Part shown: positions 1-36,571 of the stretch, piece after piece
How positions within the stretch are numbered: position 1 is the first letter of the stretch
How the letters are laid out: each line of letters opens with the position of its first letter
From: Actinomycetota bacterium
GTDB lineage: Bacteria > Actinomycetota > Actinomycetes > S36-B12
DNA length: 36,571 nucleotides
Direction of reading: 5' to 3'
NCBI GenBank assembly: GCA_017857875.1
Contig: JAFMCH010000014.1
Span: 1 to 36,571 of the forward strand
Notes under the pieces: generated by a model
What the model was told of the DNA's origin: nothing
The model's database searches: none
The model's input: only the letters and a program-made list of their open reading frames with translations
Program-made: the position numbers and the translations under genes

Positions 1-55
1 CCTAACCTATTCTGACCGCCCGTAGGATTGTCAAATCGATGGACCAGAACTGGGC

Positions 56-61
56 TATGTT
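56..61 (+). promoter_or_regulatory. possible -10 box for a leaderless transcript
   Basis: TATGTT fits the TANNNT pattern and ends 6 nt before the GTG start at 68, so a transcript starting 7 nt downstream of it would begin at the start codon itself. No Shine-Dalgarno sequence precedes that GTG. Leaderless mRNAs are common in Actinomycetota. No clear -35 is seen at the usual distance, so this is tentative. Confidence 0.25.
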
Positions 62-67
62 GCCCCC

Positions 68-619
68 GTGACCGCCGCCTTGATTGTCGTCGACGTCCAG
101 GTGGGATTCGACGATCCGGCCTGGGGGCCTCGAGACAACCCGCACGCGGAGGCAAATATCGCCCGCCTCATCGCTGCCTGGCGAAGTACGGATCGGCCGC
201 TCATCCTGGTCCGCCATGACTCGGTTACGCCGGGATCACCTCTATTGGGTGGCACTCCGGGCAATGCACTTCGAGACTTCGTCAACGGCCCGCGGGATCT
301 ATTCGTGACGAAGTCGGTCAACTCCGCCTTCTACGGTGATCCAGACCTCCACCAATGGCTGCAGGGACGTGACATCGGTGAATTGGTCATCTGCGGTGTG
401 ACGACGAATCACTGCGTGGAGACCACGGCGAGGATGGCGGCAAACCTCGGATACAAGGTCTGGTTCGTGTTAGACGCGACACACACCTTTGACCGGCTCG
501 GTCCAGACGGGCGCGTGGTGCCCGCCGCAGAACTCGCTCGAGCAACAGCGGCGAGTCTGCACGGCGAGTTTGCCACGGTGATATCAACATCGGCCCTACT
601 CGAGCAGTTCGCGCCATAG
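68..619 (+). CDS. isochorismatase-family cysteine hydrolase
   Basis: The 183-aa product has the size and layout of the isochorismatase/nicotinamidase-like fold. The likely catalytic triad is visible: Asp9 in the N-terminal strand (LIVVDVQ), Lys82 in VTKSVNSAF and the nucleophile Cys116 in VTTNHCVETTARMA, followed by the typical GY-V--V-DAT stretch. Such enzymes hydrolyse C-N or ether bonds in small amides or isochorismate; the substrate cannot be read from sequence. The start is a GTG without a ribosome-binding site. The gene is monocistronic, and its last 24 bases overlap the convergent sterol-carrier gene. It is probably cytoplasmic, with no signal peptide or membrane segment. Confidence 0.88.
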   Translation: MTAALIVVDVQVGFDDPAWGPRDNPHAEANIARLIAAWRSTDRPLILVRHDSVTPGSPLLGGTPGNALRDFVNGPRDLFVTKSVNSAFYGDPDLHQWLQGRDIGELVICGVTTNHCVETTARMAANLGYKVWFVLDATHTFDRLGPDGRVVPAAELARATAASLHGEFATVISTSALLEQFAP

Positions 620-958
620 CGGAAGCAATGCAGACAGATCACTTCGCTCTCCGCTGGCTTGCAGCGCACCGGAGTTGATGCCGCTGGCCCAGTCCAGTTC
701 CCCGGTGACCAGCAGTATCCAGGTGCGGGCGTCGCATTCGACCAGGGCCGGTGGCGTACCGCGTCGATGCTTGATGCCCGCAACAACCTGAATGGCAGCG
801 TAGGGCGGAATGCGCACCTCTACGCTGTGCCCGGGGGCAATGCTCGACAGCTGGGCTAAGGCTTCTTTAACCGCTGCTTTCTCGGAAGCACGGTCAGGTT
901 TTTCATTGCGTCCGTAGTGGTCTAGGCACGCTCGGATTACCGACGGTGCAGTACTCAC
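596..958 (-). CDS. sterol carrier family protein (actinobacterial SCP-like)
   Basis: About 120 aa. The segment containing SVEVRIPPYAAIQVV, then RRGTPP-LVE-D--TW--L-TGELDW, matches the small SCP-like domain proteins common in actinobacteria, which are thought to bind hydrophobic ligands; the function of the group is not established. I place the start at the GTG at 958, preceded by a GATGGGGCG purine stretch. An in-frame ATG at 1036 would add 26 residues of unlikely sequence inside the upstream hydrolase gene. It is the last gene of the minus-strand operon, 10 nt after the alpha/beta hydrolase stop, and its 3' end overlaps the convergent isochorismatase gene by 24 nt. Its presence in a catabolic operon may mean delivery of a lipophilic substrate (inference). 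Confidence 0.75.
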   Translation of the reverse strand: MSTAPSVIRACLDHYGRNEKPDRASEKAAVKEALAQLSSIAPGHSVEVRIPPYAAIQVVAGIKHRRGTPPALVECDARTWILLVTGELDWASGINSGALQASGERSDLSALLPLWRELLE

Positions 959-968
959 GGACGCCCCA

Positions 969-1832
969 TCAACGCATGACCTGCGTGGTGATGAACCCCA
1001 AGACCTCAGAGAGTGCCTGTTCCCAGCCCAAATCAAGCATCACGTCGTGACCGATGGGTGATCCGTCGGCGCGAGTAAGCCATGCGGGTTCAACTCCGTA
1101 GGCGGCAGCCGTGCGCTCCACGTCTTGGACGCGGACGAGGGCATCGGCCTTTGTGCCCGCGACCATGACGGGACAGCGCACCGGCCCAATCCTTCGACGT
1201 TTCAACAATTGGTATTGCACGAGCGGCGACTCGCGACCCAGGCGGCTGAGATAGCGCGAGCTCGTGGATTCATCGAGCCCCGGAAAGAGCTGCCCGGCAG
1301 TCATGGGCAGGGTGCGACCGACCACTGCGGCGCCGATGGCAGCCGGGTGATGTTTTCCGATGCTCCTCAGGCTGCCTGCGGCCCCGTGTAGCGGCGATGG
1401 TGTGAGCAGGACCAGTCCGCGGGGGGAGTATCGATCAGCAACCAATTGGGCGATGAGCGCGCCCATGGAGTGCCCGATGATCACCGGCGGTTGCGGAAGT
1501 TCGGTGATGGTCTGCATCACATCGTGTACGTAGTCACGCAGCACGGTTCGGCCTAGTTGGCGCCCGCCCCCGGAGCCCCCGTGTCCGCGCAGTGACACCG
1601 CGTAGGAGGCGAAGCCCTTGGCGGCAGCAGCGGGCAGCCAGTTCTGCTCGAAGCACCACGCACCATGGGCGAGGCCGTGAATGAAGAGCAGTGGGGGGGT
1701 GCGCTGCGCGCGTGGCTCATCAGTCCAGCCGGCTGGAATATTCGACACGACCTCGCGGTAGACACCGCTTGGCGGTACAGACCAATCCCACATGCGCATC
1801 ACCGTGGTGGGTTTGCGCAGCGATGAGCTCAT
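969..1832 (-). CDS. alpha/beta hydrolase
   Basis: The 287-aa product carries the alpha/beta-hydrolase core. The oxyanion-hole motif HG lies at about 52-53 (LLFIHGLAHGAWCF), the nucleophile elbow GHSMG has Ser122, Asp230 lies in VAGTKADALV and His262 in IGHDVM completes the triad. It is cytoplasmic by appearance. The start codon overlaps the stop of the upstream monooxygenase (ATGA, 1829-1832), so the two are translationally coupled. A flavin monooxygenase followed immediately by an esterase/lactonase-type hydrolase is the classic pair for cutting a ketone through an ester or lactone (Baeyer-Villiger route). That role is inferred from context; an unrelated esterase is possible. Confidence 0.88.
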   Translation of the reverse strand: MSSSLRKPTTVMRMWDWSVPPSGVYREVVSNIPAGWTDEPRAQRTPPLLFIHGLAHGAWCFEQNWLPAAAAKGFASYAVSLRGHGGSGGGRQLGRTVLRDYVHDVMQTITELPQPPVIIGHSMGALIAQLVADRYSPRGLVLLTPSPLHGAAGSLRSIGKHHPAAIGAAVVGRTLPMTAGQLFPGLDESTSSRYLSRLGRESPLVQYQLLKRRRIGPVRCPVMVAGTKADALVRVQDVERTAAAYGVEPAWLTRADGSPIGHDVMLDLGWEQALSEVLGFITTQVMR

Positions 1833-3172
1833 GCGGGCACACCCTCCAAGGATGCGAGGTCGGCTTCCAGGGCGTGCAGGTATTCCTGGTGGGCGATTTC
1901 GTAGTAGTGCCGCGTGGACTCCTTGTAATCCGCGCCACCGGTGAACCGAACGTTCGTCTCAGCGATGATCTGGTCGTAAAACATGCGGGCTCGGGTGGGG
2001 TCCTGACGCATGAGTTCGGCGTAGGTGGCGATAAGGGCACCTTGCCAGTGAGCGATTGTCCACTGACCGCTGTCGGGTTGAATCAACCCGGATACGACGA
2101 GGTTGTCGAAGTGTGGTGTGAAGATCTGTCGGGCTAACACCGGATGATCACCATCGGGATTGAGCCAGGCGTCGTCGAGGAACGGAAAATGCGCGAGGTA
2201 TCCCGTGGCGAAAATAACCAGGTCTACCTCCGCACGTGATCCATCGGTGAAGACGACCGCGTCATCATCGAAGTGATCAATATCTGGCTTGGGAACGATT
2301 GCGCCGTGCCCGACGTAATACACCAGTTGCTGGTTGACGATCGGGTGGGTTTCAAAAAATTCGTGATCGGGTTTCGGTAGTCCGAATCGAGTGAAGTCGC
2401 CCACTGTTAATCGCAATGTTGCCTTGAACATGATGCGCCGCAGGGCTAATGGAAGCTTCATGGCAAGAAGTAGATCGGCTGTTTGATCGCTGGGCCGGCC
2501 GAATGCATACTTGGGGTTGTAGTAATAGCCGCGACGAGTGGAATGCAGCGTTGACCGAGCGTTTTGAGCGCTCTCGACGGCAATGTCGCAACCAGTGTTT
2601 CCGGCGCCCACGACCAGCACGCGCTTTCCGCGCAGCACGTCGGCACCCTTGTACTGGGCGGAGTGCCTAATCTCGCCACTGAACGCCTCTTGTCCGGGGT
2701 ACTGCGGTGTCTTTGGCCACCAGTTGTGTCCATTAGCCACGACGACACCGGCAAAACGAGAGGTGGTCTCCTCCCCGGTGATGCGATCGCAAACGGTGAC
2801 GTCCCAGCCGTCATTGGCGTTCACCCCGACGGGTATGCACTTGATGACCTCGGTGTTGAAGGACATGTGGTCAGACAATCCGAAGTGGCGGGCGTAGGAG
2901 GAGAAGTACTCGTGCACCTGCCAGTGCGAGGGATAGTCGGGGTAACTATCGGGCATCGGAAAGTCAGGAAACTGGGTGAAGGGCTTTGTCGAAATCAGGT
3001 GCGTCGACTCATACACCCGGGAGTTCTCAGCGTGATAGTTCCAATTTCCGCCTAGGTCGGCATCTCGCTCGAAGCCATGAGCTTCGACACCGTGCTCGAG
3101 TAGATTCTTCAGGGCAGACAACCCGTGTGGGCCTGCACCAATAACCGCCCAGGGCAACGTTGTATCCATCAT
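1829..3172 (-). CDS. FAD/NADPH flavin-containing monooxygenase (FMO/type II BVMO-like)
   Basis: The 447-aa product has two Rossmann motifs: GAGPHG at 12-17 for FAD and GAGNTG at 189-194 for NADPH. Between them, FSGEIRHSAQYK (164-175) fits the FMO fingerprint FxGxxxHxxxYK; type I Baeyer-Villiger enzymes have W at the aromatic position. A late ATGY motif (VIFATGYLAHF) is also typical. The family inserts one oxygen atom from O2 into heteroatoms or, in type II BVMOs, ketones. The next gene is an overlapping alpha/beta hydrolase, which favours ketone-to-ester chemistry (inference). The start is ATG at 3172, with a second ATG right behind it, and there is a 43-nt gap to the reductase upstream. No unusual features are seen in the sequence itself. 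Confidence 0.9.
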   Translation of the reverse strand: MMDTTLPWAVIGAGPHGLSALKNLLEHGVEAHGFERDADLGGNWNYHAENSRVYESTHLISTKPFTQFPDFPMPDSYPDYPSHWQVHEYFSSYARHFGLSDHMSFNTEVIKCIPVGVNANDGWDVTVCDRITGEETTSRFAGVVVANGHNWWPKTPQYPGQEAFSGEIRHSAQYKGADVLRGKRVLVVGAGNTGCDIAVESAQNARSTLHSTRRGYYYNPKYAFGRPSDQTADLLLAMKLPLALRRIMFKATLRLTVGDFTRFGLPKPDHEFFETHPIVNQQLVYYVGHGAIVPKPDIDHFDDDAVVFTDGSRAEVDLVIFATGYLAHFPFLDDAWLNPDGDHPVLARQIFTPHFDNLVVSGLIQPDSGQWTIAHWQGALIATYAELMRQDPTRARMFYDQIIAETNVRFTGGADYKESTRHYYEIAHQEYLHALEADLASLEGVPA

Positions 3173-3188
3173 GAACTGAGCATGGCCA

Positions 3189-3213
3189 CTACGAGCCGGT
3201 TGCGCAACCGTAG
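3189..3213 (-). other. intercistronic stem-loop
   Basis: The 43-nt gap between the CurA-like reductase and the monooxygenase holds a 14-bp perfect palindrome CGGTTGCGCAACCG (3197-3210), with outer CTACG/CGTAG arms around it. No T-run follows in the direction of transcription, so it is not an obvious terminator. It may be an RNA stem that affects mRNA processing or translation inside the operon, or a protein-binding palindrome. Function unknown. Confidence 0.35.
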
Positions 3214-3215
3214 GC

Positions 3216-4262
3216 CTAAAGTGCGGTGGAGTGCGCTTCCTGGTCTTGTGTCACGACCAGAAGTGTGCCGTCATTGAGGCCCTTGGATAAATCTCCAAAT
3301 GACTCAGGGAGGGATTCAAATCCTTCCCGAAGGTCTTCTCGGTGTTTGATCTTGCCCGCGCTGAGCCATTCCCACAGTTGATCGGTCGCGGTGGGGATCT
3401 CAGCCTCGAAGTCGCCGAGGAGGAAGCCTTGCATCCGGACGCTGCCATAGACGAGGCGCATCATGTTGCGAGGGCCGGAGATCGGCTCGCTGTTGTCATA
3501 CCCGGCGATCTGGCCGCAGAGAACGATGACGCCGTTTTTCGCAATGTTTTCGACCGCGGCCTGCAGAATTTCGCCCCCGACGTTGTCGAAGAAGACATTG
3601 ATGCCAGCAGGTGCCAATGCGCGAATCTCTTGTTCCACGTTTGTGTCGCGATAGTTTATCGCTGCATCGAATCCAAGGTCCTGGGTCAAGTAATTGCACT
3701 TGTCAGTCGACCCCGCGATGCCGATGACTCGGCAACCCATGATCTTGCCGATTTGACCGGCCACCGATCCCGTTGATCCGGCCGCACCCGAGACGACCAG
3801 AACGTCGCCTGGTTCGGGTCTGCCGATCTTGGTCATGCCCATGTAGGCCGTGAGCGCGTTCATCCCCAGCGGCCCCATCGCCTGCACGAGAGAGACATCC
3901 GGTCGGACCGGGCGCACGGGCATCACGTTTGCATCGACGATGGCGTAGTCCTGCCATGATCCGATGGTGGTTACCCGATCACCCGGAGTAAATCGTGGAT
4001 CCTTGCTGGCGACCACGGTGCCGGCGCATGTGGCCAGCATGGGGGCACCTAAGGGAACCGACGGGTAGTAGTTGTTTCCCGGCTCGTCCATCCAATTGCG
4101 CATCGTGGGTGCATGCAAAAAGACTGAAGTGCGCACCAGAATCTGGCCATCTGCAAGCGCTGAGGCATCGGGAATATCGCCCTCGTGGAATTCCATGTCT
4201 GAAACTTTGGCGGCCCCCACTGGACGGCGCACGAGTCGCCACTGTCGGTTTACTGAATCCAC
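3216..4262 (-). CDS. NADP-dependent MDR-family reductase (CurA/leukotriene B4 dehydrogenase-like)
   Basis: The 348-aa product is a zinc-free medium-chain dehydrogenase/reductase. The start is typical for the curcumin/LTB4 reductase group (NRQWRLVRRPVG), the nucleotide-binding motif is VSGAAGSTGSVAGQIGK (about 158-174), and VFFDNVGGEIL is the conserved helper segment. Members reduce the C=C bond of alpha,beta-unsaturated ketones or aldehydes with NADPH. The start is a GTG at 4262 with an AGGAG ribosome-binding site at 4269-4273. A second paralogue lies at 9358-10413 in another operon, so this island encodes at least two enone-reductase-type enzymes. The substrate is unknown. Confidence 0.87.
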   Translation of the reverse strand: MDSVNRQWRLVRRPVGAAKVSDMEFHEGDIPDASALADGQILVRTSVFLHAPTMRNWMDEPGNNYYPSVPLGAPMLATCAGTVVASKDPRFTPGDRVTTIGSWQDYAIVDANVMPVRPVRPDVSLVQAMGPLGMNALTAYMGMTKIGRPEPGDVLVVSGAAGSTGSVAGQIGKIMGCRVIGIAGSTDKCNYLTQDLGFDAAINYRDTNVEQEIRALAPAGINVFFDNVGGEILQAAVENIAKNGVIVLCGQIAGYDNSEPISGPRNMMRLVYGSVRMQGFLLGDFEAEIPTATDQLWEWLSAGKIKHREDLREGFESLPESFGDLSKGLNDGTLLVVTQDQEAHSTAL

Positions 4263-4312
4263 GAACCACTCCTGATCTCAATGTGACCGGTAAAAAACTG
4301 GCAGATGTGTCG

Positions 4313-5071
4313 TCAAGTCCGCAGTGCTGCGGCTAAGCGATCTAGTTGGGAATCTTCCACGCCGCGAGACATGGCCCAGTTTCGTGCTCCGCCGTGCGTG
4401 CGGTCGAGCCAATCGAGGAAGGAACTCATCGCGTGCTCGTGAACCTCGTAAAACTCGTTGTTGACCTTGCCCATGTGGGCCAAGTACCGCGGCGATCGGC
4501 GCAGCATGTCGTTTACTCGATCGTTATTTTGTCCCGACGCCAGGTAGTCAGCCATCACGGCCTCACGTGTGACGCCAGCGATTTCAAGAGTGATCGCAAT
4601 AACGAGTCCGGTACGGTCCTTGCCCGCTGCGCAATGGACGAGCGTTGGTCCGTCCAATAGCTGCGGTAAGAATGCGAAGACACGACCCAGCCCGCCTGAG
4701 GGCACATTGGCGAAGCTTTGGTAGACGTAGGACGTGAGTTGTCCCGATGGCCAATCAGGATCAAACTCCAAATCCAAGGGCGCGGGATCAAGGGGAATGT
4801 TCAGGTAGGTGATTGCTTTCGCGTCAACGGGCCCGCGCCCCTCTGTGATCGATTCGCGAGCGGATCGAAGATCCATGATAGATGCGATCTGGTATTGCTC
4901 AGTCAGACGCTCAACGTCATGTGACGTCGCCTCCTGAAGGGATTCGCTACGAAAGAGAACGCCCCTTCTTGTGAATCCGCCATCGCGTAGGGGCAGGCCT
5001 CCTACGTCGCGCAGATTCACTAACCCCTGCGCGTTAGGTGGATTAGTGTTGATGGTTGTCAGATCGGGCAT
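4313..5071 (-). CDS. tyrosine/dual-specificity protein phosphatase-like
   Basis: The 252-aa product has the Y_phosphatase3-type layout: an N-terminal NLRDVGGLPLRDG segment and the phosphate-binding P-loop HCAAGKDRTG with nucleophile Cys147 and Arg153. Such bacterial enzymes dephosphorylate phosphotyrosine, phosphoinositides or small phosphate esters. It overlaps the preceding CMD gene by 13 nt, and no separate ribosome-binding site is seen, so coupling is likely. A phosphatase of this class is unexpected inside a catabolic operon. It could be a bystander, a regulator or an enzyme acting on a phosphorylated intermediate; nothing in the sequence decides this. Confidence 0.87.
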   Translation of the reverse strand: MPDLTTINTNPPNAQGLVNLRDVGGLPLRDGGFTRRGVLFRSESLQEATSHDVERLTEQYQIASIMDLRSARESITEGRGPVDAKAITYLNIPLDPAPLDLEFDPDWPSGQLTSYVYQSFANVPSGGLGRVFAFLPQLLDGPTLVHCAAGKDRTGLVIAITLEIAGVTREAVMADYLASGQNNDRVNDMLRRSPRYLAHMGKVNNEFYEVHEHAMSSFLDWLDRTHGGARNWAMSRGVEDSQLDRLAAALRT

Positions 5072-5595
5072 GCAACAGTTTCGAGTTGCAGCATTGCGAG
5101 CACTCGGCCGAATCCGATGTATTGCGTCGTCATCATGGACAGTTCGACGAAGCCCTCGTCTCCGAATGCATCACGCCAACGTCGAACGTCTTCGTCGGTA
5201 ATAGAGTGATGATCCAGCGCCATTCGTTCAGCGAAGTCCAGTGCAATACGCTCTTGCTCGGACAAGGTGGCGAGGCCATCGCTGTTGTTCTCAAGGGCTC
5301 CTAGCGCTTCAGTTTCCGCCACTGTATCCGGTGCCAAGCGGGCTGCTGCACATGTCCGACAACCATTGAGTGTGGCGATGTGGAGACGAACCAGTTCCTT
5401 CATTCGCGGGGTAATGACACCCTTTTCGCTGTGCCACGGGTAGTAAAAGGCCAGATATTCCTCCAACAGCCGCGGTTGCGTGGAAAACGCACGCGCGACA
5501 TGCTGCGTCGCCCAATCGTCCTCGCTCGCTCCGTTGTGGAGTTCCTGCAGGAACGGATCAAGTTCGTGAACTTCAGGTAGCGGAAGGCGTGACAT
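5059..5595 (-). CDS. carboxymuconolactone decarboxylase/AhpD-family protein
   Basis: The 178-aa all-helical product has the AhpD-like redox motif in LHIATLNGCRTCAAAR, with Cys79 and Cys82 forming CxxC. The histidine that normally follows four residues after the second cysteine in peroxidase-active AhpD proteins is Arg86 here, so peroxidase activity is doubtful. The second half (LSEQERIALDFAERMA, then DEDVRRWRDAFGDEGFVEL) is typical of the COG2128 branch. The start ATG has AGGAG at 6 nt. The gene sits 26 nt downstream of the acetoacetate-decarboxylase-family gene and overlaps the phosphatase gene. Members are frequent in catabolic operons without a proven role. Confidence 0.85.
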   Translation of the reverse strand: MSRLPLPEVHELDPFLQELHNGASEDDWATQHVARAFSTQPRLLEEYLAFYYPWHSEKGVITPRMKELVRLHIATLNGCRTCAAARLAPDTVAETEALGALENNSDGLATLSEQERIALDFAERMALDHHSITDEDVRRWRDAFGDEGFVELSMMTTQYIGFGRVLAMLQLETVACPI

Positions 5596-5621
5596 GTTTA
5601 CTCCTATGGAAGGCGGTCGAA

Positions 5622-6416
5622 TTAGCGAGATTGATGAGTAAGTGCGCGAGTTTCGCTGTCGAGAAGTGAGTAGTCGTCGATCCGAGCGAAGTAGTACGGA
5701 AGGAAATCCGCGCTTGGAATCGTTGCGGCGCTGTGACTGGTCGCGAGCAGATCGCCTTCTTGCCAGACCGCTCCACGAATGTCAGTGATCGGAATCGTGT
5801 CGAGTGGATCATGTCCGTTGCCTTTGAGCGCAATGCCCCCCGGTCCGGCCATGGTCGCCGATAGTCGCACATCAAAGTCAGCAATCGTGATGACCGCATC
5901 GTGTTCTAAGCCGTTGCCGTCAGAAGAGGGCGTGGCCTTGATGTTGAAGTTGACGCCGGTGGCCTCCAGCGGTCCGGTGTCTTCGACGAGCTCTGCTTCG
6001 AGGTGAATGATTCGCTCTCCACGGCGCTCGACCCAACCGCTTGCGACTCCGTTGGCCCGCCTTAACTGAACGGATGCTTGCTTCTTGGGCTCCCCGAAGA
6101 CCTCGCGGCCATAGATGATGGCGGCATCGGTGTCCATATACATGGCTAGGATGTACTCACCTTGCACATCTCCTAGACGTGCGGGGACGTAGATCCCGGC
6201 CCCGGAGAAGTCTTCGACGCAATTGCTCTGCCAGCGGCCGATCATGATCCGAACGGAGTCGCCATCGGCAACGAGTGGTGCGGGAATGACGTGCTGCAGC
6301 CACGCCGGGTCTGTTCCCACGGTGACGGACAACATTTCGCAGTTGACGAATCGTGGCTTGGCTATCACGGCGCTGATGGCGGCAACCTGGTCTGCCGATG
6401 CGACAAATGAGTCCAT
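5622..6416 (-). CDS. acetoacetate decarboxylase family protein
   Basis: The 264-aa product matches acetoacetate decarboxylase in length and in the key segment YGREVFGEPKKQA (102-113), where Lys111/Lys112 align with the Schiff-base lysine and its neighbour (FGYPKK in the clostridial enzyme). Family members decarboxylate beta-keto acids or, in ADC-like branches, act as aldolase/dehydratase on keto acids, so the true reaction is open. It is the first gene of the minus-strand operon, with a GAGGGGG ribosome-binding sequence before the ATG. A second family member is at 35796 to the window end. The pair suggests beta-keto acid intermediates in this island. Confidence 0.85.
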   Translation of the reverse strand: MDSFVASADQVAAISAVIAKPRFVNCEMLSVTVGTDPAWLQHVIPAPLVADGDSVRIMIGRWQSNCVEDFSGAGIYVPARLGDVQGEYILAMYMDTDAAIIYGREVFGEPKKQASVQLRRANGVASGWVERRGERIIHLEAELVEDTGPLEATGVNFNIKATPSSDGNGLEHDAVITIADFDVRLSATMAGPGGIALKGNGHDPLDTIPITDIRGAVWQEGDLLATSHSAATIPSADFLPYYFARIDDYSLLDSETRALTHQSR

Positions 6417-6599
6417 GTGTCCCCCTCGGGGCTAGGAGTTGAGTCGAATTGGCCCGGTTGAGCCGCACTCTCGTCACTTGATTCATCGGACGATATGCCC
6501 GCGTGGCGGCCCGGTCAATCAAAATACGCGGATTTCTTAGGAGGAATCCCACCGGTGCATCGGAAAATTTGGAATCAACTCCCGAAATAGATCCGATGA
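6417..6599. promoter_or_regulatory. divergent intergenic region
   Basis: These 183 bases separate the start of the minus-strand operon (6416) from the plus-strand DUF3237 gene. They must hold promoters for both directions. A weak inverted pair CATCGG (6558-6563) and CCGATG (6593-6598) is present, but no convincing operator or promoter pair could be picked out by eye. Confidence 0.4.
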
Positions 6600-7100
6600 A
6601 TGTGGTCGAATGACCCCATGACTGACCCCATGACGTCACAGCTGGAGCTGCGGTCGCAACCATTGTTTGTCTTGACGGCCCAACTCGGCGCGCCTCAGGT
6701 GCATGAGCCGACGCCGTCGGGCACCCGCAAGGTCGTTCCCGTGTTGGGGGGCAGTTTCGTGGGGCAGAGACTTCATGGACAGATAGATCCGGCCGGGGGT
6801 CATGATTGGGCTCTCGTGCGAGCGGACGGCTCGTTGGTCTTGGATGTTCGACTAGTTCTCACCACTCATGATGGCGAGAGAATCCTCATGACGTATTCGG
6901 GGATTCGAACCGGTCCACCGGAGGCGCTTGCGCGCCTCGCGGCCGGGGAACCTGTGGATCCCGATGAGATCTACTTTCGCATTGCTCCGCGATTTGAGAC
7001 CGGTTCCACGAAGTATTCGTGGCTAAACGGAATCCTCGCTGTAGGTGTCGGGGAAAGATTAGCGGCTGGACCGCGCTACACGATTTTCGAAATTTTATAG
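6600..7100 (+). CDS. DUF3237 domain-containing protein
   Basis: The 166-aa product follows the DUF3237 pattern: LELRSQPLFVLTAQLGAP at the start, then RKVVPVLGGSFVGQRLHGQIDPAGGHDW, VRADGSLVLDVRLVL-T-DG and a C-terminal YFRIAPRFETGS--YSWLNGILAVGVGER. The family has no established enzymatic role; members occur beside hydroxylase and ring-degradation genes. Three in-frame ATGs (6600, 6618, 6630) are possible starts and none has a ribosome-binding site. I keep the longest, but 6618 fits the domain start equally well. The direct repeat of TGACCCCATGAC makes the choice harder. The gene stands alone between two minus-strand operons and its last 6 bases overlap the convergent LLM gene. Confidence 0.8.
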   Translation: MWSNDPMTDPMTSQLELRSQPLFVLTAQLGAPQVHEPTPSGTRKVVPVLGGSFVGQRLHGQIDPAGGHDWALVRADGSLVLDVRLVLTTHDGERILMTYSGIRTGPPEALARLAAGEPVDPDEIYFRIAPRFETGSTKYSWLNGILAVGVGERLAAGPRYTIFEIL

Positions 7101-8171
7101 TTGGTTCGTATAACGGGCCTGAGCCTTCGCGCTCTGTAGGGCGAGCAGATCTTCGGCAATATGTGTCCACAGGCGATCGTCGGTTTCATAGGGCGTATAG
7201 AAACTCAAACGATCCACCAATCCGGCAAACCGTTCGTGAATCTGGCTCGCAACAGCGTCAGGCTCAGCGACAACGGCAAATGCATCCAGCATTTGGTCGC
7301 TGATCACGGCGCTGAGATCAGCCGGAGTGTGCCCGCCCTGACGCATCATTCGTGACAGTTCCTCAGCGGTCTCACCCCAGCCGTGTGCATCCATCACCGG
7401 TCGGTATGCGGGAGTGCTTCCGTAGAACGCGATTTGCTCGCGTACTGATTGGGCCGCCCGGGCAAATTCTGATTCCGTTCGCCCGGTGACCACGAAGGCC
7501 ATCGTTGAAATGGCAACGTCGCCTCGCGACCGCCCTGATTGATCCAGGCCCTGCTGCAGCGCCGGGAGTGTGTGCTCAGCGATATAGGTCGCAGTTGTGA
7601 AGCCGTGCAAAATTACGCCGTCAGCGACTTCGCCCGCGAGAGTAGTCATGGTGGGTCCCACGGCCGCCAGGTAGATCGGGGGGTCTGGATACTCGAGAGC
7701 GGGGGGTGAAAAAAAATCGGGCATGAGTGTGTGACGGTAGAAATCGCCTTGGAAATTGAGTCTCTCCCCGGTTCCCCATGAGTTCCAGATACAGCGGAGC
7801 GCGGCGATGTATTCGCGCATTCGCTCAGTGGGAGCACTCCAAGGCATGGAAAAACGGCGCTCAATATGGGCTTTCACTTGGCTGCCGACACCGAGAATAA
7901 ATCGACCTTCACTGATGCGCTGCAGATCATATGCCGTGTGAGCCATCGTCATGGGTGACCGAGACAGGGCCACCGCAATAGACGTGCCGATTGATAAGCG
8001 CTCCGTGTGCTCTGCTGCGAATCCCATGGTCAAAAACGGATCGTGGCGTGCTTCAGAGACCCACAGCCCATCCCATGGTCCCGCCTCACAGGCGACCGCC
8101 ATCATCGCTGTTTGCATGACCGACAACGTCTCGCCTGGAGAGATGACTCGGTCAACGAGTAGTCGATTCAC
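7095..8171 (-). CDS. LLM-class flavin/F420-dependent oxidoreductase
   Basis: I place the start at the GTG at 8171, whose GTGA overlaps the stop of the thiolase gene, giving about 358 aa; an upstream ATG at 8216 would add 15 unlikely residues inside the thiolase gene. The product is luciferase-like: GLWVSEARHDPFL near the N terminus, then GTSIAVALSRSPMTMAHTAYDLQRISEGRFILGVGSQVKAHIERRF, a hallmark of the TIGR03617-type F420-dependent group of actinobacteria. Substrates are unknown for most members. It is the last gene of an acyl-CoA dehydrogenase/SDR/reductase/thiolase operon and may act on a CoA ester or ketone of that pathway (inference). FMN use cannot be excluded. Confidence 0.85.
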   Translation of the reverse strand: MNRLLVDRVISPGETLSVMQTAMMAVACEAGPWDGLWVSEARHDPFLTMGFAAEHTERLSIGTSIAVALSRSPMTMAHTAYDLQRISEGRFILGVGSQVKAHIERRFSMPWSAPTERMREYIAALRCIWNSWGTGERLNFQGDFYRHTLMPDFFSPPALEYPDPPIYLAAVGPTMTTLAGEVADGVILHGFTTATYIAEHTLPALQQGLDQSGRSRGDVAISTMAFVVTGRTESEFARAAQSVREQIAFYGSTPAYRPVMDAHGWGETAEELSRMMRQGGHTPADLSAVISDQMLDAFAVVAEPDAVASQIHERFAGLVDRLSFYTPYETDDRLWTHIAEDLLALQSAKAQARYTNQL

Positions 8172-9328
8172 AGCAGTTCCAAAATCGTGGCGTTTGCCAT
8201 TCCTCCGCCCTCGCACATGCTCTGCAATCCGTAGCGGATGTCATTGCGTTTCATGTGGTGAACCAGCGTGCTCATCAAGCGGGCGCCGGAGGCTCCCAGC
8301 GGATGTCCGAGTGCGATGGCCCCGCCGAGAGGGTTCGTGATGTCGTGCGAGGCACTCGTATCGGCTAGCCAGGCGCCAAGTACGGAGGCGAACGCTTCAT
8401 TGATTTCGAAGGCGCCGACGTCTGCCAGGTCGAGACCGGACTTCGCGAGAACCTTTTCGGTAGCGGGAATCGGGCCGGTCAGCATGATTACCGGATCAAC
8501 TCCGGCAACCGCGAAGGAGTGAAAACGGGCGATGGGAGTGAGCCCGAGTTCTGCAGCTTTGGCGGAGGTCATGATCAACATGGCAGCGGATCCGTCGGAA
8601 ATCTGCGAAGCGTTGCCGGCCGTAACCACGCCATCATCAAGAAATGGCGTTTTGAGTCCCGCGAGTCCCTCAACCGTCGTCGTATCTCGGATGCCTTGAT
8701 CGACGCTAATCAGTCCCGCCTCGGTGTCGATCGGCAGAATCTCTGCATTGAACAGCCCATCGCGCGTTGCCCGTGCTGCCCGCTGGTGTGAGTTAGCCGC
8801 CAATTCGTCCAGATATGCCCGTGACAGATTCCATCGCTGAGCGATCATCTCGGCGCTGATTCCCTGGTTGACCAGACGACCCTCGTAGCGTTGCTTCATC
8901 ATGGGCCCAAACGGACCATCGCCGCCCTCAGTGTTGGAGAACATCGGCACGCGCGACATTGATTCGACGCCGCCGGCGATCGCTACGTCGTATTGGCCGG
9001 AGATGACTCCAGCCGCAGCAAAGTGAGCCGCCTGTTGACTAGATCCGCATTGCCGGTCAACGGTAGTTCCGACAACGCTTTCGGGAAAACCTGCGGCAAG
9101 GGCGGCATTGCGGCCGACGTTGAATGATTGTTCGCCCACCTGCGACACACAGCCCCACACGACATCGTCAACCACAACCGGGTCAATGCCCGTGCGCTCG
9201 ACGAGACCACGGAGCACGTGCGCTGACAGGTCTACCGGGTGGATACCCGACAGCTGACCTTTTATCGGCTTTCCCACACCCACCGGAGTCCGAATAGCTT
9301 CGACAATTACTGCGTCACGATTGGTCAT
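8168..9328 (-). CDS. thiolase (acetyl-CoA acyltransferase)
   Basis: The 386-aa product has the complete thiolase active site: Cys94 in DRQCGSSQQAAHFAA, His342 in GHPLGASGAR and Cys372 in the C-terminal MCEGGGMANATI. It cleaves 3-oxoacyl-CoA with CoA, or runs the reverse condensation. GAGGAG precedes the ATG at a good distance. It lies 29 nt after the CurA-like gene and overlaps the LLM gene by GTGA. It is closely similar in layout to the thiolase at 33824-35020 (QVGEQS, SQGISAELIA-RW-LSR and CE-GGMANATILE are shared patterns), so the two probably belong to one subfamily and may serve homologous steps. Confidence 0.93.
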   Translation of the reverse strand: MTNRDAVIVEAIRTPVGVGKPIKGQLSGIHPVDLSAHVLRGLVERTGIDPVVVDDVVWGCVSQVGEQSFNVGRNAALAAGFPESVVGTTVDRQCGSSQQAAHFAAAGVISGQYDVAIAGGVESMSRVPMFSNTEGGDGPFGPMMKQRYEGRLVNQGISAEMIAQRWNLSRAYLDELAANSHQRAARATRDGLFNAEILPIDTEAGLISVDQGIRDTTTVEGLAGLKTPFLDDGVVTAGNASQISDGSAAMLIMTSAKAAELGLTPIARFHSFAVAGVDPVIMLTGPIPATEKVLAKSGLDLADVGAFEINEAFASVLGAWLADTSASHDITNPLGGAIALGHPLGASGARLMSTLVHHMKRNDIRYGLQSMCEGGGMANATILELL

Positions 9329-9357
9329 CTTGCTCTCCTCATGTGTGGACGTGCGAC

Positions 9358-10413
9358 TTAATGATGGGTTGGGCGTGGAATGCGAATGAGTACCTTGCCC
9401 AGATGCTGACCGGCTAGTTGTGCTTTCAGGGCCGAGGGAGCCTGGTCAAGGCCGTCGACGATGTGTTCGTGCAGAGTGAGCTCGCCGGCCTGATGCCATT
9501 CGGTGAGCTCGGCTAGTGCTTGCTCCTCTGACTCGCCGTATCGCGACTGCAGGAAACCCCTGATCGTGAGTGAGCGATCAAGAATGATGCGCTCGTGGCG
9601 TGGCCCACCGCCGGGCGTTCGACTGTCAAGGGCGATCGTTCCGCAGATCACGACTCGCCCATCGACTGCCATCTGCGTCATCACCAAGTCGTGAACGGGC
9701 CCACCTGTGTTATCGAAAAAGACGTCAACGCCGTGGGGGGCTAGTAACCGCAGTTGCTCATCCAAGTCCGGACTGTCGCGGATGAGGGAGTGGGGAAGCC
9801 CGTAGGCGGACGCGCAAAGTTCGGCTTTTTCGGCGCTGCCGACGATGCCGATGACGTGTGCCCCCGTTCGTGCGGCGATCTGCGCGGCAATACTGCCCAC
9901 GGCGCCGGCTGCCGATGTCACCACAACGGTGTCGGTACGTGTAACTCCCGCGATAGTGACCATGCCGACATAGGCTGAAAGCCCGATATGGCCAAGTATG
10001 CCAAGGGCAAGGGACGCCGGGTCGAGGTCTTGCGGTAGCACTCGGCGAATGTCAGTCGTATCGCTGACGTGCTGTTCCCGCAGACCAAATGGCCCAAGAA
10101 CTAGTTCACCTGGCGGCAGTGTGTCGTTCCTGCTCTCGATAACCCGACCGACGCCATAGGCGCGCATGACTGATCCGGGCACGATGGGCTTGCCTCGCCC
10201 GGGATTCGCAGCCGCCCATGTGCGCATTGCCGGGTCGATCGAAATCCACTCCAGTGCGATTCGCACTTGACCGTCTGACAAATCCTGGTGCGCGGCCTGT
10301 TGGATGCGGAAGTCGTCAGGTTCGGGAAGCAGGTCTGGGTGGCGCAGCAGGACCACTTCAGCGAACGTGGAATGTTCCGCGCGTGATGCCTCGATCGTCG
10401 GAGACTTGCTCAC
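9358..10413 (-). CDS. NADP-dependent MDR-family reductase (CurA-like), second copy
   Basis: The 351-aa product is a zinc-free MDR protein with nucleotide-binding motif VTSAAGAVGSIAAQIAARTG and the VDVFFDNTGGPVHD segment. WISIDPAMRTWAAANPGRGKPIVPGSVMRAYGVGRV in the N-terminal half is typical of curcumin reductase-like enzymes that reduce C=C bonds of enones. The start is a GTG whose GTGA overlaps the SDR stop (10410-10413). It is related to but clearly different from the protein at 3216-4262, so the two probably act on different intermediates. The operon context of acyl-CoA dehydrogenase, SDR and thiolase suggests a role near beta-oxidation of a keto-compound (inference). Confidence 0.88.
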   Translation of the reverse strand: MSKSPTIEASRAEHSTFAEVVLLRHPDLLPEPDDFRIQQAAHQDLSDGQVRIALEWISIDPAMRTWAAANPGRGKPIVPGSVMRAYGVGRVIESRNDTLPPGELVLGPFGLREQHVSDTTDIRRVLPQDLDPASLALGILGHIGLSAYVGMVTIAGVTRTDTVVVTSAAGAVGSIAAQIAARTGAHVIGIVGSAEKAELCASAYGLPHSLIRDSPDLDEQLRLLAPHGVDVFFDNTGGPVHDLVMTQMAVDGRVVICGTIALDSRTPGGGPRHERIILDRSLTIRGFLQSRYGESEEQALAELTEWHQAGELTLHEHIVDGLDQAPSALKAQLAGQHLGKVLIRIPRPTHH

Positions 10414-11147
10414 ATTGATAGCCCACCGTCCACGGGGAGCACAGCACCGGTGATGTAACCGGCTTCGCGTGAGGCGAGAAATCCAATAGCCGCTGCCATT
10501 TCTGACGGATGCGCGAAGCGACCCATCGGAATGCCAGCAGCAATTTCGGCTAGCTTGTCCGGAGGAATTGAGGAGACCATGCGAGTCTCCGCATTTGGTG
10601 AAATCGCGTTCACCGTGACGCCAAAACGAGCCAACTCTTTGGCTGCTGTTTTCGTGAATCCGATAATTCCGGCCTTCGCTGTCGCGTAGTTGGCTTGTCC
10701 GGTATTGCCATGCAAACCGGTGTAGGACGTGACGTTAATGACGCGACCAAATTCCTGCTGGCGAAAGTGGGGAACACAAGCGCGGGTCAGCCTGAACGTG
10801 CCACCGGCATGGACGCCGAGGACAGCGTCCCAATCCTCATCGGAAATCTTCCACAAGACTTTGTCGCGGAGGATTCCGGCGTTGTTCACCAGGATGTCTA
10901 CCCGACCGGTGGTTCCCATCACATCCGCAATGGCTTTGTCGACCGATTCGGTATTGCTGACATCCGCCGCGATGCCCTTCGCCCCGACTTGGTCGGAGGC
11001 AACATCGAGTTCGTTTTCGTCGAAATCGATCAGGACGGTGTCGGCTCCAGCCTCCACAAAAAAGCGCCCAATTTCCAGGCCGATGCCGCGGGCTGCCCCG
11101 GTGATGACCGCCGTTTGTCCGCTGAAGTCGTACGTGAGATTGCCCAT
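10410..11147 (-). CDS. SDR-family oxidoreductase (FabG-like)
   Basis: The 245-aa classical short-chain dehydrogenase shows the cofactor motif TGAARGIG (16-23), NNAG (88-91) and a catalytic Ser141, Tyr154, Lys158 (YATAK). It ends in GAVLPVDGGLSM, typical of FabG-like enzymes that interconvert 3-hydroxyacyl and 3-oxoacyl groups or other secondary alcohols. The acidic Asp41-Phe-Asp43 after the second strand favours NAD over NADP (inference). AGGAGGG precedes the ATG. It lies between the acyl-CoA dehydrogenase (23 nt upstream) and the CurA-like reductase (4-nt overlap), which fits a beta-oxidation-like sequence. Confidence 0.9.
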   Translation of the reverse strand: MGNLTYDFSGQTAVITGAARGIGLEIGRFFVEAGADTVLIDFDENELDVASDQVGAKGIAADVSNTESVDKAIADVMGTTGRVDILVNNAGILRDKVLWKISDEDWDAVLGVHAGGTFRLTRACVPHFRQQEFGRVINVTSYTGLHGNTGQANYATAKAGIIGFTKTAAKELARFGVTVNAISPNAETRMVSSIPPDKLAEIAAGIPMGRFAHPSEMAAAIGFLASREAGYITGAVLPVDGGLSM

Positions 11148-11170
11148 TTGGCCCTCCTAGGTTGGTCGAT

Positions 11171-12316
11171 TCAGAGGCCGAGATCGCGGCCGATGATTTC
11201 CTTCATGATTTCGTTGGTGCCACCCCAGATGCGGGTGACGCGCGCGTCAAGCCACGCGCGTGCAACGCGATATTCCTTCATATATCCGTAGCCGCCGAAC
11301 AGTTGAACGCATGCATCGACGACTTCGTTTTGGATGTCCGCGGTCCAGTACTTGGCCTTTGCTGCATCGACAGCGGTGAGCTCTGCACGTGCATGTGCAT
11401 CGACGCACGCATCAACATAGGCCTGGGTGACGTCGATTTTCGTGACGAGCTCGGCGAGGAGAAATTTATTGTGCTGAAAGGACCCGATGGTCTGACCGAA
11501 CGCTTCGCGGGTGCGCGCATAGTCGAGTGTTTCGTCGAGTATTGATCGGGCCTGGGCCAGATTGCCGACGGCCGCCCCAATCCTCTCTTGCGGTAGTTGC
11601 TCCATCATCTGGATGAATCCGCGATCGACCTCGCCGATCACATGCTCGTCGGTGAGCACGACATCGTTGAAGAATAATTCCGACGTGTTGGCCTCTGGCT
11701 GGCCGACTTTGTCCAGTTTGCGACCCCGCTCAAATCCAGGAGTCCCAGACTCGACGGCGAACAAGGTGATGCCTTTCGCCCTCTTCTCCGGTGACGTCCG
11801 GGCGGCGACGATAACCAGGTCAGCAGTAAAACCGTTGGTAATGAACGTTTTTGAGCCATTCAGAATCCACGTATCGTCGCGTCGGACGGCGCTTGTGCGC
11901 AAGGCTGCGAGATCAGATCCACCGGATGGTTCGGTCATCGCAATGGTCATTACGAGATCGCCAGTAGCTGCGCGGGGGAGCCAGCGTGCTTGCTGTTCGG
12001 GGGTGCCGTAAATGGTCAAGTAAGGAACGGCTACGTCGAAATGCATTTGGAAGCACGAATGAAATGCCATGCTTGCAGCCCCGAGTTCTTCTTGCAGCAC
12101 GGCATTGAATCGGTAGTCATCAGGTGCCGTGCCGCCAAAACTTTCTGGGATTTCAAGCCCGAGAAGATCAGCCTTACCCGCCGCGTGCCACGCAGAACGA
12201 GGGATTTCCCGCGCTGCGACGAACTCCTCATAACCGGGGAGCAGGGTCCGCTCGACGAACGCCCTGGCAGTTTGCCGAAAATCTTCATGGTCGGCTGAGT
12301 AAAGAGTGCGTAGCAT
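11171..12316 (-). CDS. acyl-CoA dehydrogenase (LCAD/isovaleryl-CoA type)
   Basis: The 381-aa product has the FAD signature MTEPSGGSD (127-135) and the C-terminal FGGYGYMKEYRVARAWLDARVTRIWGGTNEIMKEIIGR. The usual medium-chain catalytic Glu before GT is Gly here (WGGTNEI), while Glu244 in QLPQERIGAAV matches the alternative position used by long-chain and isovaleryl-CoA dehydrogenases. It should make an alpha,beta-double bond in an acyl-CoA, with FAD and electron-transferring flavoprotein. It is the first gene of a five-gene minus-strand operon and has an AGGGAG ribosome-binding site. The gene is divergent from another acyl-CoA dehydrogenase, with a palindromic operator candidate between them. 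Confidence 0.92.
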   Translation of the reverse strand: MLRTLYSADHEDFRQTARAFVERTLLPGYEEFVAAREIPRSAWHAAGKADLLGLEIPESFGGTAPDDYRFNAVLQEELGAASMAFHSCFQMHFDVAVPYLTIYGTPEQQARWLPRAATGDLVMTIAMTEPSGGSDLAALRTSAVRRDDTWILNGSKTFITNGFTADLVIVAARTSPEKRAKGITLFAVESGTPGFERGRKLDKVGQPEANTSELFFNDVVLTDEHVIGEVDRGFIQMMEQLPQERIGAAVGNLAQARSILDETLDYARTREAFGQTIGSFQHNKFLLAELVTKIDVTQAYVDACVDAHARAELTAVDAAKAKYWTADIQNEVVDACVQLFGGYGYMKEYRVARAWLDARVTRIWGGTNEIMKEIIGRDLGL

Positions 12317-12452
12317 GGAAACTCCCTGCCGAAGTGGTGGTCAGAGCAATACGCCGTGATCGAATTGGTGGTTCTATTGATTTTTAGAAGGCGCACGGCG
12401 ATACTAACAAGCGTTAGTTTTAAAGTCACTACTGTGCGCCAAGGAGGCGGCA
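12317..12452. promoter_or_regulatory. divergent promoter region of two acyl-CoA dehydrogenase operons
   Basis: These 136 bases lie between divergent acyl-CoA dehydrogenase genes. On the minus strand, TTGTTA (12406-12411) and TAAAAA, 18 nt apart, are a possible promoter overlapping the palindrome at 12403-12418. On the plus strand, TAGTTT (12415-12420) could be a -10 box. AAGGAGG at 12441-12447 is a strong ribosome-binding site for the gene at 12453. Confidence 0.4.
12403..12418. promoter_or_regulatory. inverted repeat, candidate TetR operator
   Basis: ACTAAC-AAGC-GTTAGT is a perfect 6-bp inverted repeat with a 4-bp spacer, in the middle of a divergent promoter region. TetR regulators of acyl-CoA metabolism often bind such short palindromes, and a TetR gene lies in the plus-strand operon at 13695. 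The link is inferred from position. The arm GTTAGT recurs at 15100-15105 in the gap before the PPDK partner gene. Confidence 0.5.
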
Positions 12453-13661
12453 ATGGAATTTGCCTATGACTCGACCGTGACTGACCTGCAGTCAACGGCG
12501 CAGGAATTTCTTGTCGACCACGTGTTGCCTGCTGAACCCATCTACGCGGCTCAGCGTCGCGAGATCGGCGCCTGGGACACACCTGCGGTTATTGACGAAC
12601 TCAAAATTGAGGCCAGGCGAAGAGGATTGTGGAATCTTTTCTTGCCCGGCGATAGGGGTGCGGGCCTCACGAACCTCCAGTACGCACCGATCGCCGAGAT
12701 CTCTGGTAGAAGCCCTTGGATCATGCCCGAAGCAATGAACTGCTCGGCCCCAGACACGGGGAACATGGAGATCTTGCACCACTTTGCCACCCCTGAGGTT
12801 CGTGAAAAGTGGCTTCCAGCCTTGCTTGAAGGCGAAATCCGCTCGGTGTACTCAATGACCGAGCCCGCGGTAGCGAGTTCGGATGCCAACAACATTGCGA
12901 CTCGGATCACGCAGGAGAACGGCGGGTTTCGAATCCAGGGCCGCAAGTGGTGGTCGAGTGGCGCGATGAGTCCTGCCTGCAAGGTGGCGATCGTTATGGG
13001 TCTTTCGGATCCCGACGGCGACAAGCACCGCCGCCACAGCATGATCGTCGTTCCTCTTGACACCCCTGGTGTCAACATCATTCGGTCTACGAGCGTCTTC
13101 GGCTACACCGACGGTGGGCATGGAGGCCACGCAGAAATTGACTATGACGTCTGGGTTCCTCATGATCACCTGCTGGGCGAGCTTCACGGTGGCTTCGCTA
13201 TCGCTCAAGCTCGGCTAGGCCCTGGTCGAATCCACCACGCTATGCGTCTGATCGGCATGGCCGAGCGAGCCTACGACCTGATGTGCGAGCGAGCACTCGT
13301 TCGCTTCCCCTTCGGAAAGTCCATTGCCGAGCAGGGAGTCTTTCAGGATTGGATCGCGGAGGCGCGAATCAAGATCGAAATGAATCGACTACTCGTTTTG
13401 AAAACTGCGTGGCTGATGGACACTGTCGGAAACCGCGGTGCTTCGGTTGAGATTTCTGCCATCAAGGTGTCGACGCCGGAGATGGCCACTTGGGTAATAG
13501 ACCGGGCGATCGAAACATTTGGTGGGGCTGGCGTCAGCCAAGACACGCCTTTGGCTGAGTTGTACGCGACGGCACGGATGCTGCACATCGCCGATGGTCC
13601 AGACGAGGTGCACAAGATGGCTCTGGCTCGACGGGAACTTCGTCGGTACAAGACGTCCTGA
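12453..13661 (+). CDS. acyl-CoA dehydrogenase, ACAD10/ACAD11/IBR3-type
   Basis: The 402-aa product belongs to the ACAD branch with NCSAPDTGNMEIL (96-108), MTEPAVASSDA (135-145), GPGRIHHAMR and the C-terminal IADGPDEVHKMALARREL. The usual EGT-EI is replaced by DGPDEVH, as in ACAD10/11. This branch includes enzymes acting on 4-phosphoacyl-CoA made from 4-hydroxyacyl-CoA in mammals (ACAD10/11) and in bacterial levulinate use (LvaC), as well as ordinary acyl-CoA dehydrogenases. Strong AAGGAGG ribosome-binding site, 5 nt spacing. It heads the plus-strand operon with TetR, HAD and PPDK-like genes. Whether it uses phosphorylated substrates here is open. Confidence 0.9.
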   Translation: MEFAYDSTVTDLQSTAQEFLVDHVLPAEPIYAAQRREIGAWDTPAVIDELKIEARRRGLWNLFLPGDRGAGLTNLQYAPIAEISGRSPWIMPEAMNCSAPDTGNMEILHHFATPEVREKWLPALLEGEIRSVYSMTEPAVASSDANNIATRITQENGGFRIQGRKWWSSGAMSPACKVAIVMGLSDPDGDKHRRHSMIVVPLDTPGVNIIRSTSVFGYTDGGHGGHAEIDYDVWVPHDHLLGELHGGFAIAQARLGPGRIHHAMRLIGMAERAYDLMCERALVRFPFGKSIAEQGVFQDWIAEARIKIEMNRLLVLKTAWLMDTVGNRGASVEISAIKVSTPEMATWVIDRAIETFGGAGVSQDTPLAELYATARMLHIADGPDEVHKMALARRELRRYKTS

Positions 13662-13694
13662 AAACATCTTTGATGTGGCTGCTATGAAAGCTTC

Positions 13695-14345
13695 ATGATG
13701 CCTGGCGCATCAACTGTTGACGCCATCCGGCGGGTCGGTCTTGAGATGTTTGCTCGTGATGGGTACGAGGCGACGACGATGCGGGCCATTGCCGGTGAAG
13801 TGGGAATCCAGGCCGGAAGCTTGTATAACCACTTCGCTTCCAAGGAAGAGATTCTCTGGGATCTGACACAGGGTGCGCTCATGGAATTGACGAGTCGAAT
13901 TCGCGAGTCGATGGAGACCCTTGCCGTTGATGCTGATGCGCAGGCTCGGTTGTGTGCTTTCGTTGATGCGCATGTTCGCTTTCATGCCCTCAACAGTGAC
14001 CAGGCAAGCATCGTCAACCGACAGATGGCGGGGCTGTCTGCGATGCACTACCGACAGGCGGTGTCACTTCGGGCGACGTTCGAAGCTCAGTTGGGTGAGA
14101 TCTTGCAGGAGGGCAACGCATCTGGTGAATTCCATGTCATTGATTTTCGGATGTCTGTCATCGCGATTTTGCAGATGTGTATTTCAGTCTCAACCTGGTA
14201 CCGCGCGGACGGAAAATTGAGCCCAAATGAGATCTGCGCCGTATATGTGCAACTGGCTCAGCGGATGGTTGGCCTTGACACGCGAGCGTCAATGACGCGT
14301 GTCCCAATGAAAAGTCTGCCGATGAAAGGAGTTTCTGAGCGATGA
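13695..14345 (+). CDS. TetR-family transcriptional regulator
   Basis: The 216-aa product has an N-terminal TetR helix-turn-helix (about residues 27-57: TTMRAIAGEVGIQAGSLYNHFASKEEIL) and a helical ligand-binding domain. The C-terminal part resembles TetR regulators of fatty-acid and CoA-ester catabolism. It starts at ATG 13695 or the adjacent ATG 13698, 33 nt after the acyl-CoA dehydrogenase, and overlaps the HAD gene (ATGA). It is likely a repressor that binds the palindrome at 12403-12418 and is relieved by an acyl-CoA or related ligand (inference). The last 20 or so residues look like an unstructured tail. Confidence 0.9.
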   Translation: MMPGASTVDAIRRVGLEMFARDGYEATTMRAIAGEVGIQAGSLYNHFASKEEILWDLTQGALMELTSRIRESMETLAVDADAQARLCAFVDAHVRFHALNSDQASIVNRQMAGLSAMHYRQAVSLRATFEAQLGEILQEGNASGEFHVIDFRMSVIAILQMCISVSTWYRADGKLSPNEICAVYVQLAQRMVGLDTRASMTRVPMKSLPMKGVSER

Positions 14346-15028
14346 GTCACCACTCGCTGGATCTGGATCAATCGCTGGGGGCGGTTCTTTTCGACTGGGA
14401 TGGGACTTTGGTCGACACTGGTGGAATCCTGCTGGATTGCTGGCAGGCGTCAACCGAGGAGGTGCTCGGCTATCGCTTTCCGGTTGAAGAGTCCGATCGC
14501 CGTCGGGTTCTGTCGATGCGGGCTGTCGATAGTTTTCCTACGATCACGAGCGGACCCGAGCAGGCAGCGCAACTCACTCGCGCATTCGATCGCATTTACG
14601 CACAATTAGCCCCCACGCACGTTCAGGTGCACTCGGGTGCTGCCGAACTCCTCGGAGATCTAAAGGACCGTGGAATTCGCACAGGGGTCGTGACTTCCAA
14701 GGCATCGGCGCGTTACGAGATTGACGCGCAGATCGCGGGTCTAGGCGCCCTGATGGACGTCGTGATTACCGGAGATGACGTGGTCAAGGGAAAACCTGAT
14801 CCCGAGGGCATTCACCGCGCCCTGGCCCGCCTTGCGGTGACCTCAGCAGCGTCTGTCTATGTGGGCGATGGACCCGTTGATGCGAAGGCCGGCAAGGCAG
14901 CCGGTTTAGGTACGGTGCTGGTAGGTCATGGGTTGCATTCCCGCGAAGAGTTCCAAACGGTGGACCCTGACGTGATTGTGGATGATCTGCAGCAACTCGC
15001 GGCGATATTGCGCGCGATCCCGGCCTAA
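14342..15028 (+). CDS. HAD-superfamily hydrolase (phosphoglycolate phosphatase-like)
   Basis: The 228-aa product has all HAD motifs: FDWDGTL with Asp18 and Asp20, VVTSK (motif II), the GKPDPEGIHRAL segment with the motif III lysine, and GDGPVDAKAGKAAG (motif IV). The cap insertion after motif I is of the C1 type, as in Gph/pyrophosphatase PpaX. It should hydrolyse a small phosphate ester. AAAGGAG lies about 10 nt before the ATG, which overlaps the TetR stop. A second HAD protein follows at 17551. Two phosphatases beside PEP-synthase-like proteins suggest that phosphorylated intermediates are handled here (inference). Confidence 0.87.
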   Translation: MSHHSLDLDQSLGAVLFDWDGTLVDTGGILLDCWQASTEEVLGYRFPVEESDRRRVLSMRAVDSFPTITSGPEQAAQLTRAFDRIYAQLAPTHVQVHSGAAELLGDLKDRGIRTGVVTSKASARYEIDAQIAGLGALMDVVITGDDVVKGKPDPEGIHRALARLAVTSAASVYVGDGPVDAKAGKAAGLGTVLVGHGLHSREEFQTVDPDVIVDDLQQLAAILRAIPA

Positions 15029-15168
15029 GACCTCCACGCTCAAGAAGGTACAAACATCCGACTAATTTTGCGAAACGAGATCGGGGTTGCTGTCTTTTCG
15101 TTAGTCTAATGTGTCATATTCCTCACCCAAACATCAGATCTTTAATCCCACAGGGAAAGGTGCCCACC
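15029..15168 (+). promoter_or_regulatory. gap with possible internal promoter
   Basis: This 140-nt gap is the largest within the plus-strand operon and is AT-richer than its surroundings. It contains a near-palindrome CGTTAG-T-CTAATG (15099-15111) sharing the GTTAGT arm with the candidate TetR operator at 12403. It may carry a promoter for the PPDK-like pair. No confident -35/-10 pair was found. AGGGAAAGG (15152-15160) serves as ribosome-binding site for the GTG at 15169. Confidence 0.3.
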
Positions 15169-15786
15169 GTGAGTGAGCAGGAGTTATCGCTGGATTTCTT
15201 GGCAGTCCACGGCCTTGCCGTACGCAAGGCTGCCGGCCCCGGTGCCGTCGCCGACTTGCTGAACGCAGACGAGACCGCAGTGGCCGCTATTTTCGACGCG
15301 GCCATGGCCGAGGGAAAGATAGCCGGAGCCAAGGGCATCTTCATGGTGGCACCGGCAGGGCAGGCCTGGCTGGCGGATCAGTACCCCGTTGTGTATGCCA
15401 CCGCCCGCGAAGACGGAGAACTAACGGCTGCGTATGAGAGATTCGAGCGAGTGAACACGCAATTGTTGGCGTTGTTCACCGACTGGCAAACGATGCCCGC
15501 AGGAGGTCAGCGGGTACCGAATGACCATTCAGATCCTGACTACGACCGTGTGATTATTGACCGACTCGGCGACCTTCATGAGCGGGCCGAGCGAGTGGTC
15601 GGCAGCTGTAGCGCAGCTCAGCCACGACTTGGTCGTTATCTTGAGCGACTAGAGGCCGCTTACGACAAGGTCCTCGCGGGAGACACCGATTATGTCAGTG
15701 GCGTGCGTATCGACAGTTACCACACGGTGTGGTTTGAACTTCATGAAGACCTACTTCGCATGCTCGGTCGCCAGCGTCAGGAGTGA
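15169..15786 (+). CDS. uncharacterised partner protein of PPDK-like enzyme
   Basis: About 205 aa, starting from the GTG at 15169 with AGGGAAAGG 8 nt before it; an upstream ATG at 15109 lies in apparent leader. The N-terminal 70 residues (FLAVHGLAVRKAAGPGAVADLLNADETAVAAIFDAAMAEGKI) look like a winged-helix-type fold with a beta-wing. The second half is helical and ends in SGVRIDSYHTVWFELHEDLLRMLGRQRQE, with conserved-looking aromatic and acidic residues. I cannot name a characterised family. The next gene starts 4 nt after its stop, so it is almost certainly a dedicated partner of the PPDK-like protein, perhaps supplying substrate binding or the missing C-terminal function. No signal peptide or membrane segment. 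Confidence 0.75.
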   Translation: MSEQELSLDFLAVHGLAVRKAAGPGAVADLLNADETAVAAIFDAAMAEGKIAGAKGIFMVAPAGQAWLADQYPVVYATAREDGELTAAYERFERVNTQLLALFTDWQTMPAGGQRVPNDHSDPDYDRVIIDRLGDLHERAERVVGSCSAAQPRLGRYLERLEAAYDKVLAGDTDYVSGVRIDSYHTVWFELHEDLLRMLGRQRQE

Positions 15787-15790
15787 ATCT

Positions 15791-17554
15791 GTGAGTCATC
15801 CCGAACAACGAATAATTGTTCTTGACGGCACCGACGTGCCAGACAGGGACATCATCGGGGGTAAGGCTTGGAGCATCGCTCGGATGACCAAGCTTGGGTT
15901 GCGGGTGCCGCCTGCATTCGTGATTCCAATTTCTGAATGCGCGCGCTATCACGAAAATTCGCGCACATTGGATGACGACCTGTGGAATCAGATCATGTCC
16001 GGCGTGACGTCGATCGAGCAGGCGACGGGTCGAGTAATGGGTGATCCTGAGGCACCGCTGCTTGTATCTGTGAGATCGGGTGCAGCAGTGAGCATGCCAG
16101 GAATGATGGATACCGTGCTCAATCTCGGCATTACCGATGAGGTCGAGTCGGGCCTAGCTGCTATTACGGCCGATGCGGGTTACGCACGAGACACTCATGC
16201 GCGGTTTTGCCACACATACGGAGACATTGTACTGAAAGCAGACTTGGATCCGTACGTGTGCGGGCCGAGCCCGCTGGAGGTTCGTGATCTCGTTGCCGCC
16301 GACGTAGGTCGTTCGATCCCTGAAAATCCTTACGATCAATTGCGGCAGGCTATTTGTGCTGTCTTCGACTCTTGGGAGTCGGCTCGTGCCAAGAGTTATC
16401 GCAGGCATTGGGGTATCTCCGACGTTGGCGGCACCGCGGTCACGATCCAGGCAATGGTTTTCGGGAACCTAGGTGATGAGTCGGGCACTGGGGTGTTGTT
16501 CACACGAAACCCATTGACAGGGGAATCGGTGCCCTATGGCGAGTGGCTGCCCGGGGGGCAGGGCGATGACGTCGTGGGGGGAACCCACGCGGTGAAGGAT
16601 CTCACCGAGCTTGCCCGGACTATGCCGAACGTGCACTCGGAGTTACTTGAGTGGGCTGGGATTCTCGAGAATGAGCACGCAGATGTTCAAGACGTCGAGT
16701 TCACCGTTGAGAAGGGTGTGCTCTATTTGTTGCAGACCCGAGGTGCGAAGCGTTCGCCCGAAGCAGCCGTTCAGATAGCGATTGACTTGGTCCAGGAAGG
16801 GCTGATAACCGCCGAGATTGCTTTGAGTCGCGTCACGCCTGAGCAAATTCGTTCCGTACTCCTTCCTTACCTGGCTGAGCAAACGGTAGCCAATGTGACA
16901 CCGATTGCTCTCGGCGAACCGGCATGCCCCGGGGTAGCTCAGGGGATCGGCGTAGTGGATCCCGACGAAGTGGAATCCCGTGCTGTTGCAGGCGAAAACC
17001 TGGTACTGGTGCGACCAACAACGAGCCCCAATGACGTGCACGGAATGATCGCTGCGGTGGCGGTGGTCACGGATCTGGGTGGATCGACTTCGCACGCGGC
17101 GGTCGTCACTCGAGCTCTGGGTCGCCCGAGCGTTGTTGGTGTGGGTGACGGGGTGGCCGAAGGCTTAGCGGGCAAGGAGCTGACGGTGGACGGAGGGAGC
17201 GGGCGCGTTTATGCGGGCTACCTTCCGTTGGAGTCAACCCGGATCGATGATCACCCTGCACTAGCACCACTAGCAGCCTGGGCTAGCGAACACTGTCCCG
17301 TGCAGGTAGTTCCCCACACGGAGGGGGAAGTTGTTGATCTGGATTCCGTTGCGCAGGTCCTCGACCCACAAACGGGGCGAGTGGACGCGCAGGCACTGAT
17401 GGAGGCATTGAGTCAAGCGTCGGGTCCGGTTCGTTCATCTGTATTGGAATCCGCTGAAGGCGCGAGCGCGCTGTTGGAATCTGGCGTGACGGTGGTCGTC
17501 GCTGATCCTGCATTGCCACTGCAGTTGCGGCTGATTCAGTCGGATAGACCGTGA
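15791..17554 (+). CDS. PPDK-like protein: ATP-grasp plus phosphohistidine domain, lacking the C-terminal barrel
   Basis: About 587 aa from the GTG at 15791 (AGGAG just upstream; the longer frame from 15692 lies inside the previous gene). Residues 20-320 are a canonical pyruvate phosphate dikinase N-terminal domain: GGKAWSIARM, SVRSGAAVSMPGMMDTVLNLG, GVLFTRNPLTGE and VQDVEFTVEKGVLYLLQTRGAKR. Residues 375-475 are the swivelling domain with phosphorylatable His435 in GGSTSHAAVVTRALGRPSVVG. A full PPDK or PEP synthase continues with a PEP/pyruvate TIM barrel bearing a catalytic Cys; here only about 100 divergent residues remain. It can plausibly make a phosphohistidine from ATP, but the acceptor must be bound elsewhere. 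Short mycobacterial PpdK has the same truncated architecture. Confidence 0.88.
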   Translation: MSHPEQRIIVLDGTDVPDRDIIGGKAWSIARMTKLGLRVPPAFVIPISECARYHENSRTLDDDLWNQIMSGVTSIEQATGRVMGDPEAPLLVSVRSGAAVSMPGMMDTVLNLGITDEVESGLAAITADAGYARDTHARFCHTYGDIVLKADLDPYVCGPSPLEVRDLVAADVGRSIPENPYDQLRQAICAVFDSWESARAKSYRRHWGISDVGGTAVTIQAMVFGNLGDESGTGVLFTRNPLTGESVPYGEWLPGGQGDDVVGGTHAVKDLTELARTMPNVHSELLEWAGILENEHADVQDVEFTVEKGVLYLLQTRGAKRSPEAAVQIAIDLVQEGLITAEIALSRVTPEQIRSVLLPYLAEQTVANVTPIALGEPACPGVAQGIGVVDPDEVESRAVAGENLVLVRPTTSPNDVHGMIAAVAVVTDLGGSTSHAAVVTRALGRPSVVGVGDGVAEGLAGKELTVDGGSGRVYAGYLPLESTRIDDHPALAPLAAWASEHCPVQVVPHTEGEVVDLDSVAQVLDPQTGRVDAQALMEALSQASGPVRSSVLESAEGASALLESGVTVVVADPALPLQLRLIQSDRP

Positions 17555-18183
17555 CGTTGATCTCCCATGATCGACCTCGCGGACTGTTGGTTGATTGGGG
17601 CGGGGTGATGACACAACCACTGCGTGAATGCATAGCGGAATGGGCACGGTCGGAGAGCCTGAACCCGGAGGGCATCATGTCTTCGCTGACGGAGTTAGTC
17701 GTGGGCGGAGATAATCCACTGCAGGCGCTAGAGATTGGACAGTTATCACGGCCAGATGTGGCGCCTTGGCTGGCGGGCGTGTTTGCTTCACACGGACCCG
17801 AACCAGATCCGGACAATCTCTTTGAGCGCATGTTTGCACCGCTCCGCACGAACATTGAAATGCGCGATTTGCTCTGCGATGTGAAGTCACAGGGTTTACG
17901 TACAGGTCTGATCTCAAACTCTTGGGGCGACTCCTATGACCGGACGCTGTGGGATGAGGCATTCGATGCTGTTGTCATAAGCGGTGAGGTGGGGCTGCGT
18001 AAGCCGAGCATGGAAATCTTCGAGCTGGCTTTGTCTCTCATTGACTTGCCGGCCGAGGAAGTCGTGTACGTTGATGATGAGTACCCCAATGTCCTTGCGG
18101 CGGCCTCCTACGGACTCCGGGCCGTTCATTGCGATCCCAATGATCCATTACGTGTCCAAAGGGTCCGGGAAGCGGTCATTTAA
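17551..18183 (+). CDS. HAD-superfamily hydrolase (HAD-IA)
   Basis: The 210-aa product has motif I VDWGGVM with Asp15; the residue two positions on is Gly17 rather than Asp, as in YihX-like DLGN or DFGG variants. ISNSW is motif II, GLRKPSMEIFELAL contains the motif III lysine and VVYVDDEYPNV is motif IV. The resemblance to the HAD domain of ACAD10 and YihX-type phosphatases suggests a phosphate-ester hydrolase. The start is a GTG overlapping the PPDK-like stop (17551-17554). It may remove phosphate from a product of the PEP-synthase-like protein or protect against side products (inference). Confidence 0.85.
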   Translation: MTLISHDRPRGLLVDWGGVMTQPLRECIAEWARSESLNPEGIMSSLTELVVGGDNPLQALEIGQLSRPDVAPWLAGVFASHGPEPDPDNLFERMFAPLRTNIEMRDLLCDVKSQGLRTGLISNSWGDSYDRTLWDEAFDAVVISGEVGLRKPSMEIFELALSLIDLPAEEVVYVDDEYPNVLAAASYGLRAVHCDPNDPLRVQRVREAVI

Positions 18184-18184
18184 A

Positions 18185-19576
18185 ATGTCCAACCCCGTTG
18201 AATTTGATGTTGAGTCTCTGACTGTCGGATTCGCCAATTCAGATCTGTCACCGGTCGAGGTCGCCCAGGCTTGCCTTGACGCCATCAGCGAAATCAATCC
18301 GGCGCTCAATGCGTTCACCGATTTCGACGCGGATTCAGCGCTTGCTCAGGCGAAGTCGAGTGAACTTCGATGGCGACAGGGAACCGCCTTGGGGCGTCTG
18401 GATGGTATCCCCGTTGCGATCAAGGACACGATGGCCATGCGCGGCTGGCAAACGCGCAAAGGTTCCCTGCAAACGGTCGGTGCCGCAGAGGAAACGCAAG
18501 ATGCACCAGCGGTGGCGCGGTTGCGGGAGGGAGGGGCGGTGTTTCTGGGTAAGACCACCACACCGGAATTTGGCTGGAAAGGTGTCGGTGATTCACCTCT
18601 CACCGGGATCACTCGCAACCCCTGGGATCAGCAGCGCACGACCGGAGGGTCATCTGCTGGTTCCGCAGCAGCGGTTGCGACCGGTATGGCAGTTTTGGCG
18701 ACCGGAACCGATGGAGGTGGTTCAGTTCGTATGCCGGCGGCATTTTGTGGAATCTTTGGGCTGAAACCGACATTTTCCGTTATTCCCGTCTTTCCTCCGT
18801 CTACCGGCGGCACCTTGTCCCACGTTGGTCCGATGACTCGAACGGTGGCCGATGCCGCCGCGATGATGGAGGTAGTGGCTCGCGCGGATGCCCGCGAGAT
18901 TTACCCGGTGCCTGAAGATGCAAGCCCTTGGGTGAGTGAGTTGGGCCGTGGAATAGATGGACTGCGCATTGCCTATTCTCCCGATTACGGCTACGCCGAT
19001 GTGGATCCGCAGATAGCGGCTGCAGTGCAAGCCGCCACTTTGTTCATGCAAGACGCCGGTGCCACCGTGGAGTTGATCGACCCGCCCTTTGAAGATCCTC
19101 GTGAAGATTTCTGCACCATTTGGGACGCAATGTTGTCCATGGCGCTACTGGGGGTAGCGCCGGAAAAATTGGTGGATAGCGACCCCGGCCTCGTGGCAAC
19201 CTTTGAACGCGGCAGCAAACTCACCGCGCAGGATTACCTGAATGCGGAAAAGGCACGGCTTCGAATGAGCAAGTCACTCGCTGAGTTATTTAGTTCATAC
19301 GACCTGCTCATCTCGCCGCAGATGTCGACGGTTGCTCTTCCGGTTGGTCAAGATGTGTGGGACACAGATTTGCAAGATCATTGGACGCAGTGGACCCCCT
19401 TCACCTACCCGCATAACCTTTCGCGCTGCCCGGCGGCCAGTGTTCCGGTCGGACTCACAGACGATGGTTTGCCGATGGCAATGCAGATAGTGGGACGGCA
19501 CTTTGATGATCGTCTTGTGCTGCGTGCGGCTGCTCGATACGAGGCAGATAATCCATTTCCGCGGTGGTCCAACTAA
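18185..19576 (+). CDS. amidase (amidase-signature family)
   Basis: About 463 aa from the ATG at 18185, one base after the HAD stop; a longer frame from 17984 overlaps the HAD gene and is rejected. The Ser-cisSer-Lys triad is complete: Lys80 in VAIKDTMA, Ser156 in TTGGSSAGSAAAVA and nucleophile Ser180 in GTDGGGSVRMPAAFCG. The family hydrolyses amides such as aryl, fatty or peptide amides; the substrate is not predictable. It is the last gene of the plus-strand operon, followed by a strong hairpin terminator. No transit or signal sequence. The link with the PPDK-like genes is only by operon position. Confidence 0.92.
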   Translation: MSNPVEFDVESLTVGFANSDLSPVEVAQACLDAISEINPALNAFTDFDADSALAQAKSSELRWRQGTALGRLDGIPVAIKDTMAMRGWQTRKGSLQTVGAAEETQDAPAVARLREGGAVFLGKTTTPEFGWKGVGDSPLTGITRNPWDQQRTTGGSSAGSAAAVATGMAVLATGTDGGGSVRMPAAFCGIFGLKPTFSVIPVFPPSTGGTLSHVGPMTRTVADAAAMMEVVARADAREIYPVPEDASPWVSELGRGIDGLRIAYSPDYGYADVDPQIAAAVQAATLFMQDAGATVELIDPPFEDPREDFCTIWDAMLSMALLGVAPEKLVDSDPGLVATFERGSKLTAQDYLNAEKARLRMSKSLAELFSSYDLLISPQMSTVALPVGQDVWDTDLQDHWTQWTPFTYPHNLSRCPAASVPVGLTDDGLPMAMQIVGRHFDDRLVLRAAARYEADNPFPRWSN

Positions 19577-19590
19577 GTCGATCGCAAAAC

Positions 19591-19632
19591 CATAACGAGC
19601 GGGGCCGCATGAAGCAGGCCCCGCTCGTTATG
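19591..19632. terminator. bidirectional hairpin terminator
   Basis: A 16-bp perfect stem (left arm CATAACGAGCGGGGCC at 19591-19606, right arm GGCCCCGCTCGTTATG at 19617-19632) encloses a 10-nt loop. It sits between the convergent amidase gene (stop at 19576) and the minus-strand 516-aa gene (stop at 19644). There is no long T-run on either side, but the stem is GC-rich and symmetric, as in many actinobacterial terminators. Confidence 0.85.
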
Positions 19633-19643
19633 AATAGACCGTG

Positions 19644-21194
19644 CTACCAGCGGCGCAGTGCTGCGACATCGTCAGCGCGCAGTGTCGAACCTTTACCCTT
19701 CAGCTGGAACGAGTTTTCCTGCGTGGCCCGGTAAAGGGCATCAGCTTCGGGGGTTCCAGCGTTGTACTTCACCCACTGGTCGTCGTAGTTGACGAAGTTG
19801 CCAGCAATAGTGGAGGAAGTGAATCCGCGAGCAAGTGCATTCGCCTCATCCTGGGTGAGTTTGCCTCGCGTGGTTGTGTACTTGCCGGTCTTAGGTGGCA
19901 GTGCGCTGCTGCCACCGCGGATTGGGCCCACACTTGCGGTGTAGTTATCGTCGTTCAGCACGGAATTAGGGATCTTTGACCACATGTCCGAGCTTTGCCC
20001 TGACCACTTGCTCATGGTGTAAGGGCTCTCTTGCTGTGAGCTGAGTGAGATATAGCCGACGAGTTCAGCGATCGCGAAGTTGCCATACTCGTCATTGAAC
20101 AATGGCCGCATCCGCTGGACACGCTCTTCCACGAGCATCCAGTCGTTGGTGTCGTAGACACCCGCGATGTGTGCAAGATCCTTCGGTACGGAGTAGTACA
20201 CCAGTAGACCCGCATCAATCATCTGCTCGCGACTCCAGCCAGCCATCCGCTTCCACAACTCTGCAGTGACTCGCTGCATCTGGTCGCGCATGTGATCGAG
20301 GTAGTCCGCCATATCGCTGGCGTTCTCCATGTGAACCGGGATGTAGCCATTAGACAGATAGTCCGACGTGTATAGCCCGACTGCAACCATGTTGTCGTGG
20401 TCGTATGACGGTGTCGCCTCGAATGAACCCCAGTCATCGACGATATTGAAGTGAGTGTCCTTCATGATGACGGGAAGGGTGATGTTGTTGTGCTCGATCT
20501 CTGAAGCGACACCATCAAGCCAGGGGTAGTCACCCTCAGCGAGGTCGACAAAGTCGCGGACGAGCATCTCCTTGTCGCCGACCTTATAAGGCCCCGAATT
20601 GTGAATGCCCAGTCGGCACTCGCAATTCTTGAGGAAGGCGTACTGCGAGGCCGTTGCGAGGAACTTCACCACTGCGGTATGCAACTTGTCACCCGGCTTG
20701 CAGCCCAGAGCATCGGCCTCGAAAACCTGCAAGGTTCGCTCGGGTAGTAGTTGCGCACGGTTGTTCATATCGCTGTTGAGCGTGTAGCCGCTTTGTCGAT
20801 GGTAGGAGCGATTTACCCGCTGCGCGAAATCGAGAACGTACTTGACATCTTCGATTCCGTCGGTGGGGTTGATCATGCCCATATCAAGAAGGAACTGACG
20901 ACCGCCAAGGTAGAACTGCTGAATGATACCCAGCATGATCGCATTGGCCGACATAGAAACCTCACGAGCGCGCGCGCCCAGCTCTTCGGGGCTCATAACC
21001 GCTTCGATCTTCCGGAAGATCTCGGGATATCGGTACCAGGCGTTGTAGTAAGACAGTGCGATGTAGGGGTTTACCGGAAAGAGCTTGGACTCCTGAACGG
21101 TCCGGGTGGTGCATTGCCAGTAGAAGATGTCACTGGACTTTTGCAGGAACTGGTTAAGGTCTTGCAACTCTGCGGGTGTGATGTTCGCGGGCAT
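19644..21194 (-). CDS. 516-aa protein of unknown family, partner of phosphohistidine-domain protein
   Basis: I do not recognise a characterised family. The 516 residues are rich in Tyr, Trp, Met and Asn, appear mostly helical, and contain striking segments such as IFYWQCTTRTVQESKLFPVNPYIALSYYNAWYRYPEIF (about 23-60), YAFLKNCECRLGIHNSGPYKVGDKE and THFNIVDDWGSFEATPSYDHDNMVAVGLY. There is no signal peptide or membrane helix. It lies 20 nt downstream of the stand-alone phosphohistidine-domain gene on the same transcript. In split PEP-synthase-like enzymes the component of this size holds the acceptor substrate (compare the middle domain of rifampicin phosphotransferase or phenylphosphate synthase subunit 1). 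That role is inferred from position, not from sequence similarity. Confidence 0.8.
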   Translation of the reverse strand: MPANITPAELQDLNQFLQKSSDIFYWQCTTRTVQESKLFPVNPYIALSYYNAWYRYPEIFRKIEAVMSPEELGARAREVSMSANAIMLGIIQQFYLGGRQFLLDMGMINPTDGIEDVKYVLDFAQRVNRSYHRQSGYTLNSDMNNRAQLLPERTLQVFEADALGCKPGDKLHTAVVKFLATASQYAFLKNCECRLGIHNSGPYKVGDKEMLVRDFVDLAEGDYPWLDGVASEIEHNNITLPVIMKDTHFNIVDDWGSFEATPSYDHDNMVAVGLYTSDYLSNGYIPVHMENASDMADYLDHMRDQMQRVTAELWKRMAGWSREQMIDAGLLVYYSVPKDLAHIAGVYDTNDWMLVEERVQRMRPLFNDEYGNFAIAELVGYISLSSQQESPYTMSKWSGQSSDMWSKIPNSVLNDDNYTASVGPIRGGSSALPPKTGKYTTTRGKLTQDEANALARGFTSSTIAGNFVNYDDQWVKYNAGTPEADALYRATQENSFQLKGKGSTLRADDVAALRRW

Positions 21195-21214
21195 TTTGTG
21201 TGCACAACCTCTCG

Positions 21215-21913
21215 TCAGGAGACCTTTGCGATGCGTGCGCGAAGTGAGTCATCTCGCTCAGCGTAGGCATCGGTAGCGGGCTTGGAGTATTCGACGACGA
21301 TGCGATCGCCATCGGCCAGACCATCAAGTTCTGCGGCCATGAGGCAGGGGATGTCGTATTCGCGGGTCAAGATGCCCAGGTGCGAGCGGATCGTGCCACC
21401 CATGCAGACAACTCCGGCGAAGCCTTCCAGGATGGGGGCCGTCAGGGTGCCGCCAGAATCATCAATGACGGCGATGGTGCCCTCGGGTACCCCGTTCATG
21501 AGCATGTCCATCACCACCTCAACGGTGCCGACGAATCGTGCGGTTCCCTCGAGATCAGTTGCTTGGAAGACATTGTCTCCGGTGCCGACCACGAGGCGGC
21601 CATTCTCGTCGCTTACCTGGTTGCCCGAGTTACCCACGCCAGCAATCGGCTGATATTTCTCGGGTTCCTCTTCGATCGACACCTGGGCTGACATGGTGAA
21701 GCGGTAGCCCGTAGCGAGCAGATCGGCCTCGATCTTTTCAAAGTCGGCTCGAGTCAGCTCCAGTGCAGGATCTTGCACCGCTTCCTGCCAGGTCTTGCCC
21801 GATGCAGCAAAGCGTTCGGCAACGAGTTTGCGGATTGACGAATGATAAAACTCCAAAACCTCGCTCATGGCCGGCTTGCCCCACTTATCGGCGAGGATAT
21901 TTGGCTCGCTCAT
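21215..21913 (-). CDS. stand-alone PEP-utilising-enzyme mobile (phosphohistidine) domain protein
   Basis: The 232-aa product has a helical N-terminal part (1-75) and a C-terminal swivelling domain (about 140-212): GTIAVIDDSGGTLTAPILEGFAGVVCMGGTIRSHLGILTREYDIPCLMAAELDGLADGDRIVVE. His178 in the TIRSHLGIL segment matches the phosphorylatable histidine of PEP synthase, PPDK and phenylphosphate synthase. It has neither an ATP-grasp nor a TIM barrel, so it must receive phosphate from another protein; the only ATP-grasp dikinase domain in the window is at 15791. Excellent AAGGAGGT ribosome-binding site. An inverted repeat similar to the GntR-type sites lies 19 nt upstream of the ATG. Confidence 0.82.
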   Translation of the reverse strand: MSEPNILADKWGKPAMSEVLEFYHSSIRKLVAERFAASGKTWQEAVQDPALELTRADFEKIEADLLATGYRFTMSAQVSIEEEPEKYQPIAGVGNSGNQVSDENGRLVVGTGDNVFQATDLEGTARFVGTVEVVMDMLMNGVPEGTIAVIDDSGGTLTAPILEGFAGVVCMGGTIRSHLGILTREYDIPCLMAAELDGLADGDRIVVEYSKPATDAYAERDDSLRARIAKVS

Positions 21914-21931
21914 GGCACCTCCTTAAGTCGC

Positions 21932-21954
21932 GTCGAGACATCTGATCACTCGAC
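21932..21954. promoter_or_regulatory. inverted repeat, candidate GntR operator (site C)
   Basis: A 23-bp interrupted palindrome centred on T21943 has arms GTCGAG (21932-21937) and CTCGAC (21949-21954) and inner ATC/GAT. Its core ACATCTGAT (21938-21946) matches ACATCCGAT at 22105-22113 and ACATATGAT at 28856-28864. It lies just upstream of the phosphohistidine-domain gene. TTGACT on the minus strand (21988-21993) could be a -35, but the matching -10 is poor. Confidence 0.5.
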
Positions 21955-22103
21955 GTCGTCAGCGTCAGTTCACGTCCGATCGTGCTGAGTCAACCTAGCG
22001 GTTAGCGATCCTTGGCGGAAGGGATTCCGTGAGAAAAAAATGCGGGAAACGGAAATCCTTAAATCGGTTGCGCAGACTCGATCGACCCGTCAAGGTGGCA
22101 ATT

Positions 22104-22121
22104 AACATCCGATGTCTAACG
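22104..22121. promoter_or_regulatory. candidate GntR operator (site A)
   Basis: AACATCCGATGTCTAACG contains the 11-bp palindrome ACATCCGATGT and is identical at 16 of 18 positions to site B at 28855-28872, beside the GntR gene. It lies 51 nt before the SDR start codon, where the transcript would begin. The recurrence 6.7 kb apart in two promoter regions is the reason to call it an operator. Confidence 0.6.
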
Positions 22122-22172
22122 GCGTGGATTGGGCGGTAGCGCGGCGCTGATCACGAACTGGAGGAGGTACTG

Positions 22173-22958
22173 ATGGGCAGCATGATGAGTGGTAAGACCG
22201 TCGTTCTGACGGGGGCGAGTTCGGGTATCGGTAAAGCGGCAATGGAACTCCTGTGCGCCGAGGGCGCCAACGTGGTGGCGTCTGCGCGAACCGCAGATCG
22301 CCTTCAGGCTGCCGTCGACGAGGTGGTGCAGGCGGGTGGTTCGGCGATCGCGGTTGCTGCGGACATGAGCAATGACGAGCAGGTCGGCCGCGTCATAGAT
22401 GCGGCTAAGGCTGAGTTCGGTGGCTTGGATGTGCTGATCAATAACGCAGGGGTCGGTTACGGGTACCGCGATCAACGCCCGAACAGCATGCTTGCGCTCG
22501 TTGAGTCGCCCCTTGAGGATTGGCACCACGTGATGGGAATCAATCTCGATTCCGTCGTATTTGCCTCTCGCAGGGCGCTTCCGGTAATGATCGAGCAGCG
22601 CAGCGGATCAATCGTGAACGTTGCCAGCATCTTGGGCATGGTCGGGCACCACGATGCCCATGCCTATACGACGGCTAAAGGCGCAATCATCAACTTGACA
22701 CGCTCCATGGCAAAGACCTACGGACCATTCAACGTTCGCAGCAACGTGTTGGCGCCCGGATACATCGATACCCCGATGATTGCTGACTACACCGAGTACC
22801 TGAACGCCGATGAGACGCGAGCGGGATGGGGCTGCCCAATGGAGCGCACCGGTACGCCACAGGAGATCGCAAATTCGATTCTGTATCTAAGTTCAGATAT
22901 GTCGACGTACACCAATGGCTTGGTCATGGCCGTTGACGGCGGATTCACGGCCTGCTAA
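22173..22958 (+). CDS. SDR-family oxidoreductase (FabG-like)
   Basis: The 261-aa classical SDR has the cofactor motif TGASSGIG (13-20), NNAG (90-93) and catalytic Ser152, Tyr165 and Lys169 (YTTAKG), ending in GLVMAVDGGFTAC. A somewhat long stretch (VGYGYRDQRPNSMLALVESPLEDW) after NNAG enlarges the substrate region. It probably oxidises or reduces a secondary alcohol/ketone. Very strong ribosome-binding site (GGAGGAGGT). Candidate operator site A lies upstream. The next gene starts 4 nt after its stop, so the two SDRs form an operon divergent from the phosphohistidine module. Arg39 after the second strand suggests NADP (inference). Confidence 0.9.
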   Translation: MGSMMSGKTVVLTGASSGIGKAAMELLCAEGANVVASARTADRLQAAVDEVVQAGGSAIAVAADMSNDEQVGRVIDAAKAEFGGLDVLINNAGVGYGYRDQRPNSMLALVESPLEDWHHVMGINLDSVVFASRRALPVMIEQRSGSIVNVASILGMVGHHDAHAYTTAKGAIINLTRSMAKTYGPFNVRSNVLAPGYIDTPMIADYTEYLNADETRAGWGCPMERTGTPQEIANSILYLSSDMSTYTNGLVMAVDGGFTAC

Positions 22959-22962
22959 CTCA

Positions 22963-23715
22963 ATGTCGGATCCGCGGGTACACATCATTGCTGGTGGCAG
23001 TAAAGGCATCGGGTTAGAGACGGCATTGGCCGTATCAAATCCGGGAGACACGGTGGTGCTCGGATTTCATTCCGATGTCGAGTCAGCAAACAAGGCGGTT
23101 GATCGTTGTCGCGACGAGGGAGTGACGGCTCAACTCCTTCAGGTGGACATGGGTGCGGTTGGCGGCGCCGATGAGATCGTGCGTGCTGCTGTCGAAACCT
23201 CTCTTCCACTTGGTCACATCGTGCACAGTGTGGGCGAGGTGATCCGAGACGAACTGACGAACATGACCCAAGAGCAGTTCGCTCATGCACTTCAAGCCAA
23301 CGGCACTTCACTATTAGACATGGTGCGATGTGCAATGCCGGCCCTGCTTCCGGGCAGCACGGTCTTGTATGTCACCAGCAGAGGCAGTCGATCTGTGTAT
23401 CCGAAATATGGATCGCTCGGGCCCGCGAAGGCGCTTGCCGAGGCTCTCGTTCGGTATTTGGCCGTCGAACTGGCTCCCAAGGGCGTCCGCGTGAATGCGT
23501 TTGCACCAGGTGCGCAGGACACGACCGCGTTGCGTGCAGTGTTCGGTGACGCAACCCCGGATGTTCTCGCGGCAGCGCTGAAGAAGAATCCGCTGGGTCG
23601 ACTGGTTGAACCGGACGACTATCGGCCCCTGGTTCGGTTCATCAGTTCACCGGACGCTTCAATGATTACCGGACAGGTCTTCTACGTTCACGGCGGTGCG
23701 GACCTGCTGTCTTGA
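22963..23715 (+). CDS. divergent SDR with enoyl-reductase-type (Y-x6-K) active site
   Basis: About 250 aa from the ATG at 22963, 4 nt after the previous stop; the longer frame from 22915 overlaps the first SDR. The cofactor motif is AGGSKGIG (10-17) rather than TG-x3-GIG, NNAG is replaced by HSVGE, and the active site is Tyr149-x6-Lys156 (YGSLGPAK), the spacing of FabI/FabL enoyl-ACP reductases rather than the Y-x3-K of classical SDRs. The C terminus (GQVFYVHGGADLL) is also of that kind. It probably reduces an enoyl or keto group with NADPH. Why it is paired with a classical SDR under the same promoter is unknown. Confidence 0.87.
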   Translation: MSDPRVHIIAGGSKGIGLETALAVSNPGDTVVLGFHSDVESANKAVDRCRDEGVTAQLLQVDMGAVGGADEIVRAAVETSLPLGHIVHSVGEVIRDELTNMTQEQFAHALQANGTSLLDMVRCAMPALLPGSTVLYVTSRGSRSVYPKYGSLGPAKALAEALVRYLAVELAPKGVRVNAFAPGAQDTTALRAVFGDATPDVLAAALKKNPLGRLVEPDDYRPLVRFISSPDASMITGQVFYVHGGADLLS

Positions 23716-23716
23716 T

Positions 23717-23740
23717 CTCGGGACCTGACTATTCCCCGAG
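23717..23740 (+). terminator. weak hairpin after SDR pair
   Basis: CTCGGG (23717-23722) and CCCGAG (23735-23740) form a 6-bp stem with a 12-nt loop, followed by TTTGG. It lies between the convergent SDR and carboxyltransferase-like genes and partly inside the latter's 3' end. The stem is short, so this is a tentative call. Confidence 0.25.
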
Positions 23741-25189
23741 TTTGGCGACTGACAGATCGTAGTTTTCTGTGCTGACCCGAAAGTATGGAGTGTTCACTGA
23801 TCGCATGAGTGACCTGATCTGCTCGATCTCGTCAGAACCCATCGGGAATTCCTGACGCACCGGACCAGCTGCCCTCATCGCTGCGAGGTCTGTCTCTGGC
23901 ACGAGGAACCTAAGAATCAATTCGTCGTCGTTGGTGGTGTCGTAGGTGCGTCGAAGTTCGTCAATTGAGGGTTCTTCAGGTGGATTACTTGCCACTTCTT
24001 TCCACCTGGGTTGCTCCATCATCCGATCCATGATGGCCGCGTCAATCGGTGCAGGAGGAGTCCCGTAATAGCCGGCGGCATACATCAAGTTTTCGGTGGG
24101 TACTACTGAGTACCGATCCCCGGTCACGACGTTGAGGACGGCCTGGATTCCGACCAGTTGGCTCACCGGGGTCGCCATGATCGGATATCCAAGCTCACGT
24201 CGTACCCGTCCTGCCTCCTCGAATACCTCATCAAGTCGATGCGACATCTCATACTGGGCAAGCTGCGCCTTGAGCGTTCCAGTCATTCCCCCCGGTACCT
24301 GGTGGGAGATATTCGTCAGGTCGTATTCGGCCGCTTGATTGACCAGATAGCCCATAGCGTTACCCACTCGTTCCATATGATCTGCCACGGCAGGAAACAA
24401 GCTTGTGTCGAGCGAATGGGTGAAACCAAGGACTTCAGCGTTGCGCACCATGACCTCTGTTGATGGCACGGATGGCCCATTCGCCATTGGCCGGCTGGCA
24501 GTGTGAATAACGGACACGCCATGCTGGATTGCTTCGCAGTAGGCCAGTGTCGAGGTGCCCATCAGGTTATTGGAATGCATCTCGACAGGCTTGCCACCAG
24601 CCGCGGCGACAATCTTGGGCACTAACGTGCGGATGCGATCAGGGAGCAATACTCCAGCGGTGTCGTAAAACAAGATGGTGTCGACTCCATCGATCGCTGC
24701 CATGTTGGCAACCTGCTCTGCGAACAGTTCATCGGTGTGAATAGGGGACTGAGTGAAGAACACGGTCCCAGCGATCTCTGAGCCGAATTCTTTGGCTACG
24801 CGAGCAAGTCGATCAATGTGGTGGAAGTTGTAGAGGACGTCGTAGATCCAAAACGATCGGACACCATGACGATTGAGTTGACGCATCCAAGCATCCATCA
24901 GGTCAGGGGGAGTGATTCCCATGCTGACTGCGGCGTTGGAGCGCATCCCACCGCGGGTGGGAGTTCGCGTGATCTGCGCCTGGATGAGGTCTAAGCCGGC
25001 CCAAGGATCCTCACGGCAGAACTTGATGAGCACTTCCATAAACGAAGAAGCAGCCAGATCGATCCGGCTGAAGCCGGTGCGATCGAGAGTTCCGGCGACC
25101 GGCAGTGCATGAGCCGCTTGCATACGCATGCCCCATAGGCTCTGCTGGCCATCGCGCAGGGTCTCATCGAGGAAGTCCAGATGGGGCAT
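23729..25189 (-). CDS. carboxyltransferase-like protein (OadA/pyruvate carboxylase CT family), copy 1
   Basis: About 486 aa from the ATG at 25189 (AAGGAG at 25195-25200; a GTG at 25195 would bury that site). The N-terminal HMGL-like TIM barrel starts with LRDGQQSLWGMRM (Asp13 is the metal ligand), and the C-terminal PYC_OADA domain shows PGGMTGTLKAQL and YPIMATPVSQLVGIQAVLNV. The carbamylated lysine of the family (IKDM in OadA) is Tyr175 (LFYDTAG), and the metal-binding HxH is H205-S-N207. Two active-site ligands are thus changed, so classical pyruvate/oxaloacetate chemistry is unlikely. It has no biotin domain. It is last in the GntR, thiolase, ligase operon and is a paralogue of the protein at 30843. 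It could be a carboxyltransferase for another ketone-like substrate, a lyase, or a non-catalytic subunit. Confidence 0.82.
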   Translation of the reverse strand: MPHLDFLDETLRDGQQSLWGMRMQAAHALPVAGTLDRTGFSRIDLAASSFMEVLIKFCREDPWAGLDLIQAQITRTPTRGGMRSNAAVSMGITPPDLMDAWMRQLNRHGVRSFWIYDVLYNFHHIDRLARVAKEFGSEIAGTVFFTQSPIHTDELFAEQVANMAAIDGVDTILFYDTAGVLLPDRIRTLVPKIVAAAGGKPVEMHSNNLMGTSTLAYCEAIQHGVSVIHTASRPMANGPSVPSTEVMVRNAEVLGFTHSLDTSLFPAVADHMERVGNAMGYLVNQAAEYDLTNISHQVPGGMTGTLKAQLAQYEMSHRLDEVFEEAGRVRRELGYPIMATPVSQLVGIQAVLNVVTGDRYSVVPTENLMYAAGYYGTPPAPIDAAIMDRMMEQPRWKEVASNPPEEPSIDELRRTYDTTNDDELILRFLVPETDLAAMRAAGPVRQEFPMGSDEIEQIRSLMRSVNTPYFRVSTENYDLSVAKLGE

Positions 25190-25191
25190 AA

Positions 25192-26721
25192 TCACTCCTT
25201 GTTGTGTGCGTGTGCAATGAGTTGTTCGCGCAGGGTCGTTTTCAGCACCTTGCCGGCCCCATTTCTGGGTAACTCGGTGATCAGGTGGTACTCCTTGGGG
25301 CGCTTGTAACGGGCCATCATTGACAGGCAGTGTTCGTCGAGGCTGCGTTCAAATCCGTGCGCGTCTTCATCCGGCTGGAGTACGACAAATGCGGCCAGTC
25401 GTTCGCCCCATTCCTCATCCGGGACGCCGATGACCGCAACATCCAGAACACCGGCATGCTGCCTGAGCGTTTGTTCCACCTCGCGCGGGTAAATGTTTGC
25501 GCCACCAGAGATGACTAGGTCTTTGCTGCGATCCAACAGGGTGAGCAAACCTGCATCGAATCGCCCTAGATCACCGGTGAACAGCCATCCATCGCGGAGG
25601 GTTTCCGCAGTTGCCTCTGGGTTGTCAAGGTAACCGGCCATGACCGTCGGGCCCTTGACGATGACTTCTCCAATTTCCCCGTCTTGGACTGTGTTTCCGT
25701 TGTCGTCAACGACGCGCACCTGAGTTCCGATGCGTGGCGCGCCCACGGATTCCAAAGCCGCACGATTGTTTGCGGCAGCAGCCGTGGCGATAGCACGGGG
25801 GCCCATCGCCGTAATCGTGCACGGGGACTCACCCTGCCCGTAGCCGTTCCATAGCCGCGCGCCGAAGGTTTCCATTCCGGCGATGAGGTCTTCGGCGAGG
25901 ACGGGTGCCGCACCGACGAGAACCGTACCCATTCGTTCCACCGGTGCTGCCTTGATTTCCGGTGCGGAACAAAGGCGGCGAAGCATGATCGGAGGAACAA
26001 AGAACGTCATGTTGTCCCGAGTTCTCATAAGCGTTGCGACATGCGCTGGATCCGTACTCGACGGGACAATCTGCGCTGCTCCTTTAGCGATAAAGGGAAG
26101 AGCGAAAAGCCCTGAAGCGTGGCTTTGCAATGCGAGGTGAAGCAAACTTGACCGTTCATCAACCCATTCAACGTCGGCGCAGTAGGCAGTTGTCATGGCC
26201 CACAAATTTGCGTGGGTGAGCCGTGCACCCTTTGGCTTGCCTGTCGTGCCAGAGGTGAAGAAGATCCAGGCATCGTCCTCGGGGCGGCGGTCAACGATGG
26301 GAAGTGGATGGAAACTGCGCTCATGGTCCAGGTTCTCGGCAGTCAAGATACGGATCTTGTCTGGATTGGCGCACACGTCCATGAGTTCGTCGGCTAGGTC
26401 TTCACCAACCCAGGTAAGTTGCGCATCAACGTCGTTGATGATGCTGGCGGCCTCTCGGGCGTGGAGCATGCTGCTCAGAGGTACGGCCACTGCGCCAGCC
26501 CACCAGATTGCGAAGAGTGCTTCGATGTAGTCGGGGCGATTCTTCAGGTAAAGGACGACTCGGTCACCCGGCTTGACGCCAGACTCATGGAGCGCTCCCG
26601 CTCGACAGGAGACCCGGTGTGCGAGTTCACGGTAGTCACAATCTGTCTGGTCATCGACGACGATCGCCGGTTGGTCGGCGAAGACCCGGGCGCTCTCGGC
26701 GAGCGCATGAGCGGTATTCAT
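25192..26721 (-). CDS. acyl-CoA synthetase (AMP-forming), copy 1
   Basis: The 509-aa product is an ANL-superfamily adenylating enzyme: P-loop-like FFTSGTTGKPKGARLTHANL, WNGYGQGESP (A5 region), GWLFTGDLGRFDAGLLTLLDRSKDLVISGGANIYPREVEQ (A7-A8), and the C-terminal catalytic Lys in LPRNGAGKVLKTTLREQL. It activates a carboxylic acid as an acyl adenylate and transfers it to CoA. Its ATGA overlaps the thiolase stop, and its own stop lies 2 nt before the start of the carboxyltransferase-like gene. The order thiolase, ligase, carboxyltransferase-like mirrors the second operon at 30843-35020, which suggests that it activates a carboxylated product (inference). Confidence 0.92.
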   Translation of the reverse strand: MNTAHALAESARVFADQPAIVVDDQTDCDYRELAHRVSCRAGALHESGVKPGDRVVLYLKNRPDYIEALFAIWWAGAVAVPLSSMLHAREAASIINDVDAQLTWVGEDLADELMDVCANPDKIRILTAENLDHERSFHPLPIVDRRPEDDAWIFFTSGTTGKPKGARLTHANLWAMTTAYCADVEWVDERSSLLHLALQSHASGLFALPFIAKGAAQIVPSSTDPAHVATLMRTRDNMTFFVPPIMLRRLCSAPEIKAAPVERMGTVLVGAAPVLAEDLIAGMETFGARLWNGYGQGESPCTITAMGPRAIATAAAANNRAALESVGAPRIGTQVRVVDDNGNTVQDGEIGEVIVKGPTVMAGYLDNPEATAETLRDGWLFTGDLGRFDAGLLTLLDRSKDLVISGGANIYPREVEQTLRQHAGVLDVAVIGVPDEEWGERLAAFVVLQPDEDAHGFERSLDEHCLSMMARYKRPKEYHLITELPRNGAGKVLKTTLREQLIAHAHNKE

Positions 26722-27947
26722 CGCCTGGGTGATTCCAGTATCGTGACGGCGACGGCAGCCTCCTCGACTCCCACAAGACCACCGCTGTTCTCGGCCAAGG
26801 CCAACTTGGCCCCTTCGACCTGGCGGGCACCGGCCTCTCCGCGAAGTTGAGTAACGAGTTCAAAAATTTGGGCGAGGCCCGTTGCTCCGATGGGATGGCC
26901 ACGAGATTCGAGTCCACCTGAGGGATTCACGGGGACACGGCCACCCAGCGCAGTCTCCCCACGCATCGCCGCTAGGCCGCCCTCGCCGTAAGGCACGAGT
27001 CCCATGTGCTCGACTTGCTGAATCTCACCGACGGCCGTTGCATCGTGGACCTCGGCAACATCAATGTCTGAGGGTGCAACCTCAGCGTCGGAGTAGGCGA
27101 GTTGCGCCGTTCGCGGGCTGACATGTTGGGTGACGTCAACGCCATCCCAATTGCCCCCGTGACCAATGCGTTGGGCACGGATCCGAACCGCGCGTTTCGG
27201 ATCGCGCGCGGTGGAAGTGATGACGGCTGCTGCGGCGCCGTCGCTGACAGGGGAGCACATCGGAATAGTCAAGGGCCACACGACTGCTCGTCCAGCGAGG
27301 ACCTCGTCCACGGTGAAAGGTTTTTGATATTGGGCACGAGGATTGTGCACTGAGTGCATGTGGTTCTTTGCGCTGACCGCTGCCAGTTGCGCTTGAGTGC
27401 TCCCGAATCGGGCCATATGGTCTCGCGCAAAAGCGGCGTAGATATCCATAAACACCGTGCGGTTGGCCAGCTCGTCGGCGTCCGTGGGAATAACGGTGTC
27501 TTTCCCCCAGGCGGTGAGTCGCTCAATGCTTTGGTCACGATCTTCGACGTTCCAACTGCCCTCGAAGGCGGCGAGAAGTTCTTCCAGTGGTGCTTGGGTC
27601 ATGACTTCGGATCCAACCGCCAGAGCGGTCCTTGCCATTCCGGATTGAACATACGCCGTGGCGACCTGCATCGCGGTAGTTGCACTGCAGCAAGCATTTT
27701 CGACATTGATGATCGGAATTGGGCGTAGACCTAGCCCGGCAAGTGCCAACTGACCGCGAATGCCATGCTGCCCCCCCATCGCTCCCCAGGTGGCATTCGC
27801 AAACACCACGACGTCAACATCGTTGGCTTCAAGTGATGCATCCGCGAGGGCATCTCGCGTGGCAGCTAGAGCCAGGCTGGCGACCGACTCCTCGCGATGA
27901 CGACCGAATCTGGTCATGCCGACGCCGGTGATCAATGGAGTGGTCAT
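26718..27947 (-). CDS. SCPx-type thiolase / lipid-transfer-like acetyltransferase
   Basis: The 409-aa product belongs to the SCP2-thiolase-like branch: MTTPLITGVGMTRFGRH at the start, the nucleophile Cys in VENACCSATTAMQVA (Cys87 most likely), AEVHDATAVGEI with the conserved His, and GLESRGHPIGATGLAQIFEL. Many members cleave branched or cyclic 3-oxoacyl-CoA, for example in steroid side-chain breakdown, and some need a DUF35 partner, which is not visible here. A GAGAGGA sequence serves as ribosome-binding site. It lies 60 nt downstream of the GntR gene and overlaps the ligase gene. Together with two classical thiolases in the window it points to several C-C cleavage steps. Confidence 0.9.
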   Translation of the reverse strand: MTTPLITGVGMTRFGRHREESVASLALAATRDALADASLEANDVDVVVFANATWGAMGGQHGIRGQLALAGLGLRPIPIINVENACCSATTAMQVATAYVQSGMARTALAVGSEVMTQAPLEELLAAFEGSWNVEDRDQSIERLTAWGKDTVIPTDADELANRTVFMDIYAAFARDHMARFGSTQAQLAAVSAKNHMHSVHNPRAQYQKPFTVDEVLAGRAVVWPLTIPMCSPVSDGAAAAVITSTARDPKRAVRIRAQRIGHGGNWDGVDVTQHVSPRTAQLAYSDAEVAPSDIDVAEVHDATAVGEIQQVEHMGLVPYGEGGLAAMRGETALGGRVPVNPSGGLESRGHPIGATGLAQIFELVTQLRGEAGARQVEGAKLALAENSGGLVGVEEAAVAVTILESPRR

Positions 27948-28007
27948 GAGGGTGGTCCTCTCGGTTGCTGTGGTGACGTTGGTGAGCGCGCGTCAGTGCG
28001 AGTGGGC

Positions 28008-28757
28008 CTATCTCTGTCTAGATACGGTTGCGGGCACGCTGTCGGGCAGGTCGATAAGTAGACCGTCTCCGGGGGGCGCGGCCGAAATTTGGAGGTACTC
28101 CTTGAGCCAACGCTCGGACTCTGAGACGTGAATCGTGGCGGCAGACCGGGCGAGAACTGAGTCGCGGTCGGCGAGTGCATCCAAAATGAGCGAGTGCTGA
28201 GCAAGTGTCATCGTTTTGATTCCGCTTAAGGACGCGCGCCAGATTCGGGCGCGCAATGCCCGAGTCGAAATAGCGTCCAGAATCGAACATAGGCTTGAAT
28301 TGCCTGTTGCGGCGGTTATTTGCGAGTGAAACTGGATGTCGCTCAGCACTAGTTCCCCTGGATCGTGGGCGCTACGCATCGTGGCCAGACTTTCACGGAG
28401 GGATGCCACCTGATCATCGGTGATTCGCTGGGCAGCGAGTGCCGTAGCCGCAGGTTCGAGGAGTTTTCGAACCTCGAACACCTCCACGAGTGTGGAGTCC
28501 TGCATGAGATCAACGACGAATGACAATCCAGAAAGGAGCAGATCAGGCTCCAAGCTTGTCACGTAGGTGCCATCGCCACGGCGTACGTCGAGAACCTTTG
28601 CCTGGCTGAGAGCCTTGACCGCCTCGCGCAATGAACTGCGAGAGATGCCCAACATGGAGGCAAGTTCCTGTTCTGGCGGGAGCCGGTCCCCCGGTGCCAT
28701 CTGTCCTTCGGTAATCAAATCCCGAATCTTCATGATGGCAGCGTCGGTTACGCTCAT
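28008..28757 (-). CDS. GntR-family regulator, FCD (FadR-like) subfamily
   Basis: The 249-aa product has an N-terminal winged helix (about 5-68: ITEGQMAPGDRLPPEQELASMLGISRSSLREAVKALSQAKVLDVRRGDGTYV) and a C-terminal FCD ligand-binding domain whose helices carry the conserved His (QFHSQITAATGN). FCD regulators sense carboxylic acids or acyl-CoAs and usually repress. AGGGAGGGG is the ribosome-binding site. The gene is divergent from the biotin carboxylase operon; candidate operator site B lies between them, and similar sites A and C are found in the promoter region at 21914-22172. It is probably autoregulated and the local regulator of all three transcripts (inference). Confidence 0.92.
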   Translation of the reverse strand: MSVTDAAIMKIRDLITEGQMAPGDRLPPEQELASMLGISRSSLREAVKALSQAKVLDVRRGDGTYVTSLEPDLLLSGLSFVVDLMQDSTLVEVFEVRKLLEPAATALAAQRITDDQVASLRESLATMRSAHDPGELVLSDIQFHSQITAATGNSSLCSILDAISTRALRARIWRASLSGIKTMTLAQHSLILDALADRDSVLARSAATIHVSESERWLKEYLQISAAPPGDGLLIDLPDSVPATVSRQR

Positions 28758-28854
28758 GGGTGTCCCCTCCCTAGCGAGCAGTTGGCCCGCAAATTAGGGG
28801 GATATCTTCTCGCGAATCGTTGTGCACCGGTCAGCACACCGCTAGTCTGCCACA

Positions 28855-28872
28855 AACATATGATGTCTAACG
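28855..28872. promoter_or_regulatory. candidate GntR operator (site B)
   Basis: AACATATGATGTCTAACG differs from site A (22104-22121) only at the two central positions. The outer ACAT/ATGT arms are inverted repeats. It overlaps the predicted start point of the biotin carboxylase operon and lies in the divergent promoter region of the GntR gene. Confidence 0.6.
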
Positions 28873-28888
28873 ACAGATCACCGATTTC

Positions 28889-28906
28889 TAGCGGGAATTC
28901 CCGCTA
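28889..28906. repeat. 18-bp perfect palindrome in the 5' leader
   Basis: TAGCGGGAATTCCCGCTA reads the same on both strands with no mismatch. It lies downstream of the predicted promoter and 27 nt before the ribosome-binding site of the biotin carrier gene. It could be a second operator for a dimeric regulator or an RNA hairpin in the leader. It is unrelated in sequence to sites A-C. Confidence 0.6.
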
Positions 28907-28947
28907 AGGGCTCGGCAAAGGAGTCGACCATGAGGAGGAAAGAGCAG

Positions 28948-29451
28948 ATGTCACTCACCCCGGAGGATATTCGCGCACTCGTCAGCGCCTTTGAAACATC
29001 AGGCTGGGATGAGTTGTCGCTGCAGTTTGGTGAGACACGCCTGGACCTTTCTCGGTCCGGCCGGCCCCCGCAACGAGCCTCCGGATCATCGAATGACGTG
29101 TCGGTGCCGAGAGTTGAAGCGGCGCCACCCGTGGTGGCCTCGGTTGCCACCGCTGCCGAAACCACGCCGCGGTCGATTGCGCAGCCGTCTCCGGCGGCAC
29201 TACCTGCAGGCCACCAGGTGACATCGCCCTCGCTGGGACTGTTCTGGCGCTCCCCTCAGCCAGGTGCACCGGAATTCGTCGACGTTGGCCAGGTCGTCGA
29301 TGCTGAGGACACGGTATGCATCGTTGAGGTCATGAAACTTATGAATCACGTGAAGGCGGGTGTGAGCGGCACGGTTATCGCAATCAATGCGGATAACGGC
29401 GCGATGGTCGAATTTGGCCAGGCGCTCGTCGTCATCGATCCGGCACACTGA
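28948..29451 (+). CDS. biotin carboxyl carrier protein (AccB-like)
   Basis: About 167 aa from the ATG at 28948, which has AGGAGG at 9 nt; the ATG at 28930 precedes the ribosome-binding site and is rejected. The N-terminal 35 residues (LTPEDIRALVSAFETSGWDELSLQFGETRLDLSR) match AccB-type carriers, followed by a Pro/Ala-rich linker (about 38-90) and a biotinyl domain: GLFWRSPQPGAPEFVDVGQVVDAEDTVCIVEVMKLMNHV. Lys130 is the biotinylation site; the residue two before it is Val rather than the usual Ala (EVMKL versus EAMKM). It carries carboxybiotin between the carboxylase and the transferase. First gene of the plus-strand operon, 3 nt before the carboxylase. Confidence 0.92.
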   Translation: MSLTPEDIRALVSAFETSGWDELSLQFGETRLDLSRSGRPPQRASGSSNDVSVPRVEAAPPVVASVATAAETTPRSIAQPSPAALPAGHQVTSPSLGLFWRSPQPGAPEFVDVGQVVDAEDTVCIVEVMKLMNHVKAGVSGTVIAINADNGAMVEFGQALVVIDPAH

Positions 29452-29454
29452 TTC

Positions 29455-30846
29455 ATGCCGCCGCTTCAGCGCGTACTCGTTGCCAACAGGGGAGAAATCG
29501 CTGTTCGGATCATCCGAGCATGTATTGATGAAGGTGTTGAAAGCGTCGCCATAGTCTCTGAGGCGGATCGAGAGAGTATGGCAGCGTATTTGGCTGATCA
29601 GGTCGTCTGTATCGGGCCAGGCAATGCGGCTGAAAGCTACCTAGACCTGAATCGGGTAATTTCAGCAGCCGTCCTGACCCAGTGCGATGCGTTGCATCCG
29701 GGCTACGGATTTCTTGCAGAGAGACCAGAGTTGGTTGAGATCTGTAACGAAAACGGCATTGTCTTTATCGGTCCTTCGGCAGACGCGATTCGACGCGGCG
29801 GAGACAAAGTTCAGGCAAGAGCGCTCGCCCAGAGTCTCGGGATTTCGACTGGTGCTGGGAGTTCCGCTCTTGTCGACGTTGATGAGGCTGAGCTGATCGC
29901 CAACCAGGTTGGTTTCCCCGTTCTTATGAAGGCTGCGGCCGGTGGCGGTGGCCGCGGCATGGTCCTGGTCGAAGACGCAAGCGACATAAGGGAGAGGTTC
30001 GCTTCGGCGAGCAATGAGGCACTTCAGGCTTTCGGTGACGGACGCTTGTATATCGAACGTTTCATTAGCCGGGCTCGCCATGTCGAGGTGCAGATTCTCG
30101 CGGATTCACACGGAAATGTTGTTCATCTTGGTGAGCGAGACTGCACCGCGCAGCGTCGGTATCAGAAGGTCGTCGAAGAGGCACCGGCGAACTTTGTTGC
30201 ACCAGCAATTCGTGCTCAACTTCATGACGCGGCAATAAAGTTGGCACGAGGTCTGAATTATGTTGGCGCTGCGACCGTGGAGTTCATTGTTGATGCACAG
30301 ACGGGTGACTTCTCATTTCTTGAAGTCAATACGCGCGTTCAGGTCGAGCATCCGGTCACGGAAATGCTAACGGGAATCGACATCGTCCGGGAGCAACTGA
30401 GGATCGCAGGTGGACAACCGCTGTCGTTTGGCCAAAGCGATGTGGTCTTAAGCGGACACGCGATTGAGTGTCGGTTGAACGCTGAAGATCCCGAGGCAGA
30501 GTTTCTTCCTTCACCTGGTCGGGTCACGCGTTGGATTCCTCCCGTGGGAGAGGACATCAGGGTTGACAGTCACGTATACGGCGACTACGTGATTCCTCCG
30601 TACTACGACTCGATGATTGCGAAAGTGATTGCCCACGGCGACGATCGCACCAGGTGCCTTGCGAAAATGGATAGGGCGTTAGGGCACATGGTGATCGATG
30701 GTGTGTCTACTAACCGAGACTTTCTGCGAGACGTAATTCAACATCCGGATTTCGTTGCGGGGGATCATCACACTCGTTGGGTTGAACAGGAATTTCTCGC
30801 CGGTTGGGCCGATGGCCAAGGCGATAATCGAAGGGAAATAGCGTGA
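29455..30846 (+). CDS. biotin carboxylase (AccC-like)
   Basis: The 463-aa stand-alone biotin carboxylase has all expected motifs: VLVANRGEIAVRIIRAC, HPGYGFLAE, the ATP-binding glycine loop MKAAAGGGGRGM, RDCTAQRRYQKVVEEAPA, and EVNTRVQVEHPVTEMLTGIDIV with the catalytic Glu/Arg. It makes carboxybiotin on the carrier protein from bicarbonate and ATP. The active site looks intact, so the carboxylase half of the complex is functional, in contrast with the altered transferase partners. It ends in a GTGA overlap with the carboxyltransferase-like gene. A pure housekeeping acetyl-CoA carboxylase role is unlikely, since the transferase is of the OadA and not the AccD type. Confidence 0.95.
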   Translation: MPPLQRVLVANRGEIAVRIIRACIDEGVESVAIVSEADRESMAAYLADQVVCIGPGNAAESYLDLNRVISAAVLTQCDALHPGYGFLAERPELVEICNENGIVFIGPSADAIRRGGDKVQARALAQSLGISTGAGSSALVDVDEAELIANQVGFPVLMKAAAGGGGRGMVLVEDASDIRERFASASNEALQAFGDGRLYIERFISRARHVEVQILADSHGNVVHLGERDCTAQRRYQKVVEEAPANFVAPAIRAQLHDAAIKLARGLNYVGAATVEFIVDAQTGDFSFLEVNTRVQVEHPVTEMLTGIDIVREQLRIAGGQPLSFGQSDVVLSGHAIECRLNAEDPEAEFLPSPGRVTRWIPPVGEDIRVDSHVYGDYVIPPYYDSMIAKVIAHGDDRTRCLAKMDRALGHMVIDGVSTNRDFLRDVIQHPDFVAGDHHTRWVEQEFLAGWADGQGDNRREIA

Positions 30847-32303
30847 CGGAGATCAAGTTCATCGACCAGTCGCTTCGTGATGGTCAGCAAAGCCTGTGGG
30901 GCATGCGCATGCGCGCCGGGCACAGTCTGCCCGTTGCAGCCGACATCGATCGAATGGGCTACAGCGTTGTTGACTTCACGGGGTCGTCATTATTTGAAGT
31001 ACTCGTTCGGTATTGCCAGGAAAATCCGTGGGAGACAGTGGATCTTGTTCGTGGAGCCATGCCCACGGCGCGTATGCGAGCCGGTGCGCGAGCCAATGCG
31101 ATCGTAGGCATGGGGCTCACGCCAAAGTCAATTCTGGAACTCTGGGTCCGCACGCTTGCCAAGCACGGTATTGGGAGTTTCTGGATTTTTGATTGCTTGT
31201 TCAACCTCGACCAAATGAAGTGGATGTCCGGTATTGCACAAGATGCCGGAATGCACGCTGCCCCGCAGGTGATGTTTGCCGAATCACCCGTCCACACTGA
31301 CGATTACTACGCGAATATTGTCGCCGAGATGGCGACGTGGGGTACGGAATCGATCATCCTCGGTGATGAAGCCGGTGTGTTGACAGCCGAGCGAGCTGCC
31401 AGTTGGGTACCGAAGATGGTTGAGGCCGCTTCGGGTGTGCCACTGGAAGCGCATTTCCACAACACCACGGGGATCTCCACGCTCAATTACATTACGGCGG
31501 CGAAGGCGGGAGTGCATATCCTGCATACGGCGATGGGGCCAATGGCTAATGGGCCATCCATGCCATCGGTCACCGTCACCGCGGACAACATGCGCAGGCT
31601 CGGTTTCGATGTCAACCTCGACGAGTCCGCGGTCCCGGAGATTTCCGAGCATTTTCGTCGAGTGGCCGAAGCCGAGGGGTACACCCTTGGCGCACCGCGC
31701 GAATACAACCTGGCGCATTCCCATGCCCAACTGCCCGGCGGAATGACCGGAACCCTCGTCAATCAGTTACGACAGTATGGAATGGAAGATCGCTACGACG
31801 AACTGATGGAAGAGATCGGTGTCGTGCGCGAGGAGATGGGCTACCCGATCATGGCGACGCCATACTCCCAATTAGTCGGAATCCAGGCGCTGCTCAATCT
31901 AGTTAATGATGAACGCTATTCCGTTTTTCCTGATGAGAACCTGATGTACCTTGCCGGTCACATGGGGCCCATCCCCGGTGTCGTAGCCGAAGACGTACAA
32001 GATCGAGCCTTCGGTAGCAAGCGCGGTAAGGAATTCCTCGACTGGGAACCGCCGCAACCTACTCTTTCTGAAATCCGCCATCAGTTCGGCGAGAACATGA
32101 GTGATGAGGAACTCCTGTTGAGATTCCTCATTCCAGGTCCTGATGTTGATGCGATGTATGCCGCGGGTCCGGCAAAGACGCAACTGGACTACCCCGAGAC
32201 CCCGGGTGCAATGTTGGCTCGGGAATTGATGCAGTCCACGACTGCGCGCTATGTGAATTACCAGTCAGCAGGTGTGGACATGACGCTTCAACGCAATGCG
32301 TGA
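30843..32303 (+). CDS. carboxyltransferase-like protein (OadA/pyruvate carboxylase CT family), copy 2
   Basis: The 486-aa product starts at a GTG overlapping the biotin carboxylase stop, which makes it the probable transferase of that complex. The N-terminal barrel carries LRDGQQSLWGMRM (Asp13) and EAHFHNTTG with intact HxH (His204, His206). The PYC_OADA domain shows PGGMTGTLVNQLRQYG and YPIMATPYSQLVGIQALLNL. The family's carbamylated lysine is Gly174 (ILGDEAG in place of IKDMAG), so metal binding must differ. It has no fused biotin domain, like the transcarboxylase 5S subunit. The acceptor is therefore probably not pyruvate; a ketone or other enolisable molecule is possible (inference). It is the paralogue of 23729-25189, with better preserved ligands. 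Confidence 0.85.
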   Translation: MTEIKFIDQSLRDGQQSLWGMRMRAGHSLPVAADIDRMGYSVVDFTGSSLFEVLVRYCQENPWETVDLVRGAMPTARMRAGARANAIVGMGLTPKSILELWVRTLAKHGIGSFWIFDCLFNLDQMKWMSGIAQDAGMHAAPQVMFAESPVHTDDYYANIVAEMATWGTESIILGDEAGVLTAERAASWVPKMVEAASGVPLEAHFHNTTGISTLNYITAAKAGVHILHTAMGPMANGPSMPSVTVTADNMRRLGFDVNLDESAVPEISEHFRRVAEAEGYTLGAPREYNLAHSHAQLPGGMTGTLVNQLRQYGMEDRYDELMEEIGVVREEMGYPIMATPYSQLVGIQALLNLVNDERYSVFPDENLMYLAGHMGPIPGVVAEDVQDRAFGSKRGKEFLDWEPPQPTLSEIRHQFGENMSDEELLLRFLIPGPDVDAMYAAGPAKTQLDYPETPGAMLARELMQSTTARYVNYQSAGVDMTLQRNA

Positions 32304-32342
32304 TTTGATGCCAGTGCACGGGGGAATTTAGGGAGGACATGG

Positions 32343-33827
32343 ATGGACATCGGGAGTCTCATTCGCAATGCTGCCAAGCGTTTTGGTGATGCGACTGCAT
32401 TGGAATCTGAGGAGCGCACGGTCAGTTTCCGCGAGTTTGACGCTGCTACCGATCGATTGGGTAATGACCTTCTCAACTCAGGTCTAGTTCCTGGAGACCG
32501 TGTTGGCGTGATGCTTCCTAACGGAATCGAATGCCTGGCCGTTTATTATGCGCTTGCCAAGGCAGGGCTGGTGCGCGTCGCACTCAACGAAAAGGACACC
32601 GAAGCACAGAACATCTTCAAAATTGATGATGCTTCCTGTCGAGCCGTGATTCACAGTGGAGGTGCCCCGACGAGTAGCCCAACTCTTGAAGTGGTCACAT
32701 CGCTTGACTGGATTGATGCAACGGCGTGGACCGGTCCGACCCAGCCGTGTTATCACCCCCGTGATCCCGAAGCTCCCTATCGGCTGGGTTACACAGGCGG
32801 TACAACAGGTGATCCAAAAGCGGTCACCCTGACGATGCGCGGTGAGACGGCCGAAATCTCAGCATTCTTGATCGATTTGATGCCCGACATCGGACCAGGT
32901 GACACCATGTTGCATGCGGCTCCGATCATTCACGCGAGTGGGGCATTCTTCCTGCCGGCATTTGCTAAAGGTGCCCGTAACCGCATCATGACAAAGTTCG
33001 ATGCATCGCGATGGCTTGAGGAACTGGAGCGAAGTCGCGCGTCGTATAGTTTCCTCGTCCCGACGATGATTGCCCTGGTCTTGGACACACCCGGAGTGCA
33101 AGAAGTTGATGCATCGAGTTTGCGCCGGTTATGTTGGGGCGCCTCGCCAATCCCACCAACGGTGGCCGAGCGAGCGCAGGCTGTTTTTGGCAAAGTCTTG
33201 GCTCAAACGTACGGCCAGGCGGAAGCCCCCATGGCGATCACTGTGCTGCAGCCTGACGAACACGATCGTGTCGGTTCAGCCGGTCGCGGCTACACGTTGA
33301 TGGAAGTCGCCGTCATGGATGAGGATGGGCGTTTCCTACCCGAGGGCGAACCCGGTGAAGTGGTCACTCGGGGACAGGTGTTGATGAAGGGTTACTGGAA
33401 CAAGCCGGAACTGACCGCCGAGACGATTCGTGACGGTTGGTTGCACACAGGAGATATCGGCTACCTCGATGAAGAGGGTTACCTGTATCTCGTTGATCGC
33501 AAGAACGACAAGATCATCAGCGGCGGCTCCAACGTGTATCCACGTGAGGTGGAAGACGTCCTTAACGCTCATCCTGCAGTTCGTGAGGCAGCGGTTGTGG
33601 GTATTCCAGATGACACGTGGGGTGAACTCATCCATGCGGTTGTCGCTGTTCGACAGGAGGCCACCTCTGAGGAGATCTTGGCTTTTGTCGCCGAGCGCGT
33701 GCCGAATTACAAGCGACCACGGTCGCTGGAGATATGGCCGGAGTTGCCTAAAAGCCATGCAGGCAAAATCTTGCGACGCGCTGTCCGGCAAAAGGAAACC
33801 GAGCGATTAGGAACTCTGAGTCAGTGA
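32343..33827 (+). CDS. acyl-CoA synthetase (AMP-forming), copy 2
   Basis: The 494-aa ANL-superfamily enzyme has LGYTGGTTGDPKAVTLTMRG, AQTYGQAEAPMAITVL, GWLHTGDIGYLDEEGYLYLVDRKNDKIISGGSNVYPREVEDVLNAHP and C-terminal LPKSHAGKILRRAVRQKE with the catalytic lysine. It forms acyl-CoA through an acyl adenylate. In the phosphate-binding loop the common S/T-SGTTG-PKG reads YTGGTTGDPKA, a modest variation. AGGGAGGA lies 5 nt before the ATG. It follows the transferase gene by 39 nt and overlaps the thiolase gene by GTGA. Its position between a carboxylase and a thiolase suggests that it activates the carboxylation product (inference). Confidence 0.93.
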   Translation: MDIGSLIRNAAKRFGDATALESEERTVSFREFDAATDRLGNDLLNSGLVPGDRVGVMLPNGIECLAVYYALAKAGLVRVALNEKDTEAQNIFKIDDASCRAVIHSGGAPTSSPTLEVVTSLDWIDATAWTGPTQPCYHPRDPEAPYRLGYTGGTTGDPKAVTLTMRGETAEISAFLIDLMPDIGPGDTMLHAAPIIHASGAFFLPAFAKGARNRIMTKFDASRWLEELERSRASYSFLVPTMIALVLDTPGVQEVDASSLRRLCWGASPIPPTVAERAQAVFGKVLAQTYGQAEAPMAITVLQPDEHDRVGSAGRGYTLMEVAVMDEDGRFLPEGEPGEVVTRGQVLMKGYWNKPELTAETIRDGWLHTGDIGYLDEEGYLYLVDRKNDKIISGGSNVYPREVEDVLNAHPAVREAAVVGIPDDTWGELIHAVVAVRQEATSEEILAFVAERVPNYKRPRSLEIWPELPKSHAGKILRRAVRQKETERLGTLSQ

Positions 33828-35020
33828 GCGGGTTGTCGGGTCGTCCCGCCTATGTCGTCGACGTCGTGCGCACCCCCTTTGCCCGCGGTCGAACCGATGG
33901 AGCGTTGGCGACACGTCACCCCGTTGACCTGCTAGCGATCGTTTTGAATGCGCTGATCGAGCGTCAGGGACTTGACCCGGTGGTGGTGGATGATCACATA
34001 TCCGGATGTGTTCAACAGGTTGGCGAGCAGTCGGGAAACATTGCCCGCCACGCTGTCCTGGCCGCTGGCTGGCCGCATTCAGTTCCGGGTGTGACGCTGG
34101 ATCGTAAATGCGGATCATTCCAACAGTCTGTGCATTTTGCCGCTCAGGCAATTGCGACCGGTGTGATGGATGTCGTCGTGGCCAGTGGGGTTGAAATGAT
34201 GAGCCGCATTCCCATGAAAACCAATCGTCTCGGCCGGGATGAACTTGGACCGATGTTTGCGCAGGAAATGCCTGAAGGTTTGATTTCCCAAGGGATTTCG
34301 GCCGAACTCATTGCTTCGCGCTGGGAACTCAGCCGCGGGAAACTCGACGCGTTTTCCGCACGTTCTCACCAGCGAGCGGCCCGGGCTCGTGACTCGGGTT
34401 ATCTATCTGATGCGATCGTCCCTGTCGAGGTTGATGGAGCTACCGTTACGGCGGATGAAGGAATTCGAGATACAACAACCGAAGAGATTCTCAAGACGCT
34501 ACGTCCAGCATTTGAGCGCGCTGACATGCTCGAACGCTTCCCGCAGATTGATTGGCGTGTCACGGCCGGCAATTCCTCTCAGGTCACTGACGGTGCTGCG
34601 GCGACGTTGGTGGTGTCTGAGGAGGCGTTAGAGCGTTATGGATTGACTCCACGAGGGAGAATCGTAGGTATGAGCGTGGTGGGTGACGATCCGATCATGA
34701 TGCTGACAGGCATTATTCCTGCCACGCAAAAAGTGCTGCAGCAGACCGGAATACGCCTCGAAGACATCTCCGTAGCTGAAATAAACGAGGCCTTTGCTTC
34801 AGTCGTCCTAGCGTGGTGCGAGGAGTACCCGATGGACGAGGGACTTGTGAATCCCTGGGGCGGTGCGATTGCATACGGTCATCCGGTTGGAGCATCCGGC
34901 GGTCGACTGCTGGCGAATCTGCTTGGATTCCTGGAGCACTCCAAGGGCAAGTATGGGCTCTGGTCGATGTGTGAAAGCGGCGGAATGGCAAACGCGACGA
35001 TCTTGGAGAGTGTGCGATGA
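33824..35020 (+). CDS. thiolase (acetyl-CoA acyltransferase)
   Basis: The 398-aa thiolase starts at a GTG overlapping the ligase stop. The active site is complete: Cys96 in DRKCGSFQQSVHFAA, His353 in GHPVGASGG and Cys383 in MCESGGMANATI. SFQQS replaces the more usual SG-QA after the nucleophile, as in the related enzyme at 8168 (GSSQQA). It would cleave a 3-oxoacyl-CoA. Together with the upstream ligase and carboxylase it completes a carboxylate, activate, thiolyse series. The stop overlaps the SDR start (ATGA). Confidence 0.93.
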   Translation: MSGLSGRPAYVVDVVRTPFARGRTDGALATRHPVDLLAIVLNALIERQGLDPVVVDDHISGCVQQVGEQSGNIARHAVLAAGWPHSVPGVTLDRKCGSFQQSVHFAAQAIATGVMDVVVASGVEMMSRIPMKTNRLGRDELGPMFAQEMPEGLISQGISAELIASRWELSRGKLDAFSARSHQRAARARDSGYLSDAIVPVEVDGATVTADEGIRDTTTEEILKTLRPAFERADMLERFPQIDWRVTAGNSSQVTDGAAATLVVSEEALERYGLTPRGRIVGMSVVGDDPIMMLTGIIPATQKVLQQTGIRLEDISVAEINEAFASVVLAWCEEYPMDEGLVNPWGGAIAYGHPVGASGGRLLANLLGFLEHSKGKYGLWSMCESGGMANATILESVR

Positions 35021-35778
35021 GCGAGCACGAATCTGGTCAATCGAGGGTTGTACTGGTGACGGGTGCGGCCGCTGGCATCGGTGCTGCCTGCGCGGTGGCT
35101 TTGGCGGGCCGCGGTGACGTCATCATTGCGGTCGATCGAGATGAGGCCATGCTCGCTAAGCAGGTTGCCGCACAGCGGGCTCTGGGCCACGTTGTCGACC
35201 CCTATGTGGTGGACGTGTCAGATAGTCAGGCGGTCAATGACCTCGTAGACACCATTGTGAGCACGCGTGGACGGCTTGACTGTGCTGTCAACAATGCGGG
35301 GATCAGTGGAGCGCAACTACCAATCGGTGAGCTCAGTGATGAGGAATGGGCTGAAACCCGAGGCATCAACTTTGATGGTGTGTTCTATTGCTTGCGAGCT
35401 GAGCTGCGGGCTATGCAAGATGCCGGCTCGGGTGCCATCGTCAATATGGCCTCAATCTTGAGTGTGGTCGCCTGGCCCAGTGCTGCGGCATATACCGCGG
35501 CGAAGCACGGCGTCCTAGGTTTGACGCGAAGTGCGGCGGTGGACTATGCCGGCCAAGGTTTGCGCATAAATGCCGTAGGACCGGGATTTATTGGTACAGA
35601 ACTGGTTCGGTCGGCGCTTGACGAGGCGACGCTCGCCCAGCTCGCTGGGCTTCATCCCCGTGGGAGCATGGGAACGCCAGAGGATGTTGCGGCACTGGTC
35701 GCGTTTTTACTGTCGCCTGAATCCGTCAACATCAATGGTGCATATTTTGCGACTGACGGAGGCTTTACGGCGCGATGA
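35017..35778 (+). CDS. SDR-family oxidoreductase
   Basis: The 253-aa classical SDR has VTGAAAGIG (14-22), NNAG (92-95) and catalytic Ser146, Tyr159, Lys163 (YTAAKHG), ending in INGAYFATDGGFTAR. Asp40-Arg-Asp42 after the second strand favours NAD. A dehydrogenase of a secondary alcohol to a ketone, or of 3-hydroxyacyl-CoA, would fit the operon. Its ATG overlaps the thiolase stop, and its stop overlaps an in-frame ATG of the next gene. It is closely similar in style to the SDR at 22173 (both end in DGGFTA), which may be a paralogue. Confidence 0.91.
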   Translation: MSEHESGQSRVVLVTGAAAGIGAACAVALAGRGDVIIAVDRDEAMLAKQVAAQRALGHVVDPYVVDVSDSQAVNDLVDTIVSTRGRLDCAVNNAGISGAQLPIGELSDEEWAETRGINFDGVFYCLRAELRAMQDAGSGAIVNMASILSVVAWPSAAAYTAAKHGVLGLTRSAAVDYAGQGLRINAVGPGFIGTELVRSALDEATLAQLAGLHPRGSMGTPEDVAALVAFLLSPESVNINGAYFATDGGFTAR

Positions 35779-35795
35779 CTGATGATGGAGATGTC

Positions 35796-36571
35796 ATGAG
35801 CAATAACGAAAGTATGCCCTCTGGTTTCAGCATGCCGTTGGGTGCTTCGCTGTATCCCGCACCGCCCTATGAGTTCAGGCGAGCTCAGCAGTCGTGGGTG
35901 GCCTTCGAAGTAGATCCACAGGTGATCGCCGAACTTCTTCCTCCGGGGGTTGAGCCTGATAGCGACCCGGCGGTATGTGAGGCATGGGTGTGTTGGTACC
36001 CGTGGACCACGTTTGGTCCGTATCACGAGTCGTACATCATGGTCAGGGTTGTGGTGGACGGTGTTCGTTATTGGTACCAGCCGGTCATCTTCACCGATAG
36101 TGAGGTGCCGTTGGCGGCAGGACGCGAAATTTGGGGTTTCGCGAAAAAACTTGCCGTTCAGCAATGGGATTGGGGAGGCGCCGCTCGGGGCGGAACTCGC
36201 AATGAGCAACTCCTATTCACCGTGGAACGACCCGCTGGCCAGCGGATCATGACGTATACATTCGCGCCAGAGCGTCCCTTTGATGCGGCCGAGCGTGAGT
36301 CACTTCCGGTGCTGAGTTTCCGACACATACCACCCAGCGAAGAAGGAGCACCTCCCGCTGCGAGTGAATTGGTCCGGCTGGATGTGCAGGGCCACCTCTA
36401 TCACGCAGCTGATGGCACTCCTGAGTTTTGGACAGGGCGAGGCTCAGTGAGTTTCGACGCCCGAAGCGTGATTGACCCGTGGCATCTGTTCACGCCGCAG
36501 CGAATAATCGGCGCCTATTGGGCAACTCTTGATTTCAGTTTGGGGCTCGGTACCGTCGTCAAGAATTACCT
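35796..36571 (+). CDS. acetoacetate decarboxylase family protein, cut by window end
   Basis: The open frame runs without a stop to the last base, giving about 258 residues so far. AAGREIWGFAKKLAVQQW carries the family segment with two lysines that align with the Schiff-base lysine pair (compare GREVFGEPKK at 5622-6416). I prefer the ATG at 35796, with GGAG 5 nt before it, over the ATG at 35775 that overlaps the SDR stop. Many Trp and Tyr residues (CWYPWTTFGPYHESY) shape the substrate side. As last visible gene of the biotin carboxylase operon it would act on a beta-keto acid, the very kind of compound a ketone carboxylase makes; it may be an aldolase-type ADC-like enzyme instead. Incomplete at the 3' end. 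Confidence 0.82.
   Translation, partial: MSNNESMPSGFSMPLGASLYPAPPYEFRRAQQSWVAFEVDPQVIAELLPPGVEPDSDPAVCEAWVCWYPWTTFGPYHESYIMVRVVVDGVRYWYQPVIFTDSEVPLAAGREIWGFAKKLAVQQWDWGGAARGGTRNEQLLFTVERPAGQRIMTYTFAPERPFDAAERESLPVLSFRHIPPSEEGAPPAASELVRLDVQGHLYHAADGTPEFWTGRGSVSFDARSVIDPWHLFTPQRIIGAYWATLDFSLGLGTVVKNY

Follow-up and report, generated by a model that had tools for sequence, protein, structure and literature searches.

The gene pair at 19644-21913 of the 36,571-nucleotide contig analysed here (the window, in what follows) from a freshwater or marine Actinomycetota bacterium raises the question of how a lone phosphohistidine domain is charged, and to what it and its large, unfamiliar neighbour deliver the phosphate. 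Both open reading frames were found where the first-pass annotation had placed them, on the minus strand: SW232, a 232-residue swivel protein (21215-21913), and S516, a 516-residue protein that we propose to be the acceptor or substrate-binding subunit (19644-21194). They are separated by 20 bp, each is preceded by a Shine-Dalgarno-like sequence, and their third-position GC content (0.69-0.71) is of the coding type. SW232 is laid out as an N-terminal extension of approximately 110 residues followed by a swivel (PEP-utilising mobile) domain carrying His178, and the Pfam search returned PF00391 as its sole match (residues 143-207, E=4.9e-7), with no ATP-grasp domain and no TIM barrel, in agreement with the earlier description of a lone phosphohistidine domain. 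His178 lies in the context GGTIRSHLGI, and the pattern G[STA]xxSH[LIV][GA]I, including the histidine, is kept in all 27 swivels linked to S516 homologues (26 distinct genes); conservation of this residue had been named beforehand as a point on which the proposal could fall, and the histidine proved to be invariant. The whole genome (2.27 Mb, 97% complete) encodes three swivel domains in all, namely those of SW232, of a 587-residue short dikinase and of an ordinary full-length pyruvate phosphate dikinase elsewhere; none of the three has a phosphotransferase system (PTS) architecture, and identity as PTS enzyme I was rejected on this ground. Our main reading, to which we assign a probability of roughly 0.6, is that SW232 and S516 constitute the acceptor half of a small-molecule dikinase that is driven by ATP, consists of four proteins and has two phosphohistidine domains.

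The absence of a recognisable family for S516 was borne out: searches of Pfam and NCBIfam gave no match, and nothing credible was found in the PDB with either the single sequence or a 20-sequence profile. Its homologues occur in 9 of 99 related genomes and in 6 of 396 sampled Actinomycetota (own genome counted in both), with 74-99% identity among Nanopelagicales-type MAGs, 51% on plasmids of Rhodococcus pyridinivorans P23 and R. oxybenzonivorans S2-17, 47% in Novosphingobium resinovorum SA1 and 25-28% in Paraburkholderia, Methylibium, R. opacus and Rhodococcus 008. The 20-member alignment delimits a conserved core at approximately residues 10-395, in which nine residues are invariant (R31, G98, R99, R194, G201, P202, Y203, P262 and Y333).

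A swivel gene adjoins, or is fused to, the S516 homologue in essentially all loci where the contig allows, across phyla, and the pair is conserved in Nanopelagicales, Rhodococcus, Novosphingobium, Paraburkholderia and Methylibium. The exceptions are Novosphingobium, in which the swivel gene lies 6.5 kb downstream of the S516-type gene in the same cluster, and two other loci with a small ORF or a gap between the two genes. Fusions of swivel and S516-type core were found at five loci (L011, L013, L020, L021 and L023): an 802-residue protein of L011 (genome G092) and a 793-residue protein of L023 (R. opacus B4) each join the swivel, the S516-type core and a C-terminal homologue of a further protein, encoded in the window at 15160-15786, and the 592-residue protein of L013 and the third modules of two Rhodococcus plasmids (L020, L021) comprise the swivel and the core alone. 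Because they are fused to each other in other bacteria, SW232, S516 and the 15160-15786 protein are best regarded as one machine. Chance adjacency of the swivel and S516 genes was rejected, since the pair is conserved across genera and fused in several genomes. The AlphaFold2 model of S516, built from 7 close sequences, reached a pLDDT of 32.7 and does not settle the fold, which leaves a little room for S516 being an independent catabolic enzyme whose gene merely lies beside a swivel gene; the linkage across phyla argues so strongly against this that we consider it very improbable.

The closest functional parallels are enzymes in which the same tasks are divided differently. Rifampicin phosphotransferase (RPH) has ATP-grasp, swivel and acceptor-binding parts (PMC4844700), in a single chain as opposed to the split proteins found here, and similarity to RPH extends over most of HpeH (PMC12167813). 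Like HpeHI, CreHI and PpsAB (phenylphosphate synthase), the present system has a phosphohistidine swivel with separate ATP-grasp and acceptor proteins, a predicted dependence on ATP and, as a shared trait, a phosphorylatable histidine on the acceptor side, present in every S516-linked swivel. The HpeH-type acceptor, however, is one RPH-related chain with a C-terminal swivel, whereas here the swivel is separate or N-terminal and S516 shows no relation to RPH by profile; the HpeI-type ATP-grasp subunit has no swivel and carries a PEP-synthase-type nucleotide loop, whereas the donor proposed here is of dikinase type with its own PF00391 domain; and the 15160-15786 protein is a fourth component that HpeHI, CreHI and PpsAB lack. 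In hhalign comparisons the S516 family matched RPH and RPH-like acceptors with a probability of 0.1-0.2% (E=0.3-0.4), and the positive controls gave 99.8% (RPH-like acceptors versus RPH) and 100% (near versus far S516 members). Membership of RPH was rejected, as S516 has no profile relation to the rifampin-binding domain and no PDB profile match; membership of the HpeHI/PpsAB/CreHI group was rejected because the acceptor profile test against the RPH type failed, HpeH-type acceptors being set apart through their RPH relatives. The system would thus work like a two-component dikinase yet stand outside that family, because S516 fails the acceptor profile test; a fold-level relation to RPH and HpeH acceptors may remain, the comparison being one of profiles. 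The earlier suggestion of a new acceptor-binding family is supported by the swivel fusions and by this want of a profile relation to rifampin-phosphotransferase acceptors, and we regard S516 as a probable new acceptor-side family and candidate substrate binder, a role to which the fusions and gene context point. Small-molecule dikinases would thereby gain an acceptor family that neither Pfam nor NCBIfam contains.

The proposed phosphoryl donor is the short pyruvate phosphate dikinase of 587 residues (15791-17554, plus strand; PF01326, E=2e-37; PF00391, E=9e-19), with a GTG start at 15791 in an ORF that may open at 15692. It scores 680.8 bits against NF004531 (cut-off 456) and 482.5 bits against TIGR01828; NF004531 describes PPDK lacking the PEP domain and, we assume, covers Rv1127c. 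Alignment with the genome's own full-length dikinase revealed equivalents of K22, R92, D321/E323, Q335/R337 and the swivel His455 (numbered, as we take it, after the Clostridium symbiosum enzyme), and no PEP/pyruvate barrel, the equivalents of R617, E745, N768 and C831 being absent from the window protein. Pyruvate phosphate dikinase is the evident source of the donor, with which it has the ATP-site and histidine residues in common, but the barrel is lost in the donor and inactivated in its relatives: the dikinases of L024, L045, L078 and L079 retain a barrel remnant in which the catalytic residues are replaced. Having no pyruvate/PEP site, the short dikinase cannot make PEP. All short or barrel-dead dikinases examined retain the histidine of their own swivel.

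In Nanopelagicales, Rhodococcus (L020, L021, L026), Novosphingobium, Paraburkholderia and L045, the other three genes lie beside a dikinase whose PEP end is absent or inactivated, and the four genes occur as a set in Rhodococcus P23 and S2-17 (two clusters), Novosphingobium SA1, Paraburkholderia PGU19, Rhodococcus 008 and L045, the last being an unrelated actinobacterium that carries all four. These operons and the intact ATP site support the ATP-grasp activity in trans that the first-pass annotation had predicted for the 587-residue protein, although the annotation overlooked the swivel histidine of that protein; likewise, its proposal of a split PEP-synthase-like phosphotransferase made of two proteins and an ATP-grasp in trans stands as regards a split system, which appears to have at least four parts. 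Across 11 loci, the four proteins show correlated evolutionary distances (r=0.91-0.97, Mantel p=0.0002), a correlation that falls to 0.46-0.87 among the 7 most distant loci and is partly caused by shared ancestry. The short dikinase is not a universal donor, because two genomes with distant S516-type loci lack one: G114, a single contig, has S516-type, swivel and coupler genes and an intact full-length dikinase elsewhere as its sole dikinase, and G420 has no dikinase-type match, only another PPDK_N protein. The G114 set lies at L047 9237-11441 and the dikinase elsewhere (also L100), and its donor would have to work in trans or be of another kind. At L086, three of the genes lie beside an annotated dikinase; this four-gene set (18678-29164, pRB98) adjoins bacterial microcompartment and SurE/HAD phosphatase genes.

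The two-protein view had omitted the protein at 15160-15786 (plus strand; approximately 208 residues; g15109, the ORF opening at 15109), which the C-terminal fusions to swivel and S516 in L011 and L023 place in the same machine and which we regard as a coupler candidate. Its AlphaFold2 model (pLDDT 80.4) consists of a winged helix and a helical bundle, and the fold search returned at best a weak MarR/winged-helix likeness (E above 0.06).

In the proposed mechanism, the short dikinase would bind ATP in its ATP-grasp domain and phosphorylate its own swivel histidine; the phosphoryl group would then pass to His178 of SW232, most likely from histidine to histidine, the 15160-15786 protein acting as coupler, and the SW232 swivel would carry it to an S516-bound organic compound with a hydroxyl (or enol) group. 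The phosphohistidine of the ATP-grasp partner itself is a reason to consider a relay. Alternatively, the SW232 swivel might enter the ATP-grasp site of the short dikinase directly, as HpeH does with HpeI, leaving the dikinase histidine as a bystander or competitor; HpeI, an ATP-grasp protein that has no swivel, nevertheless serves HpeH (PMC12167813), but retention of the donor histidine, both in short or barrel-dead dikinases and in mirror donors that have lost the ATP site, suggests that it is used, and we consider direct docking a possible but less favoured route.

These mirror donors were found at four loci (L073 7530-10810, L074 5605-8755, L075 2936-6144 and L077 5850-10315), at which a coupler homologue lies directly upstream of a dikinase-like protein of 842-965 residues. 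The ATP-site residues of these proteins are lost, and the swivel histidine and PEP-site residues are intact; RPH-like acceptors (C-terminal swivel, no ATP-grasp) are encoded near the mirror dikinase at three of the four loci (L073, L075 and L077). The arrangement looks like a PEP-driven version of the system, as judged from residues and gene order. The main argument for a His-to-His relay, an indirect one, is that both kinds of half-dikinase keep the donor histidine though each acceptor brings its own. A broader scheme, in which ATP-end or PEP-end half-dikinases feed exchangeable swivel and substrate-binding modules, of which S516 would be one, in a modular His-to-His phosphorelay for catabolism, is offered tentatively. 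If the relay is right, the likeness to PTS enzyme I/HPr would lie in one swivel donor serving exchangeable histidine-bearing acceptors; the PTS, however, is driven by PEP and uses HPr acceptors, whereas ATP is the proposed driver here and the acceptors are swivel domains.

Several acceptors may share one donor, as suggested by extra modules with no nearby donor of their own. Just upstream of the main operon, L020 (13314-16885) and L021 (13905-17109) carry two more swivel/S516-type modules, one split and one fused, so that the two Rhodococcus plasmids each hold three modules beside one donor dikinase. On the Methylibium petroleiphilum PM1 plasmid (L025 10315-14779), the S516-type gene, the swivel and the coupler (annotated as MarR) lie near methylmalonyl-CoA-mutase-type genes, and dead-barrel dikinases (L078, L079) are found approximately 25 kb to either side. 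The multiplicity of modules beside one dikinase on the Rhodococcus plasmids, together with the fusion of the S516-type core to the second swivel and not to the dikinase, speaks against a scheme in which the dikinase's own swivel phosphorylates the S516-bound substrate and SW232 acts as a regulator or phosphate buffer. This scheme, which we think improbable, draws on the Mycobacterium tuberculosis protein VadK (Rv1127c), which is barrel-less and, given ATP and Mg, phosphorylates its own swivel His422 in vitro (PMC13400623). VadK has the same domain make-up as the donor, but no S516-type acceptor module is known for it. The four-protein reading suggests what barrel-less dikinases do with their phosphate, namely pass it to a second swivel and a substrate-binding partner, and makes their downstream target a testable question.

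The pathway context points to phosphorylation of an organic acceptor. On the minus strand of the window lie genes for a pyruvate-carboxylase subunit B-like carboxyltransferase (23729-25195; PF00682, PF02436; a neighbour conserved in L014-L019), an AMP-forming CoA ligase (25192-26721; PF00501) and a thiolase of the lipid-transfer/sterol-carrier type (26718-27947; PF22691, PF00108), and on the plus strand lie genes for a biotin carboxyl carrier protein with the biotin site EVMKLMN (28930-29451; PF00364), a biotin carboxylase (29455-30846; PF00289, PF02786, PF02785), a second carboxyltransferase (30843-32303; PF00682, PF02436) and a second AMP-forming CoA ligase (32343-33827), the last most similar (55%) to the ligase of the Rhodococcus operon. 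Paralogous carboxyltransferase/CoA ligase/thiolase blocks (23729-27947 and 28930-35020) flank the single biotin carrier/biotin carboxylase pair, and both carboxyltransferases lack a lysine that, as we understand it, is carbamylated in pyruvate carboxylase. A tyrosine-phosphatase-type protein (Y_phosphatase3, PF13350) is encoded at 4313-5071 on the minus strand, and the Rhodococcus operon has a homologue of it (35%) close to its end. A HAD-family phosphatase-like protein (17551-18183, plus strand; PF13419/PF00702), whose gene start overlaps the short dikinase stop and whose gene order is conserved in L014 and L015, is a candidate for later phosphate removal; its motif I reads LLVDWGGV, with the second aspartate replaced.

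The two large Rhodococcus plasmids have the order swivel, S516-type gene, AMP ligase, coupler, short dikinase and biotin carrier, followed by biotin carboxylase, carboxyltransferase, an OB-fold protein, thiolase, tyrosine-type phosphatase and an SRPBCC protein; homologues of most of these genes are spread in the window over divergent blocks at 4-36 kb and do not form one operon. In Novosphingobium the carboxylase genes directly follow the S516-type gene. Distant S516-type loci have no carboxylase and belong to catabolic clusters of other kinds (cytochrome P450, aldehyde and alcohol dehydrogenases, phosphatases), and the S516 family as a whole is therefore not tied to carboxylation. The Hpe pathway for acetovanillone and 4-hydroxyacetophenone uses the kinase HpeHI, the biotin carboxylase HpeCBA, the phosphatase HpeD and the CoA synthetase HpeE, and HpeCBA carboxylates 4-phospho-acetovanillone, not acetovanillone (PMC9618137); a biotin carboxylase, phosphatase and CoA ligase likewise accompany the present system. 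By analogy, the phosphorylated compound, probably a ketone, would be the substrate of the biotin-dependent carboxylase encoded nearby; loss of the phosphate, ligation to CoA and cleavage by thiolase would follow. Because the operon content follows Hpe pathway logic, a ketone, perhaps a hydroxy-ketone, is a reasonable guess, and searches of the literature on the Rhodococcus and Novosphingobium host strains found no substrate linked to these genes; of the activity, phosphate route and substrate class that we infer, the last is the least certain. The system offers a way into a proposed catabolic route, in aquatic actinobacteria and on Rhodococcus plasmids, in which phosphorylation precedes carboxylation.

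A regulatory role, in which S516 would sense a metabolite and the phosphate would control enzymes rather than be placed on a substrate, has a precedent in VadK, reported as a regulatory histidine kinase with a proposed role in methylcitrate cycle regulation (PMC13400623), and would suit the winged-helix part of the 15160-15786 model. We consider it unlikely in view of the tight linkage to an Hpe-like carboxylase, ligase, thiolase and phosphatase pathway, and of the several diverged S516-type paralogues in one genome, which look like substrate specialisation. Finally, the RPH-like acceptors of the mirror loci also match NCBIfam NF004520 (PRK05865, an epimerase/swivel protein; L073 3641-5392), and proteins of this type could, as a lead, be acceptors for VadK-type dikinases.

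What the first reader, a model, noticed from the sequence alone, without database searches (positions are those of the whole stretch)
23729..35020. Biotin carboxylase with two carboxyltransferase-like paralogues that lack the family's metal-binding lysine
Seen: stand-alone carrier (28948) and carboxylase (29455) genes are canonical, but both OadA-type transferase proteins have lost the carbamylated lysine (IKDM becomes LGDE with Gly174 in copy 2, FYDT with Tyr175 in copy 1), and copy 1 has HxN instead of HxH. Known: in transcarboxylase 5S, OadA and pyruvate carboxylase this lysine and the HxH bind the catalytic metal. Inference: the complex carboxylates something other than pyruvate, perhaps a ketone, and the two copies differ in substrate, or one is a structural or lyase subunit. 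I know of no described carboxylase with this make-up.
Basis: partly seen in the sequence, partly recalled or inferred. Interest (0 to 1): 0.75.

Follow-up and report, generated by a model that had tools for sequence, protein, structure and literature searches.

The report
Lysine-less biotin carboxylase pair
A lake-type actinobacterium carries two variants of the enzyme part that normally adds CO2 to pyruvate, both lacking a metal-holding lysine that every relative outside their branch keeps; they form an overlooked, widespread branch that probably adds CO2 to some other ketone so that it can be broken down.

Summary
CT2 (30843-32303 +) has Gly174 and CT1 (23729-25195 -) has Tyr175 where pyruvate carboxylase, OadA and transcarboxylase 5S have the metal-binding lysine. 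CT1 also has HxN for HxH. The alignments are ungapped there. It is not a local oddity: among 148 homologues this column is Lys 52/52, Glu 11/11, Gly 14/14 or Tyr 71/71, and a tree built without these columns needs a single loss of lysine (SH-aLRT 99). Tyr comes with His→Asn (70/71); Gly comes with a new Glu two residues on (14/14). Both are true carboxyltransferases by domain content, and the CT1 model has that fold (VIA Z 46 to pyruvate carboxylase, 32 to aldolases). The Tyr type is the only such transferase beside carrier and carboxylase in most Proteobacteria sampled, so it is not merely a structural partner. CoA ligases, thiolases, a truncated PPDK and phosphatases surround them, resembling the known phosphorylate-carboxylate-thiolyse ketone routes (Hpe/Acv/Xcc), whose close relatives keep the lysine. 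Most likely: a biotin-dependent carboxylase for a non-pyruvate ketone, with two transferases sharing one carboxylase. Substrate, metal content and phosphorylation are unproven. New variant of a known kind.

The parts
30843..32303 (+). CT2: OadA/PycB-type carboxyltransferase, Gly174 at the lysine site, HFH kept, Glu176 two residues on (LGDEAG)
   Evidence: PF02436 and PF00682 over cut-off; alignments; GTGA overlap with the carboxylase gene
31362..31370 (+). CT2 codons Gly174-Asp175-Glu176 (the lysine site)
31452..31460 (+). CT2 His204-Phe205-His206 (metal HxH kept)
23729..25195 (-). CT1: OadA/PycB-type carboxyltransferase, Tyr175 at the lysine site, HSN instead of HxH; likely start ATG at 25189
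   Evidence: AlphaFold model pLDDT 89, Z 46 to pyruvate carboxylase beta
24665..24667 (-). CT1 Tyr175 codon (lysine site)
24569..24577 (-). CT1 His205-Ser206-Asn207 (HxN)
28930..29451 (+). biotin carboxyl carrier protein (VMKLM)
   Evidence: TIGR00531 over cut-off; motif
29455..30846 (+). biotin carboxylase
   Evidence: NF006367 over cut-off
32343..33827 (+). AMP-forming acyl-CoA ligase 2
   Evidence: PF00501, PF13193; its type sits in the Tyr-type cassettes of Proteobacteria
33824..35020 (+). thiolase 2 (FadA/AtoB type)
   Evidence: TIGR01930 over cut-off; its type sits in the Tyr-type cassettes
35017..35778 (+). short-chain dehydrogenase
35775..36569 (+). acetoacetate-decarboxylase-family protein (runs to the window end)
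   Evidence: PF06314
25192..26721 (-). AMP-forming acyl-CoA ligase 1
   Evidence: PF00501, PF13193
26718..27947 (-). SCP-x/lipid-transfer type thiolase 1
   Evidence: PF22691, PF00108
28008..28757 (-). GntR/FCD regulator between the two divergent operons
   Evidence: PF00392, PF07729; FCD regulators also in the Haliea cluster
22915..23715 (+). short-chain dehydrogenase conserved beside CT1
15109..15786 (+). 225-aa protein without Pfam match, conserved directly upstream of the truncated PPDK
15692..17554 (+). truncated pyruvate phosphate dikinase (ATP-binding and phospho-histidine domains, no pyruvate-binding barrel)
   Evidence: PRK05878 over cut-off; PF01326, PF00391
19644..21194 (-). 516-aa protein without Pfam, NCBIfam or PDB match, conserved beside the phospho-histidine domain protein; possible phosphate-acceptor subunit
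   Evidence: confident model (pLDDT 85, pTM 0.88) with no clear PDB match
21215..21913 (-). PEP-utiliser mobile (phospho-histidine) domain protein
   Evidence: PF00391
4313..5071 (-). Y_phosphatase3 phosphatase; its type is also in the Rhodococcus cassette (L111)
   Evidence: PF13350

Best explanation
CT1 and CT2 are active carboxyltransferases of a biotin-dependent ketone carboxylase, served by one shared carrier and one shared carboxylase. Shown: fold, domains, gene set, and a single loss of lysine defining a conserved clade. Inferred: the carboxylase makes carboxybiotin from bicarbonate and ATP; each transferase moves the CO2 to the alpha carbon of a non-pyruvate ketone; the resulting beta-keto acid is activated by the adjacent CoA ligase and split by the adjacent thiolase. 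By analogy with the Hpe pathway, a dikinase-like set may first phosphorylate the substrate and a phosphatase later remove the phosphate. At the metal site I predict that the Glu type uses Glu in place of carbamylated lysine, that CT2 (Gly) still binds a metal through Asp13, His204, His206 and the new Glu176, and that CT1 (Tyr175, Asn207) binds metal weakly or not at all and stabilises the enolate by other residues.
For: Column counts K52/E11/G14/Y71, with linked changes Glu176 14/14 in the Gly type and His→Asn 70/71 in the Tyr type. One loss of lysine, SH-aLRT 99, on trees made without these columns. The catalytic Asp, Gln, Arg83 and the biotin-side Thr (S. aureus PC D572, Q575, R644, T908 by my own numbering from memory) stay invariant in the lysine-less types. 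Fold Z 46 to PC beta and 42 to OadA and 5S against 32 for aldolases. Carrier 39/41 and thiolase 38/41 near Tyr types. Canonical pyruvate carboxylase elsewhere in the genome. Biotin synthase gene in the S. estronivorans cluster. Biotin ligase present. Kinase and phosphatase genes beside the cassettes. HpeCBA precedent for carboxylation of a phosphorylated methyl ketone (PMC9618137).
Against: No activity, metal or substrate data exist. Only 25 of 41 Tyr-type loci have the truncated PPDK nearby, so phosphorylation cannot be general. The 516-aa protein shows no detectable kinship to the HpeH acceptor region. No AlphaFold coordinates were returned, so the metal-site geometry is reasoned from strand position, not measured.
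Confidence: 0.6

Rival explanations
1. CT1 and CT2 form one heteromeric transferase in which CT1 is a structural, non-catalytic subunit.
For: All Nanopelagicales loci with full flanks and Geodermatophilus carry both side by side, and CT1 has lost two metal ligands.
Against: In most Proteobacteria sampled the Tyr type is the only OadA-like transferase of this kind, with its own carrier and carboxylase. Three CT1 cassettes of Solirubrobacterales/Thermoleophilia lie on other contigs than CT2. The Tyr type keeps the catalytic Asp, Gln, Arg and Thr.
Confidence: 0.1
2. It is an ordinary Hpe/Acv/Xcc-type hydroxyacetophenone carboxylase that has drifted.
For: Same gene logic: carrier, carboxylase, transferase, ligase, kinase and phosphatase.
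Against: The Hpe-, Acv- and Xcc-type transferases keep Lys and HxH and form other branches; the kinase acceptor protein is different.
Confidence: 0.12
3. They are lyases or aldolases of the HMG-CoA lyase / DRE-TIM type that only look like carboxyltransferases.
For: LGD in CT2 resembles the LGDT motif of HMG-CoA lyase (my knowledge); weak hits to lyase and aldolase models.
Against: PF02436 carboxylase domain present, Z 46 against 32, constant pairing with carrier and carboxylase.
Confidence: 0.06
4. They are pyruvate carboxylases or oxaloacetate decarboxylases that use another metal site.
For: Best family hits are PycB and OadA; Arg83 and Gln16 kept.
Against: Scores fall below every curated cut-off (311-313 against 402; 266-272 against 756). 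A canonical pyruvate carboxylase exists in the genome. Arg of FRxFD is replaced by an invariant Trp in all lysine-less types.
Confidence: 0.06

Closest known systems
HpeCBA phospho-hydroxyphenylethanone carboxylase, Rhodococcus rhodochrous GD02 (PMC9618137)
   Same: three separate proteins (carrier, carboxylase, OadA-like transferase); clustered with dikinase-type kinase, phosphatase and CoA ligase; carboxylates a ketone other than pyruvate
   Different: its relative in Rhodococcus sp. JS3073 keeps Lys and HSH and lies on another branch; cleavage there is by a hydrolase, not a thiolase; the GD02 protein itself was not in hand
XccBCA (Aromatoleum aromaticum EbN1) and AcvCDE (Sphingobium SYK-6)
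   Same: biotin-dependent carboxylases of hydroxyacetophenone type, same three-part build
   Different: Acv-like plasmid genes and the probable EbN1 gene keep YIKDP and HSH
Transcarboxylase 5S, OadA and PycB carboxyltransferases
   Same: fold, PF02436 domain, catalytic Asp, Gln, Arg and Thr
   Different: no metal lysine; CT1 also lacks the second His; no fused biotin domain; invariant Trp101, Trp114, Arg79 and His228 in the lysine-less clade
Glu-type transferases on Rhodococcus plasmids (L111, L146, L148) and in Intrasporangium (L105)
   Same: same lysine-less clade, same invariant residues
   Different: Glu at the lysine site and HxH kept; uncharacterised as far as I could find

Membership tests
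OadA/PycB/5S-type carboxyltransferase | TIM-barrel carboxyltransferase fold with the conserved C-terminal carboxylase domain | tested here: met
   PF00682 and PF02436 over cut-off for both; CT1 model Z 46.3, rmsd 2.3, 432 residues to 5ks8_D
OadA/PycB/5S-type carboxyltransferase | metal-binding (carbamylated) lysine | tested here: not met
   Gly174 and Tyr175
OadA/PycB/5S-type carboxyltransferase | metal-binding HxH | tested here: inconclusive
   CT2 has it (HFH); CT1 does not (HSN)
OadA/PycB/5S-type carboxyltransferase | score above the curated cut-off of a named pyruvate/oxaloacetate family | tested here: not met
OadA/PycB/5S-type carboxyltransferase | activity on pyruvate or oxaloacetate | not testable with these tools
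   needs purified complex
Hpe/Acv/Xcc ketone carboxylase | separate carrier, carboxylase and OadA-like transferase genes | tested here: met
Hpe/Acv/Xcc ketone carboxylase | transferase within the Hpe/Acv/Xcc branch (Lys kept) | tested here: not met
   separate clade, SH-aLRT 99
Hpe/Acv/Xcc ketone carboxylase | HpeHI-like kinase and phosphatase in the cluster | tested here: inconclusive
   truncated PPDK, mobile domain and phosphatases are present; acceptor protein not recognisably HpeH-like
Hpe/Acv/Xcc ketone carboxylase | carboxylation of a phosphorylated hydroxyphenyl ketone | not testable with these tools
   assay needed
HMG-CoA lyase / DRE-TIM aldolases | lyase domain without the PYC_OADA domain, closest fold among lyases | tested here: not met
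   PF02436 present; aldolases Z 32, carboxyltransferases Z 46

The most novel reading that the evidence does not exclude
The Tyr/Asn type is a metal-free biotin carboxyltransferase that enolises a ketone with Tyr and Arg/His side chains instead of a metal. It occurs in many Alpha-, Beta- and Gammaproteobacteria and Actinomycetota and opens an unrecognised route for carboxylating hydrophobic ketones (invariant Trp pair), in part of them after phosphorylation by a dikinase with a new type of acceptor subunit.
Probability: 0.27. Interest if true: 0.75.

Novelty: new variant of a known kind. Interest (0 to 1): 0.55.

Why it matters
The OadA-type carboxyltransferases whose mechanism is known use a metal held by a carbamylated lysine. 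A large natural clade that has replaced it in three fixed ways (Glu, Gly with a new Glu, Tyr with His→Asn) gives a ready series to ask how much of the chemistry needs the metal. Members are annotated as pyruvate carboxylase subunit B or simply carboxyltransferase, so a probable ketone-degradation route in lake Actinobacteria, sphingomonads, roseobacters and Rhodococcus is easily misread as central carbon metabolism.

Tried and rejected
Shifted lysine: rejected, the columns are invariant in each class. Recent duplication of CT1 and CT2: rejected, they fall in different clades. CT1 as structural subunit: unlikely, see rivals. Kinship of the 516-aa protein to the JS3073 HpeH-like kinase or to anything in the probable EbN1 genome: none found. 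Foldseek and VIA-align gave no clear PDB match for it (best Z 3.0); a weak match does not show that the fold is new. Literature searches for a biotin-dependent ketone carboxylase found only the Hpe/Acv/Xcc group; the library lacks the 5S and XccBCA papers. I considered estrone, phytone and benzophenone-derived ketones as substrates because of host species; no evidence decides between them, so I left the substrate open.

Full report
WHAT IS THERE. The window is a contig of a Candidatus Nanopelagicales-type actinobacterium: the nearest named record is a Nanopelagicales MAG with the same locus, CT2 99% identical. Two operons diverge around a GntR/FCD regulator (28008-28757). To the right: biotin carrier, biotin carboxylase, CT2, CoA ligase, thiolase, short-chain dehydrogenase and an acetoacetate-decarboxylase-family protein. 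To the left: SCP-x-type thiolase, CoA ligase and CT1. So one carrier/carboxylase pair stands with two transferases, each beside its own ligase and thiolase.

CHECK OF THE OBSERVATION. CT1 and CT2 are 45% identical to each other. Both carry the carboxyltransferase barrel (PF00682) and the C-terminal carboxylase domain (PF02436). HMMER alignments to pyruvate carboxylase beta and OadA run without a gap through the lysine block. The lysine is Gly174 in CT2 and Tyr175 in CT1; CT2 keeps HFH, CT1 has HSN. Orthologues from three genera of the same family keep these states.

A CLADE, NOT AN ACCIDENT. One scan of named genomes brought 75 loci, mostly Sphingomonadales, Rhodobacterales and Gammaproteobacteria, plus Geodermatophilus, Solirubrobacterales and others; plasmid searches added Rhodococcus and annotated relatives. 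In 148 homologues the column is Lys 52/52, Glu 11/11, Gly 14/14 or Tyr 71/71. The sample was drawn in part with peptide patterns that cover this site in the Gly and Tyr types, so the class sizes are not frequencies in nature; the Glu and Lys types came from searches with whole proteins. Each class has linked changes: the Gly type always has Glu two residues on (14/14), the Tyr type always Thr there (71/71), and the second His of HxH is Asn in 70/71 Tyr-type proteins. On trees made without the lysine and HxH columns, the lysine-less proteins lie on one side of a branch (SH-aLRT 99) and the four states need three changes, the least possible; Gly and Tyr types are each one clade, and the Glu type falls between. 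The parsimonious course is one loss of Lys, with Glu as a plausible early substitute, then Gly or Tyr. The lysine-less clade shares invariant residues not fixed in the others: Arg79, Trp101, Trp114, His228, Glu202 and Thr304. It keeps the Asp, Gln, Arg and Thr that I know as catalytic in pyruvate carboxylase.

STRUCTURE. The CT1 model (pLDDT 89, pTM 0.85) matches pyruvate carboxylase beta at Z 46.3, OadA at 42.4 and 5S at 41.8, with aldolases of the same superfamily at 32. Coordinates were not returned, so the metal site itself could not be measured. CT2 was not folded; its fold is inferred from sequence.

SURROUNDINGS. In 41 Tyr-type loci with enough flank, a carrier is near in 39, a carboxylase in 33, a thiolase in 38, a CoA ligase in 28, and a truncated pyruvate phosphate dikinase in 25, usually with a phospho-histidine mobile-domain protein and a 516-aa protein of no known family (21 each). 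A 225-aa protein sits directly upstream of the dikinase in many. The window holds the same genes at 15109-21913. Phosphatases of different kinds sit by: Y_phosphatase3 in the window and Rhodococcus, SurE in Haliea. The Sphingobium estronivorans cluster includes a biotin-synthase-like radical SAM protein. A second Tyr-type context in Novosphingobium, Sphingobium and Erythrobacter lacks the dikinase and has acyl-CoA dehydrogenases, an enoyl-CoA hydratase, thiolase-like proteins and an OB-fold protein, so phosphorylation is not general. CT2-type genomes mostly also have a Tyr type, but on separate contigs in Solirubrobacterales and Thermoleophilia.

WHAT IT WORKS LIKE. The nearest described logic is the Hpe pathway of Rhodococcus rhodochrous GD02: kinase, then a biotin-dependent carboxylase acting on the phosphorylated methyl ketone, then a phosphatase, CoA ligase and cleavage (PMC9618137). 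The paper names XccBCA and Acv as homologues. Their relatives here (Rhodococcus sp. JS3073, Pseudomonas and Sphingobium plasmids, and a Rhodocyclaceae genome whose 4,296,230-base contig I take, from memory, for strain EbN1) all keep the lysine and HxH. So the window's system works like these but is not one of them.

MECHANISM, WITH LIKELIHOODS. That both are active biotin-dependent transferases for a non-pyruvate, ketone-like substrate: about 0.6 for the whole statement. That CT2 still binds metal through Asp13, His204, His206 and Glu176: about 0.5, inferred from the strict coupling of Gly174 with Glu176 and the usual same-side orientation of residues i and i+2 in a strand. That CT1 is metal-free: about 0.3. 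That phosphorylation precedes carboxylation in this organism: about 0.4.

NOVELTY. Separate-subunit biotin ketone carboxylases are known; a lysine-less branch of the transferase was not found in the held literature. New variant of a known kind.

Noticed in passing
19644-21194 (-): 516-aa protein with no Pfam, NCBIfam or PDB sequence match; found in 30 other loci at 45-99% identity; confident AlphaFold model with no clear PDB match. A similar stretch lies behind a mobile domain in a Rhodococcus PEP-utilising protein (27% identical).
   Followed up: partly
15109-15786 (+): Conserved protein of about 200 aa without Pfam match, directly upstream of the truncated PPDK in many loci.
   Followed up: partly
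L113 (Rhodococcus sp. JS3073 plasmid): An Hpe-like cluster in which the gene after the carrier is the carboxylase and the next the transferase. The masses given for HpeB (49.3 kDa) and HpeA (57.4 kDa) in PMC9618137 would fit the same order, so the two names in its Table 1 may be swapped. Not verified on GD02 itself.
   Followed up: no
L165 (1396-2859 -): A Tyr-type transferase from a Rhodocyclaceae-family genome in which the first His of HxH is also lost (ISHN), a further step in the erosion of the metal site.
   Followed up: no
L186-L188, L190, L191 (Rhodococcus plasmids, Thermoleophilia): Several Glu-type transferases per genome or plasmid, some beside an acyl-CoA dehydrogenase, suggesting a family of differently targeted carboxylases.
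   Followed up: partly
1829-3172, 7095-8216 (-): Flavin monooxygenase and luciferase-like monooxygenase near the cluster, a possible second route for ketone breakdown.
   Followed up: no
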